Source: a virus
Virus record (IMG/VR): IMGVR_UViG_3300009786_000012
Coordinates: 1-64,000 of that record
Reading direction: 5' to 3' (one strand)
Length of the DNA stretch: 64,000 bases
The translations under genes were made by a program, and so were the position numbers. Under the pieces are notes generated by a model. It was not told the origin of the DNA and did not search any database. It saw only the letters and a list, made by a program, of their open reading frames with translations. This document shows, in pieces, positions 1 to 64,000 of this stretch (positions are counted from its first letter, which is position 1; every line of letters starts with the position of its first letter).

Positions 1-70
1 TAAAGTTAGATTTAAAATTTAAAGAACATATAACTATAAAGAATAGTCAAAAGATATAGGGAGACGTTTT

Positions 71-361
71 ATGAAAAAGGTAATATTTGTAGTGGGGTTG
101 ATTGGTTGTTTGTTTTTAACAAGTGGCTGTTTAACAACAACTCTTCCAGGGTTTGGAACTCTTAGTTTAGATGCTCCTGGTGACCCAGTAAGAAAATTTA
201 CTTACGAAGGTAGACAGAATGAGGACGTATTTGTTGTTATCCGAAATTCAGATACTAACGTTACAAGGAAAGATGCTGCTGGCATTATCAATAAAGGAGT
301 TGATAAAATAATAGATGGTTTAATTGGTGAGAACGATTCAGTCCCCGAAACTGAAAATTGA
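71..361 (+). CDS. small predicted lipoprotein
   Basis: This 96-residue protein begins with a lysine pair and a hydrophobic stretch ending in a lipobox (LTSGC, Cys20), so it should be cleaved by signal peptidase II and anchored by lipid in the cell envelope. The mature part is short, polar and has no recognised domain. A purine-rich Shine-Dalgarno (AGGGAG at about 58-63) sits at good distance from the ATG. Small phage lipoproteins act as outer-membrane spanins (Rz1) or as superinfection-exclusion factors, but no holin, endolysin or Rz partner is next to it, so its role stays open. The lipoprotein call is secure; function is unknown. Confidence 0.75.
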   Translation: MKKVIFVVGLIGCLFLTSGCLTTTLPGFGTLSLDAPGDPVRKFTYEGRQNEDVFVVIRNSDTNVTRKDAAGIINKGVDKIIDGLIGENDSVPETEN

Positions 362-385
362 TGAATTGGAAGATTAACCACATGT

Positions 386-416
386 CCCCTATCGAATATA
401 ACTAATTTGATAGGGG
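386..416 (+). terminator. hairpin after the lipoprotein gene
   Basis: An 8-bp perfect stem (CCCCTATC at 386-393 pairing with GATAGGGG at 409-416) closes a 15-nt AT-rich loop 25 bases after the lipoprotein stop codon. No clear T-run follows, so it may be a weak terminator or an RNA-stabilising hairpin. Confidence 0.45.
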
Positions 417-478
417 TATGGTTAAATATAGATAATTGGATCTGGTGTAAAAAAAGATGAATAATAAATTCTTGTTAG

Positions 479-507
479 TTGAACAGTCATATGTATGGGA
501 TTAATAT
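479..507 (+). promoter_or_regulatory. candidate sigma70-like promoter for the topoisomerase genes
   Basis: TTGAAC (479-484) and TAATAT (502-507) are separated by 17 bp, about 80 bases before the topoisomerase gene. The same TAATAT -10 with a TTGACT -35 is found at 28705-28732. This is pattern matching in AT-rich DNA and remains tentative. Confidence 0.35.
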
Positions 508-554
508 AGTGTATAAGAAATAAGAATTGAAGGAAATTTATTAAGGAGATTCAG

Positions 555-593
555 ATGATTTGCAGAAATAGTTTTAGTACATACTATGTCTGA
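555..593 (+). CDS. 12-codon leader ORF overlapping the topoisomerase start
   Basis: A strong Shine-Dalgarno (AAGGAG, 543-548) is spaced 6 nt from an ATG that opens a 12-residue ORF, MICRNSFSTYYV. Its stop codon TGA (591-593) lies just inside the topoisomerase coding sequence, whose ATG at 586 has no Shine-Dalgarno of its own. The arrangement suggests that ribosomes loaded on the leader re-initiate at 586, coupling topoisomerase translation to the leader. Seen: positions and overlap. Inferred: coupling. It could also be a chance ORF. Confidence 0.45.
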   Translation: MICRNSFSTYYV

Positions 594-2391
594 TTATACA
601 CACGAAAGTATTCAAGTATTAGAGCAATTAGATCATATTAGAAAGCATCCGGGAATGTATATCGGTGATACGACATGTCCGAACCATTTGATATATGAGC
701 TATTAGATAATTCATTAGATGAAGCACAAGGTGGCTATTCCGATATTATAGGAGTGCAAATTGATAGTAAGAAACATACTGTCACCGTTGCAGATAATGG
801 AAGAGGAATTCCATTTGAGAATGACACCATTCCTACGATTGCCACTCAGTTGTTTTCTGGTGGAAAATTTTCTAAAGGCGAAAGTGGTGTATACAAGATA
901 GCATCTGGTCTTCATGGTATTGGTATTGTTGCTGTTACTGCATTAAGTGATTTTATGGAAGTAGAAGTTTATCGAGATGATAAACATGTCTTTTATAGAT
1001 TTGAAGATGCAGAAGTAGCAAAACATACAGAAGAAGATTTTGATTCAGCTAAACGGCCATTTGCAACTCAAATAAAATTCAAGCCCAGTAAAAAATACTT
1101 TGAAGGATTGATTTTTAATTTAGATGATATTAGGGCGAGACTTAGAGTAGCATCAATTCATCTTAATGATCTTAAGTTAATACTTATAGTAGATAAAAAG
1201 AAAGAAGTTATAGATTGTGATTTAGACTCTTTCTTTAAAGAGGATGTGTTAGGTGGAAGTGAAGATTCTATTAGTAAAGTATTTAATATCTCCACTTCAC
1301 AAAAAGATGAAACCCTTGATATTCGATTTTGTTGGGAGTTAGAAGGATCGGTAACTGCTAAACATTTAGGATGTGTTAATATACTAAGTGTTAATCATGG
1401 TGGACACGTAAATAGCACAAATGATATTATTAGAAATGTATTAGAGAATGAAGCCAAGAAAGAGAAGATAGAATTTAATAAAACTGATTCGTTGCTTGGA
1501 TTTAGATGTTATACATCTATAATGTTATACGAGCCATCATATAGTTCTCAAACAAAGGAAAAGTTATCAACTCCGAGGACTAAATTAGCTCATCTATATT
1601 CTAAAGCTGAAGCTATATTCAAAAAGGAATTAGCTGCAAATCCTGATGTTAGAAATCAACTTCTTGAATTTTTTGTTTCCTATAGAAAGAAAAAAGACTC
1701 AAGCAAGAAGATTGTAAAAACTGGAAAGCAAGTAACTAGACTCAATTCAGTAGTTGATTCTAAATTACGAGATTGTACAACACATAATGTTTCTGAGTCT
1801 GAACTTTTTGTATTAGAAGGTCAATCGGCTGGTGGATCATTGTTGATGTGTAGAAATCCTAGGATTCATGCCGTATTGCCCCTTAGAGGTAAGATACCAA
1901 ATATAGCAGATGATAAAAAGGATTTTCTTAAGAATAAAGAAATCATTGAAATGATAAATGCTTTAGGTACAGGGCATGTTCCAGATTTTGATATAGAAGG
2001 TATTAGATATGGGAAGTTTATTGTGTCAACAGATGCAGATGCAGATGGCGCACATATTTCTGTATTATTAATGACGGTGTTGTTAAAACTAGTTCCTGAT
2101 TTATTGAGAAATGGATACATATATAAAGCAGTTCTTCCGTTATACGGTTCAACATTAAAAGGAAAATTTGTCCCGTTATACACCCAAGAAGAAGTAGACG
2201 TATTTAAGAAAAAACATACTAGCTGTAAGATCCAGAGATATAAGGGTTTAGGTGAAATGAATCCAGACCAATTACAAGTTTGCTTATTAGATGAGAAAAC
2301 TAGAAGGTTGGTTAGGATTGCTTACCCTAAAGATTGTAATGGTATTTTTGACTTGATGTTAAAGTCAGAGGAAAAAAGGAAGTTAGTATGA
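586..2391 (+). CDS. 39: type II DNA topoisomerase, ATPase/TOPRIM subunit (T4 gp39-like, GyrB/ParE family)
   Basis: This 601-residue protein is the ATP-binding subunit of a type II topoisomerase that relieves torsion and decatenates phage DNA. The N-terminus has the GHKL ATPase motifs: LLDNSLDEA, DNGRGIP and SGLHGIGI. The second half holds the TOPRIM domain, with VLEGQSAGG supplying the acidic residue and STDADADGAHI the metal-binding aspartates, followed by QRYKGLGEM as in GyrB. It is shorter than GyrB (about 800 residues) and close in size to T4 gp39. Its stop codon overlaps the next small ORF (ATGA), and the DNA-cleaving subunit lies just beyond, so both partners are co-transcribed. Start ATG 586 is set by homology of the N-terminal MSDYTHESI segment. 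Confidence 0.95.
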   Translation: MSDYTHESIQVLEQLDHIRKHPGMYIGDTTCPNHLIYELLDNSLDEAQGGYSDIIGVQIDSKKHTVTVADNGRGIPFENDTIPTIATQLFSGGKFSKGESGVYKIASGLHGIGIVAVTALSDFMEVEVYRDDKHVFYRFEDAEVAKHTEEDFDSAKRPFATQIKFKPSKKYFEGLIFNLDDIRARLRVASIHLNDLKLILIVDKKKEVIDCDLDSFFKEDVLGGSEDSISKVFNISTSQKDETLDIRFCWELEGSVTAKHLGCVNILSVNHGGHVNSTNDIIRNVLENEAKKEKIEFNKTDSLLGFRCYTSIMLYEPSYSSQTKEKLSTPRTKLAHLYSKAEAIFKKELAANPDVRNQLLEFFVSYRKKKDSSKKIVKTGKQVTRLNSVVDSKLRDCTTHNVSESELFVLEGQSAGGSLLMCRNPRIHAVLPLRGKIPNIADDKKDFLKNKEIIEMINALGTGHVPDFDIEGIRYGKFIVSTDADADGAHISVLLMTVLLKLVPDLLRNGYIYKAVLPLYGSTLKGKFVPLYTQEEVDVFKKKHTSCKIQRYKGLGEMNPDQLQVCLLDEKTRRLVRIAYPKDCNGIFDLMLKSEEKRKLV

Positions 2392-2567
2392 TATACCGTG
2401 AGTTGAAGGAATGGTTGGGTGAGATGGATGAAGAACAATTAGACATGGAAGCTGTTGTATTTGATGGGGACGAAGAAGATTATTTAGATATCTCTGAAAT
2501 ATATGTTAAAGACGGAGACGCCCCAAAACTAGGATTGGTGGATGGACAACCAATAATTGAGATATAA
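2388..2567 (+). CDS. small conserved-type phage protein between the topoisomerase subunits
   Basis: A 59-residue acidic ORF starts in an ATGA overlap with the topoisomerase large subunit and ends directly against the ATG of the medium subunit (TAAATG). Its start, MIYRELKEWLGEM then EEQLD, resembles a family of small phage proteins in which a YREL...L..L..EQLD N-terminus is followed by a DGDEDEF-like acidic stretch; here the matching segment is VVFDGDEEDYLDI. No biochemical function is known to me for that family. The gapless packing between two partner genes argues strongly that it is translated. It was too short for a 60-residue ORF cutoff. Confidence 0.7.
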   Translation: MIYRELKEWLGEMDEEQLDMEAVVFDGDEEDYLDISEIYVKDGDAPKLGLVDGQPIIEI

Positions 2568-3875
2568 ATGGATGATATAATAAAAGATCTGTACGCTGAG
2601 TATGGGCAATATATAAACAAATTTAGATCTTTTCCGTTTATTATGGATGGGGCTAAATTAGTTGAAAGGAGACTATTGTACTCATTGTATGAAGTCGCCA
2701 AATCTAATTTTGTAAAGTCTGCCAAGATAGTAGGGCATTGTATTGCTCACTATCATCCACATGGAGATGAATCAGCTTATTCGTCATTGGTTGGGCTTGT
2801 ACAAAATGGATTTGCAACAGGACAAGGAAATTGGGGTAATAACATTGGAGTTGACCAGAATCCCCCTGCTGCACAAAGATACACAGAAGTAAAATTACAA
2901 AAGGATATATTAGATAGGACGTTTGAATATATAAAAGATGTTCCGTATGATGAAGTGGAAATGGAAGAAGAGCCAGTGTTCTTGCCAACAATGTTTCCTA
3001 TTTGTCTATTACCTCAAAATTCATATTGTCAAGGTATGGGATTTGGATACAGAACATTAATTCCTAGTTTTAAGCAAAAAGATTTATTAAAACGATTAGA
3101 ATGGATTTTAGATGACAAAAAGGGTGATGGGCCAATTATTAAACCGATATCTCTTAGTAAGATTATATCAGGTAACGAAGAATTGGAAACATTACTCACA
3201 ACAGGAAGAGCAAAACTTGAATTCAAAGGGAAATTTAAAAAGATTGATACCAAATCAGTTGTTATTGAATCTCTCCCCCCATCGAAAACATTTACTGCAA
3301 TTCTAAAAAAGTTCAATAAGGAAATTACTATTGATAAATCACTTGGTTGGCAGGATGAATCAAGAACATCTACAAAGGTTAGATTTACGATAGTAAAGCC
3401 TAGAATGTTAAAGATTGAACAAGTTGTGAAGAAATTGAATGATGTGATGATTGGATCTGTGACGTATGAATGTCACATGTGTAATACAGATGGAAAAGTA
3501 ATATTGGTAAGTATTGATCAAATGCTTAAGAATGTTCATTCTGTATTTACTAATGTTGTAAAAAATCATTTAATCAAAAAGACCAAAGCGTTCCAAGTTG
3601 CAATAGATGAGCTAACATTAATTGGCAAAATTAAACCCCATTTGAGCATTGAATTGAAGTCTAATCCAAATGATTTAGATAAGGTGATAACTAACATATC
3701 GTCCGCTATCTCTTGCTCTGAGGATATCCTAAAAGGTTTGTTTGACAAGTATACATTAGCTAGACTGTTTAAAATATCAACTGATACACAGCGGCTTGGG
3801 CAACTAAAGGGTGAGGTAGAATCTCATCTAGCTGATCTTTCTAATTACATATGGAAGGAGAAATATTTGAAATGA
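2568..3875 (+). CDS. 52: type II DNA topoisomerase, DNA-cleaving subunit (T4 gp52-like, GyrA/ParC family)
   Basis: This 435-residue protein is the breakage-reunion subunit. Residues near 60-75 carry GHCIAHYHPHGDESAY, matching the GyrA KYHPHGD region, followed by GQGNWGNNIG and the catalytic tyrosine in AAQRYTE. The C-terminal beta-pinwheel of gyrase A is absent, as in T4 gp52, so the enzyme should relax and decatenate rather than introduce negative supercoils by DNA wrapping. It is preceded without a gap by a 59-residue ORF and overlaps the next gene by 4 nt (ATGA at 3872). It pairs with the ATPase subunit at 586-2391. Confidence 0.93.
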   Translation: MDDIIKDLYAEYGQYINKFRSFPFIMDGAKLVERRLLYSLYEVAKSNFVKSAKIVGHCIAHYHPHGDESAYSSLVGLVQNGFATGQGNWGNNIGVDQNPPAAQRYTEVKLQKDILDRTFEYIKDVPYDEVEMEEEPVFLPTMFPICLLPQNSYCQGMGFGYRTLIPSFKQKDLLKRLEWILDDKKGDGPIIKPISLSKIISGNEELETLLTTGRAKLEFKGKFKKIDTKSVVIESLPPSKTFTAILKKFNKEITIDKSLGWQDESRTSTKVRFTIVKPRMLKIEQVVKKLNDVMIGSVTYECHMCNTDGKVILVSIDQMLKNVHSVFTNVVKNHLIKKTKAFQVAIDELTLIGKIKPHLSIELKSNPNDLDKVITNISSAISCSEDILKGLFDKYTLARLFKISTDTQRLGQLKGEVESHLADLSNYIWKEKYLK

Positions 3876-4168
3876 AAAAAGTAATTTTAATTCAATATGG
3901 CGCAATGACGTTAATAGTAACAGTCGTAGACGAACATGTTGATCAATATATATGTACTAATATAATAGAAGTAAAATTCGTTGATAATAATTTAGAGTTA
4001 TCATTTCCTGCTTTTGTTAAAGCATCTAAACATGACAGATACATTTGGAAGAAGAGTGAATGTATGTGTTTTTTACCAACTGACAATTTAGCTATTGTGT
4101 ATGATGATTTATTAGAGAAAATAAAAGAACAGAATAATAAAAACCAAATAAAAAGTGAAGATGATTAG
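3872..4168 (+). CDS. hypothetical protein
   Basis: A 98-residue protein starting MKKVILIQYG. I chose ATG 3872, which overlaps the topoisomerase stop as ATGA and has AAGGAG (3854-3859) upstream, over the longer frame starting at 3851, because that earlier ATG is inside the Shine-Dalgarno region. The sequence is beta-rich in the first half and ends in a charged tail. No family is recognised. Its end overlaps the start of queD by several bases, so it is part of the same translationally coupled string. Confidence 0.7.
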   Translation: MKKVILIQYGAMTLIVTVVDEHVDQYICTNIIEVKFVDNNLELSFPAFVKASKHDRYIWKKSECMCFLPTDNLAIVYDDLLEKIKEQNNKNQIKSEDD

Positions 4169-4601
4169 AATAACTAAAATTATAGAATTTGATGCAGGTC
4201 ACAGAGTCCCTAATCATAAAAGTAAATGTAGAAATCCCCATGGTCATAGATATAGACTAGAATGTACAGTTTCAGGATATCTAAATAGCGAATCAGGCTC
4301 ATCTGAACAAGGAATGGTTATTGATTTTGGGGATTTGAAAGATGTAATGACAACATATGTACATGATGTATTAGATCATGGATTTATTTATTACGAGAAT
4401 GACAAAGAGATAGCTGAAATGTTTGAACCATTTAAGGACACATGGAATCTTATAAAAGTTCCATTTATCCCAACAGCAGAAGAATTATCAAGGTGGTGCT
4501 TTGAACAAGTCAACGACAATTTACCGCCAACTTCAGGATTAGAATTAATCAATGTAAAGTTGTTTGAAACTCCTAATTCGTGGGCGCAATATGGGATGTA
4601 G
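4161..4601 (+). CDS. queD: 6-carboxy-tetrahydropterin synthase QueD
   Basis: QueD converts dihydroneopterin triphosphate (made by FolE) to 6-carboxy-5,6,7,8-tetrahydropterin, the second step towards preQ0 and other 7-deazaguanines. The 146-residue protein has the zinc ligands H14 (DAGHRVP) and H27/H29 (PHGHRY), the catalytic-type C23 (SKCRN), a downstream LDHGF segment and a C-terminal glutamate in VKLFETPNSW. I prefer ATG 4161 to GTG 4155, which would add only two residues. The gene lies 18 kb from folE and 27 kb from queC, so the pathway genes are scattered, but all are on the plus strand. Confidence 0.92.
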   Translation: MIRITKIIEFDAGHRVPNHKSKCRNPHGHRYRLECTVSGYLNSESGSSEQGMVIDFGDLKDVMTTYVHDVLDHGFIYYENDKEIAEMFEPFKDTWNLIKVPFIPTAEELSRWCFEQVNDNLPPTSGLELINVKLFETPNSWAQYGM

Positions 4602-6012
4602 TCAAACTCTCATAAAAGATTCTGCAATTCGAATTCCAGTTGATTCCAATAAGGACAAGGAATGGTTTGCAAGAATAATTCGAGATTTGACTAGACAATC
4701 CAGGTCATATCAACAAACGGCAGATAGTGATGCTCCAAATGTTGATATTAGAAAATATTACGATACAGATAAGTCAACTCGCGAATTAATGATTCCACGT
4801 TTTTATGAACTCCCTGCAATGTTTCAGATAACAGATAGAAGTATTGCAGGGAAGGATATAAGTATAACCTCCAAGGTCGTCCCAAGAAATGAAAGACAGA
4901 AAGAGTCGATCAAGTGGTTTGAAACGAATACTAATGGTATACTATGTTTAAGTCCTGGAGAAGGAAAGACAGTAGTAAGCATCCACTCGATATGTACAAT
5001 TGGAAAAAAATCAATAATATTTGTACATAAGGACTCTTTAGCTAGTCAATGGGTCGATAAGTTTTTAGAGCATACAGATATATCGGAAGATAATATCTCT
5101 AGGCTTAGGTCTTCTTCATTTGAGGAAGATTTGCAAAAGGATATAATAATCACAACTGTTCAAACATTTTGTAGTTTGGTTAAGCGGAAGCCCCCCGAAC
5201 TAATGAAGAAGGTATTGAATGATGCACAAATTGGAATTGCTATATGGGATGAATGTCATACTTCGGTAAGTGCTGAACAGTTTTCTAGAACTTCGATTTG
5301 GATTCCATCTAAACGAATCTATGGTTTGTCTGCTACTCCAAGTAGATTAGATGGAAATACAGATATAATATATAAACATCTTGGACAGGTATACGTACCG
5401 GTTTCCTCGGGTATAGACACTATGGCACCGAAAGTGATCTTATTGAAATTTGATCATGGTGTTATGAAAAATCATAAAAATTACATTACACATCTTACAA
5501 AGTACGATCGGGATAACAATATTAAACCGTTTTTTGACACGGCTAGATATTTGAGTTTGTTAGTCAAGTCCGAGCCGTATAAAAAAGCTATAAAAAAATT
5601 GGTCATGGAAGTGTCTAAGTCGACCAGACACTTATTATTTTTGGCAGATAGAATTAAAATTTTAGATCATGCCTCGCAGGCATGTAAAAACAAAGAAGAA
5701 GTAGGTTTCTTCATCCCAAGATCGAAGAATGAGCGTGATGCTCATCTACAGCGTAGATTAGTTTTTAGTACTTATGGAAGTGCTAGAGACGGTACTAATA
5801 AAGAAATATTAGATTGTTTAATATTGGCTACTCCTGTTTCTAATTTAGAACAGGCTGTTGGGCGGGTTGTTAGATCTCATCCAGATAAACAACAACCAGT
5901 CGTAATAGATTTAGTCGATATAGGAGATGATAATTTGATCAATCGGGCAAAGTACCGGATTGGATTCTATACAGAAAAGAATTGGCAAATAGAAGAAAAG
6001 ATATTAAAATAG
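4591..6012 (+). CDS. uvsW: SF2 DNA helicase (UvsW-like)
   Basis: This 473-residue protein has the motifs of superfamily 2 helicases: Walker A GEGKT (about residues 123-127), DECH (220-223), SATP (about 247-250) and motif VI QAVGRVVRSHP (about 420). The compact two-RecA layout is like T4 UvsW, which unwinds branched recombination intermediates and R-loops and shifts replication from origin-primed to recombination-primed. ATG 4591 overlaps the end of queD and is preferred to the TTG at 4564, which would overlap more. UvsW is a likely partner of gp46/gp47 encoded at 10.5-14 kb. Family assignment is firm; orthology to UvsW is inferred. Confidence 0.85.
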   Translation: MGCSQTLIKDSAIRIPVDSNKDKEWFARIIRDLTRQSRSYQQTADSDAPNVDIRKYYDTDKSTRELMIPRFYELPAMFQITDRSIAGKDISITSKVVPRNERQKESIKWFETNTNGILCLSPGEGKTVVSIHSICTIGKKSIIFVHKDSLASQWVDKFLEHTDISEDNISRLRSSSFEEDLQKDIIITTVQTFCSLVKRKPPELMKKVLNDAQIGIAIWDECHTSVSAEQFSRTSIWIPSKRIYGLSATPSRLDGNTDIIYKHLGQVYVPVSSGIDTMAPKVILLKFDHGVMKNHKNYITHLTKYDRDNNIKPFFDTARYLSLLVKSEPYKKAIKKLVMEVSKSTRHLLFLADRIKILDHASQACKNKEEVGFFIPRSKNERDAHLQRRLVFSTYGSARDGTNKEILDCLILATPVSNLEQAVGRVVRSHPDKQQPVVIDLVDIGDDNLINRAKYRIGFYTEKNWQIEEKILK

Positions 6013-6046
6013 GATTCTTTATTTTTAACCAAGGAATTATACCCTT

Positions 6047-6655
6047 ATGTCACTAACAAAAAGTGTAAGTAATAAAGTCGTGTTGTATGTCAAGAAAAAC
6101 GAAAACTCAACCGCAACCAGAATATCCAAGGATGTACTTTTTACATCAAAGGCATCAGCATCGCTGAAGGAAGAACTGACCACATTAGTAGAAAATGGAA
6201 CGCTTTCTGTTTATAATGGTGGTCGATTTGTGACGTATTCTGCAGGAAGTGGAACCAGCGGAGTGACAACTATCAAAGCATCTAAGAAGCCCATGGTCAA
6301 GGTTGGTTCTCCTGCTTCATTGACTGCTGATACATTGTCTGGGTTTACAGCAAAGAAAAAGAGTGGACGTGTTCATGTTCACTGCCCGCCAAACAAGGCA
6401 TTTCCGAAAGGTTATAAGGTGTCTCTCGCTGACGGTGCGTATCTTTTGGTAATCAACGGCGAACCAAAGTTCAAGGTTGAGGACGCAAATGACACCCTCT
6501 CCGCGATTAGTACTTATGCCACTGAACAAGGAATGGCCTCGTTTGCTGTTTCTGATGTCAAAACTAATACCGACATTTCCGGTAAGACTGATATCGTTCT
6601 GGGTGAAGGTCGTATTCTTTCGTTGAAAGTCGGCAAAGTAAATAAAGCTGCGTAA
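6047..6655 (+). CDS. unknown protein, winged-helix-like N-terminus, GC-richer codons
   Basis: A 202-residue lysine-rich protein. Residues 1-65 have a helix-helix-helix-hairpin pattern (helices around VSNKVVLYVK and ASLKEELTTLVENG, then a beta hairpin SVYNGGRFVTY) that could be a winged helix. A Ser/Gly/Lys-rich linker follows, then a beta-rich C-terminal domain from about residue 105. Codons are richer in C and G than in the neighbours, especially from 6300 on, as in other genes here that may be strongly expressed. It is the last gene before a strong terminator. It could be an abundant DNA-binding or virion-internal protein. No family was recognised. Confidence 0.75.
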   Translation: MSLTKSVSNKVVLYVKKNENSTATRISKDVLFTSKASASLKEELTTLVENGTLSVYNGGRFVTYSAGSGTSGVTTIKASKKPMVKVGSPASLTADTLSGFTAKKKSGRVHVHCPPNKAFPKGYKVSLADGAYLLVINGEPKFKVEDANDTLSAISTYATEQGMASFAVSDVKTNTDISGKTDIVLGEGRILSLKVGKVNKAA

Positions 6656-6662
6656 GCAATTA

Positions 6663-6670
6663 TATAAATA
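6663..6670 (+). promoter_or_regulatory. T4-late-like TATAAATA box
   Basis: TATAAATA is the exact -10 consensus of T4 late promoters. It lies between the 202-residue gene and the E2-like gene, just upstream of the terminator hairpin. Start of transcription about 12 bases on would fall within the left arm of the hairpin and provide an RNA for the E2-E1-JAMM genes. No gp55 or gp33 homolog is visible in the window, so use as a late promoter is speculative. Confidence 0.3.
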
Positions 6671-6676
6671 GAGGAG

Positions 6677-6710
6677 GGTGGTTAGGGATAAATCTCTAGC
6701 CACCTTTTTT
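6677..6710 (+). terminator. intrinsic terminator
   Basis: An 11-bp stem with two G-U pairs (GGTGGTTAGGG 6677-6687 with CTCTAGCCACC 6694-6704) and a 6-nt loop is followed by six T residues (6705-6710). It ends the unit containing the 202-residue gene, and the E2-like gene begins only 7 nt after the T-run. Confidence 0.88.
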
Positions 6711-6717
6711 ATTTAAT

Positions 6718-8841
6718 ATGAGCAGAACACAAGAAACCCTTTCTCGTTTGTTTACCCCAGATAACCATAGAGATTATACATTTGAACGAAGATTTATAGA
6801 AAAGCTAAATAAATGTCTTTCTAAACTTTTGGTAAATGATAAATATTTAGATTTGGTAAATAATGTAGTAGTAAGAGATGTCATATCTGACGATCCAGGT
6901 GACACCCATAGGTTGAATTCATATAGTCTAGTTTATGACGAACAGCTAACCTTGGATGAATATGGTAAGTCATTAAAGATGAATCACAAGTTAGTTATAA
7001 CAAACTTTGGACTTAGTGATCTTTTAAAATATATTACATGTAATCCTAGAGTTTCACATGCAAGTATGGCTACGTCATTTTCTAAATATTTAGGAACTCC
7101 TTTAAATGATTCCGATGTGACATTTAGAAAATTATGTGTCAATATATGTCCAAATATGAGATTTAGAAATCCAGGATTTGCAAATCTTACTTCAGTTGTA
7201 AATTCAAGATTATTACAAGATATTTGTGATGTCAAAGATAGTTTAGTATCAGAGGTCTTCTTTGTTGGAACTAATTCAGTTTTAGTTGGGTTTATGTGTG
7301 TGGATGGAACCACTTATATAAAATGGCCAGTATTAAGATATTTGATGAGAAGTGGACGATCAAGAGATGTAGAAAAGGTTAATGTATTACTAGAAAACAT
7401 TCTTGATCGAATTACATTCGTTCATAATAGACTTCATGATATAGATATTAAACATTGGGAAGCTGACGGAAAAGATGAATCTATATGTAAACTTATAAAG
7501 AGATTAGAGGAATGTAAATATTCCCCATCAGATGCAGACTTTACTTTAGATTCCGAAGGGATTTTGAAAGAATTAAAACGCACTATGGCTACTGCAGAGT
7601 GGGACACAATCTATCAATCAGGGAAATCTGAAATATATGCAAGTTTATTAACCAAAGTATTAGAACGAGCTTCAAATGAAAATCGAGACAGCTCACAACA
7701 ATCGTTTCATAGAGGATTGACTATATCTGGTCTGTTAACTAAATATGGATGGGAAGTAGCTACCCATGAACGATTTAGTAGTAATTATAGATCTAATTTG
7801 TTATGGAAAAAGAAGATAGATATATTACCTGATCGATTTTTTAGAGATGGTGTTTGTAAAATAATTCCTAAAGAGTTAAGAATGTTTAGAGTAAAATGGT
7901 TATATATTAATGGAGATGGATTTTCTTTTACAGAATCCACCCATCCAAATGTATCTTCTGATGGTTCAGTATGCTTAGGTGATTTAGGAAATATTAAATT
8001 TTCTGGACCCACGGAAAAAATTGAAGAGCATTTAATAAAAATGGAATCGTTATTACAGATTCTAAATTATGATAGTGCTTATAATGAATCGTATTATCAC
8101 AAAATATTAAAGGTTAAATGCAAATCAGAATCAGAATTTCTTAAAGTATCTAAAAAATCATCTAAATCTAAAATGATTGCTATTGGTGCAGGAGATTTAA
8201 TAATAGATGATGAAAAGGATGATAATAGAGGGCTGTCTCCCTCAAGAACAATAAATGGAAAAGATGAAGTTGAAATTATTAAGGACGGCAAATTAATAGA
8301 TGTAGACGTAATTAAAGAGGCTATAGATGATAAAATTGATGTTGAAGAATTATCTGTATATATACGAATTTTAGATCAAATGCGTAATGCCGAAACTGTT
8401 TCATCATCTTTCATCTTAAACTCTGATAGAAGATTAACTTGGGTACATCCTAATGGTGTAACTGTTATAGGTGTATTTTTGCCTGATGGTTCCTACGATA
8501 GTGATAAACCTTTATATTTCTATTGTAAAAATTCATATACCCGACCAATGCTTTTTAATGATCCTGAAACTTTTGAAAAGGTGATCATGAATCTTTCATT
8601 ATTAGGTGGAGATGTCATTTGTAGGGCATGGGGATTTCTCTCAGAAACAGTAAGGAAAAAGTTTGGATTGTTATTAACTCCACCCAAAAAGAAGACTAAA
8701 GAATCTGACATAATACCTAAAGATTGGGAAAAGGAGGCATATAAGAATATAAAGGATAAAATAGTATCCGCGTCAGATTGTATACAATATATAGATAATT
8801 CACCGGACATTAGATATTCAACAAACTCAACAAACGAGTGA
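6718..8841 (+). CDS. large E2-like (ubiquitin-conjugating-enzyme-like) protein
   Basis: A 707-residue protein with a central segment that carries the E2 active-site signature: H409-P410-N411, then DGSVCLG with C419. The histidine-to-cysteine distance (10 residues) and the G-x-V-C-L context equal those of eukaryotic E2 enzymes, where the cysteine accepts a ubiquitin-like protein from E1. The preceding segment (about 335-405) is beta-rich, as expected for the E2 fold, and helices follow to about 460. The first 330 and last 240 residues are unrecognised and may hold substrate-recognition domains. The gene is followed after 6 nt by an E1-like gene and then a JAMM protease, the same company kept by bacterial E2 proteins in PRTRC and BIL-type cassettes. 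The start has no Shine-Dalgarno. Confidence 0.72.
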   Translation: MSRTQETLSRLFTPDNHRDYTFERRFIEKLNKCLSKLLVNDKYLDLVNNVVVRDVISDDPGDTHRLNSYSLVYDEQLTLDEYGKSLKMNHKLVITNFGLSDLLKYITCNPRVSHASMATSFSKYLGTPLNDSDVTFRKLCVNICPNMRFRNPGFANLTSVVNSRLLQDICDVKDSLVSEVFFVGTNSVLVGFMCVDGTTYIKWPVLRYLMRSGRSRDVEKVNVLLENILDRITFVHNRLHDIDIKHWEADGKDESICKLIKRLEECKYSPSDADFTLDSEGILKELKRTMATAEWDTIYQSGKSEIYASLLTKVLERASNENRDSSQQSFHRGLTISGLLTKYGWEVATHERFSSNYRSNLLWKKKIDILPDRFFRDGVCKIIPKELRMFRVKWLYINGDGFSFTESTHPNVSSDGSVCLGDLGNIKFSGPTEKIEEHLIKMESLLQILNYDSAYNESYYHKILKVKCKSESEFLKVSKKSSKSKMIAIGAGDLIIDDEKDDNRGLSPSRTINGKDEVEIIKDGKLIDVDVIKEAIDDKIDVEELSVYIRILDQMRNAETVSSSFILNSDRRLTWVHPNGVTVIGVFLPDGSYDSDKPLYFYCKNSYTRPMLFNDPETFEKVIMNLSLLGGDVICRAWGFLSETVRKKFGLLLTPPKKKTKESDIIPKDWEKEAYKNIKDKIVSASDCIQYIDNSPDIRYSTNSTNE

Positions 8842-8847
8842 TTTATA

Positions 8848-9615
8848 ATGACACAATCAATTTATAATATAGTTAATGATCGGGGAGAAGTACGTGACAG
8901 ACAACGATCATTAAATCTTAGAGAATATAATTGTGCACTAGTAATTGGACTTGGCGGAATAGGTTCATGGGTTGCTCTTAATTTGGCGTTAACTGGCCAA
9001 ATTAAGAAACTAGTTATGTACGATTCGGATACAATTGAAAATACTAATCTGAATAGAACGTTATTTAGAATATGTGATATTGGAAGAAATAAAACAGATG
9101 TAGTATTAGAGCTTATCCTTGAAAGAAGAATTGATATTGATATAGTTATATATAATGAAAAGTATGATGAAAACTCATTGGAAGTACTTAAGGGGAAGGG
9201 GAGTTACCCAGAGGTAGTTATAGATTGTAGAGATAATATCTTTAAAGATATAAAGCAGTTTTCAGAACATACAAAGGTTTGGAAATTAGGTTATGATGGA
9301 TTGTCTGTTACAATAGACGGAAATCCAAGACATACAACTGTAATGGGTACGAGTGCACGGGGGAATTATGATATAGTTCCTTCTTTTGTTTGCTCTGCTC
9401 AATTAGTTGCAAATTTGGTATGTAATCACATTCTAATGCCAAAATACTCATTAATTGATGATGGAAGTTTTTCATGCAATGATAAAGATAACTTATTTAA
9501 TAAACTTATAACATTTGATACAGGACGATTATTAGAAGGAATTTATTTGGGCCAGAATGTAGATCAACAACCGGTAACAGAGGAAGTGTACAATGCTAAC
9601 GACCATAAAGGATGA
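8848..9615 (+). CDS. E1-like adenylating enzyme (ThiF/MoeB/UBA family)
   Basis: This 255-residue protein has the Rossmann nucleotide loop GLGGIGS (34-40), the acidic DSD (59-61) that contacts ribose, the NLNR segment (67-70) with the catalytic arginine, and K82. Next come VIDCRDN and a possible catalytic cysteine in PSFVCSAQL. Members of this family adenylate the C-terminus of a ubiquitin-like protein and often pass it to a cysteine. It sits between the E2-like gene and the JAMM gene and overlaps the latter by 23 nt, so the three are co-translated. Stand-alone ThiF and MoeB act in thiamine and molybdopterin synthesis, but no such genes are nearby. Confidence 0.88.
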   Translation: MTQSIYNIVNDRGEVRDRQRSLNLREYNCALVIGLGGIGSWVALNLALTGQIKKLVMYDSDTIENTNLNRTLFRICDIGRNKTDVVLELILERRIDIDIVIYNEKYDENSLEVLKGKGSYPEVVIDCRDNIFKDIKQFSEHTKVWKLGYDGLSVTIDGNPRHTTVMGTSARGNYDIVPSFVCSAQLVANLVCNHILMPKYSLIDDGSFSCNDKDNLFNKLITFDTGRLLEGIYLGQNVDQQPVTEEVYNANDHKG

Positions 9616-10459
9616 ATCAGTAGATACGTCTAAAGCAGACATGAAAATAAAAAAGAGTTCGGGGGAAGTAGTTTGGAAAAATGAAAATCCTGCTCTACAA
9701 ATAATCAACAGTGTAGATGTCGTAATTCCAAGTGATTTACAGGAAGTCATGTTACAAATCCAATATGATCTTCCAGATTCTTCTGTTGAATTTGCATTGT
9801 ATTTAAAGGGTAAGGTTGTCGATGGCATATTAATGCTGGAAAATAAGTGGATGCTTCCTGAACAAGAAGTAACTGCTGCAACTATAGATTTTAAAGAAGA
9901 AGCACCAGCGGGGTTCAATGGAGTAATTCATAGACATCCTTCTGGTTGTACAAAATTCTCAGGCACCGATGATGAGTATATCAATGTTAATCATGAATTT
10001 TCTCTATTGTTTGTGAATAGAATTATTCATTCAGGTATAATTAATATTAATAGTCCAGTTGGTAGAATTCAACTACCGTTGGATATTAATATTATAAATA
10101 CTAAAAAGTTTGATCTTGATCTTGAGAAAGTTAGTAAAAAGGTCTATCAACAAAAAGCAGTTGTTCATACTGGACATTATAACTATAATTCCCATGGCCA
10201 AGTAAAGCATCAGACAGGAATGGTAGGAAACCGTGAAGATTTTCTAGGAATGAACATTCCTATTGTAGATCCCGCTGATATGTTGAGAGAAAGATTAGAA
10301 CAAGCAATGGAATCAATGGAAGATGGAAGTGCTTGTTTGCAAGATTATGTATTATTGATGGATCATGATGTCATTAGCCAAGAAGAGGCTGTAAATTCTG
10401 CGGGAATACAACACGGTGCAGATGATGACGATGACACTGAGATTCTAACACTGTTGTAA
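9593..10459 (+). CDS. JAB1/MPN (JAMM) isopeptidase-like metalloprotease
   Basis: A 288-residue protein with a complete JAMM zinc site: the upstream catalytic glutamate E66 in SVEFALY and H113-x-H115-x7-S123-x2-D126 in IHRHPSG...FSGTDDE. JAMM proteases remove ubiquitin-like proteins from targets or trim their precursors. Residues after about 190 form an uncharacterised tail ending in an acidic run (GADDDDDTE). The ATG at 9593 lies inside the end of the E1-like gene and has GAGGAAG just upstream. In bacterial conjugation cassettes the JAMM enzyme is the deconjugase, and the position here points to the same role. A DNA-repair RadC-like role is less likely given the E1 and E2 neighbours. Confidence 0.9.
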   Translation: MLTTIKDESVDTSKADMKIKKSSGEVVWKNENPALQIINSVDVVIPSDLQEVMLQIQYDLPDSSVEFALYLKGKVVDGILMLENKWMLPEQEVTAATIDFKEEAPAGFNGVIHRHPSGCTKFSGTDDEYINVNHEFSLLFVNRIIHSGIININSPVGRIQLPLDINIINTKKFDLDLEKVSKKVYQQKAVVHTGHYNYNSHGQVKHQTGMVGNREDFLGMNIPIVDPADMLRERLEQAMESMEDGSACLQDYVLLMDHDVISQEEAVNSAGIQHGADDDDDTEILTLL

Positions 10460-10515
10460 AGATAAGATTGTACGACTTTTAGAATAAACAAAAAGGAGTT
10501 TAAATTTTTTAGATT

Positions 10516-11523
10516 ATGAAAAGAATTGCCTTAGCGGATTTACATCTGTCTTGGTATAGAGATTCTAATATCCAAGAAGATGGACTACCTAAAAGATTAA
10601 GCGATCTTATTTCATTGATAAGAAAGGTTTGTGATTACGCACGAAAAGAGAAGATAAAAAATATTGATATTCTTGGCGATCTAAACCATGACAAGAATAT
10701 AATTTTTACAGACGCACAGAATGCATTCAAAGATATAATATTAGATTATTCAGATTTAGAGTTCTTGATCATATCAGGAAATCATGATTTATCTAGTATT
10801 GGTGATCATAAAACTTCAAGCATATCGGCGTTTGAAGGATATTCAAATGTTAGTTGTTATACAGAGACAATTAAATTAGATAACGTATTACTGGTCCCCT
10901 GGTCCAGTACTATGGTAGTCGATATCCTTGAGGCTGAAGCCTGTGATATTCTGTTAGGTCATTTTGGGCTATCAGAGGCGCAACTTCAGTCCGGGATATC
11001 GATTATGTCTAATTTAAACATGGGACATCTTTCAAAATTCAAACTTATTTTATTGGGTCATTATCATAAACCTCAAGAAATAAAGAATGAAACTACCCGA
11101 TTAATGTATGTGGGAAGTCCTATTCATACATCATGGAATGATAAAAATGAAGATAAACGTTTTTTAATTTATGATACTGAAACATTAGAAGTGGAAGCTA
11201 TTAAGGTGAGTGGATTTACCGAATATAGAGAGTATATATTAGATGACGATTCTGATACAAAAAAAATATTAGAAGAAGCATCTATATCTAAAGCTGATGG
11301 TCATAACGTAAGAATTAGAAAGAAGACTAAAAACAAAATTGAAGAAAATGATAACAATATCTCAGTTATTGATGAATCTGATATTATAGATATCTCTAAT
11401 CGTGGCATTGATATTTCAATGAACTGGAAAGAGAAAATTGAAAAGTATGCAGAAATAATGGAAATAACTGATCCTGAGTATATGAAATTAGCATGTGAAA
11501 GTATAGAATCTAGGGCAGAATGA
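10516..11523 (+). CDS. 47: recombination nuclease subunit (T4 gp47-like, SbcD/Mre11 family)
   Basis: This 335-residue calcineurin-type phosphoesterase has the metal-binding motifs in order: ADLHLS (D8, H10), GDLNHD (about 54-59), SGNHD (about 89) and GHYHK (about 184). With gp46 it forms the exonuclease that resects DNA ends for recombination-dependent replication and helps degrade host DNA. A purine-rich AAGGAG lies 16 nt before the ATG, longer than usual. The last 4 bases overlap the gp46 gene (ATGA), the usual coupling of this pair. Confidence 0.93.
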   Translation: MKRIALADLHLSWYRDSNIQEDGLPKRLSDLISLIRKVCDYARKEKIKNIDILGDLNHDKNIIFTDAQNAFKDIILDYSDLEFLIISGNHDLSSIGDHKTSSISAFEGYSNVSCYTETIKLDNVLLVPWSSTMVVDILEAEACDILLGHFGLSEAQLQSGISIMSNLNMGHLSKFKLILLGHYHKPQEIKNETTRLMYVGSPIHTSWNDKNEDKRFLIYDTETLEVEAIKVSGFTEYREYILDDDSDTKKILEEASISKADGHNVRIRKKTKNKIEENDNNISVIDESDIIDISNRGIDISMNWKEKIEKYAEIMEITDPEYMKLACESIESRAE

Positions 11524-14036
11524 AAAATATCCAATTTAATAAAGTAAAGTTAGTAAATTTTAGATGTCACATTGAAACAGAATTAGAATTCCCTAATAAT
11601 AAATTAGTATCTATTGTTGGACCAAATGGTAAAGGAAAGTCTTCTTATTTTATGGCTTTAATGATTGCCTTATATGGGAAAACAGCAGAAGGAATTGAAC
11701 TTCCAGATTTAGTAAATAAAAAGGAAGGGAAAAATCTCGAAGTAGAAGTAGATTTTCTAGTGGACACTGATGAATATCTAATAAAGCGTTATTATAAACA
11801 TTCTAAACATTCTAATAAGTTGTATTTGTATCTGAATGGAACTGACATTTCAGGGAAAACTACAACTGATACATATAAGAGAATAGAGCAGATTTTAGTT
11901 CCTAAACAAGTTTTTTTAAATAGTATTTATTTTTCTCAGCAAGTTAAGGATTTCTTTACGTCGTTGAATGATTCTCAACAAAAGCAAATTTTTTCATCTA
12001 TCCTACAACTTGAGGAATGGAAAAGATATAAAGAATATATAGACGAAGATTCTAAAACTCTCACTATAGAAGTTGATAATCAGAGTAGAGAGTTTGACAA
12101 AATAGAAGTTAGACTTGAAGAAAAAGAAACTCTGTTGACTGAAACATCTGCATTTATTCAGGCACAGAAAGATGATCTTGCTAATAGAATTAAAGATTTG
12201 ACTATTAGAATACCGTTAATGGAAAAGGATCTTAACGATCTTGATGAAGATAAAACAAAGAAAGATCTGGATTCTATAAATAAAAAACTAGTCCATATAG
12301 ATGTAGATATAGTTAAAATGTCAGATGAATTATTTGGATTGGAAGAAGCTAAAGAGAAGAAACAAGAGAATCTTATCAGTAAGCTAGTAAGAGAAAAAGA
12401 TGATATCTTGTCTAAAATGAAAAATGAGTTAGACACTAGTTTCTCGAATACCCGTGAAACATTGGGACAAAAGCTCACAACATTGGCTGACACATTAACT
12501 ATCTTGACAAGTCAAAAGGCGGAAGAGACTCAAACTTCTATTAAAGGATCGTTTGATAACGAATCTAAATTGAAATCTGATCTTATTGAATTGGAGAGAG
12601 GGAAGGTTCTTTTAAGTCAACAATATGATATTGAAAAAGCACGAAAGAATAAGTCAGTTAATGTATATGACATTCAAGATCAAATTGATTCTCTTATAAA
12701 GAAGTCAGAGGATCTTAAACAAGAGGCTAAAGCTCTTAATGGTGAAGTAAATGAAAAAAGGCATCAAGTCCAAATTGATTTTGATACATGTTTAATGTGT
12801 AATCAAAAGGTAGAGGACAATAGCCATAAACAACATTTACAAGAACAATCTGAATTGATTGAGAAATTAATTAATGAAAAGACTGATCGAATCGAAGCTA
12901 TAAAGGCTGAATTCTTAAACATCAAAACATTATATGCTGATTATAAACAAAAACTCATAGATGAAAATGAGAAGGTAGAGAAAGATCTTAGTACTCTCTT
13001 AGCTACAGGAGATAAAAAGAAAACAGATAATTCTACAAGTATATTAGATATTACACAACAGTTAGATATTATTATAGTTGCCAGAAAAGAAACCGATAAA
13101 GCTATTGATGAAAAATATGATATGCTAATGGATGAATGCCAAGAGAACAAGTCTAAGTTGTCTATTCAAATAGAATCTGAAAAGAAAAAACTTAAATCTG
13201 ATTTTGAAGTATTTAAAATAAAGATAGAAGATGAAATAGATATTAAATCTAAAACAGAGTCTGAAGAAATATTAAATGAGTTTCTATCATCCAAATATAC
13301 ACTTGAATCAGATTTGCTTAATATACAAGTAGAGAAAGTTGAACAGTTAGAATCTAAACTTGAAATAGAAGGAAGGACTGCTTCTATTGTTCGTCTTATA
13401 GCATCTTTAGACTTTAATCGAAATGAGCTTTATACGTTGGAAGAAGATACTGATATAGATGAATCTAAATTAGATTCTGTAAAGAGTGAATTAAATGAAT
13501 TGACAGTTGAAAAAAATAATTATGCCGCTTCTATAAAAAAGGGAAATAAAAAACTGGAAGTTTATAAGTTTTGGAAAATTGCATTTTCTGATAAAGGAAT
13601 ACCGTCGATGTTAATTGATGGATCTATTCCTTTTATGAATAAGACAATTCGTGAGGAACTAACAAAGATTGCACCAGGTAAATTTATAGTCTCGTTTGAT
13701 ACCCTATCTGAAACAAAAGGTGGAGATATCAGAGAGAGATTTTCTGTGAATGTATTGAATACAGAAACAGGGGCAGATAGTCATAAGTTATTATCTGGTG
13801 GGGAAAAACGTCAGATTGATGTTTGTTGTATGATGGTATTACGAAAGTTAGTTGAAAATCTATATGATAAATCATTTAATATTATTTTACTGGATGAAGT
13901 ATTAGACAGTCTTGATTCTGCTAATTCTTCTACTTTTTGTCAGAATTTAAAAGCGTTAGCAAACAATAAAAACATTACATTGATTACACACTCTTATACA
14001 CAAGACGCTGAGAGTGATGTGGTTCTGAGTATTTAA
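11520..14036 (+). CDS. 46: recombination nuclease ATPase subunit (T4 gp46-like, SbcC/Rad50 family)
   Basis: An 838-residue SMC-like ATPase. Walker A GPNGKGKSS is at 34-42, two long coiled coils flank a zinc hook CLMC (C424, C427), and the C-terminus has the ABC signature LLSGGEKRQ and Walker B IILLDEVLDSLD (about 790). The protein dimerises through the hook and drives the gp47 nuclease with ATP. It is longer than T4 gp46 (560 residues), mainly because of the coiled coil. All catalytic motifs are intact. Confidence 0.94.
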   Translation: MKNIQFNKVKLVNFRCHIETELEFPNNKLVSIVGPNGKGKSSYFMALMIALYGKTAEGIELPDLVNKKEGKNLEVEVDFLVDTDEYLIKRYYKHSKHSNKLYLYLNGTDISGKTTTDTYKRIEQILVPKQVFLNSIYFSQQVKDFFTSLNDSQQKQIFSSILQLEEWKRYKEYIDEDSKTLTIEVDNQSREFDKIEVRLEEKETLLTETSAFIQAQKDDLANRIKDLTIRIPLMEKDLNDLDEDKTKKDLDSINKKLVHIDVDIVKMSDELFGLEEAKEKKQENLISKLVREKDDILSKMKNELDTSFSNTRETLGQKLTTLADTLTILTSQKAEETQTSIKGSFDNESKLKSDLIELERGKVLLSQQYDIEKARKNKSVNVYDIQDQIDSLIKKSEDLKQEAKALNGEVNEKRHQVQIDFDTCLMCNQKVEDNSHKQHLQEQSELIEKLINEKTDRIEAIKAEFLNIKTLYADYKQKLIDENEKVEKDLSTLLATGDKKKTDNSTSILDITQQLDIIIVARKETDKAIDEKYDMLMDECQENKSKLSIQIESEKKKLKSDFEVFKIKIEDEIDIKSKTESEEILNEFLSSKYTLESDLLNIQVEKVEQLESKLEIEGRTASIVRLIASLDFNRNELYTLEEDTDIDESKLDSVKSELNELTVEKNNYAASIKKGNKKLEVYKFWKIAFSDKGIPSMLIDGSIPFMNKTIREELTKIAPGKFIVSFDTLSETKGGDIRERFSVNVLNTETGADSHKLLSGGEKRQIDVCCMMVLRKLVENLYDKSFNIILLDEVLDSLDSANSSTFCQNLKALANNKNITLITHSYTQDAESDVVLSI

Positions 14037-14083
14037 ATGGAAAGCTATTTCTATATATATCTATATATGAGAGGAGGTTATTA

Positions 14084-14563
14084 ATGTTAAAATCTAGAAA
14101 TATATTATACCTTTTTGATTTTGATGGAACACTTTGTGGTGATACGAACTGGAAAGGATTGATACATAACACTAAACAATGTATAACATCAGGAACATAT
14201 ATAAACCCCAATGAGGATTTTGGAGTAAGATGGTCTGTGTTAACAGGTCGCCCAAGGATAGATAAGCCATTTGTTTACTTGGTTTGTTTGTTGAGGGGCA
14301 TGGAACCTGAAAAAATATTCACTCTTCCAAGAATTTTTTATTCCAATACTACATATAGTGAAGTTATAAAATATAAAGTGGATACAATAAAAAGTATTAT
14401 AGATGGTACACATGATGAAATTAATTTTGATGTAGATAAGATTTATTACGTTGATAATGATATTGAGGGTATTAAAAAAATGAATTCTATGACGAATGGT
14501 TACCCATTCAACGCTATTAGTACATTTGATTTTAGAGCTGGGGAATTCCAGAATTACTTATAG
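14084..14563 (+). CDS. HAD-superfamily phosphatase-like protein
   Basis: A 159-residue protein with the HAD motifs: DFDGTL (D12, D14), the motif II threonine in SVLTGRP, a lysine-containing motif III region and YVDND as motif IV. Such enzymes remove phosphate from small molecules or nucleic-acid ends. The small size with a minimal cap resembles phage 3'-phosphatases, but substrate cannot be told. A strong Shine-Dalgarno (GAGGAGG) precedes ATG 14084. It begins a string of small genes that includes the second E1/E2-like pair. Confidence 0.8.
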   Translation: MLKSRNILYLFDFDGTLCGDTNWKGLIHNTKQCITSGTYINPNEDFGVRWSVLTGRPRIDKPFVYLVCLLRGMEPEKIFTLPRIFYSNTTYSEVIKYKVDTIKSIIDGTHDEINFDVDKIYYVDNDIEGIKKMNSMTNGYPFNAISTFDFRAGEFQNYL

Positions 14564-14572
14564 GGAATATTA

Positions 14573-14902
14573 ATGAGAACGGATAAAAAGGATAAAAAGT
14601 CAACTTTTAGTACTAAGGAAGATGACAGAATTAGAAATGATACTAGAAAGGTTCATACATTAGTAAAACGATTAAAAGAAAAGAAAATATCAGTGTTGGG
14701 ATTTGGTGTACCAACTACTCCCCAGTATAGAGGATTCTTTGAATCAATAACGACCAATGTAGGTATTATTGAAGTGAATAGAGAGATTCTATCAAATACC
14801 AGAGCTGCATTTACGGAATTAGATATAACTGTGGTTGATGAAAAACCATATGAATATAAAACTGAAGACATAGAAGTATGTAGATTTTTAATTAAGATTT
14901 AA
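14573..14902 (+). CDS. hypothetical protein beside the second E1/E2 pair
   Basis: A 109-residue protein with a lysine-rich, charged first 50 residues and an alpha/beta second half starting KKISVLGFGVP. It ends directly against the ATG of the E1-like gene (TAAATG), so the two are probably co-translated. No family is recognised. It has no C-terminal diglycine and ends CRFLIKI, which argues against a ready-made ubiquitin-like protein. Confidence 0.65.
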   Translation: MRTDKKDKKSTFSTKEDDRIRNDTRKVHTLVKRLKEKKISVLGFGVPTTPQYRGFFESITTNVGIIEVNREILSNTRAAFTELDITVVDEKPYEYKTEDIEVCRFLIKI

Positions 14903-15466
14903 ATGTATGAAACTAAAATTGTTCGGATAGTTGGATGTGGAACAGTTGGCTCAAATATATTCTTCAAACTTTGGAGAAATAAAGTTTTTCGTGATTATCA
15001 TATTTATGACAAAGATGTAATATCATATGGGGTAGTAGAACCTCCATTTTATACATCAATGGCAGGAGTGGAAAAGGTTGTAGCAATAGCCGACCTAATA
15101 GAAAGTTTAGGAATATTAGATTTGGGAAAATTGGTTTGTCATCATAAAGAAATTAAGACGGATATAGATAAGACAGGAATTATTTTAGATTGTAGAGATG
15201 ATAAGGCTAGACCAATTAATAGTCATGCAAGAATATCACTAGATGGTTCTACTTTAATAATAGATACCAGAGATGACCCTAAAGTTACAGATGATTATTC
15301 CGAATACTCTGTAGCTAAAGATTTCTTATATGTAGATTTGGCAACAAGTATAGTATGTAATGTAATAGACAAAGAGTTATTATTTCCTAATACTTACTAC
15401 GTTTATAATCTTAGAGCACATGTACAAGATGGACAAAGGATAGAAAGAAATGAATCGATTAATTAA
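14903..15466 (+). CDS. second, minimal E1-like (ThiF-fold) protein
   Basis: A 187-residue Rossmann protein with GCGTVGS (11-17), DKD (36-38), K58 and LDCRDD (95-100), the layout of the ThiF/E1 nucleotide-binding domain. The usual NLNRQ arginine segment is replaced by VVEPPFY, and there is no obvious second cysteine domain, so activity may differ from canonical E1 or need a partner. It overlaps the next small gene by 17 nt, and an E2-like gene follows that, giving an E1-small protein-E2 order. It might form a heterodimer with the larger E1-like protein at 8848-9615, as Uba3 does with NAE1, but that is speculation. Confidence 0.7.
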   Translation: MYETKIVRIVGCGTVGSNIFFKLWRNKVFRDYHIYDKDVISYGVVEPPFYTSMAGVEKVVAIADLIESLGILDLGKLVCHHKEIKTDIDKTGIILDCRDDKARPINSHARISLDGSTLIIDTRDDPKVTDDYSEYSVAKDFLYVDLATSIVCNVIDKELLFPNTYYVYNLRAHVQDGQRIERNESIN

Positions 15467-15728
15467 TCAAGTAGAAAATGAAAACGCATTAAGTGGATTT
15501 ATATATGAAAATCCACATATGAAAATATCAATTAGATCTGATTCCTCTAAAAGACCTAAACAGGTAGACGGGTCCAGATTTTCAATATTAGATTTTATTA
15601 AAACAGTACAAGCTGAAGTCAAAACAGAATGTACATTATTCCCACAAAAGAAGTTTGCTTTGACGTTCAGAAAAGATTTTGATAACAATTTAGAGGTCAC
15701 GGTTAATCCATTAACAGGAACGGCGTGA
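15450..15728 (+). CDS. 92-residue protein between E1-like and E2-like genes; candidate modifier
   Basis: A small protein whose second half could form strand-helix-strand-strand: HMKISIRSD, then SILDFIKTVQAEVK as a helix, then KFALTFRKD and LEVTVNPLTGTA. This order is compatible with, but does not prove, a beta-grasp (ubiquitin-like) fold. The C-terminus is TGTA, not GG, so it would need trimming or a different chemistry. It overlaps both neighbours (E1-like upstream by 17 nt, E2-like downstream by the 4-nt GTGA), which shows tight co-expression. I do not recognise a family; the modifier idea rests on position and size. Confidence 0.6.
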   Translation: MNRLINQVENENALSGFIYENPHMKISIRSDSSKRPKQVDGSRFSILDFIKTVQAEVKTECTLFPQKKFALTFRKDFDNNLEVTVNPLTGTA

Positions 15729-16426
15729 CCATATTAGATGAAGTATCAAAATTATTAACGTTATCAGATATTAATAATTGGGAACATTATGATGAAGATA
15801 ATATGTATTCAGTATGTTTAATAAATAAACAAAAATCGGGATATAGATTATCAAAAGATAGGACAGGGTTGATTATAATAGGCGATATTCAAATCAATTT
15901 ATCTGATGTATTAAGGGACATTAGAAAATTTATAGTATCACGTAAAGTTAAGGCACACGTTTCATTGGCTTCAAGTTTGACTAGGATAATGGCAGATGTA
16001 AAGAGATTAACCTATTTCGCTACCACTGAAGGATGTCAAGCCATAAATGAAATTTTAAAACAAGGATATCTTGTTAATAATAAATGGATAATATGGGTTG
16101 ATTATATTCCGATTAATTCGATACTGTACAATGGAAAAATAATCAGGACAAACCCAGATGAATTAAGGCAGTTAGGTTATGGAATCACAGAGTTTAAGAT
16201 TTCTATTGACAAAACATTAAGAGGGGGCTTATATTGTACAGGTGTACATCCCAATTTAAGTCCACTAAATAATAAATTTTGCATGGATTCCGCTATTAAG
16301 CGAATGTGTTTAACTCCGGATTCTTTAAATATAGCTAAGATGATGTTAGGATATGTAAATATGGATAATCCATATGAGCATAATAAGCATTTTGAAACTC
16401 TTAAACATATACTAAAGGAGAAATAA
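15725..16426 (+). CDS. second E2-like protein
   Basis: A 233-residue protein starting at GTG 15725 in a GTGA overlap with the previous stop. Its C-terminal half has H175-P176-N177 followed by NNKFC with C186, in a setting (GGLYCTGVHPN) that resembles the E2 catalytic loop. The spacing is one residue longer than in the classical E2 and in the protein at 6718. A hydrophobic WIIWVDYIPI strand precedes it, as expected for the E2 sheet. The E1-like gene lies 260 bp upstream. An inactive E2 variant remains possible, since only the motif region can be matched by eye. Confidence 0.6.
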   Translation: MTILDEVSKLLTLSDINNWEHYDEDNMYSVCLINKQKSGYRLSKDRTGLIIIGDIQINLSDVLRDIRKFIVSRKVKAHVSLASSLTRIMADVKRLTYFATTEGCQAINEILKQGYLVNNKWIIWVDYIPINSILYNGKIIRTNPDELRQLGYGITEFKISIDKTLRGGLYCTGVHPNLSPLNNKFCMDSAIKRMCLTPDSLNIAKMMLGYVNMDNPYEHNKHFETLKHILKEK

Positions 16427-16990
16427 ATGTCAGATGAAATTAATTCAGTTCCTGTAGTTAATAACATAGAAACATTAATAAACGATGTTATAACTGCCAC
16501 GGAAGAATTTGATAATCAGGATAGTTTTACCTTAAAAGAGTTACATATTATATCTACAGACTTAGAACAGGATTATGGTATTACTGGAATTGAGGAGTTT
16601 AAGAAACAGTTTGCGAAGTACAATAGCCGAATGAGTTATGATAGACAGACTAAAGGGTGGAAGTTTAAAAGTGTTGAGAAGTATGGTGATCTTGATATGC
16701 TATGTGCAGACGTTTCAGTTACTAACATGTTAACTAATGATATTCTATCTACTGTTATCATGGAAGGAGTTGAAGCAGTTATTAAAAGAGATCATTCAAT
16801 AATAACTGATGTAATTGAACGATATTGTGATGAAAATTTAATTAGACTTATTAAACAAGAATTCGATAATACATTAGCTCCAGCTATAAACGCTACACTA
16901 GCTAATAGAACTTCAGATTTAAAAGAAAGCATTAACGGTATCATTGCAGATAAGATAAATTCAATATCATTTAGTGTATCAACTTCATAA
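16427..16990 (+). CDS. hypothetical helical protein
   Basis: A 187-residue acidic, mostly helical protein with a good Shine-Dalgarno (AAGGAG, 6 nt before ATG). Residues 35-85 could form a small DNA-binding-like helical unit with a beta hairpin around QTKGWKFKSV; the C-terminal part looks amphipathic. It lies between the second E2-like gene and the RNA polymerase beta' gene, only 14 nt from the latter. It could belong to either system. No family is recognised. Confidence 0.65.
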   Translation: MSDEINSVPVVNNIETLINDVITATEEFDNQDSFTLKELHIISTDLEQDYGITGIEEFKKQFAKYNSRMSYDRQTKGWKFKSVEKYGDLDMLCADVSVTNMLTNDILSTVIMEGVEAVIKRDHSIITDVIERYCDENLIRLIKQEFDNTLAPAINATLANRTSDLKESINGIIADKINSISFSVSTS

Positions 16991-17004
16991 ATTAGGAACT
17001 AGAC

Positions 17005-19764
17005 GTGAAATTAGATTTCTTTAACGTAGATGAATTCTGCGAGGGTATACCCCAAGTATCAAGTTCTAAAATTTATTCAAAGCACGGATTTCACCCAGAA
17101 GGTCTTTTCAGTGAAAAGATATTCGGACCAGTCAAAACTACATGGTGTGGTTGTAAAACGTATTGGGGAAGATCTAGAATTGGAGATAAATGTGGAACAT
17201 GTGATGTAGACATTACATATTCTAATGAGAGACGAAAAAGATTTGCAAAAATAGTGTTACCCTTTCCAATACTAAACCCTATTATGTATCAATTAATTAT
17301 TAGGGCAGGAAAGACAAAAATGAGGGACATGATAGAGAATCTGTTCTTTAATGAAAAGATTTATGCATATTATTTTGATGAAGAGTTGGCTAGTTATGTA
17401 TTAGTTGAACGAATATTCAAAGAGAGGGAATCAGATGAAGAGGAACTTCCAACATTACCAGATGATAAACCTGTGTTTATTGGTGTTGATGGAGTTTACG
17501 ATCTCGTAAAGTTTGAGTGTGATAGAAAGAAAGATAAAGATGCGATGTGGAAAATAGTTGAGACTCACTTGTCTAAATTTTACATGTCTAATATAATTAT
17601 CTTACCACCTGAGTTTAGACCAGTGTCTAAGACAAAGGATGCTCAAATGCGAGATGAGATGAATAGATATTTAACAACTATCTTGAATTTCTCGATTTTA
17701 ATGAAGGACGACCATTTAGAAACTGCTGCGGTTGCAGGAATACGGGAAGCCACATTTAGAAATCTTCAACGACATGTAACGTCTCTTTATGATTTTATAT
17801 TCAAGAAGTTGAGTAAGAAAACAGGATTGATCAGAGGATCGATTTTGGGCAAGAGAGTTGATTTTTCAGGGAGAGCAGTTATTGCACCTGAACCTAGTTT
17901 GAGATTAAATCAATGCTCTATACCTTATGTGCTTGCACTTGAATTGTATAAATTGGAACTAGCAAACAAATTACTAGAGAAGAGAACATTCAAACGATAT
18001 GATTCAGCAATAGATCATATTGATTCATGTATAAAAATTAAAGATCTCTCATTATTAGATGTTGTAAAGAACTGTTGTGAGGGTACATCCGTTATTCTTA
18101 ATAGACAACCAACGTTACATAGAATGGGAATATTGTCATTTGATGTATTAATCAATACTGACAATGTAATTAAAATACATCCGATGGTATGCGAGCCATA
18201 TAATGCAGATTTTGATGGAGATCAAATGGCAATATATAGACCGTTGACAGAAGAAACCACGGCAGAATGCAAAGAGAAGTTATCTATAAAGAACAATCTG
18301 ATCTGTCCAACTACTGGAAGTCTTATTCTTGGTGTTAATCAGGATATAATTTTAGGATTATATCTCTTAACCAAAGAAGACGAATCTAAAAAGGTGATAG
18401 CAGATGGCATTGATACATACGAAGGAAGAGTTGAATTCAATAGCATATTGCCAGATTATCCATTCATCAATGAAGTAATTGATAAAAAACTGTTGAGAGT
18501 TTTGTTGGATGATTTGGCTAGAACTAGAAACTCTGATCAAGTGTGTGATATTTTAGACGATATAAAGGTGTTAGGATTTAAGTCTACATCTCGATTTGGT
18601 TGTACTATGTCATTAAAGAATATGTTATTAAAAGGCGCTGATACAATAGTGTCCGATATAATGGATGATCCTGAATTAGAGTGGGGTGATAAATTCTCTA
18701 AGATTCAATCAACAGAAATACAAGAGAAGGTACGAGAAGCATTCCCTTATTCCCTATTCATCGATTCGGGTTCAAGAGGATCATGGGATCAAGCGAACCA
18801 GATTGTGCTGTGTAGAGGATTTGTTTCTAACTTTGCAGGGAAGATCATTGAAACACCAATTAAGAGTAATCTAATTGGTGGATTGACTAGAGATGATTTT
18901 TTCATCTCTTGCTATGGTTCAAGAAAAGGATTATTAGATACAGCACTTAACACTGGAGATTCTGGATACTTAACTAGAAAATTGGTGTATTGTTCTGTTA
19001 ATCTTGAATTGGGTAAAAACGAAGATTGTGGTACAGTAGATACTCTTGCAATTAATATTCCCGAGAAGGAAAATGGAGGATTGAAATTAGCAAAGTCTCT
19101 AATAGGACGGTATAGTGTAACAGATGATGGATTAGTTGAAATTACATATGGTAACTATCATTCATTTCTGGGACAATTAGTACATGTTCGATCTCCGTTG
19201 TTTTGTGAAGACCATGGCGTGTGTCAAACATGTTATGGGTCAAGTCATAAGTATTTACATTCTAAATACATTGGCATTATTGCAGCACAAGCAATGGGAG
19301 AAGTATCAACCCAGTTAGTGTTAAGAACGTTTCATACATCAGGTGCAGCAAAGAAATCAACTGGAGACGCTTCTCAACAACAAGATATTGTAAATGATTT
19401 GAGTCGTGTAAAGAAAGTATTTCATGCAAGTGAAAAGAATTCTTATTACGATTCTCTTATGAAGCTATTCGGTGTATACTCGGCTTATAAATTAGTCCTA
19501 TTGGTTCATTATGAGTGCATAGTCTCTCAAATGATGCGTAATGGGAAAATGAGATGGAGAGTTAATCCGGAAAGAGATATAACAGATTATGAAATGGTTA
19601 GTATTGAGTCGATCCCATCTAGGGAATCATGGCTTCTTGCACTTGCATTCAGCAAACCAAAATCATATTTGATAGATGGAATAATTTCTGGAGATGGGGA
19701 ATCATCAGGAATTCTCGAAAAAATTATGACAAATGATAAACCGGTGGCGGAAATAGAATGTTAA
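17005..19764 (+). CDS. rpoC: DNA-directed RNA polymerase beta'-like subunit
   Basis: A 919-residue, unsplit beta' homolog. The N-terminal zinc site has C48, C50, C63 and C66. The catalytic NADFDGDQ (400-407) holds the three magnesium-binding aspartates. A second zinc site is formed by EDCGTVD and CEDHGVCQTCYG. The bridge-helix/trigger-loop region is intact (QAMGEVSTQL then RTFHTSGAA, about 760-783). It is about 490 residues shorter than E. coli beta' and lacks much of the jaw and C-terminus. Start is GTG 17005. The beta gene follows with a 7-nt overlap, in reverse order to bacterial rpoB-rpoC. No alpha, omega or sigma gene is recognised nearby. Confidence 0.95.
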   Translation: MKLDFFNVDEFCEGIPQVSSSKIYSKHGFHPEGLFSEKIFGPVKTTWCGCKTYWGRSRIGDKCGTCDVDITYSNERRKRFAKIVLPFPILNPIMYQLIIRAGKTKMRDMIENLFFNEKIYAYYFDEELASYVLVERIFKERESDEEELPTLPDDKPVFIGVDGVYDLVKFECDRKKDKDAMWKIVETHLSKFYMSNIIILPPEFRPVSKTKDAQMRDEMNRYLTTILNFSILMKDDHLETAAVAGIREATFRNLQRHVTSLYDFIFKKLSKKTGLIRGSILGKRVDFSGRAVIAPEPSLRLNQCSIPYVLALELYKLELANKLLEKRTFKRYDSAIDHIDSCIKIKDLSLLDVVKNCCEGTSVILNRQPTLHRMGILSFDVLINTDNVIKIHPMVCEPYNADFDGDQMAIYRPLTEETTAECKEKLSIKNNLICPTTGSLILGVNQDIILGLYLLTKEDESKKVIADGIDTYEGRVEFNSILPDYPFINEVIDKKLLRVLLDDLARTRNSDQVCDILDDIKVLGFKSTSRFGCTMSLKNMLLKGADTIVSDIMDDPELEWGDKFSKIQSTEIQEKVREAFPYSLFIDSGSRGSWDQANQIVLCRGFVSNFAGKIIETPIKSNLIGGLTRDDFFISCYGSRKGLLDTALNTGDSGYLTRKLVYCSVNLELGKNEDCGTVDTLAINIPEKENGGLKLAKSLIGRYSVTDDGLVEITYGNYHSFLGQLVHVRSPLFCEDHGVCQTCYGSSHKYLHSKYIGIIAAQAMGEVSTQLVLRTFHTSGAAKKSTGDASQQQDIVNDLSRVKKVFHASEKNSYYDSLMKLFGVYSAYKLVLLVHYECIVSQMMRNGKMRWRVNPERDITDYEMVSIESIPSRESWLLALAFSKPKSYLIDGIISGDGESSGILEKIMTNDKPVAEIEC

Positions 19765-22700
19765 ATCTATGTGTACCTGATTATATATTAAGTAAACATA
19801 ATATATTTGATCTTAGACAGAAAGACTGGGAAAACAGTCTTGTTTCTAATATAACTAAGATGCTGCAATGTGGCGAACAGTATGGTATTCGAGTTAGTTC
19901 TATTTCTGTTGAACGACCAGAAAAAGTTGACCGCTCTGAATTAAAACAAACAATATCTCGAATATTGAAAATTTCGATGGTTCATGGTGATAATAAGACG
20001 TTAGATTTAGAATATGAAATTCCTTGGCTTGTAGATAATCATTTCTTTATTGGTGGAAACAAAAAAGTTTCGATCTTTCAATTGTTTGATAGACCTTTGA
20101 TTCGAAGAAATGATATAATTAAACTCAGGACCAATATTCATAATTTTACTTTAACTAAGAAACAACGTCTTAGACGACCTTACTTTTACTATGTTACTCT
20201 GTTTGGTAAGGAAGTTCCGTTTTGTTATCTTGTCTATGCTTATTTGGGAGAAGATAAGATTAAGGATAGATTTGGTATAACAAAGGAAGATTCGTTATCT
20301 ACCAATGTTACTATTGATTACGATTTGGCACAAGATATTAAAGATTTGATTGACTCTCCTTCAAGCAAGAAGAGATTGTTATCTCAGTACTTTAATAGAA
20401 AAGAGGACGTTGATATTGTTAATAACGTTCTTCTAATATCTGAGGTAGATATTTTCACTAAGGAATTCCTCACCACACCAAATGTATTAGAGGAATTGAT
20501 TAGCTCATTAGGAGATTGGGATAATGACGATTTAGACTATTCAAATAAACGAATTAGATTTTCTGAACAATTAGTTTACTCTCATCTGGCTAGAGACTTC
20601 TACCAGATGATTGTTTCATTGAGACAATCTAAGAAGAATAGATTTCGGAATAATTCTAAAGTTATACTAAACAATATAAATCAGTCTGCAATTGTACAGT
20701 TTGACTTTTCAATCAACCCATTATCAGAGTTAGCAATGTTAACTAGGTTATCATTGTCTGGGCCAGGTGGATTTGAAAAGGGAAATGTTCCTCCATACCT
20801 AAGAGATATACATCCTTCAATGAAGAGTCATGTATGTCCTGCGGATACAGGGGATAGAGAAAATTGTGGAACAGTTCAATATTTGACACCAACAATACAG
20901 CTTGGAAATGATTTGACGTTTAATAAAGGGGAAGGTGATTGCAGAAATTCAATTGCCATATCACATGTTCCGTTTTTAGAACATGATGATCCAACTAGAT
21001 TACAAATGTCTAGTTCCCAACAACGTCATGCTATTATGTTAGAAAACTTCGATGTACCACTAGTACAATCTGGAGTGGAGGGAATGTATACCAAGTATAC
21101 CTCATTCTGCTTTGTCGCTTCTAGAGATGGTACTGTGGTATTCAAGGATGATAGTGTCATAGTTGTTCAATTTGATAACAAGAAATGTCAAGCGTTTAAT
21201 ATTGGTTACAAAAAGTTATTCTTGTCTATATATGATTTTTATCATGTTTATTTTGATATAGGTCATACATTCAAGAAGGATCAAATGATTGCAGAAAGTA
21301 ATTATTTGAAACAAGGTAGACTTACTGTTGGTAAAAACTTATTGACTGCTGTTACTATATGGCATGGTTATAACTTTGAAGATGCTATAGTAATATCTGA
21401 TAGATTGGTTAAAGACAATGAATTGACATCAGTTCATTATTTAGACTTGACATTTGAAGTTCCCCCAAATAAGCTTTTACTGAATCTTGGAGATGATGAA
21501 ACTGCATATAAGGGAATTCCTAATATTGGAGATGTTTTGACTAAAGGTGACATATATGCCAAGATAAAGACATTGACTGGTATTAATGATAGTCTGGATA
21601 TGATATTTGATGAACCGTTTGAAAAGGTGGTAACTGAAGATTGTGTTATCACTGATGTAAAACTTTTTGCTAACAAGTGGAATAAAGAGTTTCCACAATA
21701 TGATACATTCGTGACATCATTGATAGCACAAAAGAATAAAGATCGGACTAGTATGATTGATAACCTATCTACGTATCTTAGTCAAGATCAGTTAGGTCAC
21801 TTCTTGGAATCAATTGCAATTGATAACACTGAGAAGAAGAGAGGGACGTATAAAGTAAAAGGTGGATCTATTGATGGGATTAGATTCGAAATAACAGCAA
21901 TGTATAAACGACCAATTGAAGTTGGTGATAAAATTGGGAACAGGCATGGAAACAAGGGAATCATTTCAAAGATAGTTCCAGAACATGAAATGCCTAGATT
22001 AGAAAATGGTCAAAGTGCAGATGTTGTACTGAACCCATTAGGTGTGATTTCAAGAATGAATATTGGGCAGCTCTTTGAGTTGCATATGGCAATGTCCGTT
22101 CAAGATATGAGAAACATTATTGTTAAGAAGTTCGAAGATAAAGAAGAAGAAGAAGAAATTAAAGAATTCATTTTAAACTATATAAAGATTATTGATAGTA
22201 CTAAAAATAAAGAGTATACTCATCAAATGAAACTCTTTTTAGAAGCAGTATCAGTAGAGTATATTGTCAATCATATTGATTCGTTCTATGTTATTCAGCC
22301 TCCGTATGAATCAACCCCAGTTGATAAATTATCAGAGGCAATGGATTATACTGGAACCAGAATGGAGTATCCGTGTTATGATCCTTATGGGGATGATGAA
22401 CACAATAAGGATCCATCTTATTTTGAACAGAATATAATCAATGAGATTGCAGTAGGTTATCAATATTTTATAAAGATGAATCATATATCAAAGGATAAAA
22501 TAGCCCATAGAGGAGTTGGACCATATTCATCTAAAACATGTCAACCGCTTGATGGCAAGAATAGAAAGGGTGGACAAAGATTAGGAGAAATGGAAGTTTG
22601 GGCAGTAGCAGGACATGGAGCCGAATCTAATTTGTGGGAGTTTCTTACCACTAAATCGGATTCAATCAAAAAGAGAAATGCTACTATCTCAAAAATGATC

Positions 22701-22817
22701 CAAAATGATGATATGAAATTGGATGAAAATGATGATGACGTAAGTCAGTCAATCAGATTATTTCAATCAGAATTAAAGACTATGGGATTAGACTACGAAA
22801 TAAAAGAGGAATTATAA
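19758..22817 (+). CDS. rpoB: DNA-directed RNA polymerase beta-like subunit
   Basis: A 1019-residue beta homolog. Recognisable segments are GTVQYLTP (equivalent of the rifampicin-pocket PEGPNIGLI region but divergent), HGYNFEDAIVIS, GDKIGNRHGNKGIISKI with the active-site lysines, LGVISRMNIGQLFELH, and GGQRLGEMEVWA near the C-terminus that contacts beta'. It is about 320 residues shorter than E. coli beta. The rifampicin region differs strongly from bacteria, so resistance to that drug is likely, as reported for other phage multisubunit polymerases. It should pair with the preceding beta' and form the catalytic core for phage transcription. Confidence 0.95.
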   Translation: MLNLCVPDYILSKHNIFDLRQKDWENSLVSNITKMLQCGEQYGIRVSSISVERPEKVDRSELKQTISRILKISMVHGDNKTLDLEYEIPWLVDNHFFIGGNKKVSIFQLFDRPLIRRNDIIKLRTNIHNFTLTKKQRLRRPYFYYVTLFGKEVPFCYLVYAYLGEDKIKDRFGITKEDSLSTNVTIDYDLAQDIKDLIDSPSSKKRLLSQYFNRKEDVDIVNNVLLISEVDIFTKEFLTTPNVLEELISSLGDWDNDDLDYSNKRIRFSEQLVYSHLARDFYQMIVSLRQSKKNRFRNNSKVILNNINQSAIVQFDFSINPLSELAMLTRLSLSGPGGFEKGNVPPYLRDIHPSMKSHVCPADTGDRENCGTVQYLTPTIQLGNDLTFNKGEGDCRNSIAISHVPFLEHDDPTRLQMSSSQQRHAIMLENFDVPLVQSGVEGMYTKYTSFCFVASRDGTVVFKDDSVIVVQFDNKKCQAFNIGYKKLFLSIYDFYHVYFDIGHTFKKDQMIAESNYLKQGRLTVGKNLLTAVTIWHGYNFEDAIVISDRLVKDNELTSVHYLDLTFEVPPNKLLLNLGDDETAYKGIPNIGDVLTKGDIYAKIKTLTGINDSLDMIFDEPFEKVVTEDCVITDVKLFANKWNKEFPQYDTFVTSLIAQKNKDRTSMIDNLSTYLSQDQLGHFLESIAIDNTEKKRGTYKVKGGSIDGIRFEITAMYKRPIEVGDKIGNRHGNKGIISKIVPEHEMPRLENGQSADVVLNPLGVISRMNIGQLFELHMAMSVQDMRNIIVKKFEDKEEEEEIKEFILNYIKIIDSTKNKEYTHQMKLFLEAVSVEYIVNHIDSFYVIQPPYESTPVDKLSEAMDYTGTRMEYPCYDPYGDDEHNKDPSYFEQNIINEIAVGYQYFIKMNHISKDKIAHRGVGPYSSKTCQPLDGKNRKGGQRLGEMEVWAVAGHGAESNLWEFLTTKSDSIKKRNATISKMIQNDDMKLDENDDDVSQSIRLFQSELKTMGLDYEIKEEL

Positions 22818-23413
22818 TGATAACTAAAGAAGAAGTAGAAGCAAAGTTTCCAGGAGCAATGGATAATGTTAAATCAATTCTTGCATCTATTGGAGATAAT
22901 CCAACAAGAGAAGGATTGATTGATACCCCATTCAGGGTTGTAAAATCATGGATAGAATTGTATGCTGGATACAATCATGATATTTCTACAGTGTTATCTA
23001 CATTCTTCCAAGAAGGTTTAGGTGAGGGAGAACTCGCTGACGAGATAGTAATGTGTAAAAATATTGATTTTACTTCAATATGTGAGCATCATATGCTACC
23101 GTTTAGTGGGGTATGTCATATAGGTTATCTTCCAAACGGAAAAGTATTAGGATTATCTAAGATGGCAAGACTTGTTGATATATTTGCCAGTAGATTACAA
23201 ATTCAGGAAAAAATGACTGTTGACATTGCCGAGACCATGGACATGTATTTAAAGCCAGATGGTGTCGGAGTAATAATGGAAGCACAGCATTTCTGTATGA
23301 TATGTAGAGGTGTCAAGAAGCAAAATGCTTCAATGATAACCTCAGCTATGAAAGGAAAATTTAAAAATCAACCTCAGACTAGAACTGAGTTTTTGTCCTT
23401 AATCAAGGACTAG
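22817..23413 (+). CDS. folE: GTP cyclohydrolase I FolE
   Basis: FolE converts GTP to 7,8-dihydroneopterin triphosphate, the entry step to 7-deazaguanines (and folate). The 198-residue protein has the zinc ligands C89 and H92 in SICEHHM and C160 in QHFCMICRG, and the conserved GDNPTREGLIDTP N-terminal segment. Length is normal for the family. Its ATG overlaps the polymerase beta stop by one base. Together with queD and queC in this window it points to 7-deazaguanine synthesis; a folate role is less likely since no other folate gene is present. Confidence 0.95.
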   Translation: MITKEEVEAKFPGAMDNVKSILASIGDNPTREGLIDTPFRVVKSWIELYAGYNHDISTVLSTFFQEGLGEGELADEIVMCKNIDFTSICEHHMLPFSGVCHIGYLPNGKVLGLSKMARLVDIFASRLQIQEKMTVDIAETMDMYLKPDGVGVIMEAQHFCMICRGVKKQNASMITSAMKGKFKNQPQTRTEFLSLIKD

Positions 23414-23426
23414 GAGCTATTATTTA

Positions 23427-24200
23427 ATGTCAAACGATACCAACACAAAACAGTACGATCTGGACGAGCTATTAGGTACAAACAATGAATCGTCAACCAT
23501 AGTGGCTGAGTCTCCAACCGAGGAAGCATTGGATACACCAGAAACAGTTGCAGAGGAAACTACAACTGAAATGGTAACTACCGAAGCAGAAACAGCAGAA
23601 GAAGTTGAAGCACAAGTAGAAGTAGAAGTAGACCCACCTGATACGGGTAGTGTGTATGCATTACTAGAGGAACATGGATCTAAGATATCTAATGCTAGCA
23701 AAGCTAACATGCAATTCCCTAATGTTAGACCTGGCAGATATGTCTTGTTTATTACAAATGATGGAGATGAAAAAACACTAAAAGGTGATATTTATCTTCA
23801 TGAGAATCTTGATCAATTGTATATTGAAAACTTCACACCTAGTAACATTACTGTCCACAAGTCTGGAATTATTGTTGAATCAAATACCAAAAGAGCGTAT
23901 ATTGGTAAGACGAATACTATTTCGTTTAATGTACTCGATGGTAGCCCCACTATCAAAACAGTTGTTAGAAAGGGACAGGATTCACCAATTGAAACAATCT
24001 CTGTAGATTCATCCGACATGGATATTGATGCAATCAAGTTACATATTAGCAAATCTTCTCCACGACTGAGTGGACTGGTAGCTGAAATGACTGAGAAGAG
24101 TGACATTAAGAATGAAACACTTGCATTCATGGCAATCACCACAGACATTAATCATCTGATTAAGCTGAATGAAGATGTCATGATGACGTGTAAGCTGTAA
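23427..24200 (+). CDS. unknown protein with acidic disordered N-terminus
   Basis: A 257-residue protein. Residues 1-75 are rich in Glu, Thr, Ala and Val and are probably disordered; the rest (from about 80) looks like a beta-rich folded domain starting YALLEEHGS and running to the end, with segments such as PGRYVLFITNDG. Codons are somewhat richer in C and G than in flanking genes. It is followed by a terminator-like hairpin. Acidic extensions of this sort occur in single-strand DNA-binding and DNA-mimic proteins, but here the acidic part is N-terminal, and no family could be assigned. Confidence 0.7.
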   Translation: MSNDTNTKQYDLDELLGTNNESSTIVAESPTEEALDTPETVAEETTTEMVTTEAETAEEVEAQVEVEVDPPDTGSVYALLEEHGSKISNASKANMQFPNVRPGRYVLFITNDGDEKTLKGDIYLHENLDQLYIENFTPSNITVHKSGIIVESNTKRAYIGKTNTISFNVLDGSPTIKTVVRKGQDSPIETISVDSSDMDIDAIKLHISKSSPRLSGLVAEMTEKSDIKNETLAFMAITTDINHLIKLNEDVMMTCKL

Positions 24201-24212
24201 CATATTTGTAGT

Positions 24213-24254
24213 GCAGTGTCCGTGAATTTAATAGATTTACGGGCATCTGCCTTT
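24213..24254 (+). terminator. terminator-like hairpin
   Basis: A long stem (GCAG...GTCCGTGAAT at 24213-24227 with ATTTACGGGCATCTGC at 24235-24250) has one bulged A and wobble or mismatch positions, and a 7-nt loop. It is followed by CTTTAATAATG, where the ATG is the next gene's start. The T-run is short, so it may be a partial terminator or attenuator. Confidence 0.6.
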
Positions 24255-24258
24255 AATA

Positions 24259-24969
24259 ATGATAAGCAAAAGATGTCCTCTCATAATAAAGAATGTATAT
24301 CTGTACGACTTTAAATCTGCATATATGCGTATTCTCGACAGTATAGATTGGGATGTCAGCGAATTAGAAAAGATGAATAAAAGGGATAGGAATATTCAAA
24401 TTGGTAAAATCCAAATTAATAATCCTGATCTTAGTTCATATTTAATATCTAATATAAATAGTCTAATTCAATTTTATGTATCCGAGAATAGTTTAACTGA
24501 TTCGGATATCATTGTTACCCAACGGGACGGGTTCATCTCAACTAAACTGCTAGAGAAAACAGAAGACTTTCTTGAATTAGATCTTAGAAGTTATATAGAT
24601 TTTATTGTATTAACTCCGGATCGTAAAAAATATATGACGTGTGGAACAGATGGGGTTACTGTAAAAGGAGTTAAAGGTAAATACCATAATCTTGATTTGG
24701 TGTATGAGAAGTTCAGAAAATTAAACTTCTACGACAGAAAAACATTATTTGCACAATTAAATAATATACAAAAATTAGTGTTAGATAATCCAAATCCTGA
24801 ATTTTATATGGTTGATGTTGATGGAAAGAATGCAATTCAGACAAAGAAACATGGAACTATATTAGTTGCAAATTCCAGTCTGGTCGATGTCAAAGCAGTT
24901 GACACTAATAAGTATTTTAATCATTTCTTCAGAGAATTCTTTGAATCTATATTCTTGGAGTTCATATAA
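24259..24969 (+). CDS. small protein resembling the palm of B-family DNA polymerases
   Basis: A 236-residue protein of unclear function with a pattern seen in B-family polymerase palms: YDFKSAY (16-22; D17, S20, Y22) resembles motif A, VTQRDGF (86-92; D90) resembles motif C, and KKY (123-125) followed by KGV (136-138) matches the segment after motif C. Motif B is not clear and there is no exonuclease domain. At about a quarter of normal polymerase length it could be a degenerate relic, an accessory factor or a separate gene family. The match is by eye and tentative. It starts directly after the hairpin at 24213-24250. Confidence 0.45.
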   Translation: MISKRCPLIIKNVYLYDFKSAYMRILDSIDWDVSELEKMNKRDRNIQIGKIQINNPDLSSYLISNINSLIQFYVSENSLTDSDIIVTQRDGFISTKLLEKTEDFLELDLRSYIDFIVLTPDRKKYMTCGTDGVTVKGVKGKYHNLDLVYEKFRKLNFYDRKTLFAQLNNIQKLVLDNPNPEFYMVDVDGKNAIQTKKHGTILVANSSLVDVKAVDTNKYFNHFFREFFESIFLEFI

Positions 24970-24976
24970 TTTATAC

Positions 24977-25996
24977 ATGGACGATTTATTAGGAAAAATT
25001 GATATTAATTTAGTGAAACAGAAATTTCCTGTTTCTATTGACAACGTAAAAAGGATTAGATCATTTAGACAAAGTGTTTCTAGAAAATTTAAAACTCGAT
25101 TTTATGAGTTAGAACCAGATTGGAGAACAAAAGAATTTAACTGGCTTAGTACCCATCAATATAAGAATTTTGATTTGTGGTTTGATAAAGAATTAATAGA
25201 TTATAAAAAACATAGTAAGTTATTATGTAGATATCTTAATGGTAAATTTGATGAATGGTGGGATCCTGATAAATATGATTGGGAGAATTACTCTTCTGAT
25301 TTAGCTTTTTCTTTATCATCTAAATTTGATGAATGGTGGGATCCTGATAAATATGATTGGAAGTATGGTAGTTCGGCATTAGCATCTGGATGTAGGAGCC
25401 ACTTTAATACGTGGTGGGATGAAAATAAGTTTAACTCGCAATCGTTTATGTCATTAGTAACTAGTTGTTCGGGGCAGTTTGATATCTGGTGGAAGCCCGA
25501 GAAACTAACAAAATGGCAATGGAATCGTATTAGTGAAATTATGCCAATGTCTTATCCTAGTAAGTTTACTACATGGTGGGACCCTGAGAAGTTTGTTTAT
25601 TCTACTGATGTAATGTATTACTTGTTTTCGTATTGTTTGGAATATTTTGATGATTGGTGGTTACCCGAGAGAATACCCACAAAATGGTGGAAGACTCAAT
25701 CTCACTGGTTAGCAGCAAATCATCCAGATCTATTTGATAAGTGGTGGGATAAGAAAAAGTTTAATTATGGACAGAACCATTGCTCATATCCTTGTGATCG
25801 TGGGAGTAATCGACCTGTCGGTCGTCATGGTCTCATGAAATACTGTTCTGGGTATTTTAATAAGTGGTGGGATCGTCAACGAATAAGGCCCAATAATGAA
25901 AATTTTCGACATTTGGAAAACTATTGTAACGAGCATTCCAATATGTGGGCATCCGATTTAATAATATTTAAAATAGCAACAGAGGGATCAGTGTGA
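24977..25996 (+). CDS. WWD-repeat protein
   Basis: A 339-residue protein made of about eight imperfect units with the core F(D/N)xWWDPxK, for example FDEWWDPDKYDW, FTTWWDPEKF and FDKWWDKKKF. Units are about 26-40 residues apart and each probably forms one or two short helices capped by the aromatic motif. I chose ATG 24977 since the longer frame from 24866 would overlap the preceding gene by more than 100 nt. The N-terminal 60 residues are repeat-like but degenerate. The final codons overlap the next gene's GTG start. Tandem tryptophan-rich repeats suggest binding of a polymer or protein surface, but I know no function for this repeat. Confidence 0.8.
   Translation: MDDLLGKIDINLVKQKFPVSIDNVKRIRSFRQSVSRKFKTRFYELEPDWRTKEFNWLSTHQYKNFDLWFDKELIDYKKHSKLLCRYLNGKFDEWWDPDKYDWENYSSDLAFSLSSKFDEWWDPDKYDWKYGSSALASGCRSHFNTWWDENKFNSQSFMSLVTSCSGQFDIWWKPEKLTKWQWNRISEIMPMSYPSKFTTWWDPEKFVYSTDVMYYLFSYCLEYFDDWWLPERIPTKWWKTQSHWLAANHPDLFDKWWDKKKFNYGQNHCSYPCDRGSNRPVGRHGLMKYCSGYFNKWWDRQRIRPNNENFRHLENYCNEHSNMWASDLIIFKIATEGSV
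25244..25360 (+). repeat. 39-bp exact direct repeat inside the WWD gene
   Basis: Bases 25244-25282 and 25322-25360 are identical over 39 bp, 78 bp apart. They encode KFDEWWDPDKYDW twice. Since other units have diverged, this pair reflects a recent in-frame duplication of one 26-residue unit. Confidence 0.9.
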
Positions 25997-26619
25997 GTTA
26001 TACATCATTATTATCATTAGGTACAGGAAAAATAGGAAACACTTTTCGGGACATAACATCTGATTTTGATTGTGTAGTATGCGTGGATAGGAGTTATGCA
26101 ACTGGAGTCAATTCAACGGTAAGAGAAGCTGAAGAATCATATACCAGAAACATGAATGATAATACCCCATGTAGAATATACGTTGGAACAGATTTATTTG
26201 AGTTTCTAGATACATACAAATATCAATTTGATAAACTAATAGCGGATAGAATTTTCGAACACCAGTTTTACGATAGTGGTGAAATTGGAAGATTATTAGA
26301 TGCATGTAATCAAATAACAAATGATGATGCGGAATTGGTAATTCTTGTTCCTGATGCATTAAAATTATCTGAGATTTTAATTGATTTTGAGAAAAGATAT
26401 GAAGAGATGACTTCAGAGAAAGTAGAATCAACCAAATTATTATTAAATACGGAATTCAATAACACAATGTCAGATCCACATGGGTCGCAATGGACTCCAA
26501 AATTAGCTCATAGTTATATTGCTTCAGAAGGCGGAACATGGAAAATAGATAAAATAGAACATGATGTAATTCATAAGGGTAGAAATATCTATATGAGAAT
26601 TTTTTGCTCCAAGCCTTAA
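25993..26619 (+). CDS. Rossmann-like (possible SAM methyltransferase) protein
   Basis: A 208-residue protein beginning at GTG 25993, overlapping the WWD gene stop. The start SLGTGKIGNTFRDI followed by an acidic VVCVDRSYA looks like the glycine loop and ribose-binding acid of class I methyltransferases. A later segment TMSDPHGSQWTPKLAHSYI and the end IYMRIFCSKP also resemble small phage methyltransferase-like proteins. The classical catalytic tetrad (DPPY or NPPF) is not found, so substrate is open. Assignment by eye only. Confidence 0.5.
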   Translation: MSYTSLLSLGTGKIGNTFRDITSDFDCVVCVDRSYATGVNSTVREAEESYTRNMNDNTPCRIYVGTDLFEFLDTYKYQFDKLIADRIFEHQFYDSGEIGRLLDACNQITNDDAELVILVPDALKLSEILIDFEKRYEEMTSEKVESTKLLLNTEFNNTMSDPHGSQWTPKLAHSYIASEGGTWKIDKIEHDVIHKGRNIYMRIFCSKP

Positions 26620-26670
26620 TCATTTGATATCATGTGAATCTTAACACTATCCCAACGGAGATTATTTCCA

Positions 26671-26766
26671 ATGTGGAATATCCTGAGTATCGTAGAGAAA
26701 TCTGCGGTTAATAACGATATTGTAGCACAGCTCGAAAAGATACAATCAACAAAGAAGGAAGCATAA
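26671..26766 (+). CDS. 31-residue small ORF
   Basis: MWNILSIVEKSAVNNDIVAQ and 11 more residues, with CGGAG 8-10 bases upstream, ending 2 nt before the next gene's ATG. Its 3' end contains the AAGGA that serves the next gene as ribosome binding site. It may be a real small protein or a translational leader for the gene at 26769. Confidence 0.4.
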   Translation: MWNILSIVEKSAVNNDIVAQLEKIQSTKKEA

Positions 26767-26768
26767 GT

Positions 26769-27932
26769 ATGCCAAAAGCAAAACAAGTTGCAGCTACCCT
26801 GACTAATATCCTAGAAAATCCATTGATGGTGGGGATTAGAGATAGAGGACATGATGTGGTTTCGTTGATTGATAAGATTGACGCCTTATGGGTGTACGAT
26901 CTATTCAGTCGCAACCCGAGTGCTGCTCAGCACGATGACGCCGGTAATCTGATTTGTGCAACAGATCTAGATCTCGCTACTTTTCTGTATGCATTATGGG
27001 ATAGAGAAGCAGTCATCAATATACCTGAGTATCATTCAATGAGGGGTGGAACCAAACAAGAAGGACAAATGGTTGTGTCGGATAAAAATCGGCATGGCAA
27101 AATTATGGGATTAACTGCACACAAAGAGGTATTCACATTCGGAATTCGTATTTTCGATCAAAATGTGATGACTACCGATGGTACAGGACATCCAAGAACA
27201 TTCAACGTAACAGGATTGAATGGAGAATGGTATGACGGATGGAACACTATCGAGTTCATGCCAACCGCAGCTGAAAATAAATTCATGATGGAGTCGGGTA
27301 TTCTTACTGATAACAAGATTGTCTTTGACAACTTCGTTTCACCAGAAAGATGGATCTCGTTTTATGGTCAGTATTATTTCTTGACGAAATCAATGCTGGA
27401 CAGATTGACTGAAGAGAAAAAGCATCTCATTCATGAATGGGATAGACTTAGCTCCACTGGAATTGTTCTATCGGACGATAAAGAAGGAGTTATTAATACG
27501 TATAAGACTACGACATCTGAAAGAGAAAAAACAAAGCCGGTAAAGGTTGAGTATTTCTTGGTGGAGATTGATACTCCTGACATTGAGACTTCGTTTGAAG
27601 AATATGATAAAAACGAAGATGCCTTAAGAACCATTAAGAATAAACTTAAAGCGGTAAAAACTGCACAAGCAAAATTCAGATTCACAACTCGTTGTGTTGA
27701 ATTTGCAGCAAGCAGAGAAGGAACTGATAGTTTCCCAACATGGATTCAAAATGTGAATTGGGAACCTGACAAGATCAAAAGGACCACATGGAATCGCTTA
27801 AAGATTACACAACCATCTGTGGGTGAAAGATCCGTATCTCTCAGATACAGGGTCAAAGAAGGAACCCAACAAGTGAACACTCGTTCGAACATTCCGAGCC
27901 GTGTTGAACTCATAACAGAAGGAAAACTATAG
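26769..27932 (+). CDS. unknown protein, GC-richer codons
   Basis: A 387-residue protein with a folded-looking first two-thirds (segments such as HGKIMGLTAHKEVFTFGIRIF and VTGLNGEWYDGWNTIEF) and a charged helical stretch around 285-330. Use of C- and G-ending codons is higher than in flanking genes, matching other isolated genes here that may be strongly expressed. An AAGGA Shine-Dalgarno lies 10 nt upstream. No enzyme motif or known virion family was recognised. A structural or nucleic-acid-binding role late in infection is a guess based on codon use. Confidence 0.7.
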   Translation: MPKAKQVAATLTNILENPLMVGIRDRGHDVVSLIDKIDALWVYDLFSRNPSAAQHDDAGNLICATDLDLATFLYALWDREAVINIPEYHSMRGGTKQEGQMVVSDKNRHGKIMGLTAHKEVFTFGIRIFDQNVMTTDGTGHPRTFNVTGLNGEWYDGWNTIEFMPTAAENKFMMESGILTDNKIVFDNFVSPERWISFYGQYYFLTKSMLDRLTEEKKHLIHEWDRLSSTGIVLSDDKEGVINTYKTTTSEREKTKPVKVEYFLVEIDTPDIETSFEEYDKNEDALRTIKNKLKAVKTAQAKFRFTTRCVEFAASREGTDSFPTWIQNVNWEPDKIKRTTWNRLKITQPSVGERSVSLRYRVKEGTQQVNTRSNIPSRVELITEGKL

Positions 27933-27943
27933 AAGTTTAAATT

Positions 27944-27990
27944 GGATACATAGTAGATTTAATAGATTTATCATGCGTATCCCCCTTTTA
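27944..27990 (+). terminator. weak terminator-like hairpin
   Basis: GGATAC (27944-27949) pairs with GTATCC (27977-27982) over a long AT-rich loop, followed by CCCTTTTA. The stem is short and the loop long, so terminator function is uncertain. Confidence 0.3.
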
Positions 27991-27998
27991 TATATATT

Positions 27999-28154
27999 AT
28001 GGACGAACTTTTTGAAATATTTATTGATGATCTAAACCCTGAGTGCCGAAAACGGTTATTAGAGTTTTTAGAAATGACAGAAGAACAAGTTAAAACAGAA
28101 ACTAACTGGGACATCCATTCAATAACGGAAGTCCCCAAACCGGAACCACAATGA
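27999..28154 (+). CDS. 51-residue acidic small ORF
   Basis: MDELFEIFIDDLNPECRKRL continues as an acidic helical protein ending PKPEPQ. There is no clear Shine-Dalgarno, but it fills the space between two genes and has codon composition like its neighbours. Unknown function; probably translated. Confidence 0.5.
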   Translation: MDELFEIFIDDLNPECRKRLLEFLEMTEEQVKTETNWDIHSITEVPKPEPQ

Positions 28155-28165
28155 AGTAATTGACT

Positions 28166-28654
28166 ATGGCATATAATGCAAAACATGAACACATAGCGGC
28201 ACAAGTCGAGAAAGCTTTCTCTGCTCACCAGCACTACTATTTGAAAGTAGATAGTGGGGATAGTGGGGATAGTGGACGGCATCGAATAGGAACCGTGTTT
28301 GTTGGGCTTACATCAGATGGAGATGTTTGCAGGGGCGTTTCAATATGCAGTACCACTGAAACATTCAACAAAGACGAAGGATGGTGTCGATCAGCAGTAA
28401 GAGCTCTTAGAGCAACAAAGAAGAAAGAACACACTCTTCCAGTTATTGTTAGTGTGACGGAGGGCGATGATGACAGTGGGGATAAACTGTTTATAGCTCC
28501 TGCTTCAGTATTGATCACGATTGAACATCATGGTGAGATTTTACAATCTGAAGAAAGGTCAGAAGAAGGAAATTTCGGATATAAATCTCAGTTTGCAGTT
28601 ACGCCAACTGAGGCAGAAAAGAAAATCTTACATTTAGGCGCACCATATCCATAA
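28166..28654 (+). CDS. unknown protein with DSG repeats
   Basis: A 162-residue protein with no recognised domain. Residues around 28-36 read DSGDSGDSG, encoded by a 9-bp tandem repeat. The rest alternates strands and acidic loops (for example GTVFVGLTSDGDV, then TLPVIVSVTEGDDDSG). ATG 28166 is preferred to TTG 28160. Codon use is richer in GC than in most neighbours. A terminator follows. Confidence 0.65.
   Translation: MAYNAKHEHIAAQVEKAFSAHQHYYLKVDSGDSGDSGRHRIGTVFVGLTSDGDVCRGVSICSTTETFNKDEGWCRSAVRALRATKKKEHTLPVIVSVTEGDDDSGDKLFIAPASVLITIEHHGEILQSEERSEEGNFGYKSQFAVTPTEAEKKILHLGAPYP
28250..28275 (+). repeat. 9-bp tandem repeat (GATAGTGGG, three copies)
   Basis: Two exact copies and a third with the last base changed encode Asp-Ser-Gly repeats. 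A slippage-prone site that can gain or lose units without breaking frame. Confidence 0.85.
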
Positions 28655-28674
28655 TAGAAAAGGACAAATGATAT

Positions 28675-28716
28675 AAGTGACGGGTTATAATGTCTCGTCA
28701 CTTATTGACTTTCTTT
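28675..28716 (+). terminator. probable intrinsic terminator
   Basis: AAGTGACGGG (28675-28684) pairs with CTCGTCACTT (28694-28703), 10 bp including one G-U, with a 9-nt loop, followed by the T-rich ATTGACTTTCTTT. It separates the DSG-repeat gene from the glutaminase-QueC gene string. Confidence 0.7.
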
Positions 28717-28732
28717 AAGAGAAATTTAATAT
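28705..28732 (+). promoter_or_regulatory. candidate sigma70-like promoter for the SLOG-to-Dda gene string
   Basis: TTGACT (28705-28710), 16-bp spacer, TAATAT (28727-28732), placed right after a terminator and about 45 bp before the next start codon. The -10 equals that of the candidate at 502-507. A TATAAATA box also lies at 28768-28775, directly against the GTG start, which is too close to serve that gene. Confidence 0.4.
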
Positions 28733-28775
28733 GGTTGTTTTTACAATATTTTATTTTTAATCAGGATTATAAATA

Positions 28776-29261
28776 GTGAATACTGAAAGCAATGACACTC
28801 CGTTAAGAGTGGGATTTACAGGAACTAGAATTGGAATGAGCCTCTACCAAAAAGAGACATTGAGACAAATGTTATCCGCAAATGGTATAGTAACTGAATT
28901 TCATCATGGGGATTGTATCGGATCAGATACTGATTCTCATATCATATGTCTTAACATGGGTATAAGTATTATTATCCACCCCCCAACTAATTCAAGATTG
29001 AGGAATTACAATAACGATTCCAAAGTAGAACATAGAGCAAAGGATTATTTAGAACGTAATAAGGATATTGTAAATTGTACAGATATTCTTATTGCCACAC
29101 CAGAAACATTAATTGAGGAACAGAGATCTGGAACATGGTCAACAATCAGATATGCTAGCAGAAATAGTAAGATTGTGTTACTTATAAATGAGAATGGATT
29201 AATTTATAAGTATTTTGATGGTCAGCCAAAGATCCATAATAGTATACGAGTTAACGGATAA
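28776..29261 (+). CDS. SLOG-domain protein (Rossmann-like nucleotide-binding)
   Basis: A 161-residue protein starting at GTG 28776. RVGFTGTRIGM near the N-terminus, FHHGDCIGSDTDSH, IIHPP and YLERNKDIVNCTDILIATP, then RSGTWSTIRYA, follow the pattern of SLOG-superfamily domains (YpsA/DprA/lysine-decarboxylase-like) that bind or sense nucleotide-derived ligands. In phages such proteins stand alone and their ligands are mostly unknown. It starts the gene string with glutaminase, ligase and QueC, so a nucleotide-related job is possible. Confidence 0.75.
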   Translation: MNTESNDTPLRVGFTGTRIGMSLYQKETLRQMLSANGIVTEFHHGDCIGSDTDSHIICLNMGISIIIHPPTNSRLRNYNNDSKVEHRAKDYLERNKDIVNCTDILIATPETLIEEQRSGTWSTIRYASRNSKIVLLINENGLIYKYFDGQPKIHNSIRVNG

Positions 29262-29277
29262 CAAGAGACAAAAAAAC

Positions 29278-30090
29278 ATGTGTGGAATATCAATGTTTTT
29301 CGCAAGAGAATCAAAACCAGATTATGAAATTATAGAGCCTCTGTTTAAATGGTCTGAAAAACGAGGGACCGACGGATTTGGAATTTCAATTATAAAAAGA
29401 TCTGAACCTGCAAGGAAGATAACTACATACAGAAGTATTTACCCCTATTCAACATGTAAGGGTGAAGTGAAAAGTTTTGTGAAAGTTAACTTTGACAAAG
29501 GAGATTTATTACTATCCAATGCAAGAGCAGCTCCTGAACAAGAGCCTCCTACTACTGAAACAAATATGCAGCCTATTGTAAATGATGGAGTTGTAGTTGT
29601 TCATAATGGTTCTGTCTCTAATTTTGTATGTGTGGATTTGAAGAATTGGTCTAATAATACTGGCAAGTTTAAGTTTAATACACAGATTGATTCTGAAGCT
29701 ATTATTGCAGAGTATATAAGGCAGGACAAAAATATCAAAGACACATGCGAACATTTGTCTGGTGGTTTTGCTGCAATACTATATGATATTGCATTAGATA
29801 GAGTTTATTACTGGACTGATTTTAAACCGTTAGCCCATATGGCTATTCGGGGAATAGGATATGGATTATCTAGTTCTAACGGGTGTCTTACAGAAATAAT
29901 AGAAGATGTTACTGATTGTACTAGAAACGGCGAAAATACATGGGAAGACTTTTATAATCACTATCTAAGAGGCCAACGTATTAAGAGTCTGGATTTAGAT
30001 TCTGGCTTTATTAGAAATATTAAATTCAGTCCTAGATTTGTAACTCAGAATTTTGATACAAACTTTGATAATGATGGAAATAGAAGATGA
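29278..30090 (+). CDS. class II glutamine amidotransferase (GAT), stand-alone
   Basis: The 270-residue protein begins Met-Cys-Gly-Ile, exposing Cys2 as the N-terminal nucleophile after methionine removal. I therefore chose ATG 29278 over the longer frame at 29215. Conserved class II features are KRGTDGFGIS, SNARAAPE, VVVHNGSVSN, QIDSEAI and SGGFAAIL. The domain releases ammonia from glutamine. Its neighbour one gene down is QueC; in some archaea and phages GAT and QueC are fused (Gat-QueC), the enzyme that turns preQ0 into the amidine of archaeosine. Here the two halves are separate genes with a ligase between them. The gene overlaps the ligase by 4 nt. Confidence 0.88.
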   Translation: MCGISMFFARESKPDYEIIEPLFKWSEKRGTDGFGISIIKRSEPARKITTYRSIYPYSTCKGEVKSFVKVNFDKGDLLLSNARAAPEQEPPTTETNMQPIVNDGVVVVHNGSVSNFVCVDLKNWSNNTGKFKFNTQIDSEAIIAEYIRQDKNIKDTCEHLSGGFAAILYDIALDRVYYWTDFKPLAHMAIRGIGYGLSSSNGCLTEIIEDVTDCTRNGENTWEDFYNHYLRGQRIKSLDLDSGFIRNIKFSPRFVTQNFDTNFDNDGNRR

Positions 30091-31400
30091 ATGACTTACA
30101 AAACTTAGCACCCTTTGTAGAAGAAGCTAATGCTTCTAATTCTACATTAGATAAAAAGAAAGTAATTGAAAGATATCCACAATGCAAGGAAATATGGAAG
30201 TACATATATGATACGATAAACTATCAGTATGGCGTTACTTCTGATAACCTTAAAAAGTTATCTAGTGTTGTGGCTGAAACAAATGAATACAATGAAATTA
30301 TAACATTATTAAAGGCGTTAGATAATAGAACTCTGACCGGTCATGATGCAGTAGGAGCAGTTAATAGATTCATAGCAGAAAACCATGAACATACTGATCT
30401 TATATATAATATCATTGACAGAAATCTAAAGACTAGAACTGATACTAAATTAATCAATAAAATATTTCCTAATACTATTCCAGTGTTTAATGTTTCATTG
30501 TGTGAAACATATAATGCTAAAGCAAAAGTTGATTTTGTAAAAGAGAAATGGTATGCGTCAAGGAAACTCGACGGCAATCGTTGTTTAATATTTGTAGATA
30601 ATGATCTTAATGTTAAATTCTTTTCAAGAAGTGGTAAAGAATTCTACACATTAGATGTAGTTAAATCTACTTTATTAACGTGGGCTGGTGAAAAAGAAAA
30701 AGAAGATCTAATTAGGAATAAAGTCATTGATGGTGAAATCTGTATGGTTGAAGATGGACTAGAGGATTTCCAGAAGATAATGAAATATATAAGGAAAAAG
30801 AACTATACAATTCTAAATCCTAAATTCTATGCATTTGATATAATGTCTATGGATGATTTTTGGAATGAAAAGGGAACAACCACATTCATTAATCGATTGG
30901 GGTTTTTAACAAATATTGGATTTGATGGAACAGTTTTGACCTCGCTACCACAAACGCTAATCACTTCCACTGATATGTTTGATGCTTGTGCTAAGGCAGC
31001 TAATGACAATGAATGGGAAGGACTGATACTTCGAAATGGAGATTCAGTGTATGAAGGAAAGCGGACCAGAAGCATGTATAAAGTTAAACAATTTATAGAT
31101 GCAGAGTATATAATTAAAAGTGTATCAATGGGTCCATTCAGGCATATTGATTCTATAACAGGATTAGAAGTTGAATGTGAATTGCTCAGTAGAGTTAGTA
31201 TTGAACATAAGGGGAATCCGGTGGGGGTAGGTTCTGGATTTAGTCTTGAACAGAGAAAGATGTGGCATAAAGATCCGAATGATCTGTTAGGTAGAACTAT
31301 AACAGTTAGATATTTTGAGGAAACAGTAGATGAAAAAGGAAAACCGAGTTTGCGATTTCCAGTTATCAAGCATATTTATGATGGAGAAAGAGATGTATGA
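30087..31400 (+). CDS. 30: ATP-dependent DNA ligase
   Basis: A 437-residue nucleotidyltransferase with the adenylation motif KLDGNR (K160 accepts AMP), motif III/IIIa segments AFDIMSM, motif IV EGLILRNG and motif V MYKVK, then an OB-fold domain with LLGRTITVRYFEE. Size and layout match T4 gp30 ligase, which seals nicks in replication and repair. An N-terminal helical domain (about 1-120) precedes the catalytic core. It is embedded by 4-nt overlaps between GAT and QueC. Confidence 0.92.
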   Translation: MNDLQNLAPFVEEANASNSTLDKKKVIERYPQCKEIWKYIYDTINYQYGVTSDNLKKLSSVVAETNEYNEIITLLKALDNRTLTGHDAVGAVNRFIAENHEHTDLIYNIIDRNLKTRTDTKLINKIFPNTIPVFNVSLCETYNAKAKVDFVKEKWYASRKLDGNRCLIFVDNDLNVKFFSRSGKEFYTLDVVKSTLLTWAGEKEKEDLIRNKVIDGEICMVEDGLEDFQKIMKYIRKKNYTILNPKFYAFDIMSMDDFWNEKGTTTFINRLGFLTNIGFDGTVLTSLPQTLITSTDMFDACAKAANDNEWEGLILRNGDSVYEGKRTRSMYKVKQFIDAEYIIKSVSMGPFRHIDSITGLEVECELLSRVSIEHKGNPVGVGSGFSLEQRKMWHKDPNDLLGRTITVRYFEETVDEKGKPSLRFPVIKHIYDGERDV

Positions 31401-32320
31401 GTGAATTATGTCTAGTATCATGTAGTGGGGGCTTAGACTCTTCCTCTACATTAGCAATGTTAAAATTAGCAGGCTACGAGAATGTCATAGCATGTTATTT
31501 CAATTATAATCATAGAGGTGGCGATTGTGAAAAATTGGCTATCACGAATGTTGTTGATGAATTAACAGCTAAAGGAATGCCTGTTACACTTAAGGAATTT
31601 GATCTTTCTGGTATTTATGAAGCTATGGGAAGTAAGGATATATCTATGTTAGAGAATCCTGAGGCCGAAGTGACCACCGGAACGGCTAAGGGGCTGAAAA
31701 CACTACATGCATGGCACCCTGGACGCAATATGATGTTCATGACGGTAATGGCATCATATGCAGAATCATTGGTTATGAAACATGGATATGATAAAGTTTA
31801 TCTATTAGGTGGATTTTTGAATCTTACAGAATCAGGTCACTACCCCGACAATTCAGAATACTTTTTACAATCATGTTTGGAACTATTTAATTATGGAACA
31901 TTGATAGGAAATAGGATAACTCCATTATATGGATTATCTAATTTAATGAAATCAGATCAGTGGGAATTGATTAAACACTTTGATTTATGGGATGCCATCA
32001 AACATACTATTAGTTGTGATAGACCTTATTTATATAGTACATCTGATGGGGATTCAGTATCGACCCCACATAATTGTATGAAGGATGGTCTTCCCGCATG
32101 TGGATCGGGACTTCTGTCATATTGGTCTTCTAAAATGGTTGGGATAGATGACATGAATATTAGAAACTTCTATGAAGTAGATGATCCTGATTACCACCCA
32201 TACATACCTGTTCATATAAACGAAGGGAAGACTCTAGATAAAGATATCTACAATATTATAGATAGAATACAAATTCCTGAAGATAGAAAAAGTGAATTAC
32301 GTTCTCGATTAGGAGGTTAA
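31397..32320 (+). CDS. queC: QueC-like 7-cyano-7-deazaguanine (preQ0) synthase
   Basis: This 307-residue PP-loop ATPase has SGGLDS (10-15) for ATP binding and a C-terminal cysteine cluster (TISCDRP, HNCMKDG, PACGSG) that can hold zinc. QueC uses ATP and ammonia to turn carboxy-deazaguanine into preQ0. It is longer than bacterial QueC (about 230 residues) with an insert around 85-130. The stand-alone class II glutaminase two genes upstream could serve it with ammonia, as in Gat-QueC fusions, giving preQ0 or a formamidine product. QueE, which makes the substrate, is not in the window. Confidence 0.88.
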   Translation: MSELCLVSCSGGLDSSSTLAMLKLAGYENVIACYFNYNHRGGDCEKLAITNVVDELTAKGMPVTLKEFDLSGIYEAMGSKDISMLENPEAEVTTGTAKGLKTLHAWHPGRNMMFMTVMASYAESLVMKHGYDKVYLLGGFLNLTESGHYPDNSEYFLQSCLELFNYGTLIGNRITPLYGLSNLMKSDQWELIKHFDLWDAIKHTISCDRPYLYSTSDGDSVSTPHNCMKDGLPACGSGLLSYWSSKMVGIDDMNIRNFYEVDDPDYHPYIPVHINEGKTLDKDIYNIIDRIQIPEDRKSELRSRLGG

Positions 32321-32323
32321 TCT

Positions 32324-32812
32324 ATGGACACCCAGCAACCTGATGCTGTTACTACAATGGCAAACAATTATGTTACATCGGTTTGTAACCCGGCTATAAC
32401 ATATACTCATATTTCGTCTAATGTCAATAAACCTGTTTTTCATAAAGATGGATATTTTGAATTAAAGTCAGCCGCTAACATGAGAGTAATGAACCCAACC
32501 CAAATACCAATGGGGTTGAGTATAGATTTTCCTATAGGTGTAATTCCATTCATTCAAGTTGATCCATCATTAGAATTTGATCATGGTGTCTATGTTCAAA
32601 ATTACATGTATAGAAATGAACATGATGGGGAAGTGTGGCTAAGTGTTACTGCTTTTAACTATGCATATGAATTTGCAGTAGGTGATGTTATTGCTAGAGT
32701 ATTTGTATTCTCGTCACCGGGAGGGACATTAGACATATACGAAAAAGAAGAAGAGACTGAAGAAGAGACTGGAGAAGAGAATGACCCAACAGACGACCCT
32801 GGAATACAGTAA
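32324..32812 (+). CDS. dUTPase-like fold protein
   Basis: A 162-residue protein whose middle (40-135) resembles trimeric dUTPases in strand order: a FELKSAAN strand, NPTQIPMGLSIDFP as in PG...TGI, then a GEVWLSVTAF segment like YRGEI-x-V, and FAVGDVIARVFVF as in GDRIAQLV. The usual catalytic Asp-Tyr and Ser motifs are poorly kept, so it might bind a nucleotide without hydrolysing it, or be a structural domain with this fold. An acidic low-complexity tail follows. AGGAGG upstream is a strong ribosome site. Confidence in the fold is moderate, in activity low. Confidence 0.5.
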   Translation: MDTQQPDAVTTMANNYVTSVCNPAITYTHISSNVNKPVFHKDGYFELKSAANMRVMNPTQIPMGLSIDFPIGVIPFIQVDPSLEFDHGVYVQNYMYRNEHDGEVWLSVTAFNYAYEFAVGDVIARVFVFSSPGGTLDIYEKEEETEEETGEENDPTDDPGIQ

Positions 32813-33998
32813 AGAACAAAACGAAGCCATTGGATTAATAACCGAGTGGTATAATTATAATGAGGAGAAACCATTTATTCTTGGAGGTTATGCTGGAACT
32901 GGCAAAACTACGTTAGTAAGTACAATCCAGCGTATATTTCCTAGAATGGTGAAAATTGCATATATCAGTTATACTGGTAAGGCATCTCATGTGTTAAGAG
33001 TTAAACTCAAGTCTACTAATTCATTAAGACCCGTAGATTATTGCGGAACTATACATTCCTTGATATATAAACCAAAGGTTGAGGAATCTTCAGGGAATAT
33101 CATTTCCTGGGATTTAAAAACCAAGGATGAAGTTGAGTATGATCTACTAGTTGTAGATGAAGCTAGTATGATTGGATCGGATATATATAAGGATTTGAAA
33201 AGTTATGAAATCCCCATATTAGCAGTTGGGGATTGCTTTCAACTTCCACCTATTGAAGGAACATTAAATTTAATGGAAAATCCTGATTTTATGTTACGTG
33301 AAATACATAGGCAGAGTGAAGGAAATCCAATAATAAAATTATCTATGGATATAAGATCGAACGGAGTTATACCTCCAGGTATGTATGGAGAAAAAGTTGC
33401 AAAGGTAGTTGGAAGTAAAAACAAAGCTGTAAATAACTTCCTTCGTAATACTAATAACTTTGATACAACTTTATTACTATGTGGGTTTAATGCTACTAGA
33501 GTAAAGATGAATAATTACATTCGAGAAAATTTATTGAAAAGAACTACTTCAGATCCCCAGAAGGGAGACAGAGTAGTTTGTTTAAAGAATAATCATTTTG
33601 CAATGGATACTGTTATATACAATGGTAGTTGTGGCAGGATAAGATATATCTCAGATCATGGTTGTTATTATGAAATAGAAGTAGCAATAGATGAAACCCC
33701 TGAAGTATATCATGGACCCATAGATAAAACATGTTTTGGGAATTCGTCTCCTGAGATGAATCCTACTAAAGTGAATAGAGCAGTGATATCTGCATCGTCT
33801 CTTAACGTATATGCAGCTAAACTTGATTATTTTGATTATGGTTATTGCTTGAGTGTTCATAAAGCACAAGGAAGTCAAGCAAATCGAGTCATGGTATTAG
33901 AAGAACGAAGTAGCTATTGGGATGATGAATATTGGGCTAGGTGGTTATATACAGCAATAACAAGAGCACAGAATCAACTTCTAATAGTGGCAAGGTGA
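32781..33998 (+). CDS. dda: SF1 DNA helicase (Dda/RecD2-like)
   Basis: A 405-residue helicase with Walker A GGYAGTGKTT (about 35-44), VVDEASMIG (motif II), GDCFQLPPI (motif III), SVHKAQGSQANRV (motif V) and YTAITRAQNQL (motif VI). Size and motif set match T4 Dda, a 5'-to-3' helicase acting at origins and in recombination. It overlaps the previous gene by 32 nt, with a GGAGAAGAG ribosome site in the acidic tail of that gene. Confidence 0.92.
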   Translation: MTQQTTLEYSKEQNEAIGLITEWYNYNEEKPFILGGYAGTGKTTLVSTIQRIFPRMVKIAYISYTGKASHVLRVKLKSTNSLRPVDYCGTIHSLIYKPKVEESSGNIISWDLKTKDEVEYDLLVVDEASMIGSDIYKDLKSYEIPILAVGDCFQLPPIEGTLNLMENPDFMLREIHRQSEGNPIIKLSMDIRSNGVIPPGMYGEKVAKVVGSKNKAVNNFLRNTNNFDTTLLLCGFNATRVKMNNYIRENLLKRTTSDPQKGDRVVCLKNNHFAMDTVIYNGSCGRIRYISDHGCYYEIEVAIDETPEVYHGPIDKTCFGNSSPEMNPTKVNRAVISASSLNVYAAKLDYFDYGYCLSVHKAQGSQANRVMVLEERSSYWDDEYWARWLYTAITRAQNQLLIVAR

Positions 33999-34082
33999 CT
34001 AAATGTAATAATATATGACATCCATGATTACAAGTATAACCATGATTGGGAATATTACTATCGAAGTAAGAATTGTGTCTGT

Positions 34083-34109
34083 AAATGATTTCATTTTAAA
34101 AAATCATTT
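34083..34109 (+). other. AT hairpin after the Dda-like gene
   Basis: AAATGATTT (34083-34091) and AAATCATTT (34101-34109) form a 9-bp perfect stem with a 9-nt loop in the gap between two genes. All-AT stem with no T-run; it could be an operator-type inverted repeat or RNA hairpin. An overlapping 56-codon ORF (34015-34185) is not supported well enough to call. Confidence 0.45.
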
Positions 34110-34168
34110 TAAACGAGAATTTAATAAGTTTTTCATTTCAAAATATTTATCAAAGGAGAGATATCCCA

Positions 34169-35041
34169 TTGGCATCTATAATTAGTCTACAGACAATATC
34201 AGATTCTGTATTAGTACAAGATATGAATTATGATTTTGGATATAAGAGAGTTAAAGATCCAGACGGTTCAGATACTCCGTATTTCAGTTTATCATATAGA
34301 GAGTCCGGGCAACCGTGGCTAACATGTAATGGACTATTGTCCGAAGAATACCAAGTAGCCAAAACATCAGAAATAATTAAAGATATACAAGCGTCTCTTG
34401 GTGCTAAAACAATTGGCGAAAAGCATTTTAGAGATAAAACATCAGTTAAAAGTATATTTATACTAAAGGATTATGTTTTAGATATTCCTGGTGATACTGA
34501 TGTAGATAAAATTCTATTCAATTTAATGACAAATTTGAATCTAGAAGAAATAACTTCTAAGACCGGATTAGCATTTGGAATAATAAATGGATTTTCTGGT
34601 AATCTTGCTTTGCAGTTGAATTACAGTTTCGTTACTGCATTGTTTGGGGACAAAGAAGATGGTACTAAAGCTAAAGCAAGTGTATCTAATCCTTTTGTAT
34701 TAGATGAGTTTACTCACCGGCTTATTCATGATGACACACTCAATTTAACGTATGAACAAGTTAAGGATGTTAAGAGTAAATGCGAGGATAGAATAAACAA
34801 GTTCAAACAGATTCCTGTTGATATTGATTTCTTAACTGGTTTAACCAAAGCTTTTCCGAAAAAATTAGTGAGAACGTTTATCGAAATGCAAGACAACTTG
34901 AATGACGAATTTCGTAATCTGTATTATGCTTCATTCATTCTATCATATCTTATCGACGCTGATAAGAACATTGTTAGGGAATTAGAATTAAGAAAGTATC
35001 TATCAGCATTTGTAGCAAAAAAAGATGGAAAGTTAATATAA
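34169..35041 (+). CDS. hypothetical protein starting at TTG
   Basis: A 290-residue protein. The TTG at 34169 follows AAGGAG (34153-34158) at 10 nt, making it the best start. The first third is beta-rich (ISDSVLVQDMNYDFG, then TPYFSLSYRESG), the C-terminal half helical. It faintly recalls large phage proteins of the DUF932 type but lacks a convincing motif. It stands between the replication genes and the tail/terminase genes. Confidence 0.6.
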   Translation: MASIISLQTISDSVLVQDMNYDFGYKRVKDPDGSDTPYFSLSYRESGQPWLTCNGLLSEEYQVAKTSEIIKDIQASLGAKTIGEKHFRDKTSVKSIFILKDYVLDIPGDTDVDKILFNLMTNLNLEEITSKTGLAFGIINGFSGNLALQLNYSFVTALFGDKEDGTKAKASVSNPFVLDEFTHRLIHDDTLNLTYEQVKDVKSKCEDRINKFKQIPVDIDFLTGLTKAFPKKLVRTFIEMQDNLNDEFRNLYYASFILSYLIDADKNIVRELELRKYLSAFVAKKDGKLI

Positions 35042-35135
35042 GGAACAAATTGTAAATATAACTACTAACGACCTCCCATTGGTATGTTAAAATCTGAAAT
35101 GGAATATATTTTGGATTGAGGCTGTATTTCAAAAT

Positions 35136-35300
35136 ATGACAGTTGAAAATCTTCAAGATAATTGGAGAGATTTAGAAATAATTAGATTTCAATGTCAAAG
35201 TTACAAAGAGAGTGTTCGAATAATAAGTGATCAGAAAAAATTGGTAAAATGGGTTCTTGCAGATAAATATAAGCAGGAACAAAAAGGTAAACGAAAATGA
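35136..35300 (+). CDS. 54-residue basic small protein
   Basis: MTVENLQDNWRDLEIIRFQC and a helical lysine-rich remainder. Its stop overlaps the next ORF's ATG (ATGA at 35297), which supports translation. No family is recognised. Confidence 0.55.
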   Translation: MTVENLQDNWRDLEIIRFQCQSYKESVRIISDQKKLVKWVLADKYKQEQKGKRK

Positions 35301-35551
35301 CCACTGATAATGGAAATTGTCCTGAATGTGGATATATTCATCCCCCAGTAGCAGACGGGGAATGTCCACTAGCAAAAGAATCAAAGTTAGAAAATGATAG
35401 AGCAAATGATCCTAGACTTATAACATGGAGTCAGGCTATTCAAACTAAGGTAAATCAAGTTTGGAAAAGTCTTCCTTTGGAATCAAGGGAAGATTTTGCC
35501 AAACAAATATATAGCAATATTGAGTCGTTTTGGATAAAAACATCCAAGTAA
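35297..35551 (+). CDS. small zinc-ribbon-like protein
   Basis: An 84-residue protein with CPECGYIH at residues 8-15 and a further Cys-Pro at about 23-24, suggesting a partial zinc knuckle with three cysteines and a histidine. The rest is helical. It overlaps the preceding small gene by 4 nt. Function unknown; perhaps a small regulator. Confidence 0.6.
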   Translation: MTTDNGNCPECGYIHPPVADGECPLAKESKLENDRANDPRLITWSQAIQTKVNQVWKSLPLESREDFAKQIYSNIESFWIKTSK

Positions 35552-35571
35552 TTTTTTTTGTAGGAATTTAA

Positions 35572-36903
35572 ATGCCAGCTATTGATATTTCAAAGGTAAA
35601 TAGACTTGGTAAGAATTTTAGTGTAGAATTATACATAGGAAATGTAGACATATCTAAATTCTTGACCCGGGTTCGTATGATACATACTGCGAATTCAGTG
35701 TGGCCGAAATTTAGTATAAGTTTGAACATTAGTTCAAATGATATAATCTTAAATGACATTTATGGTCAAGAAACAATGCATTTGAGAATCTACTTAATGC
35801 AAGAAGATAATATGCCAGTGGAGTTGGTACAGTACAAATTGTTGTATTTAAAAGCTGATACTCATCTATTCCTTAGACCTGAAATGAATGAAACAGAAAC
35901 ACCAGATACAATGGGTGATAGAGGTCCAGTAACATTTACTGCAATTCCACTTCCTTCATTTAATACAATGTGTTCTTTTGTAAATTATATTGCAGAAGAA
36001 GAAGATCCTAGTCTATGTCCTGTAGATACAGTGGCTAAGATAATAACAGATTTAGGATTAGGAGATAGATTAGATATAGATAATAGGGGGAAGAATTTAG
36101 AGTTGATTCCTCAGTTTATATGCCCACCAATGACAGTAACACAAATGATTTCATTTATAGATAATGCATTTTCTTTATATAATGGGCCGATGTTTAGATT
36201 TTGTGGATTTGATGGGAAGATTCATATGTGGAATTTAAATGAGAAAATAAAAGATATTCCCGTATGTAGAATATTCCAGATGAACACTGCAAGACGAGAT
36301 AAGACTCTATTCTCTAAAATAATGGATGATGTACATAATAATAGTGGTACATATTACACTAGAGATCCTATTAAAACTTTATATTTTGGAAATAGTTCTA
36401 TTGTAGAAAATGGATTTAATAGAGTATTTACAACACATCCCCCAAATGATTTATATCAACATTTTTCTGAGACTATTGGAAATATTGCAACAACCAAAGG
36501 TGTGTTTGAAGGATCTTCAGGGGCAAAGATGCATCCTAATGTAAGAATCCGAAAACGGTATACTCATAATATTGGTGGTGTGAGTAATTCAGCATTGGCA
36601 ACGACAGCCGTCTCCAATGATATCAGAAGTATGTTGGGGATGGGGATTACAATAAGAAGAAATATCAGGATGATACCTATTGTTAAAATAGGAAATCCAG
36701 TAGATTTTGTACCAACGATATTTGAATATCAATCATATAGAGGAAAGTATATTTTGAATTCTAGTGATTTTATTCTTAGTAGGGAAACATCTGATAACTG
36801 GGATTCAGTGTGCCACTTGACATTATTCAGAACTTCTCCTAGTTATTTTGAGAATCCAATTATAGAAAATAAATTTTCTGGATCAACTCAAAATATAGTT
36901 TAA
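35572..36903 (+). CDS. probable baseplate hub / tail protein (gp27-like)
   Basis: A 443-residue protein rich in beta strands with an N-terminal IGNVDISKFLTRVRMIHTA segment and middle region TVTQMISFIDNAF, patterns seen in hub proteins of contractile tails (T4 gp27, P2 gpD, Mu gp44) where two barrel domains form the hexameric ring under the tube. Its position just before the terminase and tape-measure genes fits a virion role. No lysozyme or LysM domain is seen. The hub assignment is inferred from pattern and context; tail protein is more certain. Confidence 0.55.
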   Translation: MPAIDISKVNRLGKNFSVELYIGNVDISKFLTRVRMIHTANSVWPKFSISLNISSNDIILNDIYGQETMHLRIYLMQEDNMPVELVQYKLLYLKADTHLFLRPEMNETETPDTMGDRGPVTFTAIPLPSFNTMCSFVNYIAEEEDPSLCPVDTVAKIITDLGLGDRLDIDNRGKNLELIPQFICPPMTVTQMISFIDNAFSLYNGPMFRFCGFDGKIHMWNLNEKIKDIPVCRIFQMNTARRDKTLFSKIMDDVHNNSGTYYTRDPIKTLYFGNSSIVENGFNRVFTTHPPNDLYQHFSETIGNIATTKGVFEGSSGAKMHPNVRIRKRYTHNIGGVSNSALATTAVSNDIRSMLGMGITIRRNIRMIPIVKIGNPVDFVPTIFEYQSYRGKYILNSSDFILSRETSDNWDSVCHLTLFRTSPSYFENPIIENKFSGSTQNIV

Positions 36904-36909
36904 ATATTT

Positions 36910-38631
36910 ATGGAAACAACAACAGAACGATTAGAGATATACTATAAAGCTAAAGAAGATTCTGTCTATTTTATAGAGCATTTTATAGAGCTAGAAGAAG
37001 TAGGCGGAAACATTCTATTTAAGTTGTACGATCCACAAAAAGATTTCTTGCGTACTATTGTAAATGATCATCATGTTATAACTTTAAAGTCAAGACAGAT
37101 TGGAATTTCAACAATAGTTCAAGCATTTATTGTATGGGCATTGATATTCAATAAAAACGTTGTTGTTGGTGTTGTTAGTAGAGATGGTCCTGAGTCTACT
37201 GACTTTTGCAGAAAGGTCATGGCAATGATCAGGAATTTACCAGATTGGATCAGACCTAAATTTGTTAAAGAAGCAGAGCAAACATTCATATTAGATAATG
37301 GATGTAAATTTCATGCATCACAGGTAAATGCAAAGAAACCTGAAAACTTATTTAGAGGAAAGGCATGTACGATTGTTGTTGTGGATGAAGCTGCATTCAT
37401 TGATTATATAGATGAAGCATTCTCGGGATTTGGACCAACTCTTGTTAAGGCCCAAAGTGCAGCCGAAGCAAAGGGAGTTCCTTATGGGACAATAGTAATT
37501 AGTACTCCTAATAAAACTGTAGGTATTGGTAAATGGTATTATGAGCGTTGGGTAGAAGCTGAGACTAATCCTAATTCTATCTATAAAGCTAAAAAGATTC
37601 ATTGGAAGCAGGTTAAAGAATTCAGAGAAGATCCTACTTGGTATCCTAGGCAGTGTGCTATCTTACATAATGATCGTGCAAAGATTCAACAAGAGCTAGA
37701 AATGAAATTCTTAGCTTCAATAAATTCATTTTTCCCTGGTGAAATTATCGAGAAACTTAATGATGTTGATACTCCCCCTATAGCCAAGTTGACATTTGAG
37801 AGTCACGATTTGCAGATATGGAAACAGCCAAATAAAGATTCATATTATATGATATGTGTTGATGTGGCATCTGCATCTGGTACTGATTATTCAGCAATTG
37901 AAATTATAGATTATGTTACATTTGAACAGGTTGCGGAGTATGTAGGTAAGCTACGGGTTGATGATTTTTGTAAGGTAGTGGAGTCAGTGTGTAAGATTTT
38001 CCCACGGAATTTAACTATTGTAGAGGAAAACTCATATGGTAATCAAGTTATAGAATTTTTAACTCGAAGTTCAATCGACCATAATTTATATCAGCATAAA
38101 ATAAAGAACACCGCCAAGAATAAACGACCAACATACAAATATGGATTATCAACGAATGCACAAACTAGACCTTTGATCTTTGATTCGTTATACACATATG
38201 TATCTGAAAATACTAATCTTATTAAATCTAGGAAGTTAGCATTGGAGCTTATAGGACTAGAAGAAAATACAGGTGGTCGAATTAATAGAGTTGAAGCCTC
38301 TAGGGGAATGAATGACGATATGGCTATATCATTAGGATTTGGTGCATATGTTAGAATGTATGATCCACCCATGAGTATATCGTCTGTTACATCTGAAGCT
38401 GTAGTTGATGATATGATGGGAGTATTAGATATGGGATTCTCGGAAGGTAGTTATAGTTCTGATATTAATGATATGAAGTATAGAGAGAAAATGACCCAAC
38501 ATGACGTAAGTAATAAAATTCTTAAACATATCAAAGAGAATTTACATGAAGTAAGTAAAGATTCTCCTATGGTAGATGTAACTAAAATATTAGGATTTAA
38601 TATAAATGATTCAGACGATATTGTACATTAA
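36910..38631 (+). CDS. 17: terminase large subunit (T4 gp17-like)
   Basis: A 573-residue DNA-packaging motor. The ATPase has a variant Walker A SRQIGIST (61-68), Walker B VVVDEA (156-161) and the coupling motif VISTPNKT (196-203). The C-terminal RNase H-like nuclease has CVDVASASGTD with D318 and a second acidic site in IVEENSYG. It cuts concatemers and drives DNA into the head. Gene 16-like small terminase is not recognised nearby. Confidence 0.95.
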   Translation: METTTERLEIYYKAKEDSVYFIEHFIELEEVGGNILFKLYDPQKDFLRTIVNDHHVITLKSRQIGISTIVQAFIVWALIFNKNVVVGVVSRDGPESTDFCRKVMAMIRNLPDWIRPKFVKEAEQTFILDNGCKFHASQVNAKKPENLFRGKACTIVVVDEAAFIDYIDEAFSGFGPTLVKAQSAAEAKGVPYGTIVISTPNKTVGIGKWYYERWVEAETNPNSIYKAKKIHWKQVKEFREDPTWYPRQCAILHNDRAKIQQELEMKFLASINSFFPGEIIEKLNDVDTPPIAKLTFESHDLQIWKQPNKDSYYMICVDVASASGTDYSAIEIIDYVTFEQVAEYVGKLRVDDFCKVVESVCKIFPRNLTIVEENSYGNQVIEFLTRSSIDHNLYQHKIKNTAKNKRPTYKYGLSTNAQTRPLIFDSLYTYVSENTNLIKSRKLALELIGLEENTGGRINRVEASRGMNDDMAISLGFGAYVRMYDPPMSISSVTSEAVVDDMMGVLDMGFSEGSYSSDINDMKYREKMTQHDVSNKILKHIKENLHEVSKDSPMVDVTKILGFNINDSDDIVH

Positions 38632-38679
38632 CTTTGTTAAGTATAAGATCCTAGAACAAAATACAAAGAGGCTTAGTAG

Positions 38680-39555
38680 ATGACCGATTTACAAGAGAAA
38701 TTAGGAATTATTCCTTTCTCTGTTAAAGAGATTGTAAAATTACATGATTATTCGGTCTATTCCTCGGAGAAATTAAAATCTAGTTTTATTGATATAGTGT
38801 CTAAGAATAAATTAATATCTCCAGTCAGAGGACCTATTTCGAATCTAATAAATGATGATGTCATAGTACCAGGCTTTATGTCGAAGAATATTATTAAGCT
38901 TCTTTTACATAAAAAATTTGCTAATGGATTTAAAAAGACTTTGATGGGGATATATCATCCTGAGAGTCATAAAATATATATTTTAATGGACAATAATGTA
39001 AATTTATTTTCATGGGTATCAGATAAAAATGTATCTCAAATACTTTTACATGAAGTAATGCATTATGCATGTAGACAAGATCAAAACAAGTTTTTTAATA
39101 TTTTTAAAGATATGTTTGCATCATACTATAGCAAATTTTTCGAGATTTATGCGGGAATACAAATTGAATCAAATTCAGCAAAACGAATAGCAAAATTTCT
39201 AATATCAAACTTTGAAAATACTAAACAGTATAAAGTCAACTTAAAGGTGTACTATGAGTTTATAAAAAAAGAACTTAGTGTGTTTGGGAAAAAACGAGCA
39301 GAAGAAATTGCAATGGATTTGGCATCGGCGTTTGGTCTTTATATGAAAAACAATGCTGTGTTTGTTGCGACAATAAATAATAACAAACAGATGAATAATT
39401 TGTATTATGCATTAATAGATGCATACAAAGAAATCGGAATAGTTGACCCAGATACAACTGCGGCACAGGAATTAATGTGGCCTAGTGAAATAGCAGCTAT
39501 AGCATGTGATAAGCCCAATTCTTTACATTACAAGGTAATAAATTTATTAACTTAG
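38680..39555 (+). CDS. putative zinc metallopeptidase (HExxH)
   Basis: A 291-residue protein with LLHEVMHYAC, an HExxH zinc motif at H124-H128 on a predicted helix, after a beta segment HKIYILMDNN as in gluzincins and metzincins. The third ligand is not obvious; E or D residues lie 40-60 residues on. It lies between terminase and tape measure, so it could process a tail or head protein, or be a virion-carried enzyme. A different HExxH protein (59889) is fused to a VWA domain. Confidence 0.65.
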   Translation: MTDLQEKLGIIPFSVKEIVKLHDYSVYSSEKLKSSFIDIVSKNKLISPVRGPISNLINDDVIVPGFMSKNIIKLLLHKKFANGFKKTLMGIYHPESHKIYILMDNNVNLFSWVSDKNVSQILLHEVMHYACRQDQNKFFNIFKDMFASYYSKFFEIYAGIQIESNSAKRIAKFLISNFENTKQYKVNLKVYYEFIKKELSVFGKKRAEEIAMDLASAFGLYMKNNAVFVATINNNKQMNNLYYALIDAYKEIGIVDPDTTAAQELMWPSEIAAIACDKPNSLHYKVINLLT

Positions 39556-39562
39556 GATTTTA

Positions 39563-42500
39563 ATGGCAGAAGATTATCAAATGAGAGATCTTAGCTCTCA
39601 GGTATCCTCTTTATCTGACAGTATTAAGAATCTTTCAACTACAACTATAAGAGCAGCTTCCCGTCCTATCACTGCGGCAGCTAGTGCTATAAAAGACCAA
39701 GTAGGTTTTAGTGGAACACAAGCTGCTGGAATAACGGTTGCTACTGCAATTAATCCATTTGTTGGCCAGTTAGCTAAAAGTATTATAGAAAAAAATAAAG
39801 GTACTCTTTCTTCTGCTGTACGAGGAATGTATCAAGGAACTAAAGATTTAGCAGGTGCAGTTAAAAACAAGCTCAATAGAGAGAAATCTCAAAAAAATAT
39901 GATTGATGGTGGCCCTAAAGAAAAATTATCGGTAATATCTAAAGGGCATATGTCTAATCAAACTAGAGATGATAAAGGTAGATTTGTAGATAAAACCGAA
40001 AAATCTAAAACGAGATCTAAAAAGAGAATACATAATACATCCTATAGTAGAATGTATGGTTCTTCAGATGAAATTGAAGCAATTGACAGATTAAGAATTA
40101 GTAATGCACAATGGTTAATAGCAGTAAATACCCTTACTAAAGGTGAACTTAAAAAGAAAAATTTACCTAAAGCTAGAAAGGGTGGGTTTGTAACAAAGTC
40201 AGGACAAGCGATTGTCCATGAAGGGGAAGCTATTATACCATCTAAAGCATTACAATTACAGTTAGATTATCTTCATATTATATCTTCTAATATAGCAAAA
40301 ACTTCACCTAACGTACAACTGATGGCAGATAATGTTGGTATCTTGGGTGCTACTATGCTTAGTATGGCTGATAACGTGGTTGATTCATTTGTTAAATCTG
40401 GTCCTCTTAAATCTGTGTGGAAGGGATTTAAAATGTTTACAGATTTCGTATCTTTCACTGCTAATTATACAGTATTAAGTGGTCCTGCTCAAAAATATTC
40501 TAGACGGGTAATTAGAAGAACTGCAATAGATACAATAGCTGTATCTGCTATGTCTATATTTGGACAATTGTCTTATGGATTTGAGGTGATGCAAGATCAG
40601 TTGAATAGAATTATTCAAAATACGGGTGGCGGAGCAATAACTCCAAAAGGCAGAGGATTAATTGACGGACCAGATAAATTATGGGATAGATTCAAGAGAT
40701 TTTCAGCATCTGGTGATTTTTTAGATTTGATGTCATCTGATACGGGTGAACAGAAAGCAGGTGGTGGATTATTTAGTAGGGCTAAAGGCAGACTAAATAG
40801 TATGCTAGGTAGAGCACCTAAGGCCGCAATGGGATCTATGGTGCCATTGAATGTTACGAAACAAGGGATGGTACATGTTCAACCTGGAGAAATGATAAGT
40901 CCTAGTGGTGATAATGCACAGAGACGATGGAAGAAAAATGCAACAGATACACAACAAGCTGCTGAATATACTAAACGGTTATATGATCACACTGTAATAA
41001 CTGATCGTAAGACATCAATGCATCAAGGAAAACACTGGGAATGGCTTAGAAAGAATAAGTTTAATGCATTGTTAAATAATCTTTGGGTGATAATGGCATC
41101 TGTGGTTGGTTCTATTGGTGCTGCTATCACTGGAGTATTTGGTGGTGCTTTTTCAGGCATTGCTTCGCTACTCGGGTTAAAAACAATAACAAAAGGAGGA
41201 GCAGTATCAAAAGCTAGTGGAGCTCTCACAGGAGTAGGAGAAGCAGCAGAAAAAGGAAAATTCTTTAAAGGTGGGATGTTTCAGTCTGCAAAACGAGTAG
41301 GTTTAAAATTATTAGGTAAAGGGCCAATGTCTGCACTATCAAAATTATTGGGAGGAGCAAAAGGAGTAAAGGGTGCTGGTGCACTTGTTGGAGTTACTGG
41401 CATTTTAGGAGGAGTTGGAGCAGTTAAGCTTCTGGCACCTATAGCGGGACTAGCTTCCAAAATATTCCTTCCCTTGTTGATTATTACTACGGTCATCGAT
41501 GGAATCATTGGGTGGACTAAAGCCGGAACATGGTTTGATACACTTAAGCCAACGTTATTAATGAAATTTTCATCATTAGTTGGTGGAGTACTTGATGGGT
41601 TATGGAGAATAATACAATGGCCTGTAAATTTCATACTGGAAAGACTGGGTGTTAATTTTCAATTACCCGGTTTGGGTAAACCGATAGCTAAGTATTTAAA
41701 CTTTATGGGTGAGATGAATTTAAAGATTCTTGGATTTCTAGGAGATTCTATATCTAATATCGTTTCCTTTTTAATGAATCCTGCTGAAAGTCAAAAACGA
41801 GTTACTGCTTCTATTAAAGCTATAGTCCCTAGAATACTTGATTTCCTTCAAAAGGATCTTCCAGATATAGTAATCCCTAACATAATTGGTATAATGAAAA
41901 AGTTTGTTTCTGGAGTAGTTACTTTCTTTTCCTCTGGTGGAAACTACTGGAAGATAGCAGAAATAATATTTGACATAACTATTAAGTATATTAAAACACA
42001 AGCGTTCCTGGGTAAGATAGTGGGTAAGATGGTATGGCATATATCTAAACTTATTTTCTGGCATCTGCCTAAATTATTTGTGAATGTATTTTACTCTTTA
42101 GGAGAAGCATTATACGAGAATAGGGACAGGATTATTCCTATGATATTATCTCCAATTATAGCTATTGGTGAAGCAGCAGTTGCAATAAAAGATATAGTAG
42201 CTGAGACATCCATATTTTTTGCAAAGAAGATAGCCTCTACTGTATCGAGTTTATATAATCTTATAATCACTGGTATTAAATCTGCAATGTCATCCATAAT
42301 AAAGGATAATCCTTTACTTAGAAAAGCTATATCCTTAGCTCCTGGCGGGAAAGGTCTTTTAGCTTCAATTGATGCAGTAGAGACTGATAGAAAGAAACAC
42401 AGTACAAACTTAGCTATAGCCCAATATACTGGTACTGGTAAGGATAAGGCGTTAGGGGGAAGGCTTCTTAATGGTCTTAATTATCGTCAATTAAAAATGG

Positions 42501-42829
42501 TTGCCAGAGGGGAGAATGCATTTAAAGATTCTAAGTATGATAATCTGCGAGAAGGAGCAGCTAATAGATTACGTGTTAATCATGGTGAAATTATTAATGC
42601 TAAAGCTCAAGATGAGATGATGGCAATAAGAGGACAATCAGCTAACCAGAGGAAAATTATGAATCAAATGCATCAAATGCAGACTGCAACCGTTGCACAG
42701 TTAACTAACGTGGGTCAAACAATTATTAATAATACCAATACATCTAATTCTAGTACTACTTCAGCTCCTACAGATGGAGATTTGGATGTTAATATGTCTG
42801 GTGTAGTTAATGGAACAGGAGTAAGATAA
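39563..42829 (+). CDS. tail tape measure protein
   Basis: A 1088-residue protein with long helical stretches, Ala/Gly/Lys-rich composition and hydrophobic segments (around 500-540, 600-650 and 725-900) typical of tape measure proteins, which set tail length and insert into the host membrane on infection. Two copies of a short motif, GGFVTKSGQAIVHEGEAIIP and a weaker GSMVPLNVTKQGMVHVQPGE, occur around 210 and 425; such glycine-rich repeats are common in tape measures. It overlaps the next gene by one base (TAATG). Confidence 0.85.
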   Translation: MAEDYQMRDLSSQVSSLSDSIKNLSTTTIRAASRPITAAASAIKDQVGFSGTQAAGITVATAINPFVGQLAKSIIEKNKGTLSSAVRGMYQGTKDLAGAVKNKLNREKSQKNMIDGGPKEKLSVISKGHMSNQTRDDKGRFVDKTEKSKTRSKKRIHNTSYSRMYGSSDEIEAIDRLRISNAQWLIAVNTLTKGELKKKNLPKARKGGFVTKSGQAIVHEGEAIIPSKALQLQLDYLHIISSNIAKTSPNVQLMADNVGILGATMLSMADNVVDSFVKSGPLKSVWKGFKMFTDFVSFTANYTVLSGPAQKYSRRVIRRTAIDTIAVSAMSIFGQLSYGFEVMQDQLNRIIQNTGGGAITPKGRGLIDGPDKLWDRFKRFSASGDFLDLMSSDTGEQKAGGGLFSRAKGRLNSMLGRAPKAAMGSMVPLNVTKQGMVHVQPGEMISPSGDNAQRRWKKNATDTQQAAEYTKRLYDHTVITDRKTSMHQGKHWEWLRKNKFNALLNNLWVIMASVVGSIGAAITGVFGGAFSGIASLLGLKTITKGGAVSKASGALTGVGEAAEKGKFFKGGMFQSAKRVGLKLLGKGPMSALSKLLGGAKGVKGAGALVGVTGILGGVGAVKLLAPIAGLASKIFLPLLIITTVIDGIIGWTKAGTWFDTLKPTLLMKFSSLVGGVLDGLWRIIQWPVNFILERLGVNFQLPGLGKPIAKYLNFMGEMNLKILGFLGDSISNIVSFLMNPAESQKRVTASIKAIVPRILDFLQKDLPDIVIPNIIGIMKKFVSGVVTFFSSGGNYWKIAEIIFDITIKYIKTQAFLGKIVGKMVWHISKLIFWHLPKLFVNVFYSLGEALYENRDRIIPMILSPIIAIGEAAVAIKDIVAETSIFFAKKIASTVSSLYNLIITGIKSAMSSIIKDNPLLRKAISLAPGGKGLLASIDAVETDRKKHSTNLAIAQYTGTGKDKALGGRLLNGLNYRQLKMVARGENAFKDSKYDNLREGAANRLRVNHGEIINAKAQDEMMAIRGQSANQRKIMNQMHQMQTATVAQLTNVGQTIINNTNTSNSSTTSAPTDGDLDVNMSGVVNGTGVR

Positions 42830-44136
42830 TGGCGTCAATAACAGAATCAGGACTCGGTGCAAAAGAGATTATTCTTAATAATAATATACCATTAGGTCTC
42901 CCGCCTTTAGACGGAAGAATAATGGGTATGGATGCCAAAGGACCAACTCCTGATGATGCGATTATAGACACTCTTCCTATATTAGAACTTAGTCCAAAAA
43001 CTCCTAGATTATCACATTCTGGATCAGAATTTTACAGACTTACTGCTGCAATGGATGGTGGAACTCATGTTAAACCTTCATTTAGACAGCATCTTAAAGA
43101 TACATATAACATAATATTGAAAGGCAATGGAACATCACAGAATACACTTAAATATGCAACATTAAATAACAATCCTCCTACTGAATCATATAGTAATGAT
43201 TATGAAGAAAGTATGTTTGCTAGTAGTACAGATGCTGCATCTAAAGCAGTTAGAGAGTTTACATTTGCAACAGGAACAGAAACAGCAGGACAAGGATTGA
43301 AGACACTTTCAGAACTATTACCAGATGCCCTGTCAGGAACTTTAACAGGATGGGGAGAGTCTTTAGATTCAAGATTAAAAAATAGTGGAGTTTCGGGTCA
43401 AGCCAAAACAATTGGTAATGCTGTGTCAGGGGTACTTATGGGTCATAAATTAGACTTTCCCCATATTTGGAAATCTTCAGGGTGGTCTCCATCATATAGA
43501 GCACAGATCAGATTATATAATCCGTATCCTAACGATAGCGATATGACACACAAATATATAACTGCCCCATTAGCTACCCTTATGATGTTCGTTACACCAA
43601 GGAGTGTTGATGGGCATACATTCTTCTGGCCTTGGTTGTGTGGTGCCAGAATCGCTGGATTATTTAATTTGAAGGCAGCGTACATAAAAACTGTAACAGT
43701 TACAAAGGGTGGAGACGATAATCATATTGCATATAATCAACGTCCCGGTATTGTAGATGTTACAGTTGAAATTGGTAGTTTATATGACACGATGGTTAAT
43801 GTTACTAAAGCTGCACATGGTATAAAAACAGATACCCCTACGGTATTAGATTACTTAAATGAATTTGGGGCATGTAAGGGGTGGTCAGACGGTGCACAAG
43901 AGAGTCCTCCTCATTGGATAAATTATGGTGGGGATGATTATCCTGATAAACAATTCCACATTGATTCTGCTCTTGATGATGAGGCTAGTATTGTGTTGGC
44001 TACTAAACCGAGCTCAATATCCAGAGTAAGTAGTACTGGTACTAGAAATGATACATCTGCCAGAGTGACGCCGGCACAAATTGCCCGAGGTAATGGGCTT
44101 GTTAATTCAAATCCTGGCTTGTTTAATACTACTTAA
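42829..44136 (+). CDS. baseplate / tail-tube-associated structural protein
   Basis: A 435-residue protein with a flexible N-terminal 180 residues and a compact C-terminal domain holding WSPSYRAQIRLYNPYPND, TPRSVDGHTFFWPWLCGARI and VDVTVEIGSLYDTMV, patterns seen in T4 gp48/gp54-type proteins joining tube and baseplate. It follows the tape measure gene directly. Its stop codon overlaps the stop of the convergent minus-strand gene (shared TTAA at 44133-44136). Exact T4 counterpart uncertain. Confidence 0.55.
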   Translation: MASITESGLGAKEIILNNNIPLGLPPLDGRIMGMDAKGPTPDDAIIDTLPILELSPKTPRLSHSGSEFYRLTAAMDGGTHVKPSFRQHLKDTYNIILKGNGTSQNTLKYATLNNNPPTESYSNDYEESMFASSTDAASKAVREFTFATGTETAGQGLKTLSELLPDALSGTLTGWGESLDSRLKNSGVSGQAKTIGNAVSGVLMGHKLDFPHIWKSSGWSPSYRAQIRLYNPYPNDSDMTHKYITAPLATLMMFVTPRSVDGHTFFWPWLCGARIAGLFNLKAAYIKTVTVTKGGDDNHIAYNQRPGIVDVTVEIGSLYDTMVNVTKAAHGIKTDTPTVLDYLNEFGACKGWSDGAQESPPHWINYGGDDYPDKQFHIDSALDDEASIVLATKPSSISRVSSTGTRNDTSARVTPAQIARGNGLVNSNPGLFNTT

Positions 44137-45281
44137 TTGCTGAAATGATTATAAACAAGCATAGCAATATAATATGCTAAATAGCTCCTTGAAATATGCT
44201 TCGATTGAGAAGAGAGTTTATCGAATTTTTCAACATAACCTAAATCTTGGTTAAGTTGATTATGTACTTGAATTAGGACCTTTTTAAAGTACACAGGTTT
44301 TGTACTTTTCTTTATTGCCATTAGTTTTTTGACTATTTTTGCATAGTCATTTTGTGGCATATGTACACTAGGAGTTTCTCGTAATAACAAGAATATTAGT
44401 AATTCTAGATTCTCCGTGTATTTAGTATTAGTTAAAGTATTTGAATATTCTTTAGCTAACCGTCTATTAAATTTGGTAATTTGCTGAGATAATTTAATGG
44501 CACTAGTATCTACGGCTCTATAGATAGTAATTTCTTTAGCAATTCTTCCAGCTTCTATTCTTAATTTTTTATCTGTGGTTTGTTCTTCTGGAAGATCTTC
44601 TTTTGTTAATCTTGATGCTCCGCCATCTTTCGCAATGTCATAATACTTATTAGCGAAGCTCCTAACTGATTGGTTAATTCTTCCACGTAGTACATATATC
44701 ATATCAATAATTTCTACAGGATCATCATTAGATAGACCCTTTTGGAACTTCTTATAGACTTGACCCGATAAATATAATACGGCTTCCCCAATTGTTTTTT
44801 TGGTCGTAAATAAATGATTATGTGATAACCTACTAATGGCTGCTCTAAAATAATCTGGGTTACAGTATTTTATAAACTTATACATTGTATTAGTATAGAA
44901 TCTTAATGCTAAAAGATTTAATGTAGCTAGACCAGCGGCGGAATCTTTTTTGATTGTAAAGTCTTGACAAATTAATACAAGTAAAACAGTTTGAGCATCA
45001 TGCAGAAGTTTAGGATCTACTTTCTTCCATTTTGGATTTCTGTATTTAGCTTTAGAATATGCTAATAGATCAGCTTCATTAGATTTAGTTACATGTAGAA
45101 GTTCTTTGTGTATATCCGCAACACGTGGATAGTAGCATTCCTGAATCAAGAATTGAAGCTCATTAGCTACTTTCTTTAAAATTAATCTATGAAGTTTAGC
45201 TGCATCAAGTATAGCAATTATATCGTCCTTAGAAGTGTTGTTAGGTGCATCTAATTTTCGAATGTAGGATATGTTAGGCAT
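44133..45281 (-). CDS. unknown helical protein at the end of the minus-strand tail unit
   Basis: A 382-residue, lysine-rich, almost wholly helical protein. No motif is recognised. It is the last gene of the minus-strand unit containing sheath-to-gp6 genes, 6 nt after the gp6-like gene. The position suggests a virion or assembly protein, but nothing in the sequence proves this. No terminator is visible between it and the convergent plus-strand gene, which shares its stop. Confidence 0.65.
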   Translation of the reverse strand: MPNISYIRKLDAPNNTSKDDIIAILDAAKLHRLILKKVANELQFLIQECYYPRVADIHKELLHVTKSNEADLLAYSKAKYRNPKWKKVDPKLLHDAQTVLLVLICQDFTIKKDSAAGLATLNLLALRFYTNTMYKFIKYCNPDYFRAAISRLSHNHLFTTKKTIGEAVLYLSGQVYKKFQKGLSNDDPVEIIDMIYVLRGRINQSVRSFANKYYDIAKDGGASRLTKEDLPEEQTTDKKLRIEAGRIAKEITIYRAVDTSAIKLSQQITKFNRRLAKEYSNTLTNTKYTENLELLIFLLLRETPSVHMPQNDYAKIVKKLMAIKKSTKPVYFKKVLIQVHNQLNQDLGYVEKFDKLSSQSKHISRSYLAYYIAMLVYNHFSN

Positions 45282-45287
45282 GGTTTA

Positions 45288-48089
45288 TTATATAATGGTA
45301 ATGGATATTGAATCTGATGTGAATGCTACTAATTGAGGTGTATAATCTAATAGATCAGCAAACACAAGATCATCTATTTTATAGTTGAATCTAATATCTA
45401 TTTCTGGGCCAATAATTTCTACAAATCGAACACCTAATACCCCTCTAGCAACTTTTACAATTTCCGATCTATCAATATCAACATCCATACCAAATTTTGA
45501 TGCAAAATTATCTAGTAATGCTGTTTTTATGTTAGCTTCTAATGCTGAAGAAGATATTGCTATATCAGGATCTTTGTTAATTTTTAAAGATACATTAAAC
45601 GGAATATCAAATATTGGTTCAACCCAACTTATTCCTGTCCATTGTAATTTTTTGTTTTGATCTGGATCACTTGTATTTAATGGATTAACTATTTGAATAA
45701 ACTCATCGAATGATGGTTTTATAAATATCCAACTGTTACCGTTCCATTGTGCCAGTTCATTTTTATGTGTATTCCAGTCTTGACTGAATATATCAATTCC
45801 TTCTGTTCCATTTACAATATATGTATCATTTATTACTGGAGTATTAGGAACTTCAGTTAAACTTCTGGATATTATCTTTGTTGATGCAATGGCATTATAT
45901 TTCATGTTAGTCAACTTGCCAATTGTATCTGCAAACTTAATATTGAGAAAATCTGTTAACATTCGAATTGAGTTAATTTTTAGATTACCAATAAGTTTCT
46001 GAAATACAGCCAATTCAAAATTATCTACATTGAAATTTTCTTGAGTTATATAAGATGAGAGTATAGTTGGAACGTTATGTACTGTTGTTACTCCATCAGT
46101 CTCCGTTATTGAACTAAACATGAAATCACTTAAATCTTTTCTAATGATTACATCTGCAGTATGAGTAGTTAATGTAATCCATTTTGATGGTTGAGATGTA
46201 TCGCTTTCAATTCCTAATGCGATTTTATCTTCCATTGTAATCTGGCTGTACGGAATAAGTCCTTCCACTAATACTTTGAATTGAACAGAGTTTCTAGGAA
46301 AGTTTAAGAAGTCAAAGAATTGATAACTAAATCCATTAACCTTTGTAACATCTTCAGTATCTAATTCAGTTGTCATTGAATACTTTGCATTATCAAATGT
46401 AGTAATTAGATTTGCTCTGAATTGAGTAACATTAGTTGTGGGCGTATGGTTTGCATTTGTATAGATATCTATATTGATAATATTAGTATCATTTGGATCA
46501 ACAGTTGATGTAAATTTGACTGAAGGAATATTTAAAAATACAAGAGGATTATATGTCGGATCACTACTTTCTAAAGCAGAAGTAATTGTAACTTCTCTTA
46601 AGATATATTCATAACTAGCTTGTAGCGATGTTAAATCAATAATCATATTGAATGCTGATTCAAAATCATCATGATTAGGAATTGTAGCACCCCTAGGGAC
46701 AAAGAAACTTGTACTATCAAACACATAGGGGAGATTTCTAGTTGGTACGATTTCAGCCGCCCCATTTGCGTTTTCTGGATTGTTATATATGAGCTCAGAA
46801 AATACCGAAATTTCGTTTGTTTTTAAATCGCTTCGTTTTAGAATAGGTTTCGTTTTTTTAATAGGTACATTAGGAGCAATAATATTAAAATCGTCATAGT
46901 CAAACTCTGATACGAGTCTACCTTTGCTGGTGAGATTGGTTATTGCTGCACTTTTAATTTCTGATAAGGATGGAGTATCTTTTCCTCCAGTAGCAGGTTC
47001 AGTATTTACTGTGGTCAGTTTTACCCGTTGGACTCTATTATTATCATTTTCATAGAATAGACTATCTGATGAAGTAATTGAAGCAGGAATTACATTTCCT
47101 TTTTCGCCTTTAGTTAATGATACAATTATTGCAATTGTTGAAGCTCTAGTTGGTTGTTCACCAATAATTCCATTTCCAAAGAGTATTTCGGATTCACCAT
47201 CAAAGTTTGTGCTTATGAATGATTTATCTCCTTGGTTTAAAGTATATAGCCCAGAAATTGCTTCAGTCCATAGGTATTCAGTTTTTTGATCTTCCGTTAA
47301 TTTAGATTCTATGTCTGTAACAGTTGATACATCTGTCATGTCTATTTCTGGAGGAATTACATAAATAGTTAACTCACTAACTTGACCATCAAGATTAGTT
47401 AAGCGTTTTGTAAAGAATTGATAAAATTCCAAATCGTCAGGAATTGTAAATGATCTATATTCTTTAACTATTTGACTAAATGGTAAAACGAATGATGCTG
47501 ATGCAGTATCTACTCCGTCACCAATATTTATTTCTACTGGATATAAGAAACCAGTAGTTGCATTTCGTACAGATACAATTCGGTTATTTAATATTTCAGT
47601 TTGAACTCCATTAGCGATCATACTTGCTATTTGGGCACGAAGATCTTCTTCTGTCCCAGATACTAAAGTTCCATTTAAAACAAAGCTGGTGTCTAATGTG
47701 AATGCTACATCTCCAGCTCGTACTTGAAAATCAGTTGGGAAAACTAAGTTTACGTGGGGATCATTAAATTGCAAAGGTAGTGTAAATAATACATTGATAT
47801 TTGAAGGAGTGGCTTGGGGTATGGTATATCCTATCCATTTCGATAAGTTATATACTGACTCTTGTATTTGAGCTTGAGTTAAAAAGAATTCTCTATATAA
47901 CGTAGAACTATAAAACATTTGATTGGCGGACAGAATGGATAGTATATTTATAATGTATGACATAAAACTAGTATTAGTCAGGTCAACATTAGATAGTTCT
48001 AAATAGTTTTTAGCCTCCTCTACAAGCTGATTCCTTATCTCTTCTCTAGAACTGAAGATCTTTATATCGTTATCTTTAAATAGGGCCAT
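45288..48089 (-). CDS. 6: baseplate wedge protein (T4 gp6-like, baseplate J family)
   Basis: A 933-residue protein. The N-terminus (SREEIRNQLVEEAKNYLE, then SFMSYIINILSILSANQMFY) and the YREFFLTQAQIQESVYNLSKWIGY segment are typical of gp6/J wedge proteins, which dimerise to form the inner ring of the baseplate. Long beta-rich regions follow. A segment around residues 745-800 (TEVPNTPVINDTYIVNGTEG and QWNGNSWI) looks like an added surface domain, absent from T4 gp6. Confidence 0.85.
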   Translation of the reverse strand: MALFKDNDIKIFSSREEIRNQLVEEAKNYLELSNVDLTNTSFMSYIINILSILSANQMFYSSTLYREFFLTQAQIQESVYNLSKWIGYTIPQATPSNINVLFTLPLQFNDPHVNLVFPTDFQVRAGDVAFTLDTSFVLNGTLVSGTEEDLRAQIASMIANGVQTEILNNRIVSVRNATTGFLYPVEINIGDGVDTASASFVLPFSQIVKEYRSFTIPDDLEFYQFFTKRLTNLDGQVSELTIYVIPPEIDMTDVSTVTDIESKLTEDQKTEYLWTEAISGLYTLNQGDKSFISTNFDGESEILFGNGIIGEQPTRASTIAIIVSLTKGEKGNVIPASITSSDSLFYENDNNRVQRVKLTTVNTEPATGGKDTPSLSEIKSAAITNLTSKGRLVSEFDYDDFNIIAPNVPIKKTKPILKRSDLKTNEISVFSELIYNNPENANGAAEIVPTRNLPYVFDSTSFFVPRGATIPNHDDFESAFNMIIDLTSLQASYEYILREVTITSALESSDPTYNPLVFLNIPSVKFTSTVDPNDTNIINIDIYTNANHTPTTNVTQFRANLITTFDNAKYSMTTELDTEDVTKVNGFSYQFFDFLNFPRNSVQFKVLVEGLIPYSQITMEDKIALGIESDTSQPSKWITLTTHTADVIIRKDLSDFMFSSITETDGVTTVHNVPTILSSYITQENFNVDNFELAVFQKLIGNLKINSIRMLTDFLNIKFADTIGKLTNMKYNAIASTKIISRSLTEVPNTPVINDTYIVNGTEGIDIFSQDWNTHKNELAQWNGNSWIFIKPSFDEFIQIVNPLNTSDPDQNKKLQWTGISWVEPIFDIPFNVSLKINKDPDIAISSSALEANIKTALLDNFASKFGMDVDIDRSEIVKVARGVLGVRFVEIIGPEIDIRFNYKIDDLVFADLLDYTPQLVAFTSDSISITII

Positions 48090-48121
48090 TTTAAATATTT
48101 GTTCTCAGATTAGTTTTATGA

Positions 48122-48241
48122 TTAATAACCATATTCTAGCTTTATCTTAGGGGAAGATTTTCCATTAAATATTATAGAATAATCCATTCTTCTTTGTTTA
48201 TTAGTATTAATATCTTTTGCGATATATGAATAATTAGTCAT
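48122..48241 (-). CDS. 39-residue protein with YSY N-terminus
   Basis: MTNYSYIAKDINTNKQRRMD begins this small protein. It overlaps the preceding gene's stop (TCAT, 48238-48241 on the plus strand) and comes 33 nt before the gp6-like gene. The N-terminal YSY pattern recurs in two other small genes of the minus-strand clusters (54236-54430 and 53872-54221). Confidence 0.6.
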   Translation of the reverse strand: MTNYSYIAKDINTNKQRRMDYSIIFNGKSSPKIKLEYGY

Positions 48242-48888
48242 GAGTTAAAATAGAATCCAATTCGTTCATTATAATAGTCTTTAACCTTAGATGTTTGATT
48301 TTTATCTAACAATCTATATATTAATGTTGCAGTGTCAATATCATATATTTGTTTTTCATAATCGACAAATGAAAAAATTGCTCTAAGTTGTTTTTCTAAT
48401 TTTGTTAGTGTAAATTCACTAACTTGTAAACTTAATTTCCAGAAAGAGAAAAATGAATTAGTTGCCTTCTCAAAATTTACCACTCTATATAAAGGACTAT
48501 CAATTGAAGGAGCATCGCTCTCGTTTAATTTTGGTTCTACAAATTGAATGAAATCAGTAGCAGTAGGCTGAATGTTATATAGAGTAGGAAAGTTAAGACT
48601 TGATGATTGATTGAATTTACCAAATCCTCGTTCATCTGCTTCAAATACTGGCTGAATCTGTTCTGTGTTATAGATAGGTAGTAGTGTAATCTTCTCCCAA
48701 CAATATCCAGATAATTCTCCCAATACTTCATATGCTCCTGAATCTAACACTTCGAGATCTGCCGTGCTGCTAGGGAGATCCAAGTGATAATAGTTACAAA
48801 TATAGGAAACACCATGAGCTGCATAATACCTGTATACGAGATTTAAATAATCAGCGGGATAGTGTTGAAGCCTTAACCAATTTTGCAT
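48238..48888 (-). CDS. probable baseplate protein (gp53-like by position)
   Basis: A 216-residue protein rich in aromatic residues with a helical N-terminus (WLRLQHYPADYLNLVYRYYA) and C-terminus. It lies between the gp25-like and gp6-like wedge genes and overlaps the gp25-like stop by one base. In T4, gp53, gp25 and gp6 form the wedge core, and position suggests a gp53 counterpart, but no sequence match is strong. Confidence 0.5.
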   Translation of the reverse strand: MQNWLRLQHYPADYLNLVYRYYAAHGVSYICNYYHLDLPSSTADLEVLDSGAYEVLGELSGYCWEKITLLPIYNTEQIQPVFEADERGFGKFNQSSSLNFPTLYNIQPTATDFIQFVEPKLNESDAPSIDSPLYRVVNFEKATNSFFSFWKLSLQVSEFTLTKLEKQLRAIFSFVDYEKQIYDIDTATLIYRLLDKNQTSKVKDYYNERIGFYFNS

Positions 48889-49394
48889 TATGCTTCTCCG
48901 TGTAAGTCTGTAAATAAGTCTGTATACGATTCTATAAAGTCAAGAGATGTAGAGGCAGTCTCTTCTCCTGTTTGGATAGTTATAGATAATCGAAATCCTT
49001 TCCTATTAGAAAAGAATCCAGTATCAACATCAGTTATTTCAAGTCTATCATCCCATTCTCTAATCCTGTCTACTACTTCTGCTATAATTTCATCTTCAGT
49101 ATCATTATCGGCCAGATCAAATATCTTCTTATATAAATTTGATCCATATAACGGATTAAATGGATATGTCCCAATAGGTGTCATTAATAAATTTCTGATA
49201 GAGTTTATTAAAACGTTGATACCGGATAGCCTTTTAAAATCTCCCTCGGGTGAAATAATAGAGGAGAAGTCTACATAAATATTATCTGCTCCTTCTAAAC
49301 TTCTAGAAAATGTTCTGGATGTATTATTAGCTATTTCCAGAGAAGTTGTAGTTGTAGTATCTACAGGAGCTAAAACTTTCTTATATTCAATCAT
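48888..49394 (-). CDS. 25: baseplate wedge protein gp25-like
   Basis: A 168-residue protein with the gp25/W-family core: SIRNLLMTPIGTYPFNPLYG then LYKKIFDL and a helix DEIIAEVVDRIREWDDRLEI. Gp25 is the sheath-polymerisation nucleator at the top of the baseplate wedge and is found in all contractile injection systems. Residues 1-45 are a Thr/Ser-rich extension. Length is slightly above T4 gp25 (132). Confidence 0.9.
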   Translation of the reverse strand: MIEYKKVLAPVDTTTTTSLEIANNTSRTFSRSLEGADNIYVDFSSIISPEGDFKRLSGINVLINSIRNLLMTPIGTYPFNPLYGSNLYKKIFDLADNDTEDEIIAEVVDRIREWDDRLEITDVDTGFFSNRKGFRLSITIQTGEETASTSLDFIESYTDLFTDLHGEA

Positions 49395-49407
49395 TTAAAT
49401 TTGTTCT

Positions 49408-49630
49408 CTACTTAATATCTTTAAGTTGATCTTCTTTCATTTTGGACACTTCTTCGTCAAATTTAACTTTCCACTTGATGTAACTATGAAGACGATCAAT
49501 CGGCATTTTAATAATAGAGGTATATTGTTGTTTACCGAGTTCCATTGCTAGGAATATATTTTCCTGTATTGACTTCTGGTACTCGATCAGTGATTCTTCA
49601 TTCGTGCAGTGAACGAAAAAATTGGTTGAA
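49408..49630 (-). CDS. +1-frame extension ORF of the gene at 49598-50551 (possible frameshift product)
   Basis: A reading frame in the +1 phase stays open from an in-frame TAG near 49630 to TAG at 49408-49410. It has no normal start before the internal ATG at 49543-49545, which would give only 45 residues. The upstream gene's last codons contain TTT TTT CGT; a +1 slip TTT to TTC would join them to this frame and add about 66 residues including MELGKQQYTSII and PIDRLHSYIKWK. The gap between tube and baseplate genes is where tail-assembly chaperones often use frameshifting. The slip is inference. Confidence 0.5.
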
Positions 49631-50551
49631 TAAGTCTATGGGTGTATCGTCCGAGACTCCGCAACTTGGACAGGTGGTTTGTATTTCTAATTTCATAGCA
49701 TACTTACCAAAGTTTTCTACATACTCACGACTTATTGCTTTTCTATCTTGACTCGACAATGTATTATATGCTCTGAATATATTGTCTCGTCCTGTAATAT
49801 CTTGACGTACTCCATTATTTTCCATAACGAATTTATCAATGACTAACATTTCTGTTCCCAATTCTAAATTCTTATCGCTCTGAAAAAGCATATCTTCTAA
49901 CATTGCTTTTTCATCTGCAATAACTGGTTGCTTTATAACGGCAGTAACATTGCTTATGATAGGCAGTGGAATATCAATACGTTTATTGATTATTTCTCCA
50001 GGACTACCATTAAATGCTTCCATCTGAAATATCTTTCCAATTTCAAATGTAATAGGATTGGATTTTCTACACTGTAAACATGTTACATCATAATTCCTCA
50101 CATCTTTATATGAGATATGGTACAATGCATACATAAGGACATCTCTATCCTTAATAGTTATATTTTTTAGAAAGTCATCATATGTTACAATATTTTCAGG
50201 TTTGCTTACAATTGATTGCCAGAGTGCTTTATTCAAATGTTCCGGAACTTTTCTAGGGGTTATTAAACTACCTTTAAGATTTTCTTCCACTTCAACAGTC
50301 ATTGTTTTAACTGTTATGGAATATAAACTTTGAGGAGTTATTAACTCATATTCTGGTAACTTAACATCAGTAAAGCCAGCAAAGTATCCTGTTGGGGACA
50401 TTGTAGCAGTTGATACTTGAGGTGTTACCACTGGTGGTGGCATTTGGGGTGGTGGCATTTGGGGTGGGGGTGGGGATGTGTCAGGCGTTAATTGTTGCGG
50501 TAACGGTGCAACATTAGCCATTGGTGATTCTTCTACAGATGGGTTGTCCAT
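49598..50551 (-). CDS. baseplate hub/tail-assembly protein with zinc fingers (T4 gp26/gp51-like)
   Basis: A 317-residue protein. Residues 15-50 are proline-rich (PPPPQMPPPQMPPP). The core has ITIKDRDVLMYALYHISYKD, then CLQC (about 157-160) and CPSCG near the C-terminus, the arrangement of the T4 baseplate-hub assembly family with a zinc treble clef. It follows the tail-tube gene, beyond a strong terminator, so it needs its own promoter; GAAGGAG precedes the ATG. The C-terminus meets a +1-frame ORF (see 49408-49630), so a longer trans-frame form may exist, as in tail-assembly chaperones. Confidence 0.65.
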   Translation of the reverse strand: MDNPSVEESPMANVAPLPQQLTPDTSPPPPQMPPPQMPPPVVTPQVSTATMSPTGYFAGFTDVKLPEYELITPQSLYSITVKTMTVEVEENLKGSLITPRKVPEHLNKALWQSIVSKPENIVTYDDFLKNITIKDRDVLMYALYHISYKDVRNYDVTCLQCRKSNPITFEIGKIFQMEAFNGSPGEIINKRIDIPLPIISNVTAVIKQPVIADEKAMLEDMLFQSDKNLELGTEMLVIDKFVMENNGVRQDITGRDNIFRAYNTLSSQDRKAISREYVENFGKYAMKLEIQTTCPSCGVSDDTPIDLFNQFFRSLHE

Positions 50552-50638
50552 GACAAGCTCCTTCGATTAAAATTAGTTTGTAGATAGTTATTGATTTGAT
50601 TTAATTAATCGTAGAAATAAATTTCCTAGTATATAACG

Positions 50639-50685
50639 AAAAAAAAACAGGAATCAACATAATACATATACTATGTTGATTCCTG
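50639..50685 (-). terminator. strong intrinsic terminator after the tail-tube gene
   Basis: On the minus strand, CAGGAATCAACATA (plus-strand 50685-50672) and its perfect complement (50661-50648) form a 14-bp stem with a 10-nt loop, followed by nine T residues (50647-50639). It ends the sheath-tube transcript. Confidence 0.93.
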
Positions 50686-50716
50686 TGAACTTATGATTTA
50701 GCTGCTATTATTCTTA

Positions 50717-51538
50717 TTATGCAGGTGATGTTGCAGTGCCAATTCCACCGGAATCGGTATGACTACCTTCTTCAGTATTATTAGCTGTTGAAGTACCTAC
50801 CTTATATCCGCCATGTGCCTTGATACCTTCCCCGTGGTAGAGATTTGCCATGAACTGACATTCTTTTCTTACCCAACTCTCCATGAAAGGCATATCGAAG
50901 CTGAACTCCATATCAACTTCTAGCTTATCTGATGAGGCTATGTCGCCAGCATACAGTTCTTGGGGATCTTTTGTTGGGTAAACACCTGTATAACATGCAG
51001 CATATTCTACTGTTACACCATCTGGTTTTGTTGTCCAGTATAATAGTGTTCCAGAATATGCCGATTTAGTATATTCTATAGATGTCTGGCTTTTAGCACT
51101 TCCAGTTAACAAACTGGTACCATTTCTGTATTCTCTGATCATTCTAAACCAGTTGTTGAATACATGAAGGATAGGTAATCTACTATATTCCAGGAATCTC
51201 ATTGAAAGAGTATTCCCATAATCAATATTTGTAGGAACGGACCATTTCGTTCCGCCAAGACCAGTGAATTCAGCTCTGTTTAGTGTTCCCCCGACTGGAG
51301 TAACAGACAAACATGATGCAGCTAATAATCTAGCTATTTCATCGTTTCCAGGAGGACCTTCTTGAAAACCGAGATCTGCCGGGTCATTAACAGCTAGGTG
51401 GGCTGAAAGGTTTGGCGGAAGATGTTTGAAATGAATGAAGTGATAGCCACTGATATATGGATCAGCGACCCCCTTACTAGTCCCGCCAAAATATCTATCA
51501 TGGCGGTTCTCTTGGGTTTTTACGAAACTATTATGCAT
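50717..51538 (-). CDS. 19: tail tube protein (gp19-like)
   Basis: A 273-residue protein encoded just after the sheath gene and ended by a strong terminator, the classical sheath-tube pair. It has an N-terminal YISGYHFIHFKHLP strand and a C-terminal strand set LEVDMEFSFDMPF, fitting tail-tube beta-barrel proteins. The last 30 residues are Ser/Thr/Gly-rich and probably flexible. It is longer than T4 gp19 (163 residues). Evidence is mostly context and composition. Confidence 0.75.
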   Translation of the reverse strand: MHNSFVKTQENRHDRYFGGTSKGVADPYISGYHFIHFKHLPPNLSAHLAVNDPADLGFQEGPPGNDEIARLLAASCLSVTPVGGTLNRAEFTGLGGTKWSVPTNIDYGNTLSMRFLEYSRLPILHVFNNWFRMIREYRNGTSLLTGSAKSQTSIEYTKSAYSGTLLYWTTKPDGVTVEYAACYTGVYPTKDPQELYAGDIASSDKLEVDMEFSFDMPFMESWVRKECQFMANLYHGEGIKAHGGYKVGTSTANNTEEGSHTDSGGIGTATSPA

Positions 51539-51582
51539 CCTATTACTCCGCGAATTTTATTAATTTGTTCCATCTTATTGTT

Positions 51583-53259
51583 TTATTTTATGAATAGATT
51601 TAAGTTAATTCTTTCAATTGCTTTCGTTGGCTGTAATATTACATTAACGTGCATTTGTTTAGTTTTAATTTCATATTCGTTTGCTCCGACCTCAACACTG
51701 TAATCAACCAATCCTCTTGCAGATTTGATTGATGATAAGAACGGTGTTATTGCCGCAGCCATTCTTGAATGTTCTTCAGGTGTATTTAATTCAAAGATAT
51801 GGAACTTGAGAAATTGTTCCAAGTTCCTTTGAATATACAGAATTGTTCTGTGTACACTTAAGTCTTGAAGAGCAGAAGGTTTTCTTTGTGTAGTTAAATT
51901 AGAGAATACTGCATAACCGATTGAGAATTTAACAATTGGATTAACTTGTTTGAGATATAATCTGTCTCTATCAGCTATCCTGGGATTGAATCTCAATTCC
52001 ATAATGTTATCAACGGTTCCTCTATTGAATCCAGCATTTGGATACCAAATACCAAACAATCTATCATTCTGAGGAATCATTGAAGCCATGTGATAAACAG
52101 GACTTACCCATAATTCTTTACCAGTATGGTTATCAAATATTTTACTGTAACATTCAAATATTGATGCGTAAGCAGTATTGTATGTATGACTAGCATCTCT
52201 AGCTGAAAGGGCTGCATCTACTGATACATTATCACCATTATCAAGGATAGCTACACCATCTAATCTTAAGCTACTTGTTAATGTAACAGCAGCATTCTTG
52301 ACTGATGTTGGATAACCAGCATCATATACGATTGGTATGTATGTATCATCTAGGTCTAATACAGTTTCATCCAATAGTCCACTTTCGGGATTTTCAATCA
52401 ATCCTGTATATGCATCAATTAGAAGTGAAGTTGCATTTGTAATTTCGGTTGACCCCATTGTTCTCTTACCGGTATCGGAATCAACCGCAATGATATTGCC
52501 TTCTGAACCGTTGAATAAGTGAACAGGTGTTACTGAATCACCAACTACAATTTCGATAGATGATTTTTGCCATTCATTAATAGATGTTTCATTGGCTTTA
52601 ACTCTAATCCATTTGGAGTATCTATTTACAACATCCACAATGAATATGGAATCACCAGAATCATCTATAGCAGTTGATTCAAATGAAATCTCATATGTTT
52701 CTATAATTACATCATCTCCATCAGCTTGAGTTTTCCAAATATCAAGAATGTAGATTCCAGTTAATTGTGTATTTGCATGTTTAGTAATTGTAATGGCAAA
52801 ATCATCATAAGCATCTCCTCTACCAATTGGGTAGAAAGCTACTAATGGAGTAATAGTCCCAGTTGTCTGTGCTACTTCAGTATCTATTTCCCCATGTGTA
52901 TTAAGGGTAGTTTCGTGAGTTACTGATATTGCCCCTGTTGAATCTGTATTATAGTTTACAAATAAATTAGAATACGTTGCATCAGTAGGTAGAACGCGCA
53001 TTGCCCAAAATCCAGGAGCAACAGAAATGTGGTTATACGCCACATATGGGCCTTGCCCGAATGACTTCCCAAAGTCATTGATATTTGGTCTTCCATATAG
53101 ATCTACAAACTGTTGAAGACTTGCAACAAAAACTGCTTTGTTATCTGGACCTGTTCTCGATAGAAATGGCAGGAATGCATGAGTTCCTGGAGTTTCTACA
53201 AGAAAGGAAGATAAATCTATTATTTTAGTGAACACACCTGGGCTTACATTGTTTGCCAT
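51583..53259 (-). CDS. 18: contractile tail sheath protein (gp18-like)
   Basis: A 558-residue protein beginning NNVSPGVFTKIIDLSSF, the conserved sheath N-terminal handshake strand, and having a C-terminal SVEVGANEYEIKTKQMHVNV domain, also conserved. The sheath contracts around the tube on infection. The middle domains are variable, as expected. AAGGA lies before the ATG and a TATAAT (minus strand, 53291-53286) upstream may be its promoter. Confidence 0.93.
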   Translation of the reverse strand: MANNVSPGVFTKIIDLSSFLVETPGTHAFLPFLSRTGPDNKAVFVASLQQFVDLYGRPNINDFGKSFGQGPYVAYNHISVAPGFWAMRVLPTDATYSNLFVNYNTDSTGAISVTHETTLNTHGEIDTEVAQTTGTITPLVAFYPIGRGDAYDDFAITITKHANTQLTGIYILDIWKTQADGDDVIIETYEISFESTAIDDSGDSIFIVDVVNRYSKWIRVKANETSINEWQKSSIEIVVGDSVTPVHLFNGSEGNIIAVDSDTGKRTMGSTEITNATSLLIDAYTGLIENPESGLLDETVLDLDDTYIPIVYDAGYPTSVKNAAVTLTSSLRLDGVAILDNGDNVSVDAALSARDASHTYNTAYASIFECYSKIFDNHTGKELWVSPVYHMASMIPQNDRLFGIWYPNAGFNRGTVDNIMELRFNPRIADRDRLYLKQVNPIVKFSIGYAVFSNLTTQRKPSALQDLSVHRTILYIQRNLEQFLKFHIFELNTPEEHSRMAAAITPFLSSIKSARGLVDYSVEVGANEYEIKTKQMHVNVILQPTKAIERINLNLFIK

Positions 53260-53285
53260 AATAACTAATCCTTAGTTTAAAATCT

Positions 53286-53291
53286 ATTATA
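53286..53291 (-). promoter_or_regulatory. candidate -10 (TATAAT) for the sheath gene
   Basis: A perfect TATAAT on the minus strand 27 bp before the sheath ATG. No convincing -35 is seen, so it might depend on a phage sigma-like factor. Confidence 0.35.
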
Positions 53292-53352
53292 CTTAAATTG
53301 TACTTTTATTTTTGTTCTGGAGAATGGTATAGGATAATTCATTTATATATAT

Positions 53353-53598
53353 TGATGCACGCATCAGGAACGAAACTCGTTCCATATTGCTATAACAACG
53401 GTATAGGAATCAGAAATAGGAGGACAGTCCAATGTGATTCAGATACATTGAATTGTGAGTATAAACGTTATACTCACAATTAGTACAAGACGAGTCAGTC
53501 GTTTGGATATGTGGCCAATTGAACTAACCCTTCAGTTGGTTGCATGTTTCTTTTGGCTATAGTTTGTCTATACATATTAACTTGTGATTCAAAGAAAC
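53353..53598. ncRNA. hairpin-rich intergenic region (possible structured RNA)
   Basis: Between the divergent sheath gene and a small plus-strand gene lies a 375-bp stretch with at least nine adjacent or nested inverted repeats: 53353-53358/53361-53366, 53367-53373/53377-53383, 53390-53394/53402-53406, 53430-53435/53445-53450, a 14-bp perfect one at 53451-53464/53468-53481, 53488-53493/53499-53504, 53515-53523/53531-53539, 53558-53562/53568-53572, and an 8-bp outer stem 53546-53553/53591-53598. A 61-codon ORF here (53298-53483) has no coding signs. It could be a noncoding RNA, a long 5' leader of the gene at 53635, or protein-binding operators. Strand unknown; plus is favoured by the downstream gene. 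Confidence 0.5.
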
Positions 53599-53634
53599 TA
53601 TTCAAACTTTAACAACTAACAGAGGGAATTAAAA

Positions 53635-53862
53635 ATGCCAGATGTCATTGATGTTGCTACGAGTATTGCAGAAGCAGTGAGTCAATTGGAATCCACATTG
53701 AAAACAAAGTTCACTATTGAATCAGTGGACGCGTTTTTGAGTCACAAAGACGTAATGGACTGGGGGATTGATTTTCTTCAGAATCAAGTCGATGTGGCGA
53801 TGAATGATCGTCATGCGGAAAAACACGATGTTACATGTGTAACACTCCGTATTCCGGGATAA
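53635..53862 (+). CDS. 75-residue unknown protein
   Basis: A small, mainly helical acidic protein (PDVIDVATSIAEAVSQLEST, then FLSHKDVMDWGIDFLQNQVD) ending in a short strand CVTLRIPG. Codon use is richer in G and C than in neighbours. It is an isolated plus-strand gene inside the minus-strand tail region, with a structured upstream region and a strong terminator directly after the stop, so it forms its own transcript. High expression is likely; the function is unknown. Confidence 0.7.
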   Translation: MPDVIDVATSIAEAVSQLESTLKTKFTIESVDAFLSHKDVMDWGIDFLQNQVDVAMNDRHAEKHDVTCVTLRIPG

Positions 53863-53886
53863 AAGAGGGGGTTACCCCTTTTTTAT
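53861..53886. terminator. bidirectional terminator between convergent genes
   Basis: AAAAGAGGGG-GTTA-CCCCTTTTTT is followed by T residues on the plus strand and, read from the minus strand, has GGGG-TAAC-CCCC followed by TCTTTT. It stops the 75-residue gene and the minus-strand unit that ends at 53872. Confidence 0.85.
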
Positions 53887-54221
53887 CCAATCCATTTTTC
53901 CACTTTCATAAAGTTGCTCTTCAAATCCATCTTTAAGTTTGGTATGAACTTTTAATTTTTGAGATTTTGATAACTTGTTGATCAGTTGTTTATATTTCTT
54001 AAAACAATGATCAGCCATCCATTTTGCAGCTATGGGTACAGTTTTTGGATTTTTTTCTAAATCTTTAAATTTTGACTCTGCTAAATCGTAAACATCTGTT
54101 CGACCACTAATTGATACATCATATATATCCTGAGCTATTTTTCTTCTGGTGATATCTTACGATTCCAATCTTTTCTTTTCTTGTTAAATAATTCTCGTAA
54201 TACATATGAATATATAGACAT
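53872..54221 (-). pseudogene. small gene with a frameshift at a poly-A run
   Basis: On the minus strand, MSIYSYVLRELFNKKRKDW starts at 54221 and stops after 28 residues (54135). One base away, another frame continues IAQDIYDVSISGRTDVYDLA for 88 residues to a stop at 53872. Joining the frames needs one extra A in a run of five A residues around 54139-54143. The result would be a 116-residue helical protein ending WIKKG. The cause may be a homopolymer error, a real mutation or -1 frameshifting; the local sequence is not a classical slippery heptamer. The N-terminus copies that of the 64-residue gene just upstream. Confidence 0.6.
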
Positions 54222-54422
54222 TTTATTATCTTTGATTATTTCTTCTTATTCTTTTCAACCTCTTTCACGAAGTCAGGTTTGGGTTCATTCTCCTTGCCAT
54301 CACCATCTTTGTCTTTGTTCTTCCATTCCTTCTTAAAAGCTTCTGGGACTTCCTTTTTGGCAGTCTTATTGGATTTCTTGTTGATACTTGATCCAGATAG
54401 TTCTCGTAATACATATGAATAT
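54192..54422 (-). repeat. 22-bp direct repeat encoding the shared N-terminus of two small genes
   Basis: Plus-strand 54192-54213 and 54401-54422 are identical over 22 bp and encode the YSYVLREL N-terminus in the two adjacent minus-strand genes. The repeat suggests duplication or conversion between them. Confidence 0.85.
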
Positions 54423-54430
54423 TTAGTCAT
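54236..54430 (-). CDS. 64-residue lysine/glutamate-rich protein with YSY N-terminus
   Basis: MTKYSYVLRELSGSS is followed by a highly charged, likely disordered tail (KNKDKDGDGKENE, ending EKNKKK). The N-terminal 10 residues nearly equal those of the frameshifted gene downstream and resemble a 39-residue protein at 48122-48241. It follows a tail-fibre-like gene. Unknown function; the shared start peptide might be a targeting or assembly tag. Confidence 0.6.
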   Translation of the reverse strand: MTKYSYVLRELSGSSINKKSNKTAKKEVPEAFKKEWKNKDKDGDGKENEPKPDFVKEVEKNKKK

Positions 54431-54451
54431 TTCTTTATTTCTCTCTTTTTT

Positions 54452-55132
54452 TTAAAAGAATACATTCCAGACGAAAACAATCTGACGTTCTGGAAACTTT
54501 CTTAATGTGCTGAATGTCACTCTAGCAAACATTCTAATAGTTGCTAAATGTGCGGCTGCACTTCCACCTGTGAAGTCCGCTTGAAGTTTACTGTCACTTA
54601 CATATAAGCCAGCTTCATTGAGGTCATAGAAATCTGAAACAGTTGTTCCGCCTGCTGGACCATTACCGTCATCTGCTCCTAATGTAACAGTTATAGAAGC
54701 TTTAAGTAATTCATTATTGTTATCAGAATCAATAACAAATTCCACACTATCAAATGGATGATATTTTCCATCATCAATACAATCAGTTGAGACTTTGTTA
54801 TTTATAGTTGACTGTTGTGTTAAATCTGCATCACTCAATGATGGAGCTAATGGGACCATTAAGTTTGACGATGCTCCACCTGATCCACAACCAAACCAAG
54901 ATATAAATGCATTCTTTATATTTGACACAGATTCGGGAATAGTGATTTCATTTAATGCCCTTTGCATTAACCAATTACGTCCTTGGTATACTACTAAATT
55001 ACTTTTGTCGTGTAACTTTAAATTACCATCGGGGAACTTTTCGTATATTTCTACTTGTCCTCTAACCGTAGAGGTTACTTCGTCCTTTACATGTTTGTGA
55101 AGATTTTCTTTAATGTTTATTATATTGACCAT
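54452..55132 (-). CDS. probable tail/baseplate-associated structural protein
   Basis: A 226-residue protein with FPDGNLKLHDKSNLVVYQGR then FGCGSGGAS and beta-rich remainder ending PERQIVFVWNVFF. This pattern is seen in phage proteins next to tail-fibre and baseplate genes, often with the glycine-rich motif near the middle. Position after the large baseplate gene at 55183 supports a virion role; exact function is not clear. Confidence 0.55.
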   Translation of the reverse strand: MVNIINIKENLHKHVKDEVTSTVRGQVEIYEKFPDGNLKLHDKSNLVVYQGRNWLMQRALNEITIPESVSNIKNAFISWFGCGSGGASSNLMVPLAPSLSDADLTQQSTINNKVSTDCIDDGKYHPFDSVEFVIDSDNNNELLKASITVTLGADDGNGPAGGTTVSDFYDLNEAGLYVSDSKLQADFTGGSAAAHLATIRMFARVTFSTLRKFPERQIVFVWNVFF

Positions 55133-55182
55133 TCTCTAATTTCCTACTAGTGATATAGTAAATTTGTTCTAGTTGTCGTTTT

Positions 55183-57639
55183 CTAAATTATCAAGTCTAA
55201 GCTAGATCCGTTATAAAAGTACAATGCTGATACTTCAGCAGATCCAGGTGTCTTAGTTAAATCAGTATCTACTCTAAAAATGTCATCTGTGGTTAAGGTT
55301 CCATTGTATGCTACAACCCAAGTAGTACCGGTTGCTTGTGCTACATATATCTTATGATCAAATGATGACACTATTCTATCACCTTCTATTATTGTATATG
55401 TTGTTCCTTCGTCATCAGCTAATGTAACTAAATCATTTTTAGCTGATAGGTCATCCCCTGTAAGAGCTTTACATGGGTATAGCCTATGTGGTCCAGTTGC
55501 TATCTGTATAGATGGAATTGGGTCATCATTGAACAATGTCATTGATACAGTTACCTCGTCTCTTACATGGTTCTGATCATGGCTATACGGGTATACATCA
55601 TAGTTCTCTCTATGTACTCCTCTAATCGTGTCATGATAAGTTTCAGATATTGTTTGGCTAAGTGTATCCTTTAAATTAATAGAATCAGTTAATGCATTAG
55701 ATATCTGATATATCAACTCAAATGCTAAAAATCTAGCACGCTTAGGCTTCCAGAAATCAACAACAGGAATGAACTTAGTATCAATATTAGGAATACCTAA
55801 TAATAATTGTTTTAGATCAATAGGAGTTTTGCCAATTAATCCAGCAGAAAACGCATCTAATTCAATGAACAGTATCTCTTCTATATCGACAGATGAAAAT
55901 AAGTCAGTACCAATTCGTGCATCAATATCTGCTTTAAATTCAGGATTCAAAGCTGTCAGTAATGCTTCAGGGTTTATTTTATTCTGTAAGAAGTTTAATG
56001 ATTGATTTCTATGATAGGTAGATAACAACGTATCTAATTTTGCTTTAGCGTCATCATAATCAGTAGGTCTTTCAATTGTTGTTTTGTATGCTGCAATTGT
56101 TTCTGTAATCTCTTCTTCTAAATCTACGACTTGTGTAAATGGTAGATTGTAGTTAGGAATATCATCATCTGTTGCATATAAATACTTAGCAAAATCGGGT
56201 AGATTTGGAGATCTATTTAACAGAGGATATAATACCTTTTCATCATAATTGATTACTGAATCATCAAAATTTAAAAACGAATCATTTAAATCACTTGAGA
56301 CATCAACTTCAGAATCATAAACTTCATGACATGCCGGATATAATTTAAATGATGTTTCTGATTGTGGCTGTTTGGCAATGAATGGAATTTCACTAAGGTC
56401 CCAAGATGTTCCATTGTATTTGTATATTTCTGGAGTACCACTAGCACCAATTAACACGGTATTCAGTGTATTCAATTCCGCAGTTACAGGAAGATCAGGT
56501 ATAGTCTTAACTTTAGGGAGATTTATTGCTTTGTTAGATGCCGTTATATCAAATGGATCAGGATCACCAATGGCATTAACTCTTGCAATAGTCCAGAAGA
56601 GAAGTTTTTCATATGAATTTGGTTGTTCAAATGTAAAAGGATTTAATAGATCAGTTTCGGGATCAACAAAAAACTCTGTAATAACATAATCTCTAAGTTT
56701 ATCATATTTTAAGAAATCATTGTATTTCCAATGAATATAAAGAATAGATAAAAATAACGAAAGTAATGACACTTTATATCTGAATGCATCAATTAAAATA
56801 TCTTTAGGTGGAGGAGTTCCTGCAATATGATTATCGTATTGATCCTTAACTAACCTACTAATGATTAGATATGATTCATTGATAGTTCCGATGTCAGCAA
56901 TAGAAGCTAGACTGAAATATGGAGTACCTGAAGGTAACCCTAACAGTCCTCTATCAGGATCATTATCTAATTCTAATATTTTTGCTTTATTATAAAACCA
57001 ATGAGGATCAGCTAATAATTCAAAGTCTTCATAATCTAAAAGTCGTGTTTCAGGAAATACACTTTCAAATTCAGTCTCAGTCGTATTTACTTTCCGACCT
57101 TCGAATGTGAATTTATCATCAGTATGATCTCTTACTAACCACCATTCATACACCTTTACATTAAAGAATCCGAAGAATTTTAATGCATCTAACATAGTTT
57201 GAGGTGAGCCTTTTGTTTTATATAGCTCTGTTAAGTTTAATAAAAACTGAGCTCTAGAATCTTTTTGTGTTATTAGATGAGAGTAATTAAAACCCATACT
57301 CTTTATTGCTTCTTCTAATAATGGTGCTTCTAATGTATTAGGGTCAGATGTATTTTTTTGAAGAGTCGAGAAGGTTTTATTTGCGGAATACCAGTCTATA
57401 AGTAATCTTCTTATTTTATTATAATCAGTTGAATTAAAAGCAGGAACATCTATTGCTACTTTGAAATATTCTAAAGTTTGCAGCTTAGTATCAATTGCAA
57501 TTTGCAGGGTCGTTTCTTCTATATCTTTTGTTTCAGTTGTAAGAATTATGTCCTGTAGATCGGATTGACTTGAACCTATAATGTTTTTATTGTCATCATA
57601 GAATTTAATTAGAGTGAAAACGTCGTTGTGACTATGCAT
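55183..57639 (-). CDS. large baseplate protein with P2 gpI-like (tail protein I) segment
   Basis: An 818-residue protein. The segment LYKTKGSPQTMLDALKFFGF followed by NVKVYEWW resembles the helix-turn-strand core of tail protein I / gp7-like wedge proteins that join baseplate to fibres. Long helical and beta regions follow, and residues 390-420 (YKYNGTSWDLS) and 790-818 look like surface strands. It lies in a minus-strand unit with a 358-residue structural-like protein. T4 gp7 (1032 residues) is the nearest functional parallel. Confidence 0.6.
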   Translation of the reverse strand: MHSHNDVFTLIKFYDDNKNIIGSSQSDLQDIILTTETKDIEETTLQIAIDTKLQTLEYFKVAIDVPAFNSTDYNKIRRLLIDWYSANKTFSTLQKNTSDPNTLEAPLLEEAIKSMGFNYSHLITQKDSRAQFLLNLTELYKTKGSPQTMLDALKFFGFFNVKVYEWWLVRDHTDDKFTFEGRKVNTTETEFESVFPETRLLDYEDFELLADPHWFYNKAKILELDNDPDRGLLGLPSGTPYFSLASIADIGTINESYLIISRLVKDQYDNHIAGTPPPKDILIDAFRYKVSLLSLFLSILYIHWKYNDFLKYDKLRDYVITEFFVDPETDLLNPFTFEQPNSYEKLLFWTIARVNAIGDPDPFDITASNKAINLPKVKTIPDLPVTAELNTLNTVLIGASGTPEIYKYNGTSWDLSEIPFIAKQPQSETSFKLYPACHEVYDSEVDVSSDLNDSFLNFDDSVINYDEKVLYPLLNRSPNLPDFAKYLYATDDDIPNYNLPFTQVVDLEEEITETIAAYKTTIERPTDYDDAKAKLDTLLSTYHRNQSLNFLQNKINPEALLTALNPEFKADIDARIGTDLFSSVDIEEILFIELDAFSAGLIGKTPIDLKQLLLGIPNIDTKFIPVVDFWKPKRARFLAFELIYQISNALTDSINLKDTLSQTISETYHDTIRGVHRENYDVYPYSHDQNHVRDEVTVSMTLFNDDPIPSIQIATGPHRLYPCKALTGDDLSAKNDLVTLADDEGTTYTIIEGDRIVSSFDHKIYVAQATGTTWVVAYNGTLTTDDIFRVDTDLTKTPGSAEVSALYFYNGSSLDLII

Positions 57640-57641
57640 GT

Positions 57642-58718
57642 TTAATTAGGATTGTATGCCCATAATAAATAGATTCTATCGGTTAGAGATACTTTACTCT
57701 CTAGTCCTAATCCGCTCCAGTTTACTTCTGCTGATGCAGTAGAATCATCGTTGGTTATAAATTTATAATCAGTATCTAATACTTGCTTATGTGAATCATG
57801 CGCCATAAATATGAATGATGCATTTATAGGATCTTTTCCTGGAGGAAATACAACTTTTTTATCAGTTATAGAAGTTTGATCTAATTCTATAATCTGCCAA
57901 AAATCTTGACTTTCTAATAAAGATCCTAAATCTGTAAAAGGTAACGAAGGATTGAATTTCTTTCGTCTAAAGAAATGATTTACTAACCACTGTTCAAATA
58001 ACCAAGTTATAAGTCTATCTTCGGTGGAGAGAGAAGTTCCTGTTTCATATAATGTTGTATCATTATTTAATTCGTAATTCAGAAATATATAAATTAGCTT
58101 TGATAGATCACTAGGAAGGTCATTATACACTATGCTATTTAATACTATAGTATTTCCTACTTTGAAATCATATAATAATGACAACATATCATTCTCACCA
58201 AATGTGATATTGAAGATGTTTTTGCTATCCAGTACATTAGTATCAAGTAGAAGAGCATTATCTTGAGCTTGTACAAGAGTAATAGTAGTATCAGGAATAA
58301 TTTCTACACTCATACCAAATGTGGTGGTATCTCCAGCTACCACTCCTACTTCTAATGCAGTTGTAGAATCAGAATGATATATATCTAATCGGCCAGCATA
58401 TATACTAATTCTATTACTAACCTGTTTATCTGTTATTTTTTCTTTTGATACTTTTCTATAGTATATACCGTACTTATCGGAATTGTAGGTATAATTAAAC
58501 AATAAGTCTAATACTGAACCATCTAGCTTCCAATCGGTTTCAGAAACTTTAACTGGTTTTTTCATATAGTCTACTTCCACTGAACTGTTTTCTATAACAT
58601 TAGTGGCCCAATAATTAATTTCAGGGACAAAAATGAAAGGTTCAACAATTACAGGAGAGACATTGAAAACTGGAGGCGATGTATCCAGATATGGGGTATC
58701 AACAATAGATTGTGCCAT
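57642..58718 (-). CDS. probable baseplate/tail structural protein
   Basis: A 358-residue protein with a mixed beta and helix pattern (MSVEIIPDTTITLVQA, then LITWLFEQWLVNHFFRRKKF) and a C-terminal strand region ending LLWAYNPN. It precedes the gpI-like gene by 2 nt and follows a 52-residue gene without a gap. No family is identified; tail association is inferred from the unit it belongs to. Confidence 0.55.
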   Translation of the reverse strand: MAQSIVDTPYLDTSPPVFNVSPVIVEPFIFVPEINYWATNVIENSSVEVDYMKKPVKVSETDWKLDGSVLDLLFNYTYNSDKYGIYYRKVSKEKITDKQVSNRISIYAGRLDIYHSDSTTALEVGVVAGDTTTFGMSVEIIPDTTITLVQAQDNALLLDTNVLDSKNIFNITFGENDMLSLLYDFKVGNTIVLNSIVYNDLPSDLSKLIYIFLNYELNNDTTLYETGTSLSTEDRLITWLFEQWLVNHFFRRKKFNPSLPFTDLGSLLESQDFWQIIELDQTSITDKKVVFPPGKDPINASFIFMAHDSHKQVLDTDYKFITNDDSTASAEVNWSGLGLESKVSLTDRIYLLWAYNPN

Positions 58719-58877
58719 TTAGTAGTCTTTATATAACTTTAGTATTTTTTTCTTTTTCTTTTTCTTAGATGAATCTATTAAATTACCATTATTGGTAGGT
58801 AAAGATTCGTACCCAGATATAGTTGCAGATGTGTTATCTTGCAGTATTTGTTTAACTTGTATAAATTTATCATTCAT
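58719..58877 (-). CDS. 52-residue basic small protein
   Basis: MNDKFIQVKQILQDNTSATI begins this protein, which ends with seven lysines and ILKLYKDY. Its TAA directly abuts the next gene's ATG, supporting translation. It is the first gene of the minus-strand unit. No domain is recognised. Confidence 0.55.
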   Translation of the reverse strand: MNDKFIQVKQILQDNTSATISGYESLPTNNGNLIDSSKKKKKKKILKLYKDY

Positions 58878-58937
58878 GAAACTTTTTCCGTGGATGGCAT
58901 TTCCTCTTATTATTTGTTCTTGTCGTATTAATCGTAT

Positions 58938-59055
58938 CTTGGTTTAATAAACTCATTCTATATATATTAAATTATGAGAGGAAAACTTTGTTATGTATTA
59001 ATAATGTTTTCCATTAAACCGAGAACCGGAAGAATAAAACCCTTCCATCTTTTTT
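58938..59055 (+). promoter_or_regulatory. structured leader with terminator-like hairpin before the gene at 59076
   Basis: An 11-bp stem (58938-58948 with 59013-59023, one G-U) encloses an inner 7-bp stem (58980-58986 with 59006-59012) whose right arm stacks directly on the outer one. Next, GGAAG (59028-59032) pairs with CTTCC (59042-59046), followed by T6 at 59050-59055, just before the ribosome site AAGGAG (59059-59064). The arrangement looks like a 5' leader with an attenuator; a promoter should lie at or before 58938. No ligand-binding riboswitch class was recognised. Confidence 0.45.
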
Positions 59056-59075
59056 AACAAGGAGAACCGCCTAAA

Positions 59076-59819
59076 GTGCCAAACGCTTCCGGAACTGCTC
59101 CCACGCAGAAGTCAACAACAAAGAGTTATAAAAGAGCGGCATCAGAGATCTCTCCGATTCAAGCCGGTATGTGGATAGGTTCAAACCTAGACCATGCCTG
59201 CAGCGGAACGGCGCAATACAAATCCAGCACCGCATCGAGGGAAGAATCACTTAGGTATGAGTTCTTCCTTTCAAAGAGTCGAAACTCGGTCGCGGCGGCC
59301 ATCCACATGGCTATGTATAACCTTAAAACCCAAGAGACCGAGATCCGTTGTTTTGGTCACATGAGTTTAGGGGACTATCATGACCCTGTGAAACAAGAAA
59401 CGAAGATGTCAATGTCGTTCCTATCCTGTGTACCAAGAGATCACTTCAATGGAAATCCGACACCTCTCGGTGTATTCCGACCCATGAATTGGTTGGCTAG
59501 GCACATCGCCTGGGCATTCATGGACATGAAACATACCTCGTTTGGGTTGCAAGTTGACACCGATCACTGTCGGATTTTTCCTGCCACTCCATCATATTTC
59601 GTAGCTACACAACACCTCCACCAACATAGCACTCTCTTGGCTGCAAAGTCATGTGTTGAGTGTGCGGAAGCTATGACGGAAGCTGACAAATTCATGTTGG
59701 TGAAAAAACCCAAAGCGGAAAACAAGCTGGTGATTGTTTCCGCTCGCCAGCAGCGGGCGTTACTCGAGAAGTCTATTAAAGGAGCGGGAGCTCCAGTCTA
59801 TCCGGAAGTAACAGTATAA
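59076..59819 (+). CDS. unknown GC-rich protein behind a structured leader
   Basis: A 247-residue protein starting at GTG 59076 (AAGGAG, 11 nt upstream). GC content is visibly higher than in neighbours. No enzyme motif is found; the middle (FGHMSLGDYHDPVKQETKM then WLARHIAWAFMDMKH) seems compact, and four cysteines and several histidines (CVECAEAM, QHLHQHS) could bind metal. The N-terminal 20 residues are Ser/Thr/Lys-rich. It has its own leader and terminator, so it is a single-gene unit, probably highly expressed. Confidence 0.7.
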   Translation: MPNASGTAPTQKSTTKSYKRAASEISPIQAGMWIGSNLDHACSGTAQYKSSTASREESLRYEFFLSKSRNSVAAAIHMAMYNLKTQETEIRCFGHMSLGDYHDPVKQETKMSMSFLSCVPRDHFNGNPTPLGVFRPMNWLARHIAWAFMDMKHTSFGLQVDTDHCRIFPATPSYFVATQHLHQHSTLLAAKSCVECAEAMTEADKFMLVKKPKAENKLVIVSARQQRALLEKSIKGAGAPVYPEVTV

Positions 59820-59831
59820 CGTAAAAAAAAT

Positions 59832-59872
59832 AGAGTGGCAGGGGGTAATACCTTTGTCACTTTGTTTTTTTT
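59832..59872 (+). terminator. intrinsic terminator
   Basis: AGAGTGGCA (59832-59840) pairs with TGTCACTTT (59855-59863), with an inner AGG/CCT possible, followed by eight T residues (59865-59872). It ends the GC-rich gene; the next ribosome site AGGAGGG starts directly after. Confidence 0.88.
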
Positions 59873-59888
59873 AGGAGGGTAAATAAAT

Positions 59889-61334
59889 ATGTCTGACCTA
59901 AATAGAAAAGCATTATTCACAAGAGAGCTCCCTAAATTACAAAGAGAGAAGGATGTTATATTATCCACAGCATTACGAGATAATATATTTTTACCGTTTG
60001 CATTAGAATGTTTAAATTATGATATAAAGTTTGTAGATAGTCTTCCATTTCCACAGGATGTTCCTGCATGTACTGATTATGAAACAATATGGATATGTCC
60101 CACATCTGCTTTTTTCACCGTGGTAGGGAAAAGGATAACGAGAAGTCAATTATTGAGTACTCTTTTTATGCACGAAGTATTACATATAATGCTTCAACAT
60201 AATAGAAGAAGAGGCCATAGAGATCCAGAGTTATGGAATATAGCATGTGACTATGTTATTAATTTAATACTAAAACATTTGGAAGAAGAATCCCATAATC
60301 AAACATCGTCTAAGGCAGACAACTTGGTCAACTTGGGCATATCTGAAATTCCTGATGGGTATATTTTATTAAATAGTATGTTTGAGAATATGCTAGAGGA
60401 AGAAGTCTATTCTCAATTAGCTTCTAAATCTTACAAAAAGAAAAAGTACTATATGTCGTATGCCGACTTTAAAAATTCAGTAGATGGAGAAGGAGAAACT
60501 CCTTCCATTTCTAAAAGTCCTGAGGATATAGATGGCCAAGTAGTTGAGATAACTGAAACAACAATTGATCTTCCTGGTCTTGGTGGACACACTAGAACGG
60601 ATATTAACTTTCCACCATTAGAACAGATTATTGGTAAAGATAAAGCTGGAGAAAAAGAAGGCAGAACAGCCATAGCTAGAGGAAAATTAGGGGAGACTCT
60701 ATCCAAAGGTATAGGGTCGACATCATTTCAAGCATTTTTAAGACGACTACTTAAAATCAAAATAGATTGGGCCAGAATACTTAAAGATTCTATTTTGACT
60801 GCATTACAGGTAAGCCAAGATCAAATTTGGCATATGCCTAGAACGGTGTGGCTTGCAAATCCATATATGCCATACTTGCCGAATTTTGACGAGGATGAGA
60901 TACCAGGATATGCTATATTTGTAAGTGATCAGTCTGGATCAATGTCAGATGAAGATGTAACTAAAGCATTATCAATAACAATAGAAGCTGATGAATATTA
61001 TGATGGTGTTTTGTTAGCCACTCATGATTATGATAATGTCTGGCTTAAATTTTATGAAAAAGGTATAAGTGGAGAGAAAGATGAAATAAAAGATTTATTA
61101 AAAAGGCGTCATGCAGGCGGAACATCTCATAAATGGGTGTTTGAGAAAATAGCTGAATTTATGAAATCAAGACAAGATATACAGCCATCAGTTTTAGTAG
61201 GATGTACAGATTTATATTCAGATTTAGAAACAACTCAAAATATCATACCTAGTTCTATTCCTAGAGTATGGATTGTAAATAGTGATCACAATGTACACGG
61301 TTTATTGGGACGAGTAATAAGAATTAATCAGTAA
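59889..61334 (+). CDS. DUF2201-type metallopeptidase-like / VWA-domain protein
   Basis: A 481-residue protein. The N-terminal domain has FMHEVLHIMLQH (HExxH at 95-99, further H104) and WNIACDYVIN, typical of the putative metallopeptidase domain linked to VWA proteins. A flexible acidic region (about 180-255) follows, then a VWA-like domain with the MIDAS motif SDQSGSMSD (about 346-354), AGGTSH (threonine) and CTDLYSD. Such proteins act with MoxR AAA ATPases, which remodel protein complexes and insert metals. The MoxR-like gene is 9 nt downstream, so the pair is co-translated. Confidence 0.8.
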   Translation: MSDLNRKALFTRELPKLQREKDVILSTALRDNIFLPFALECLNYDIKFVDSLPFPQDVPACTDYETIWICPTSAFFTVVGKRITRSQLLSTLFMHEVLHIMLQHNRRRGHRDPELWNIACDYVINLILKHLEEESHNQTSSKADNLVNLGISEIPDGYILLNSMFENMLEEEVYSQLASKSYKKKKYYMSYADFKNSVDGEGETPSISKSPEDIDGQVVEITETTIDLPGLGGHTRTDINFPPLEQIIGKDKAGEKEGRTAIARGKLGETLSKGIGSTSFQAFLRRLLKIKIDWARILKDSILTALQVSQDQIWHMPRTVWLANPYMPYLPNFDEDEIPGYAIFVSDQSGSMSDEDVTKALSITIEADEYYDGVLLATHDYDNVWLKFYEKGISGEKDEIKDLLKRRHAGGTSHKWVFEKIAEFMKSRQDIQPSVLVGCTDLYSDLETTQNIIPSSIPRVWIVNSDHNVHGLLGRVIRINQ

Positions 61335-61343
61335 GGAGAATTT

Positions 61344-62594
61344 ATGCCACAACAACGAACGATAACTACAAATCAAAGTCTCACATTAAGCGAGTTAACT
61401 CCTCATATTGTCAGTAACGTACAACTGCAAATAAAAAGAAACAAAACAAAACAACAGTCTCCAACATTATGGATCTCTGGACCTCCGGGATTAGGGAAAA
61501 GTGAATGGATGGAACATATATGCAGAGAACAAGGCTGGGGTCTTGTTGTCGTATTTATAAGTCAGATGACAATTGATATGCTGTCGGGAATGCCGATGAT
61601 TAAGGTGACTGATGATGGTGACACGGAGAAATTCGTTCCATGGTCAACACCTGAAATATTCAATTTCAAGCATAATCTACAAGTATCTCCAGCGTCTGAC
61701 GACAGTCCTGTTGTTCTATTATTAGATGATGCCCACACTGCCCAAAAATCAATTCAGAATTACATGTTCCAATTGTTGGGTAGTAAAAAGATACACAGTC
61801 ATAAATTACCTGAACGAGTAGCAATTGTACTTGCAGGAAATTCGTCTGATGATAAAGCAGGATTCCAGCAAACGTTAGCACCAATTGCTAATAGAATGAG
61901 ATACATCTATGTTGATTACGATGTTGATAGTTGGGTGACTAATTTTGCAATACCCAATCAAGTAAGACCAGATATTATATCGTTCTTACAACATTCAGAG
62001 GAATGTTTCAGTAGTACTCCATTAGAAAGTAGTTCGTGGGCCAGTCCAAGAAGTTGGACCTATGCTTCAATGGAACTAGACATGCTAGAAACTATAATAG
62101 AGGGCGGGGATTTGTCAGCTAATATGGTTGATACTGTAATGAAAGGATGTGTTGGGCCAGAATATGCAGGGAAGTTTGTAGAATACAGACAACTCTTGGC
62201 TAAATGGGTATCTTTTGAAATCCTAAATGGAACTAGAAAAGTAGTTTTAACAGAAAACGATAGAACTTCCCCGAAGGATTGGGTCATATCATCTATGAAC
62301 CAAGTAGATTGTTATGCATTAATGAGTGCGACAATCGGTGAGTTACTTAAACATCTTAGAAATAATAATTTTAAAGAAGATAAAACAGTATCACCAATGA
62401 TAGATATTGTCAAAGATGATATTATTAAACCATTGGCAATAAAATTCAGAGCAATCATTCCATTAGGATTAAAATTGCTTATAGGAGAGGAACAGTCAGG
62501 AAACAAACAGAAGGTATCATCCCCGGTCACTAGACGCCTTTTGGCGGATAGTGAAGTTGTTGCCCTTATTAAAGACATTATAGTTATAGTATAG
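61344..62594 (+). CDS. MoxR-like AAA+ ATPase
   Basis: A 416-residue AAA+ protein with Walker A GPPGLGKSE (about 46-54), Walker B VVLLLDDAHT, sensor VAIVLAGNSS and the arginine-containing NRMRYIYVDYD segment. MoxR ATPases partner with VWA proteins and work as chaperones in assembly or maturation of complexes. The C-terminal third (about 240-416) is helical and specific to the phage protein. AAGGAG precedes the ATG by 7 nt. Confidence 0.85.
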   Translation: MPQQRTITTNQSLTLSELTPHIVSNVQLQIKRNKTKQQSPTLWISGPPGLGKSEWMEHICREQGWGLVVVFISQMTIDMLSGMPMIKVTDDGDTEKFVPWSTPEIFNFKHNLQVSPASDDSPVVLLLDDAHTAQKSIQNYMFQLLGSKKIHSHKLPERVAIVLAGNSSDDKAGFQQTLAPIANRMRYIYVDYDVDSWVTNFAIPNQVRPDIISFLQHSEECFSSTPLESSSWASPRSWTYASMELDMLETIIEGGDLSANMVDTVMKGCVGPEYAGKFVEYRQLLAKWVSFEILNGTRKVVLTENDRTSPKDWVISSMNQVDCYALMSATIGELLKHLRNNNFKEDKTVSPMIDIVKDDIIKPLAIKFRAIIPLGLKLLIGEEQSGNKQKVSSPVTRRLLADSEVVALIKDIIVIV

Positions 62595-62602
62595 GAGATA
62601 AA

Positions 62603-63712
62603 ATGATAGGAGTCTTAAAAATTAATAGAAATGGAACTATAAGCAAAAGTGGATTCAAATATGTACGATTTAATCCAGGCTTTAGTTCTCTTTCCGCCAG
62701 AATGTGTGTTGTACATAAAGGCATAGAATATAGTTATGATCCGGATATTGTCAAGATAGACGTTCCCAGATCTAGAAGAAATGCATCAGCCCAATCATCT
62801 AAATTGTATTTTCAGTACGATGAGAATGATATTACTGCTGAAGCAATGGCATCAATAGTTTTAGGAGATTGTAGAATCCTAAACGAAACGAGATTATCAG
62901 GTACATGTTATGGTGCTTATGGAAAGCGAACTATTATAGTTGATACCAATTACAAATTGGCACCTATAATGTTTAGAACTTCTACCGGTAACCAAGCTCA
63001 ACAATCTGATACTTTTATATTCTCTAATACTGATTATATTGAATTTGAAGTTAGTTGGCAAGAAGATCAAAATTCTAGAACTATTCATACATCATTGCCA
63101 GCAGGGTCATATGATGATGAGGAATTATGGAATAAGTTATATGAGACCCAATCGTTCACTAGAGAATTTCTAACACGTCAAGAACTCAGACGGCCATCTA
63201 ATCTGAAGGTCGCTATTGAAAATAATGATTTCATGAATAGATGTCATTTGAATAGATTCTCTAGAAAATATGGTCAAGACTTTCTAGCAAGTGCCAATGT
63301 TGAATTGTCACAGTTTAGAAATATGGATGTTGTTGAGTTAACTAACTTAAATGAAGTCCAAATAACTGACCCTGAAGATATGAATAATTATAAAGTATTC
63401 GAAATACTTTCTAATTCTATTCGAGTTAAAGGAACAGGTTTAACAGAAGAATCATTAGCATATTTAGAAGATGATGAAAGGGTATTCTATTACCTTGCTA
63501 TAGATAATTCAAATAGACACAGAATTAGAACTGGAGAGAAAACGATATTACGAATCTCTACAAGATCTAATTTTGTACCATTAGCTCAAGTTGAAACAAC
63601 TGCAGATTCAATAGATCAACTTCCTGAAATATTATTTATAAAATTCAATAAAAAGGCAGCTAGTGAATTTATAGCTAACAATGCAATTAACAAGTTAGAA
63701 CAACATATCTAA
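62603..63712 (+). CDS. unknown protein after the MoxR/VWA pair
   Basis: A 369-residue protein starting 8 nt after the ATPase, so probably part of the same operon. The N-terminal 65 residues are basic and beta-like (SKSGFKYVRFNPGFSS), the middle contains YDDEELWNKLYETQS and the C-terminus a beta-rich region. No motif is recognised. It could be the substrate or a third component of the MoxR/VWA system, an inference from position only. Confidence 0.6.
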   Translation: MIGVLKINRNGTISKSGFKYVRFNPGFSSLSARMCVVHKGIEYSYDPDIVKIDVPRSRRNASAQSSKLYFQYDENDITAEAMASIVLGDCRILNETRLSGTCYGAYGKRTIIVDTNYKLAPIMFRTSTGNQAQQSDTFIFSNTDYIEFEVSWQEDQNSRTIHTSLPAGSYDDEELWNKLYETQSFTREFLTRQELRRPSNLKVAIENNDFMNRCHLNRFSRKYGQDFLASANVELSQFRNMDVVELTNLNEVQITDPEDMNNYKVFEILSNSIRVKGTGLTEESLAYLEDDERVFYYLAIDNSNRHRIRTGEKTILRISTRSNFVPLAQVETTADSIDQLPEILFIKFNKKAASEFIANNAINKLEQHI

Positions 63713-63729
63713 TTAAAAATTAATTATTG

Positions 63730-63766
63730 TTAAGTCTACTAGGATTAATAGTTCTAGTAGACTTGA
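63730..63766. other. strong inverted repeat after the MoxR/VWA unit
   Basis: AAGTCTACTAG (63732-63742) and CTAGTAGACTT (63754-63764) form an 11-bp perfect stem (13 bp with end pairs) and an 11-nt loop, 18 bp after the stop. No T-run follows on either strand. It may be an RNA 3'-end stabiliser, an operator or a weak terminator. Confidence 0.55.
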
Positions 63767-63852
63767 ACATTGAGATATGATATGGCTAAGATAAAAAACG
63801 TTTATTATCAATAGGTGACGGGACTATATAATTAATAAATTATTATGCCCTG

Positions 63853-64000
63853 ATGATGAACAACGTAGTTGTGACACGCGTATATTCATATAAGATAGAA
63901 ACTATATCACTAAGGGTATATGATAATATCTACTTCTGCGAAATAAATCGAGGAACTATAGGTTCTTGCATAGTCTCAAATTTGCTAGCTAGTGTAGCTA
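63853..64000 (+). CDS. partial ORF running off the window end
   Basis: From ATG 63853 (or 63856), 49 codons stay open to the end of the window, starting MMNNVVVTRVYSYKIETISL. No strong ribosome site precedes it. Translation is possible but not shown; the product is unrecognised. Confidence 0.3.
   Translation, partial: MMNNVVVTRVYSYKIETISLRVYDNIYFCEINRGTIGSCIVSNLLASVA

Follow-up and report, generated by a model that had tools for sequence, protein, structure and literature searches.

Several prokaryotic ubiquitin-like (Ubl) conjugation sets defend against phages, and the PRTRC mobile-element cassettes contain clustered genes for an E1, an E2-like protein, a JAMM protein and a Ubl. To our knowledge, the described prokaryotic sets are cellular or plasmid-borne. 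According to the sections of PMC11354881 that deal with the BIL system (BilABCD), BilA has two Ubl domains, BilB has a CEHH active site (a Cys followed by Glu at +6 and His at +8 and +13) and BilD consists of an inactive and an active adenylation domain; the same source also describes a Caldiarchaeum cluster that includes a RING E3 and whose E1 carries a cysteine in a separate domain. In the relevant part of PMC10097602, the cGAS substrates of Cap2 in CBASS end in Gly or Ala, so a C-terminal alanine is conjugable. In the open-licence literature (preprints excluded; top of several long lists), we found no description of a viral cassette with the full set of Ubl, E2, E1 and JAMM genes.

The stretch of DNA analysed here (referred to as the window; 64,000 nucleotides), from a large bacterial virus, contains four adjacent open reading frames (ORFs) on the plus strand, which encode a candidate Ubl (6047..6655, 202 aa), an E2-like protein (6718..8841, 707 aa), an E1-like adenylating enzyme (8848..9615, 255 aa) and a JAMM metalloprotease-like protein (9593..10459, 288 aa). 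The E2 and E1 ORFs are separated by a 6-base gap, and the E1 and JAMM ORFs overlap by 23 bases. An earlier sequence-only reading had described a cassette of the latter three genes, which are present where it placed them, all on the plus strand; it missed the fourth part, the candidate modifier gene just upstream. The cassette is located between a helicase and SbcCD, with a PTPS/QueD-like gene (4155-4601; Pfam PTPS, 7.7e-34) and the DNA helicase (4564-6012; Pfam ResIII, 8e-19) upstream and an SbcD-like nuclease (10516-11523; Pfam Metallophos_2) and SbcC-like ATPase (11520-14036; Pfam AAA_23) downstream, all on the plus strand. These flanks, and the lack of an NlpC match in Pfam, led to rejection of a tail-assembly TAPI/TAPK role, in which a Ubl lies beside JAB/NlpC in a tail operon. 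The genes surrounding the cassette are of replication type (topoisomerase II, helicase and SbcCD).

The E2-like protein contains an HPN motif and a catalytic-type Cys at canonical spacing (H409-P-N411...G416..C419). Consistent with the eukaryotic spacing claimed in the sequence-only reading, residues 409–419 (HPNVSSDGSVC) align without gaps to HPNVYADGSIC of human E2 B (1jas). A phmmer search with a 142-aa E2 segment matched 1jas at E=0.013, with 7wlh at the top of the list (E=0.0068), and the Pfam model UQ_con gave a sub-threshold match to residues 405–465 (E=2.9e-4, 20.9 bits against a cut-off of 27); of the seven E2s scanned, five gave a match, in each case below the cut-off, and two gave none. 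When a profile of the E2 family was compared with the PDB, the best 60 of 204 matches were all E2s or E2 fusions (top 6.6e-5). Loss of C419 among homologues had been set beforehand as a refuting point; instead C419, together with H409, N411 and G416, is invariant in all nine aligned E2s (window and relatives), with P410 replaced by Cys in two of them (L032 and L033). The conserved part spans approximately residues 328–458, and the flanks on either side (N-terminal 1–327 and C-terminal 459–707) have no family assignment in Pfam.

The E1-like protein, also as proposed, belongs to the ThiF type (PF00899, E=5.4e-22, 78.5 bits against a cut-off of 28.1) and contains both the GxGGxG and NxNR motifs of ThiF (GLGGIG at 34–39 and NLNR at 67–70), preceded by RQ at 18–19. 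Its top NCBIfam models are ThiF/MoeB, its phmmer matches include MccB (1.8e-10) and PaaA (1.8e-9), and PADLOC returned E1-E2 matches for this protein only, with none for the E2-like protein. No cysteine is invariant among the eight aligned E1s (C127 is present in five, C192 in four and C182 in one), and an E1 thioester is therefore doubtful.

The JAMM motif (E...HxH-x7-S-x2-D) is complete, with E66, H113, H115, S123 and D126 in the window protein, and these residues are invariant in all eight aligned sequences, window included, although in some relatives they are spaced further apart by one or two positions. The window protein shares 29% identity over 130 aa with the JAMM protein of relative G002 (E=9e-10). 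Searches of library models gave no meaningful match for the 288-aa protein, and matches of the family profile to the PDB were insignificant (best E=0.25). The invariance of the E2 and JAMM residues across relatives argues against chance motifs, an explanation that was rejected.

The 202-aa protein consists of an N-terminal extension followed by one candidate Ubl domain (approximately residues 121–202), delimited by profile, and ends in -KVNKAA. The N-terminal part had no match in a Pfam scan and no confident model; judged by eye, it is winged-helix-like. A profile built from eight small proteins of related loci, with the window protein left out, ranked the 202-aa protein first among the 1,401 ORF segments of the virus (E=8.3e-5, next 1.7), and removing the sequence of relative G010 weakened the match to E=0.0089. 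Earlier profiles performed less well, with E=0.24 and rank 1 of 1,851 segments (duplicates included) for three sequences, and E=0.96 and rank 3 of 1,401 for four sequences, where 11 of 5,000 shuffles were as good; hhalign of three modifiers with the window protein gave a probability of 8.3% and E=0.0041. The tail is alanine (-NKAA) rather than Gly-Gly, and the other eight modifiers end in AA, AG, AGL, AK or AKN.

Single-sequence structure prediction of the window protein reached a pLDDT of 33; the L090 homologue was modelled as a β-β-α-β-β arrangement (β-grasp) with a pLDDT of 71.1. The Foldseek list for this model is headed by the parkin Ubl, ubiquitin and a bacterial Ubl (best E 0.0099), with none of its 718 matches at E 0.001, and VIA Z scores reach at most 7.3, values that are possible for a common arrangement; the absence of a family from the VIA list carries no meaning. 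The modifier profile found no ubiquitin family among PDB sequences and did not match human ubiquitin (E=0.33).

Scans of viral contigs identified all four genes on seven further contigs. The 321-kb relative G010 is syntenic with the window cassette: it has PTPS (a weak match, E=0.002) and helicase genes upstream, a modifier gene in the equivalent position that likewise ends in -NKAA, an E1 with 46% identity to that of the window over 197 columns and a JAMM protein with 35% over 186 columns. In L089, SbcD also follows the cassette (39% identity); beyond it, after two small ORFs, lies an SbcC-like ORF, as judged by eye. In the E1 tree, the eight viral E1s are separated from crAss-like and bacterial E1s (support 98/96). 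The E2, JAMM and 202-aa proteins of the window were all unmatched in tblastn searches of 50,697 phage records, as were the E2 and JAMM proteins of G010, and scans for close relatives found nothing beyond the same virus. One JAMM pattern scan of viral contigs returned a distant set (L022) and three records (L023-L025) that carry one unrelated gene; L084 and L085, found by E1 pattern, and L091 and L093, found by E2 pattern, were rejected as chance matches.

The window probably encodes a complete, reversible and virus-borne ubiquitin-like conjugation pathway, located in a replication block. The likely Ubl conjugation put forward in the sequence-only reading is supported, and is strengthened by the retention of the trio in other viral contigs and by the candidate modifier adjoining it. 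The gene set, its motifs and their conservation, the synteny in one relative and the β-grasp model of a homologous modifier are what the analysis shows, and from these we infer every chemical step of the pathway, its target and its role. The E1 would use ATP to adenylate the 202-aa modifier at its C-terminal alanine. The modifier would next be transferred to the E2 residue C419, directly from the adenylate or by way of a cysteine that the family does not conserve. The E2 would then attach the modifier to amino groups on targets, and the JAMM protein would remove it from them or trim the modifier. The large, fast-changing flanks of the E2 may serve in target choice in place of an E3. The presence of topoisomerase II, helicase and SbcCD genes around the cassette suggests that the pathway acts while the genome is replicated or the host taken over, and not in the virion.

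The lack of an invariant E1 cysteine weakens this conjugation reading and strengthens a sulfur-carrier pathway, in which activation by the E1 would make the small protein a thiocarboxylate donor of the ThiS/MoaD type (e.g. for tRNA or nucleotide thiolation) and the JAMM protein would be a processing enzyme. The ThiF/MoeB models heading the E1 list and the nucleobase-pathway (PTPS/QueD-like) gene upstream are consistent with such a pathway, but it is improbable given that each of the nine aligned loci has a protein with the invariant H-x-N...G..C E2-type site, that the modifier tail is not Gly-Gly and that none of the four proteins encoded in the window matched a rhodanese or sulfurtransferase domain in Pfam. 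The MccB and PaaA matches of the E1, together with E2 flanks that lack a family assignment, would also fit an MccB-like set that modifies a peptide or small molecule, with the E2-like protein as a scaffold or binder; a scaffold need not keep the active-site Cys, His and Asn that are invariant here, and this explanation is very unlikely indeed.

The remaining explanation is counter-defence, in which the JAMM protein strips host BIL/Bub-like tags from phage proteins, or the modifier competes with them, and the phage's own conjugation is secondary. Hor et al. are said to have reported in 2024 that bacteria tag phages. The relevant part of PMC12660748 proposes that Borgs may respond to host tagging with their JAMM-fold deSAMPylases. 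A remover alone would be enough for this purpose, yet the E1, E2 and modifier are kept with the JAMM protein in eight viral contigs, making counter-defence a rather poor candidate.

Returning to conjugation, the related sets in other viruses imply that a protein-tagging pathway of their own may operate in viruses that infect microbes. A broader proposal, which we consider speculative and on balance unlikely, is that these loci form a virus-specific lineage of complete Ubl systems common to large tailed phages and other viruses that may infect archaea. In such systems the fast-evolving E2 flanks would substitute for an E3, the winged-helix-like N-terminus of the modifier would direct tagging to viral DNA, and prokaryotic viruses would thereby exert ubiquitin-like control of their own over replication or host takeover. 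A complete, conserved virus-borne set would reverse the defensive role against phages of known sets, and such a small four-protein system would help to study the origin of ubiquitin-like tagging, how an E2 may select targets when no E3 is present and the benefit that tagging brings to a virus.

The sequence-only reading drew a parallel with PRTRC and BIL cassettes, which holds as an analogy but not as membership. The locus resembles PRTRC in its cluster of E1, E2-like, JAMM and Ubl genes; the expected PRTRC families were not recovered, as the PRTRC ThiF model TIGR03736 scored 27.2 bits on the E1-like protein against a cut-off of 144.75 and the NCBIfam PRTRC models gave no match at E<=1 for the E2-like, JAMM or 202-aa protein, and membership was rejected. 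CBASS Cap2/Cap3 likewise combines E1 and E2 chemistry with a JAB and, in the part of PMC10097602 concerned, has substrates with a Gly or Ala end. However, Cap2 is a single E1 and E2 protein that conjugates cGAS, whereas here a small modifier is present and the E2 (6718-8841) and E1 (8848-9615) are separate ORFs, so CBASS membership was also rejected. The Caldiarchaeum cluster similarly places a Ub-like protein, E2, E1 and DUB together in an archaeon, but neither its RING E3 nor the separate cysteine domain of its E1 was seen in the phage cassette.

Chromosomal E2-E1-JAMM sets of Planctomycetes share an HPN...VCLG-type E2, with E1-motif and JAMM-motif ORFs nearby in many loci; they differ in that the E1-motif ORFs are mostly ~400 aa and the JAMM-motif ORFs often larger, and the four Planctomycete E1s tested fall in another part of the E1 tree from the viral cassette E1s. 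In crAss-like and Flavobacterium phages, too, genes for a JAMM-motif protein and a ThiF homologue lie clustered in the replication region, but UQ_con was absent from eight proteins of two such phages, no HPN-Cys E2 was seen, and their E1s are again in a different part of the tree. BIL membership was rejected since two defining features are absent: C419 is followed by LGDLGNIKFSGPT, with Asn, Lys and Thr at the places of the CEHH motif, and the 255-aa E1-like protein has a single ThiF stretch instead of inactive and active adenylation domains. The locus shares with BIL its four components, a Ubl, E2, E1 and JAB/JAMM protein; it differs from BIL in its HPN-Cys E2 and 255-aa E1, perhaps also in the number of Ubl domains (one candidate by profile), and in being encoded by a virus.

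Re-examination of the ORFs bore out the sequence-only reading of an E2-E1-JAMM trio, whose genes all lie on the plus strand (E2-like, 6718-8841, 707 aa; E1-like, 8848-9615; JAMM, 9593-10459). The E2-like protein has a sub-threshold match to UQ_con over residues 405-465 (E=2.9e-4) and matches eukaryotic E2s in phmmer (best E=0.0068), in alignments free of gaps at the active site. H409, N411, G416, C419 and G421 are kept in all nine aligned E2s, and all 60 listed of the 204 PDB matches to the E2 family profile are E2s or E2 fusions (best 6.6e-5). The E1-like protein clearly belongs with ThiF (E=5.4e-22), and its G34, G36, G37, N67, N69 and R70 are kept in 8/8 E1s; no cysteine is invariant across the eight aligned E1s, C182 being present in one, C192 in four and C127 in five. 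The JAMM protein carries a complete motif, the five residues of which are kept in 8/8 aligned proteins, and searches with library models gave no meaningful match. Against the PDB at E<=10, the JAMM profile returned 26 matches, none of them significant, comprising seven JAMM-type entries and 19 of prostaglandin synthase; the top four were BubCD, STAMBP (twice) and sst2 (E 0.25-1.2).

The cassette is real and conserved, and is fuller than first described, as a modifier candidate of 202 aa (6047-6655, plus strand) adjoins the trio. A small gene is found in the cassette at all eight other loci of the family that were examined: directly before E2 in the viral relative G002 (85 aa) and in the viral contig loci L032 and L033 (93 aa each), before E2 in L088 (75 aa) and in the syntenic relative G010 (199 aa), near E2 in L083 (93 aa), before E1 in L090 (103 aa), and, in L092, between JAMM and an ORF of 330 aa (170 aa). 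A profile of these eight placed the 202-aa ORF at rank 1 (E=8.3e-5; runner-up 1.7) among 1,401 six-frame ORF segments of 40 aa or more, none identical but some of them near-duplicates, from the window and its near-identical longer contig G001. The ORF was again at rank 1 when G010 was omitted (0.0089; equalled by 2/5,000 shuffles), a four-sequence profile matched it at 1.4e-4 (equalled by 0/5,000), and earlier profiles with fewer sequences matched it more weakly. The proteins end in -NKAA (window and G010), -NEAA (L088), -DEAG (G002), -DEAGL (L032 and L033), -DIAG (L083), -YEAK (L090) and -SGAKN (L092).

Modelled alone, the 202-aa protein reached a pLDDT of 33. For the L090 homologue, modelled with a nine-row alignment that included the window protein, the best model had a mean pLDDT of 71.1 (56-62 in the other four models) and a pTM of 0.53, with a beta-beta-alpha-beta-beta order and a loose C-terminal tail. 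Foldseek gave 718 matches to this model at E<=10, of which none reached 0.001 (best 0.0099); the 50 listed were recognised by eye as ubiquitin-like folds, including parkin Ubl, ubiquitin, SUMO, NEDD8, ISG15, a bacterial Ubl, UBX and CIDE-N. VIA Z scores were at most 7.3 (Raf RBD, SUMO1, UFM1), values that may reflect a common arrangement, and sequence profiles of the modifier found no ubiquitin. The candidate is regarded as a probable rather than an established beta-grasp modifier.

In the mechanism we propose, the E1 would activate the C-terminal alanine of the modifier, which would pass to C419 of the E2 and then onto targets, and the JAMM protein would reverse conjugation. Conjugation through a terminal alanine has a precedent in CBASS, where the cGAS conjugated by Cap2 ends in Gly or Ala (Ala in E. 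cloacae; PMC10097602). The E2 cysteine may receive the modifier directly from the adenylate, because no E1 cysteine is kept throughout the family; archaeal SAMP E1s are reported to lack the catalytic-Cys domain of eukaryotic E1s (PMC11354881).

In G010 (321 kb), the topo II small subunit gene is followed in order by the PTPS/QueD-like and helicase genes, several inserted ORFs, the modifier, E2, an ORF of 107 aa, E1, JAMM, SbcD, two small ORFs and, by eye, an SbcC-like ORF; the window has the same gene frame without the inserts. Identity between the two is 44% for the helicase, 46% for E1, 35% for JAMM and 39% for SbcD, compared with 29% for E2, over window residues 328-458 only, and 25% for the modifier, which is not significant by itself (E=0.52). 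Beyond the catalytic part, blastp found no similarity between the E2 flanks of the syntenic relatives (L101, 8857-10581; window, 6718-8841). The E2 flanks and the modifier are therefore the most divergent parts, a pattern that, as a comparison of identities rather than a selection test, would fit target recognition or conflict.

No relatives of the E2 were found by tblastn at E<=0.01 in 50,697 phage records. In viral contigs, the E2 motif pattern gave two loci, one being this virus, and a relaxed pattern gave 11, of which seven carry this cassette's family (L021 from this virus, and L020, L087, L088, L089, L090 and L092; L087 and L092 show the same E2 and E1 segments), two (L086 and L094) carry other E2 sets and two were judged to be chance. 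A JAMM pattern scan added L032 and L033, which are close (E1 89% identical). The full four-gene cassette is thus present in eight viral contigs (this virus, counted once, G010, L088, L090, L092, counted once with L087, G002, L032 and L033), the L088 JAMM being cut at the locus end. In genomes, the E2 pattern gave 46 loci, 39 labelled planctomycete, and many have ORFs with E1 and JAMM motifs nearby. L062/L083, labelled Desulfurococcales archaeon and virus-like by eye, carries an E2 together with a modifier-like ORF on a contig that stops before any E1; it alone hints at a possible archaeal portion of the family.

An E1 tree of 22 rows, rooted at the midpoint and with long-branch warnings for V092, L094 and L029, separates the eight viral cassette E1s (support 98/96) from the other 14, namely Flavobacterium phage FpV4, two crAss-like phages, three viral-contig rows (the second ThiF of G002, L086 and L094) and eight rows of bacterial genomic origin. 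The second ThiF-like gene of the G002 virus (L029, 4569-5240) lies ~15 kb off its cassette. FpV4, crAss-like cr128_1 and DAC15 (L004, L005, L006) have a conserved four-gene cluster near a primase (X, JAMM-motif protein, ThiF, Y), mostly annotated as hypothetical. In L094 (IMGVR_UViG_3300047585_000208, 3186-4148), one ORF combines an E2-like motif with a long Cys-rich, zinc-finger-like stretch, and is possibly a viral E2-E3 fusion; its neighbours are a ThiF-like ORF of 320 aa and one of 1,337 aa that carries a JAMM-like HxH...D motif. The tree leaves out the E1-like protein of L022 as too divergent; this 272-kb contig (IMGVR_UViG_3300026484_000007) has, by eye, a distant set at 4433-9228, made up of a 584-aa JAMM-motif protein, a 337-aa protein with NNVCTGS and a 378-aa E1-like Rossmann protein, for which a Pfam search gave no meaningful match.

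The virus record holding the window is 64,517 bases long, and the entire window is present in G001 (IMGVR_UViG_3300027847_002834, 193,518 bases) in long pieces that are 99.94-100% identical, from which G001 is taken to be the same virus or nearly so. Two 46-base stretches of the window (25243-25288 and 25321-25366) align to G001 at displaced positions as well (95.7%), hinting at a local direct repeat at 25243-25366. Genes of large-genome phages are present, namely those for topoisomerase II subunits and DNA ligase, for two beta-type subunits of RNA polymerase, for the large terminase, and for a baseplate wedge and a virion structural protein. By tblastn, the terminase matches 2,564 phage records, of which the 15 listed, at 25-28% identity, are Synechococcus, Flavobacterium and Microcystis phages. 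At one contig end, G001 (1-20000) has 12 tRNA genes and a predicted tmRNA, the latter suggesting a bacterial host.

Bacterial operons and, among phages, the TAPI-TAPK set of lambda/T1 tails are described in a 2006 survey of Ubl systems in prokaryotes (PMC1779556), JAB, ThiF, E1-like and Ub-like do not occur in the main text of a survey of 224 jumbo phages (PMC7824862), and many JAMM-fold deSAMPylase-like proteins are reported from Borgs (PMC12660748). The window cassette, in contrast to TAPI-TAPK, is not a tail set. It also differs from BIL as described in PMC11354881, in that its E2 lacks the CEHH motif and its E1 is not double-domain; a double Ubl was not seen in its candidate modifier. Its proteins do not match the PRTRC family models, and its E1 and E2 are separate, unlike the single E1-E2 protein of CBASS. 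Judged against the literature searched, the cassette is a new virus-borne form of Ubl-conjugation cassettes, with putative activity.
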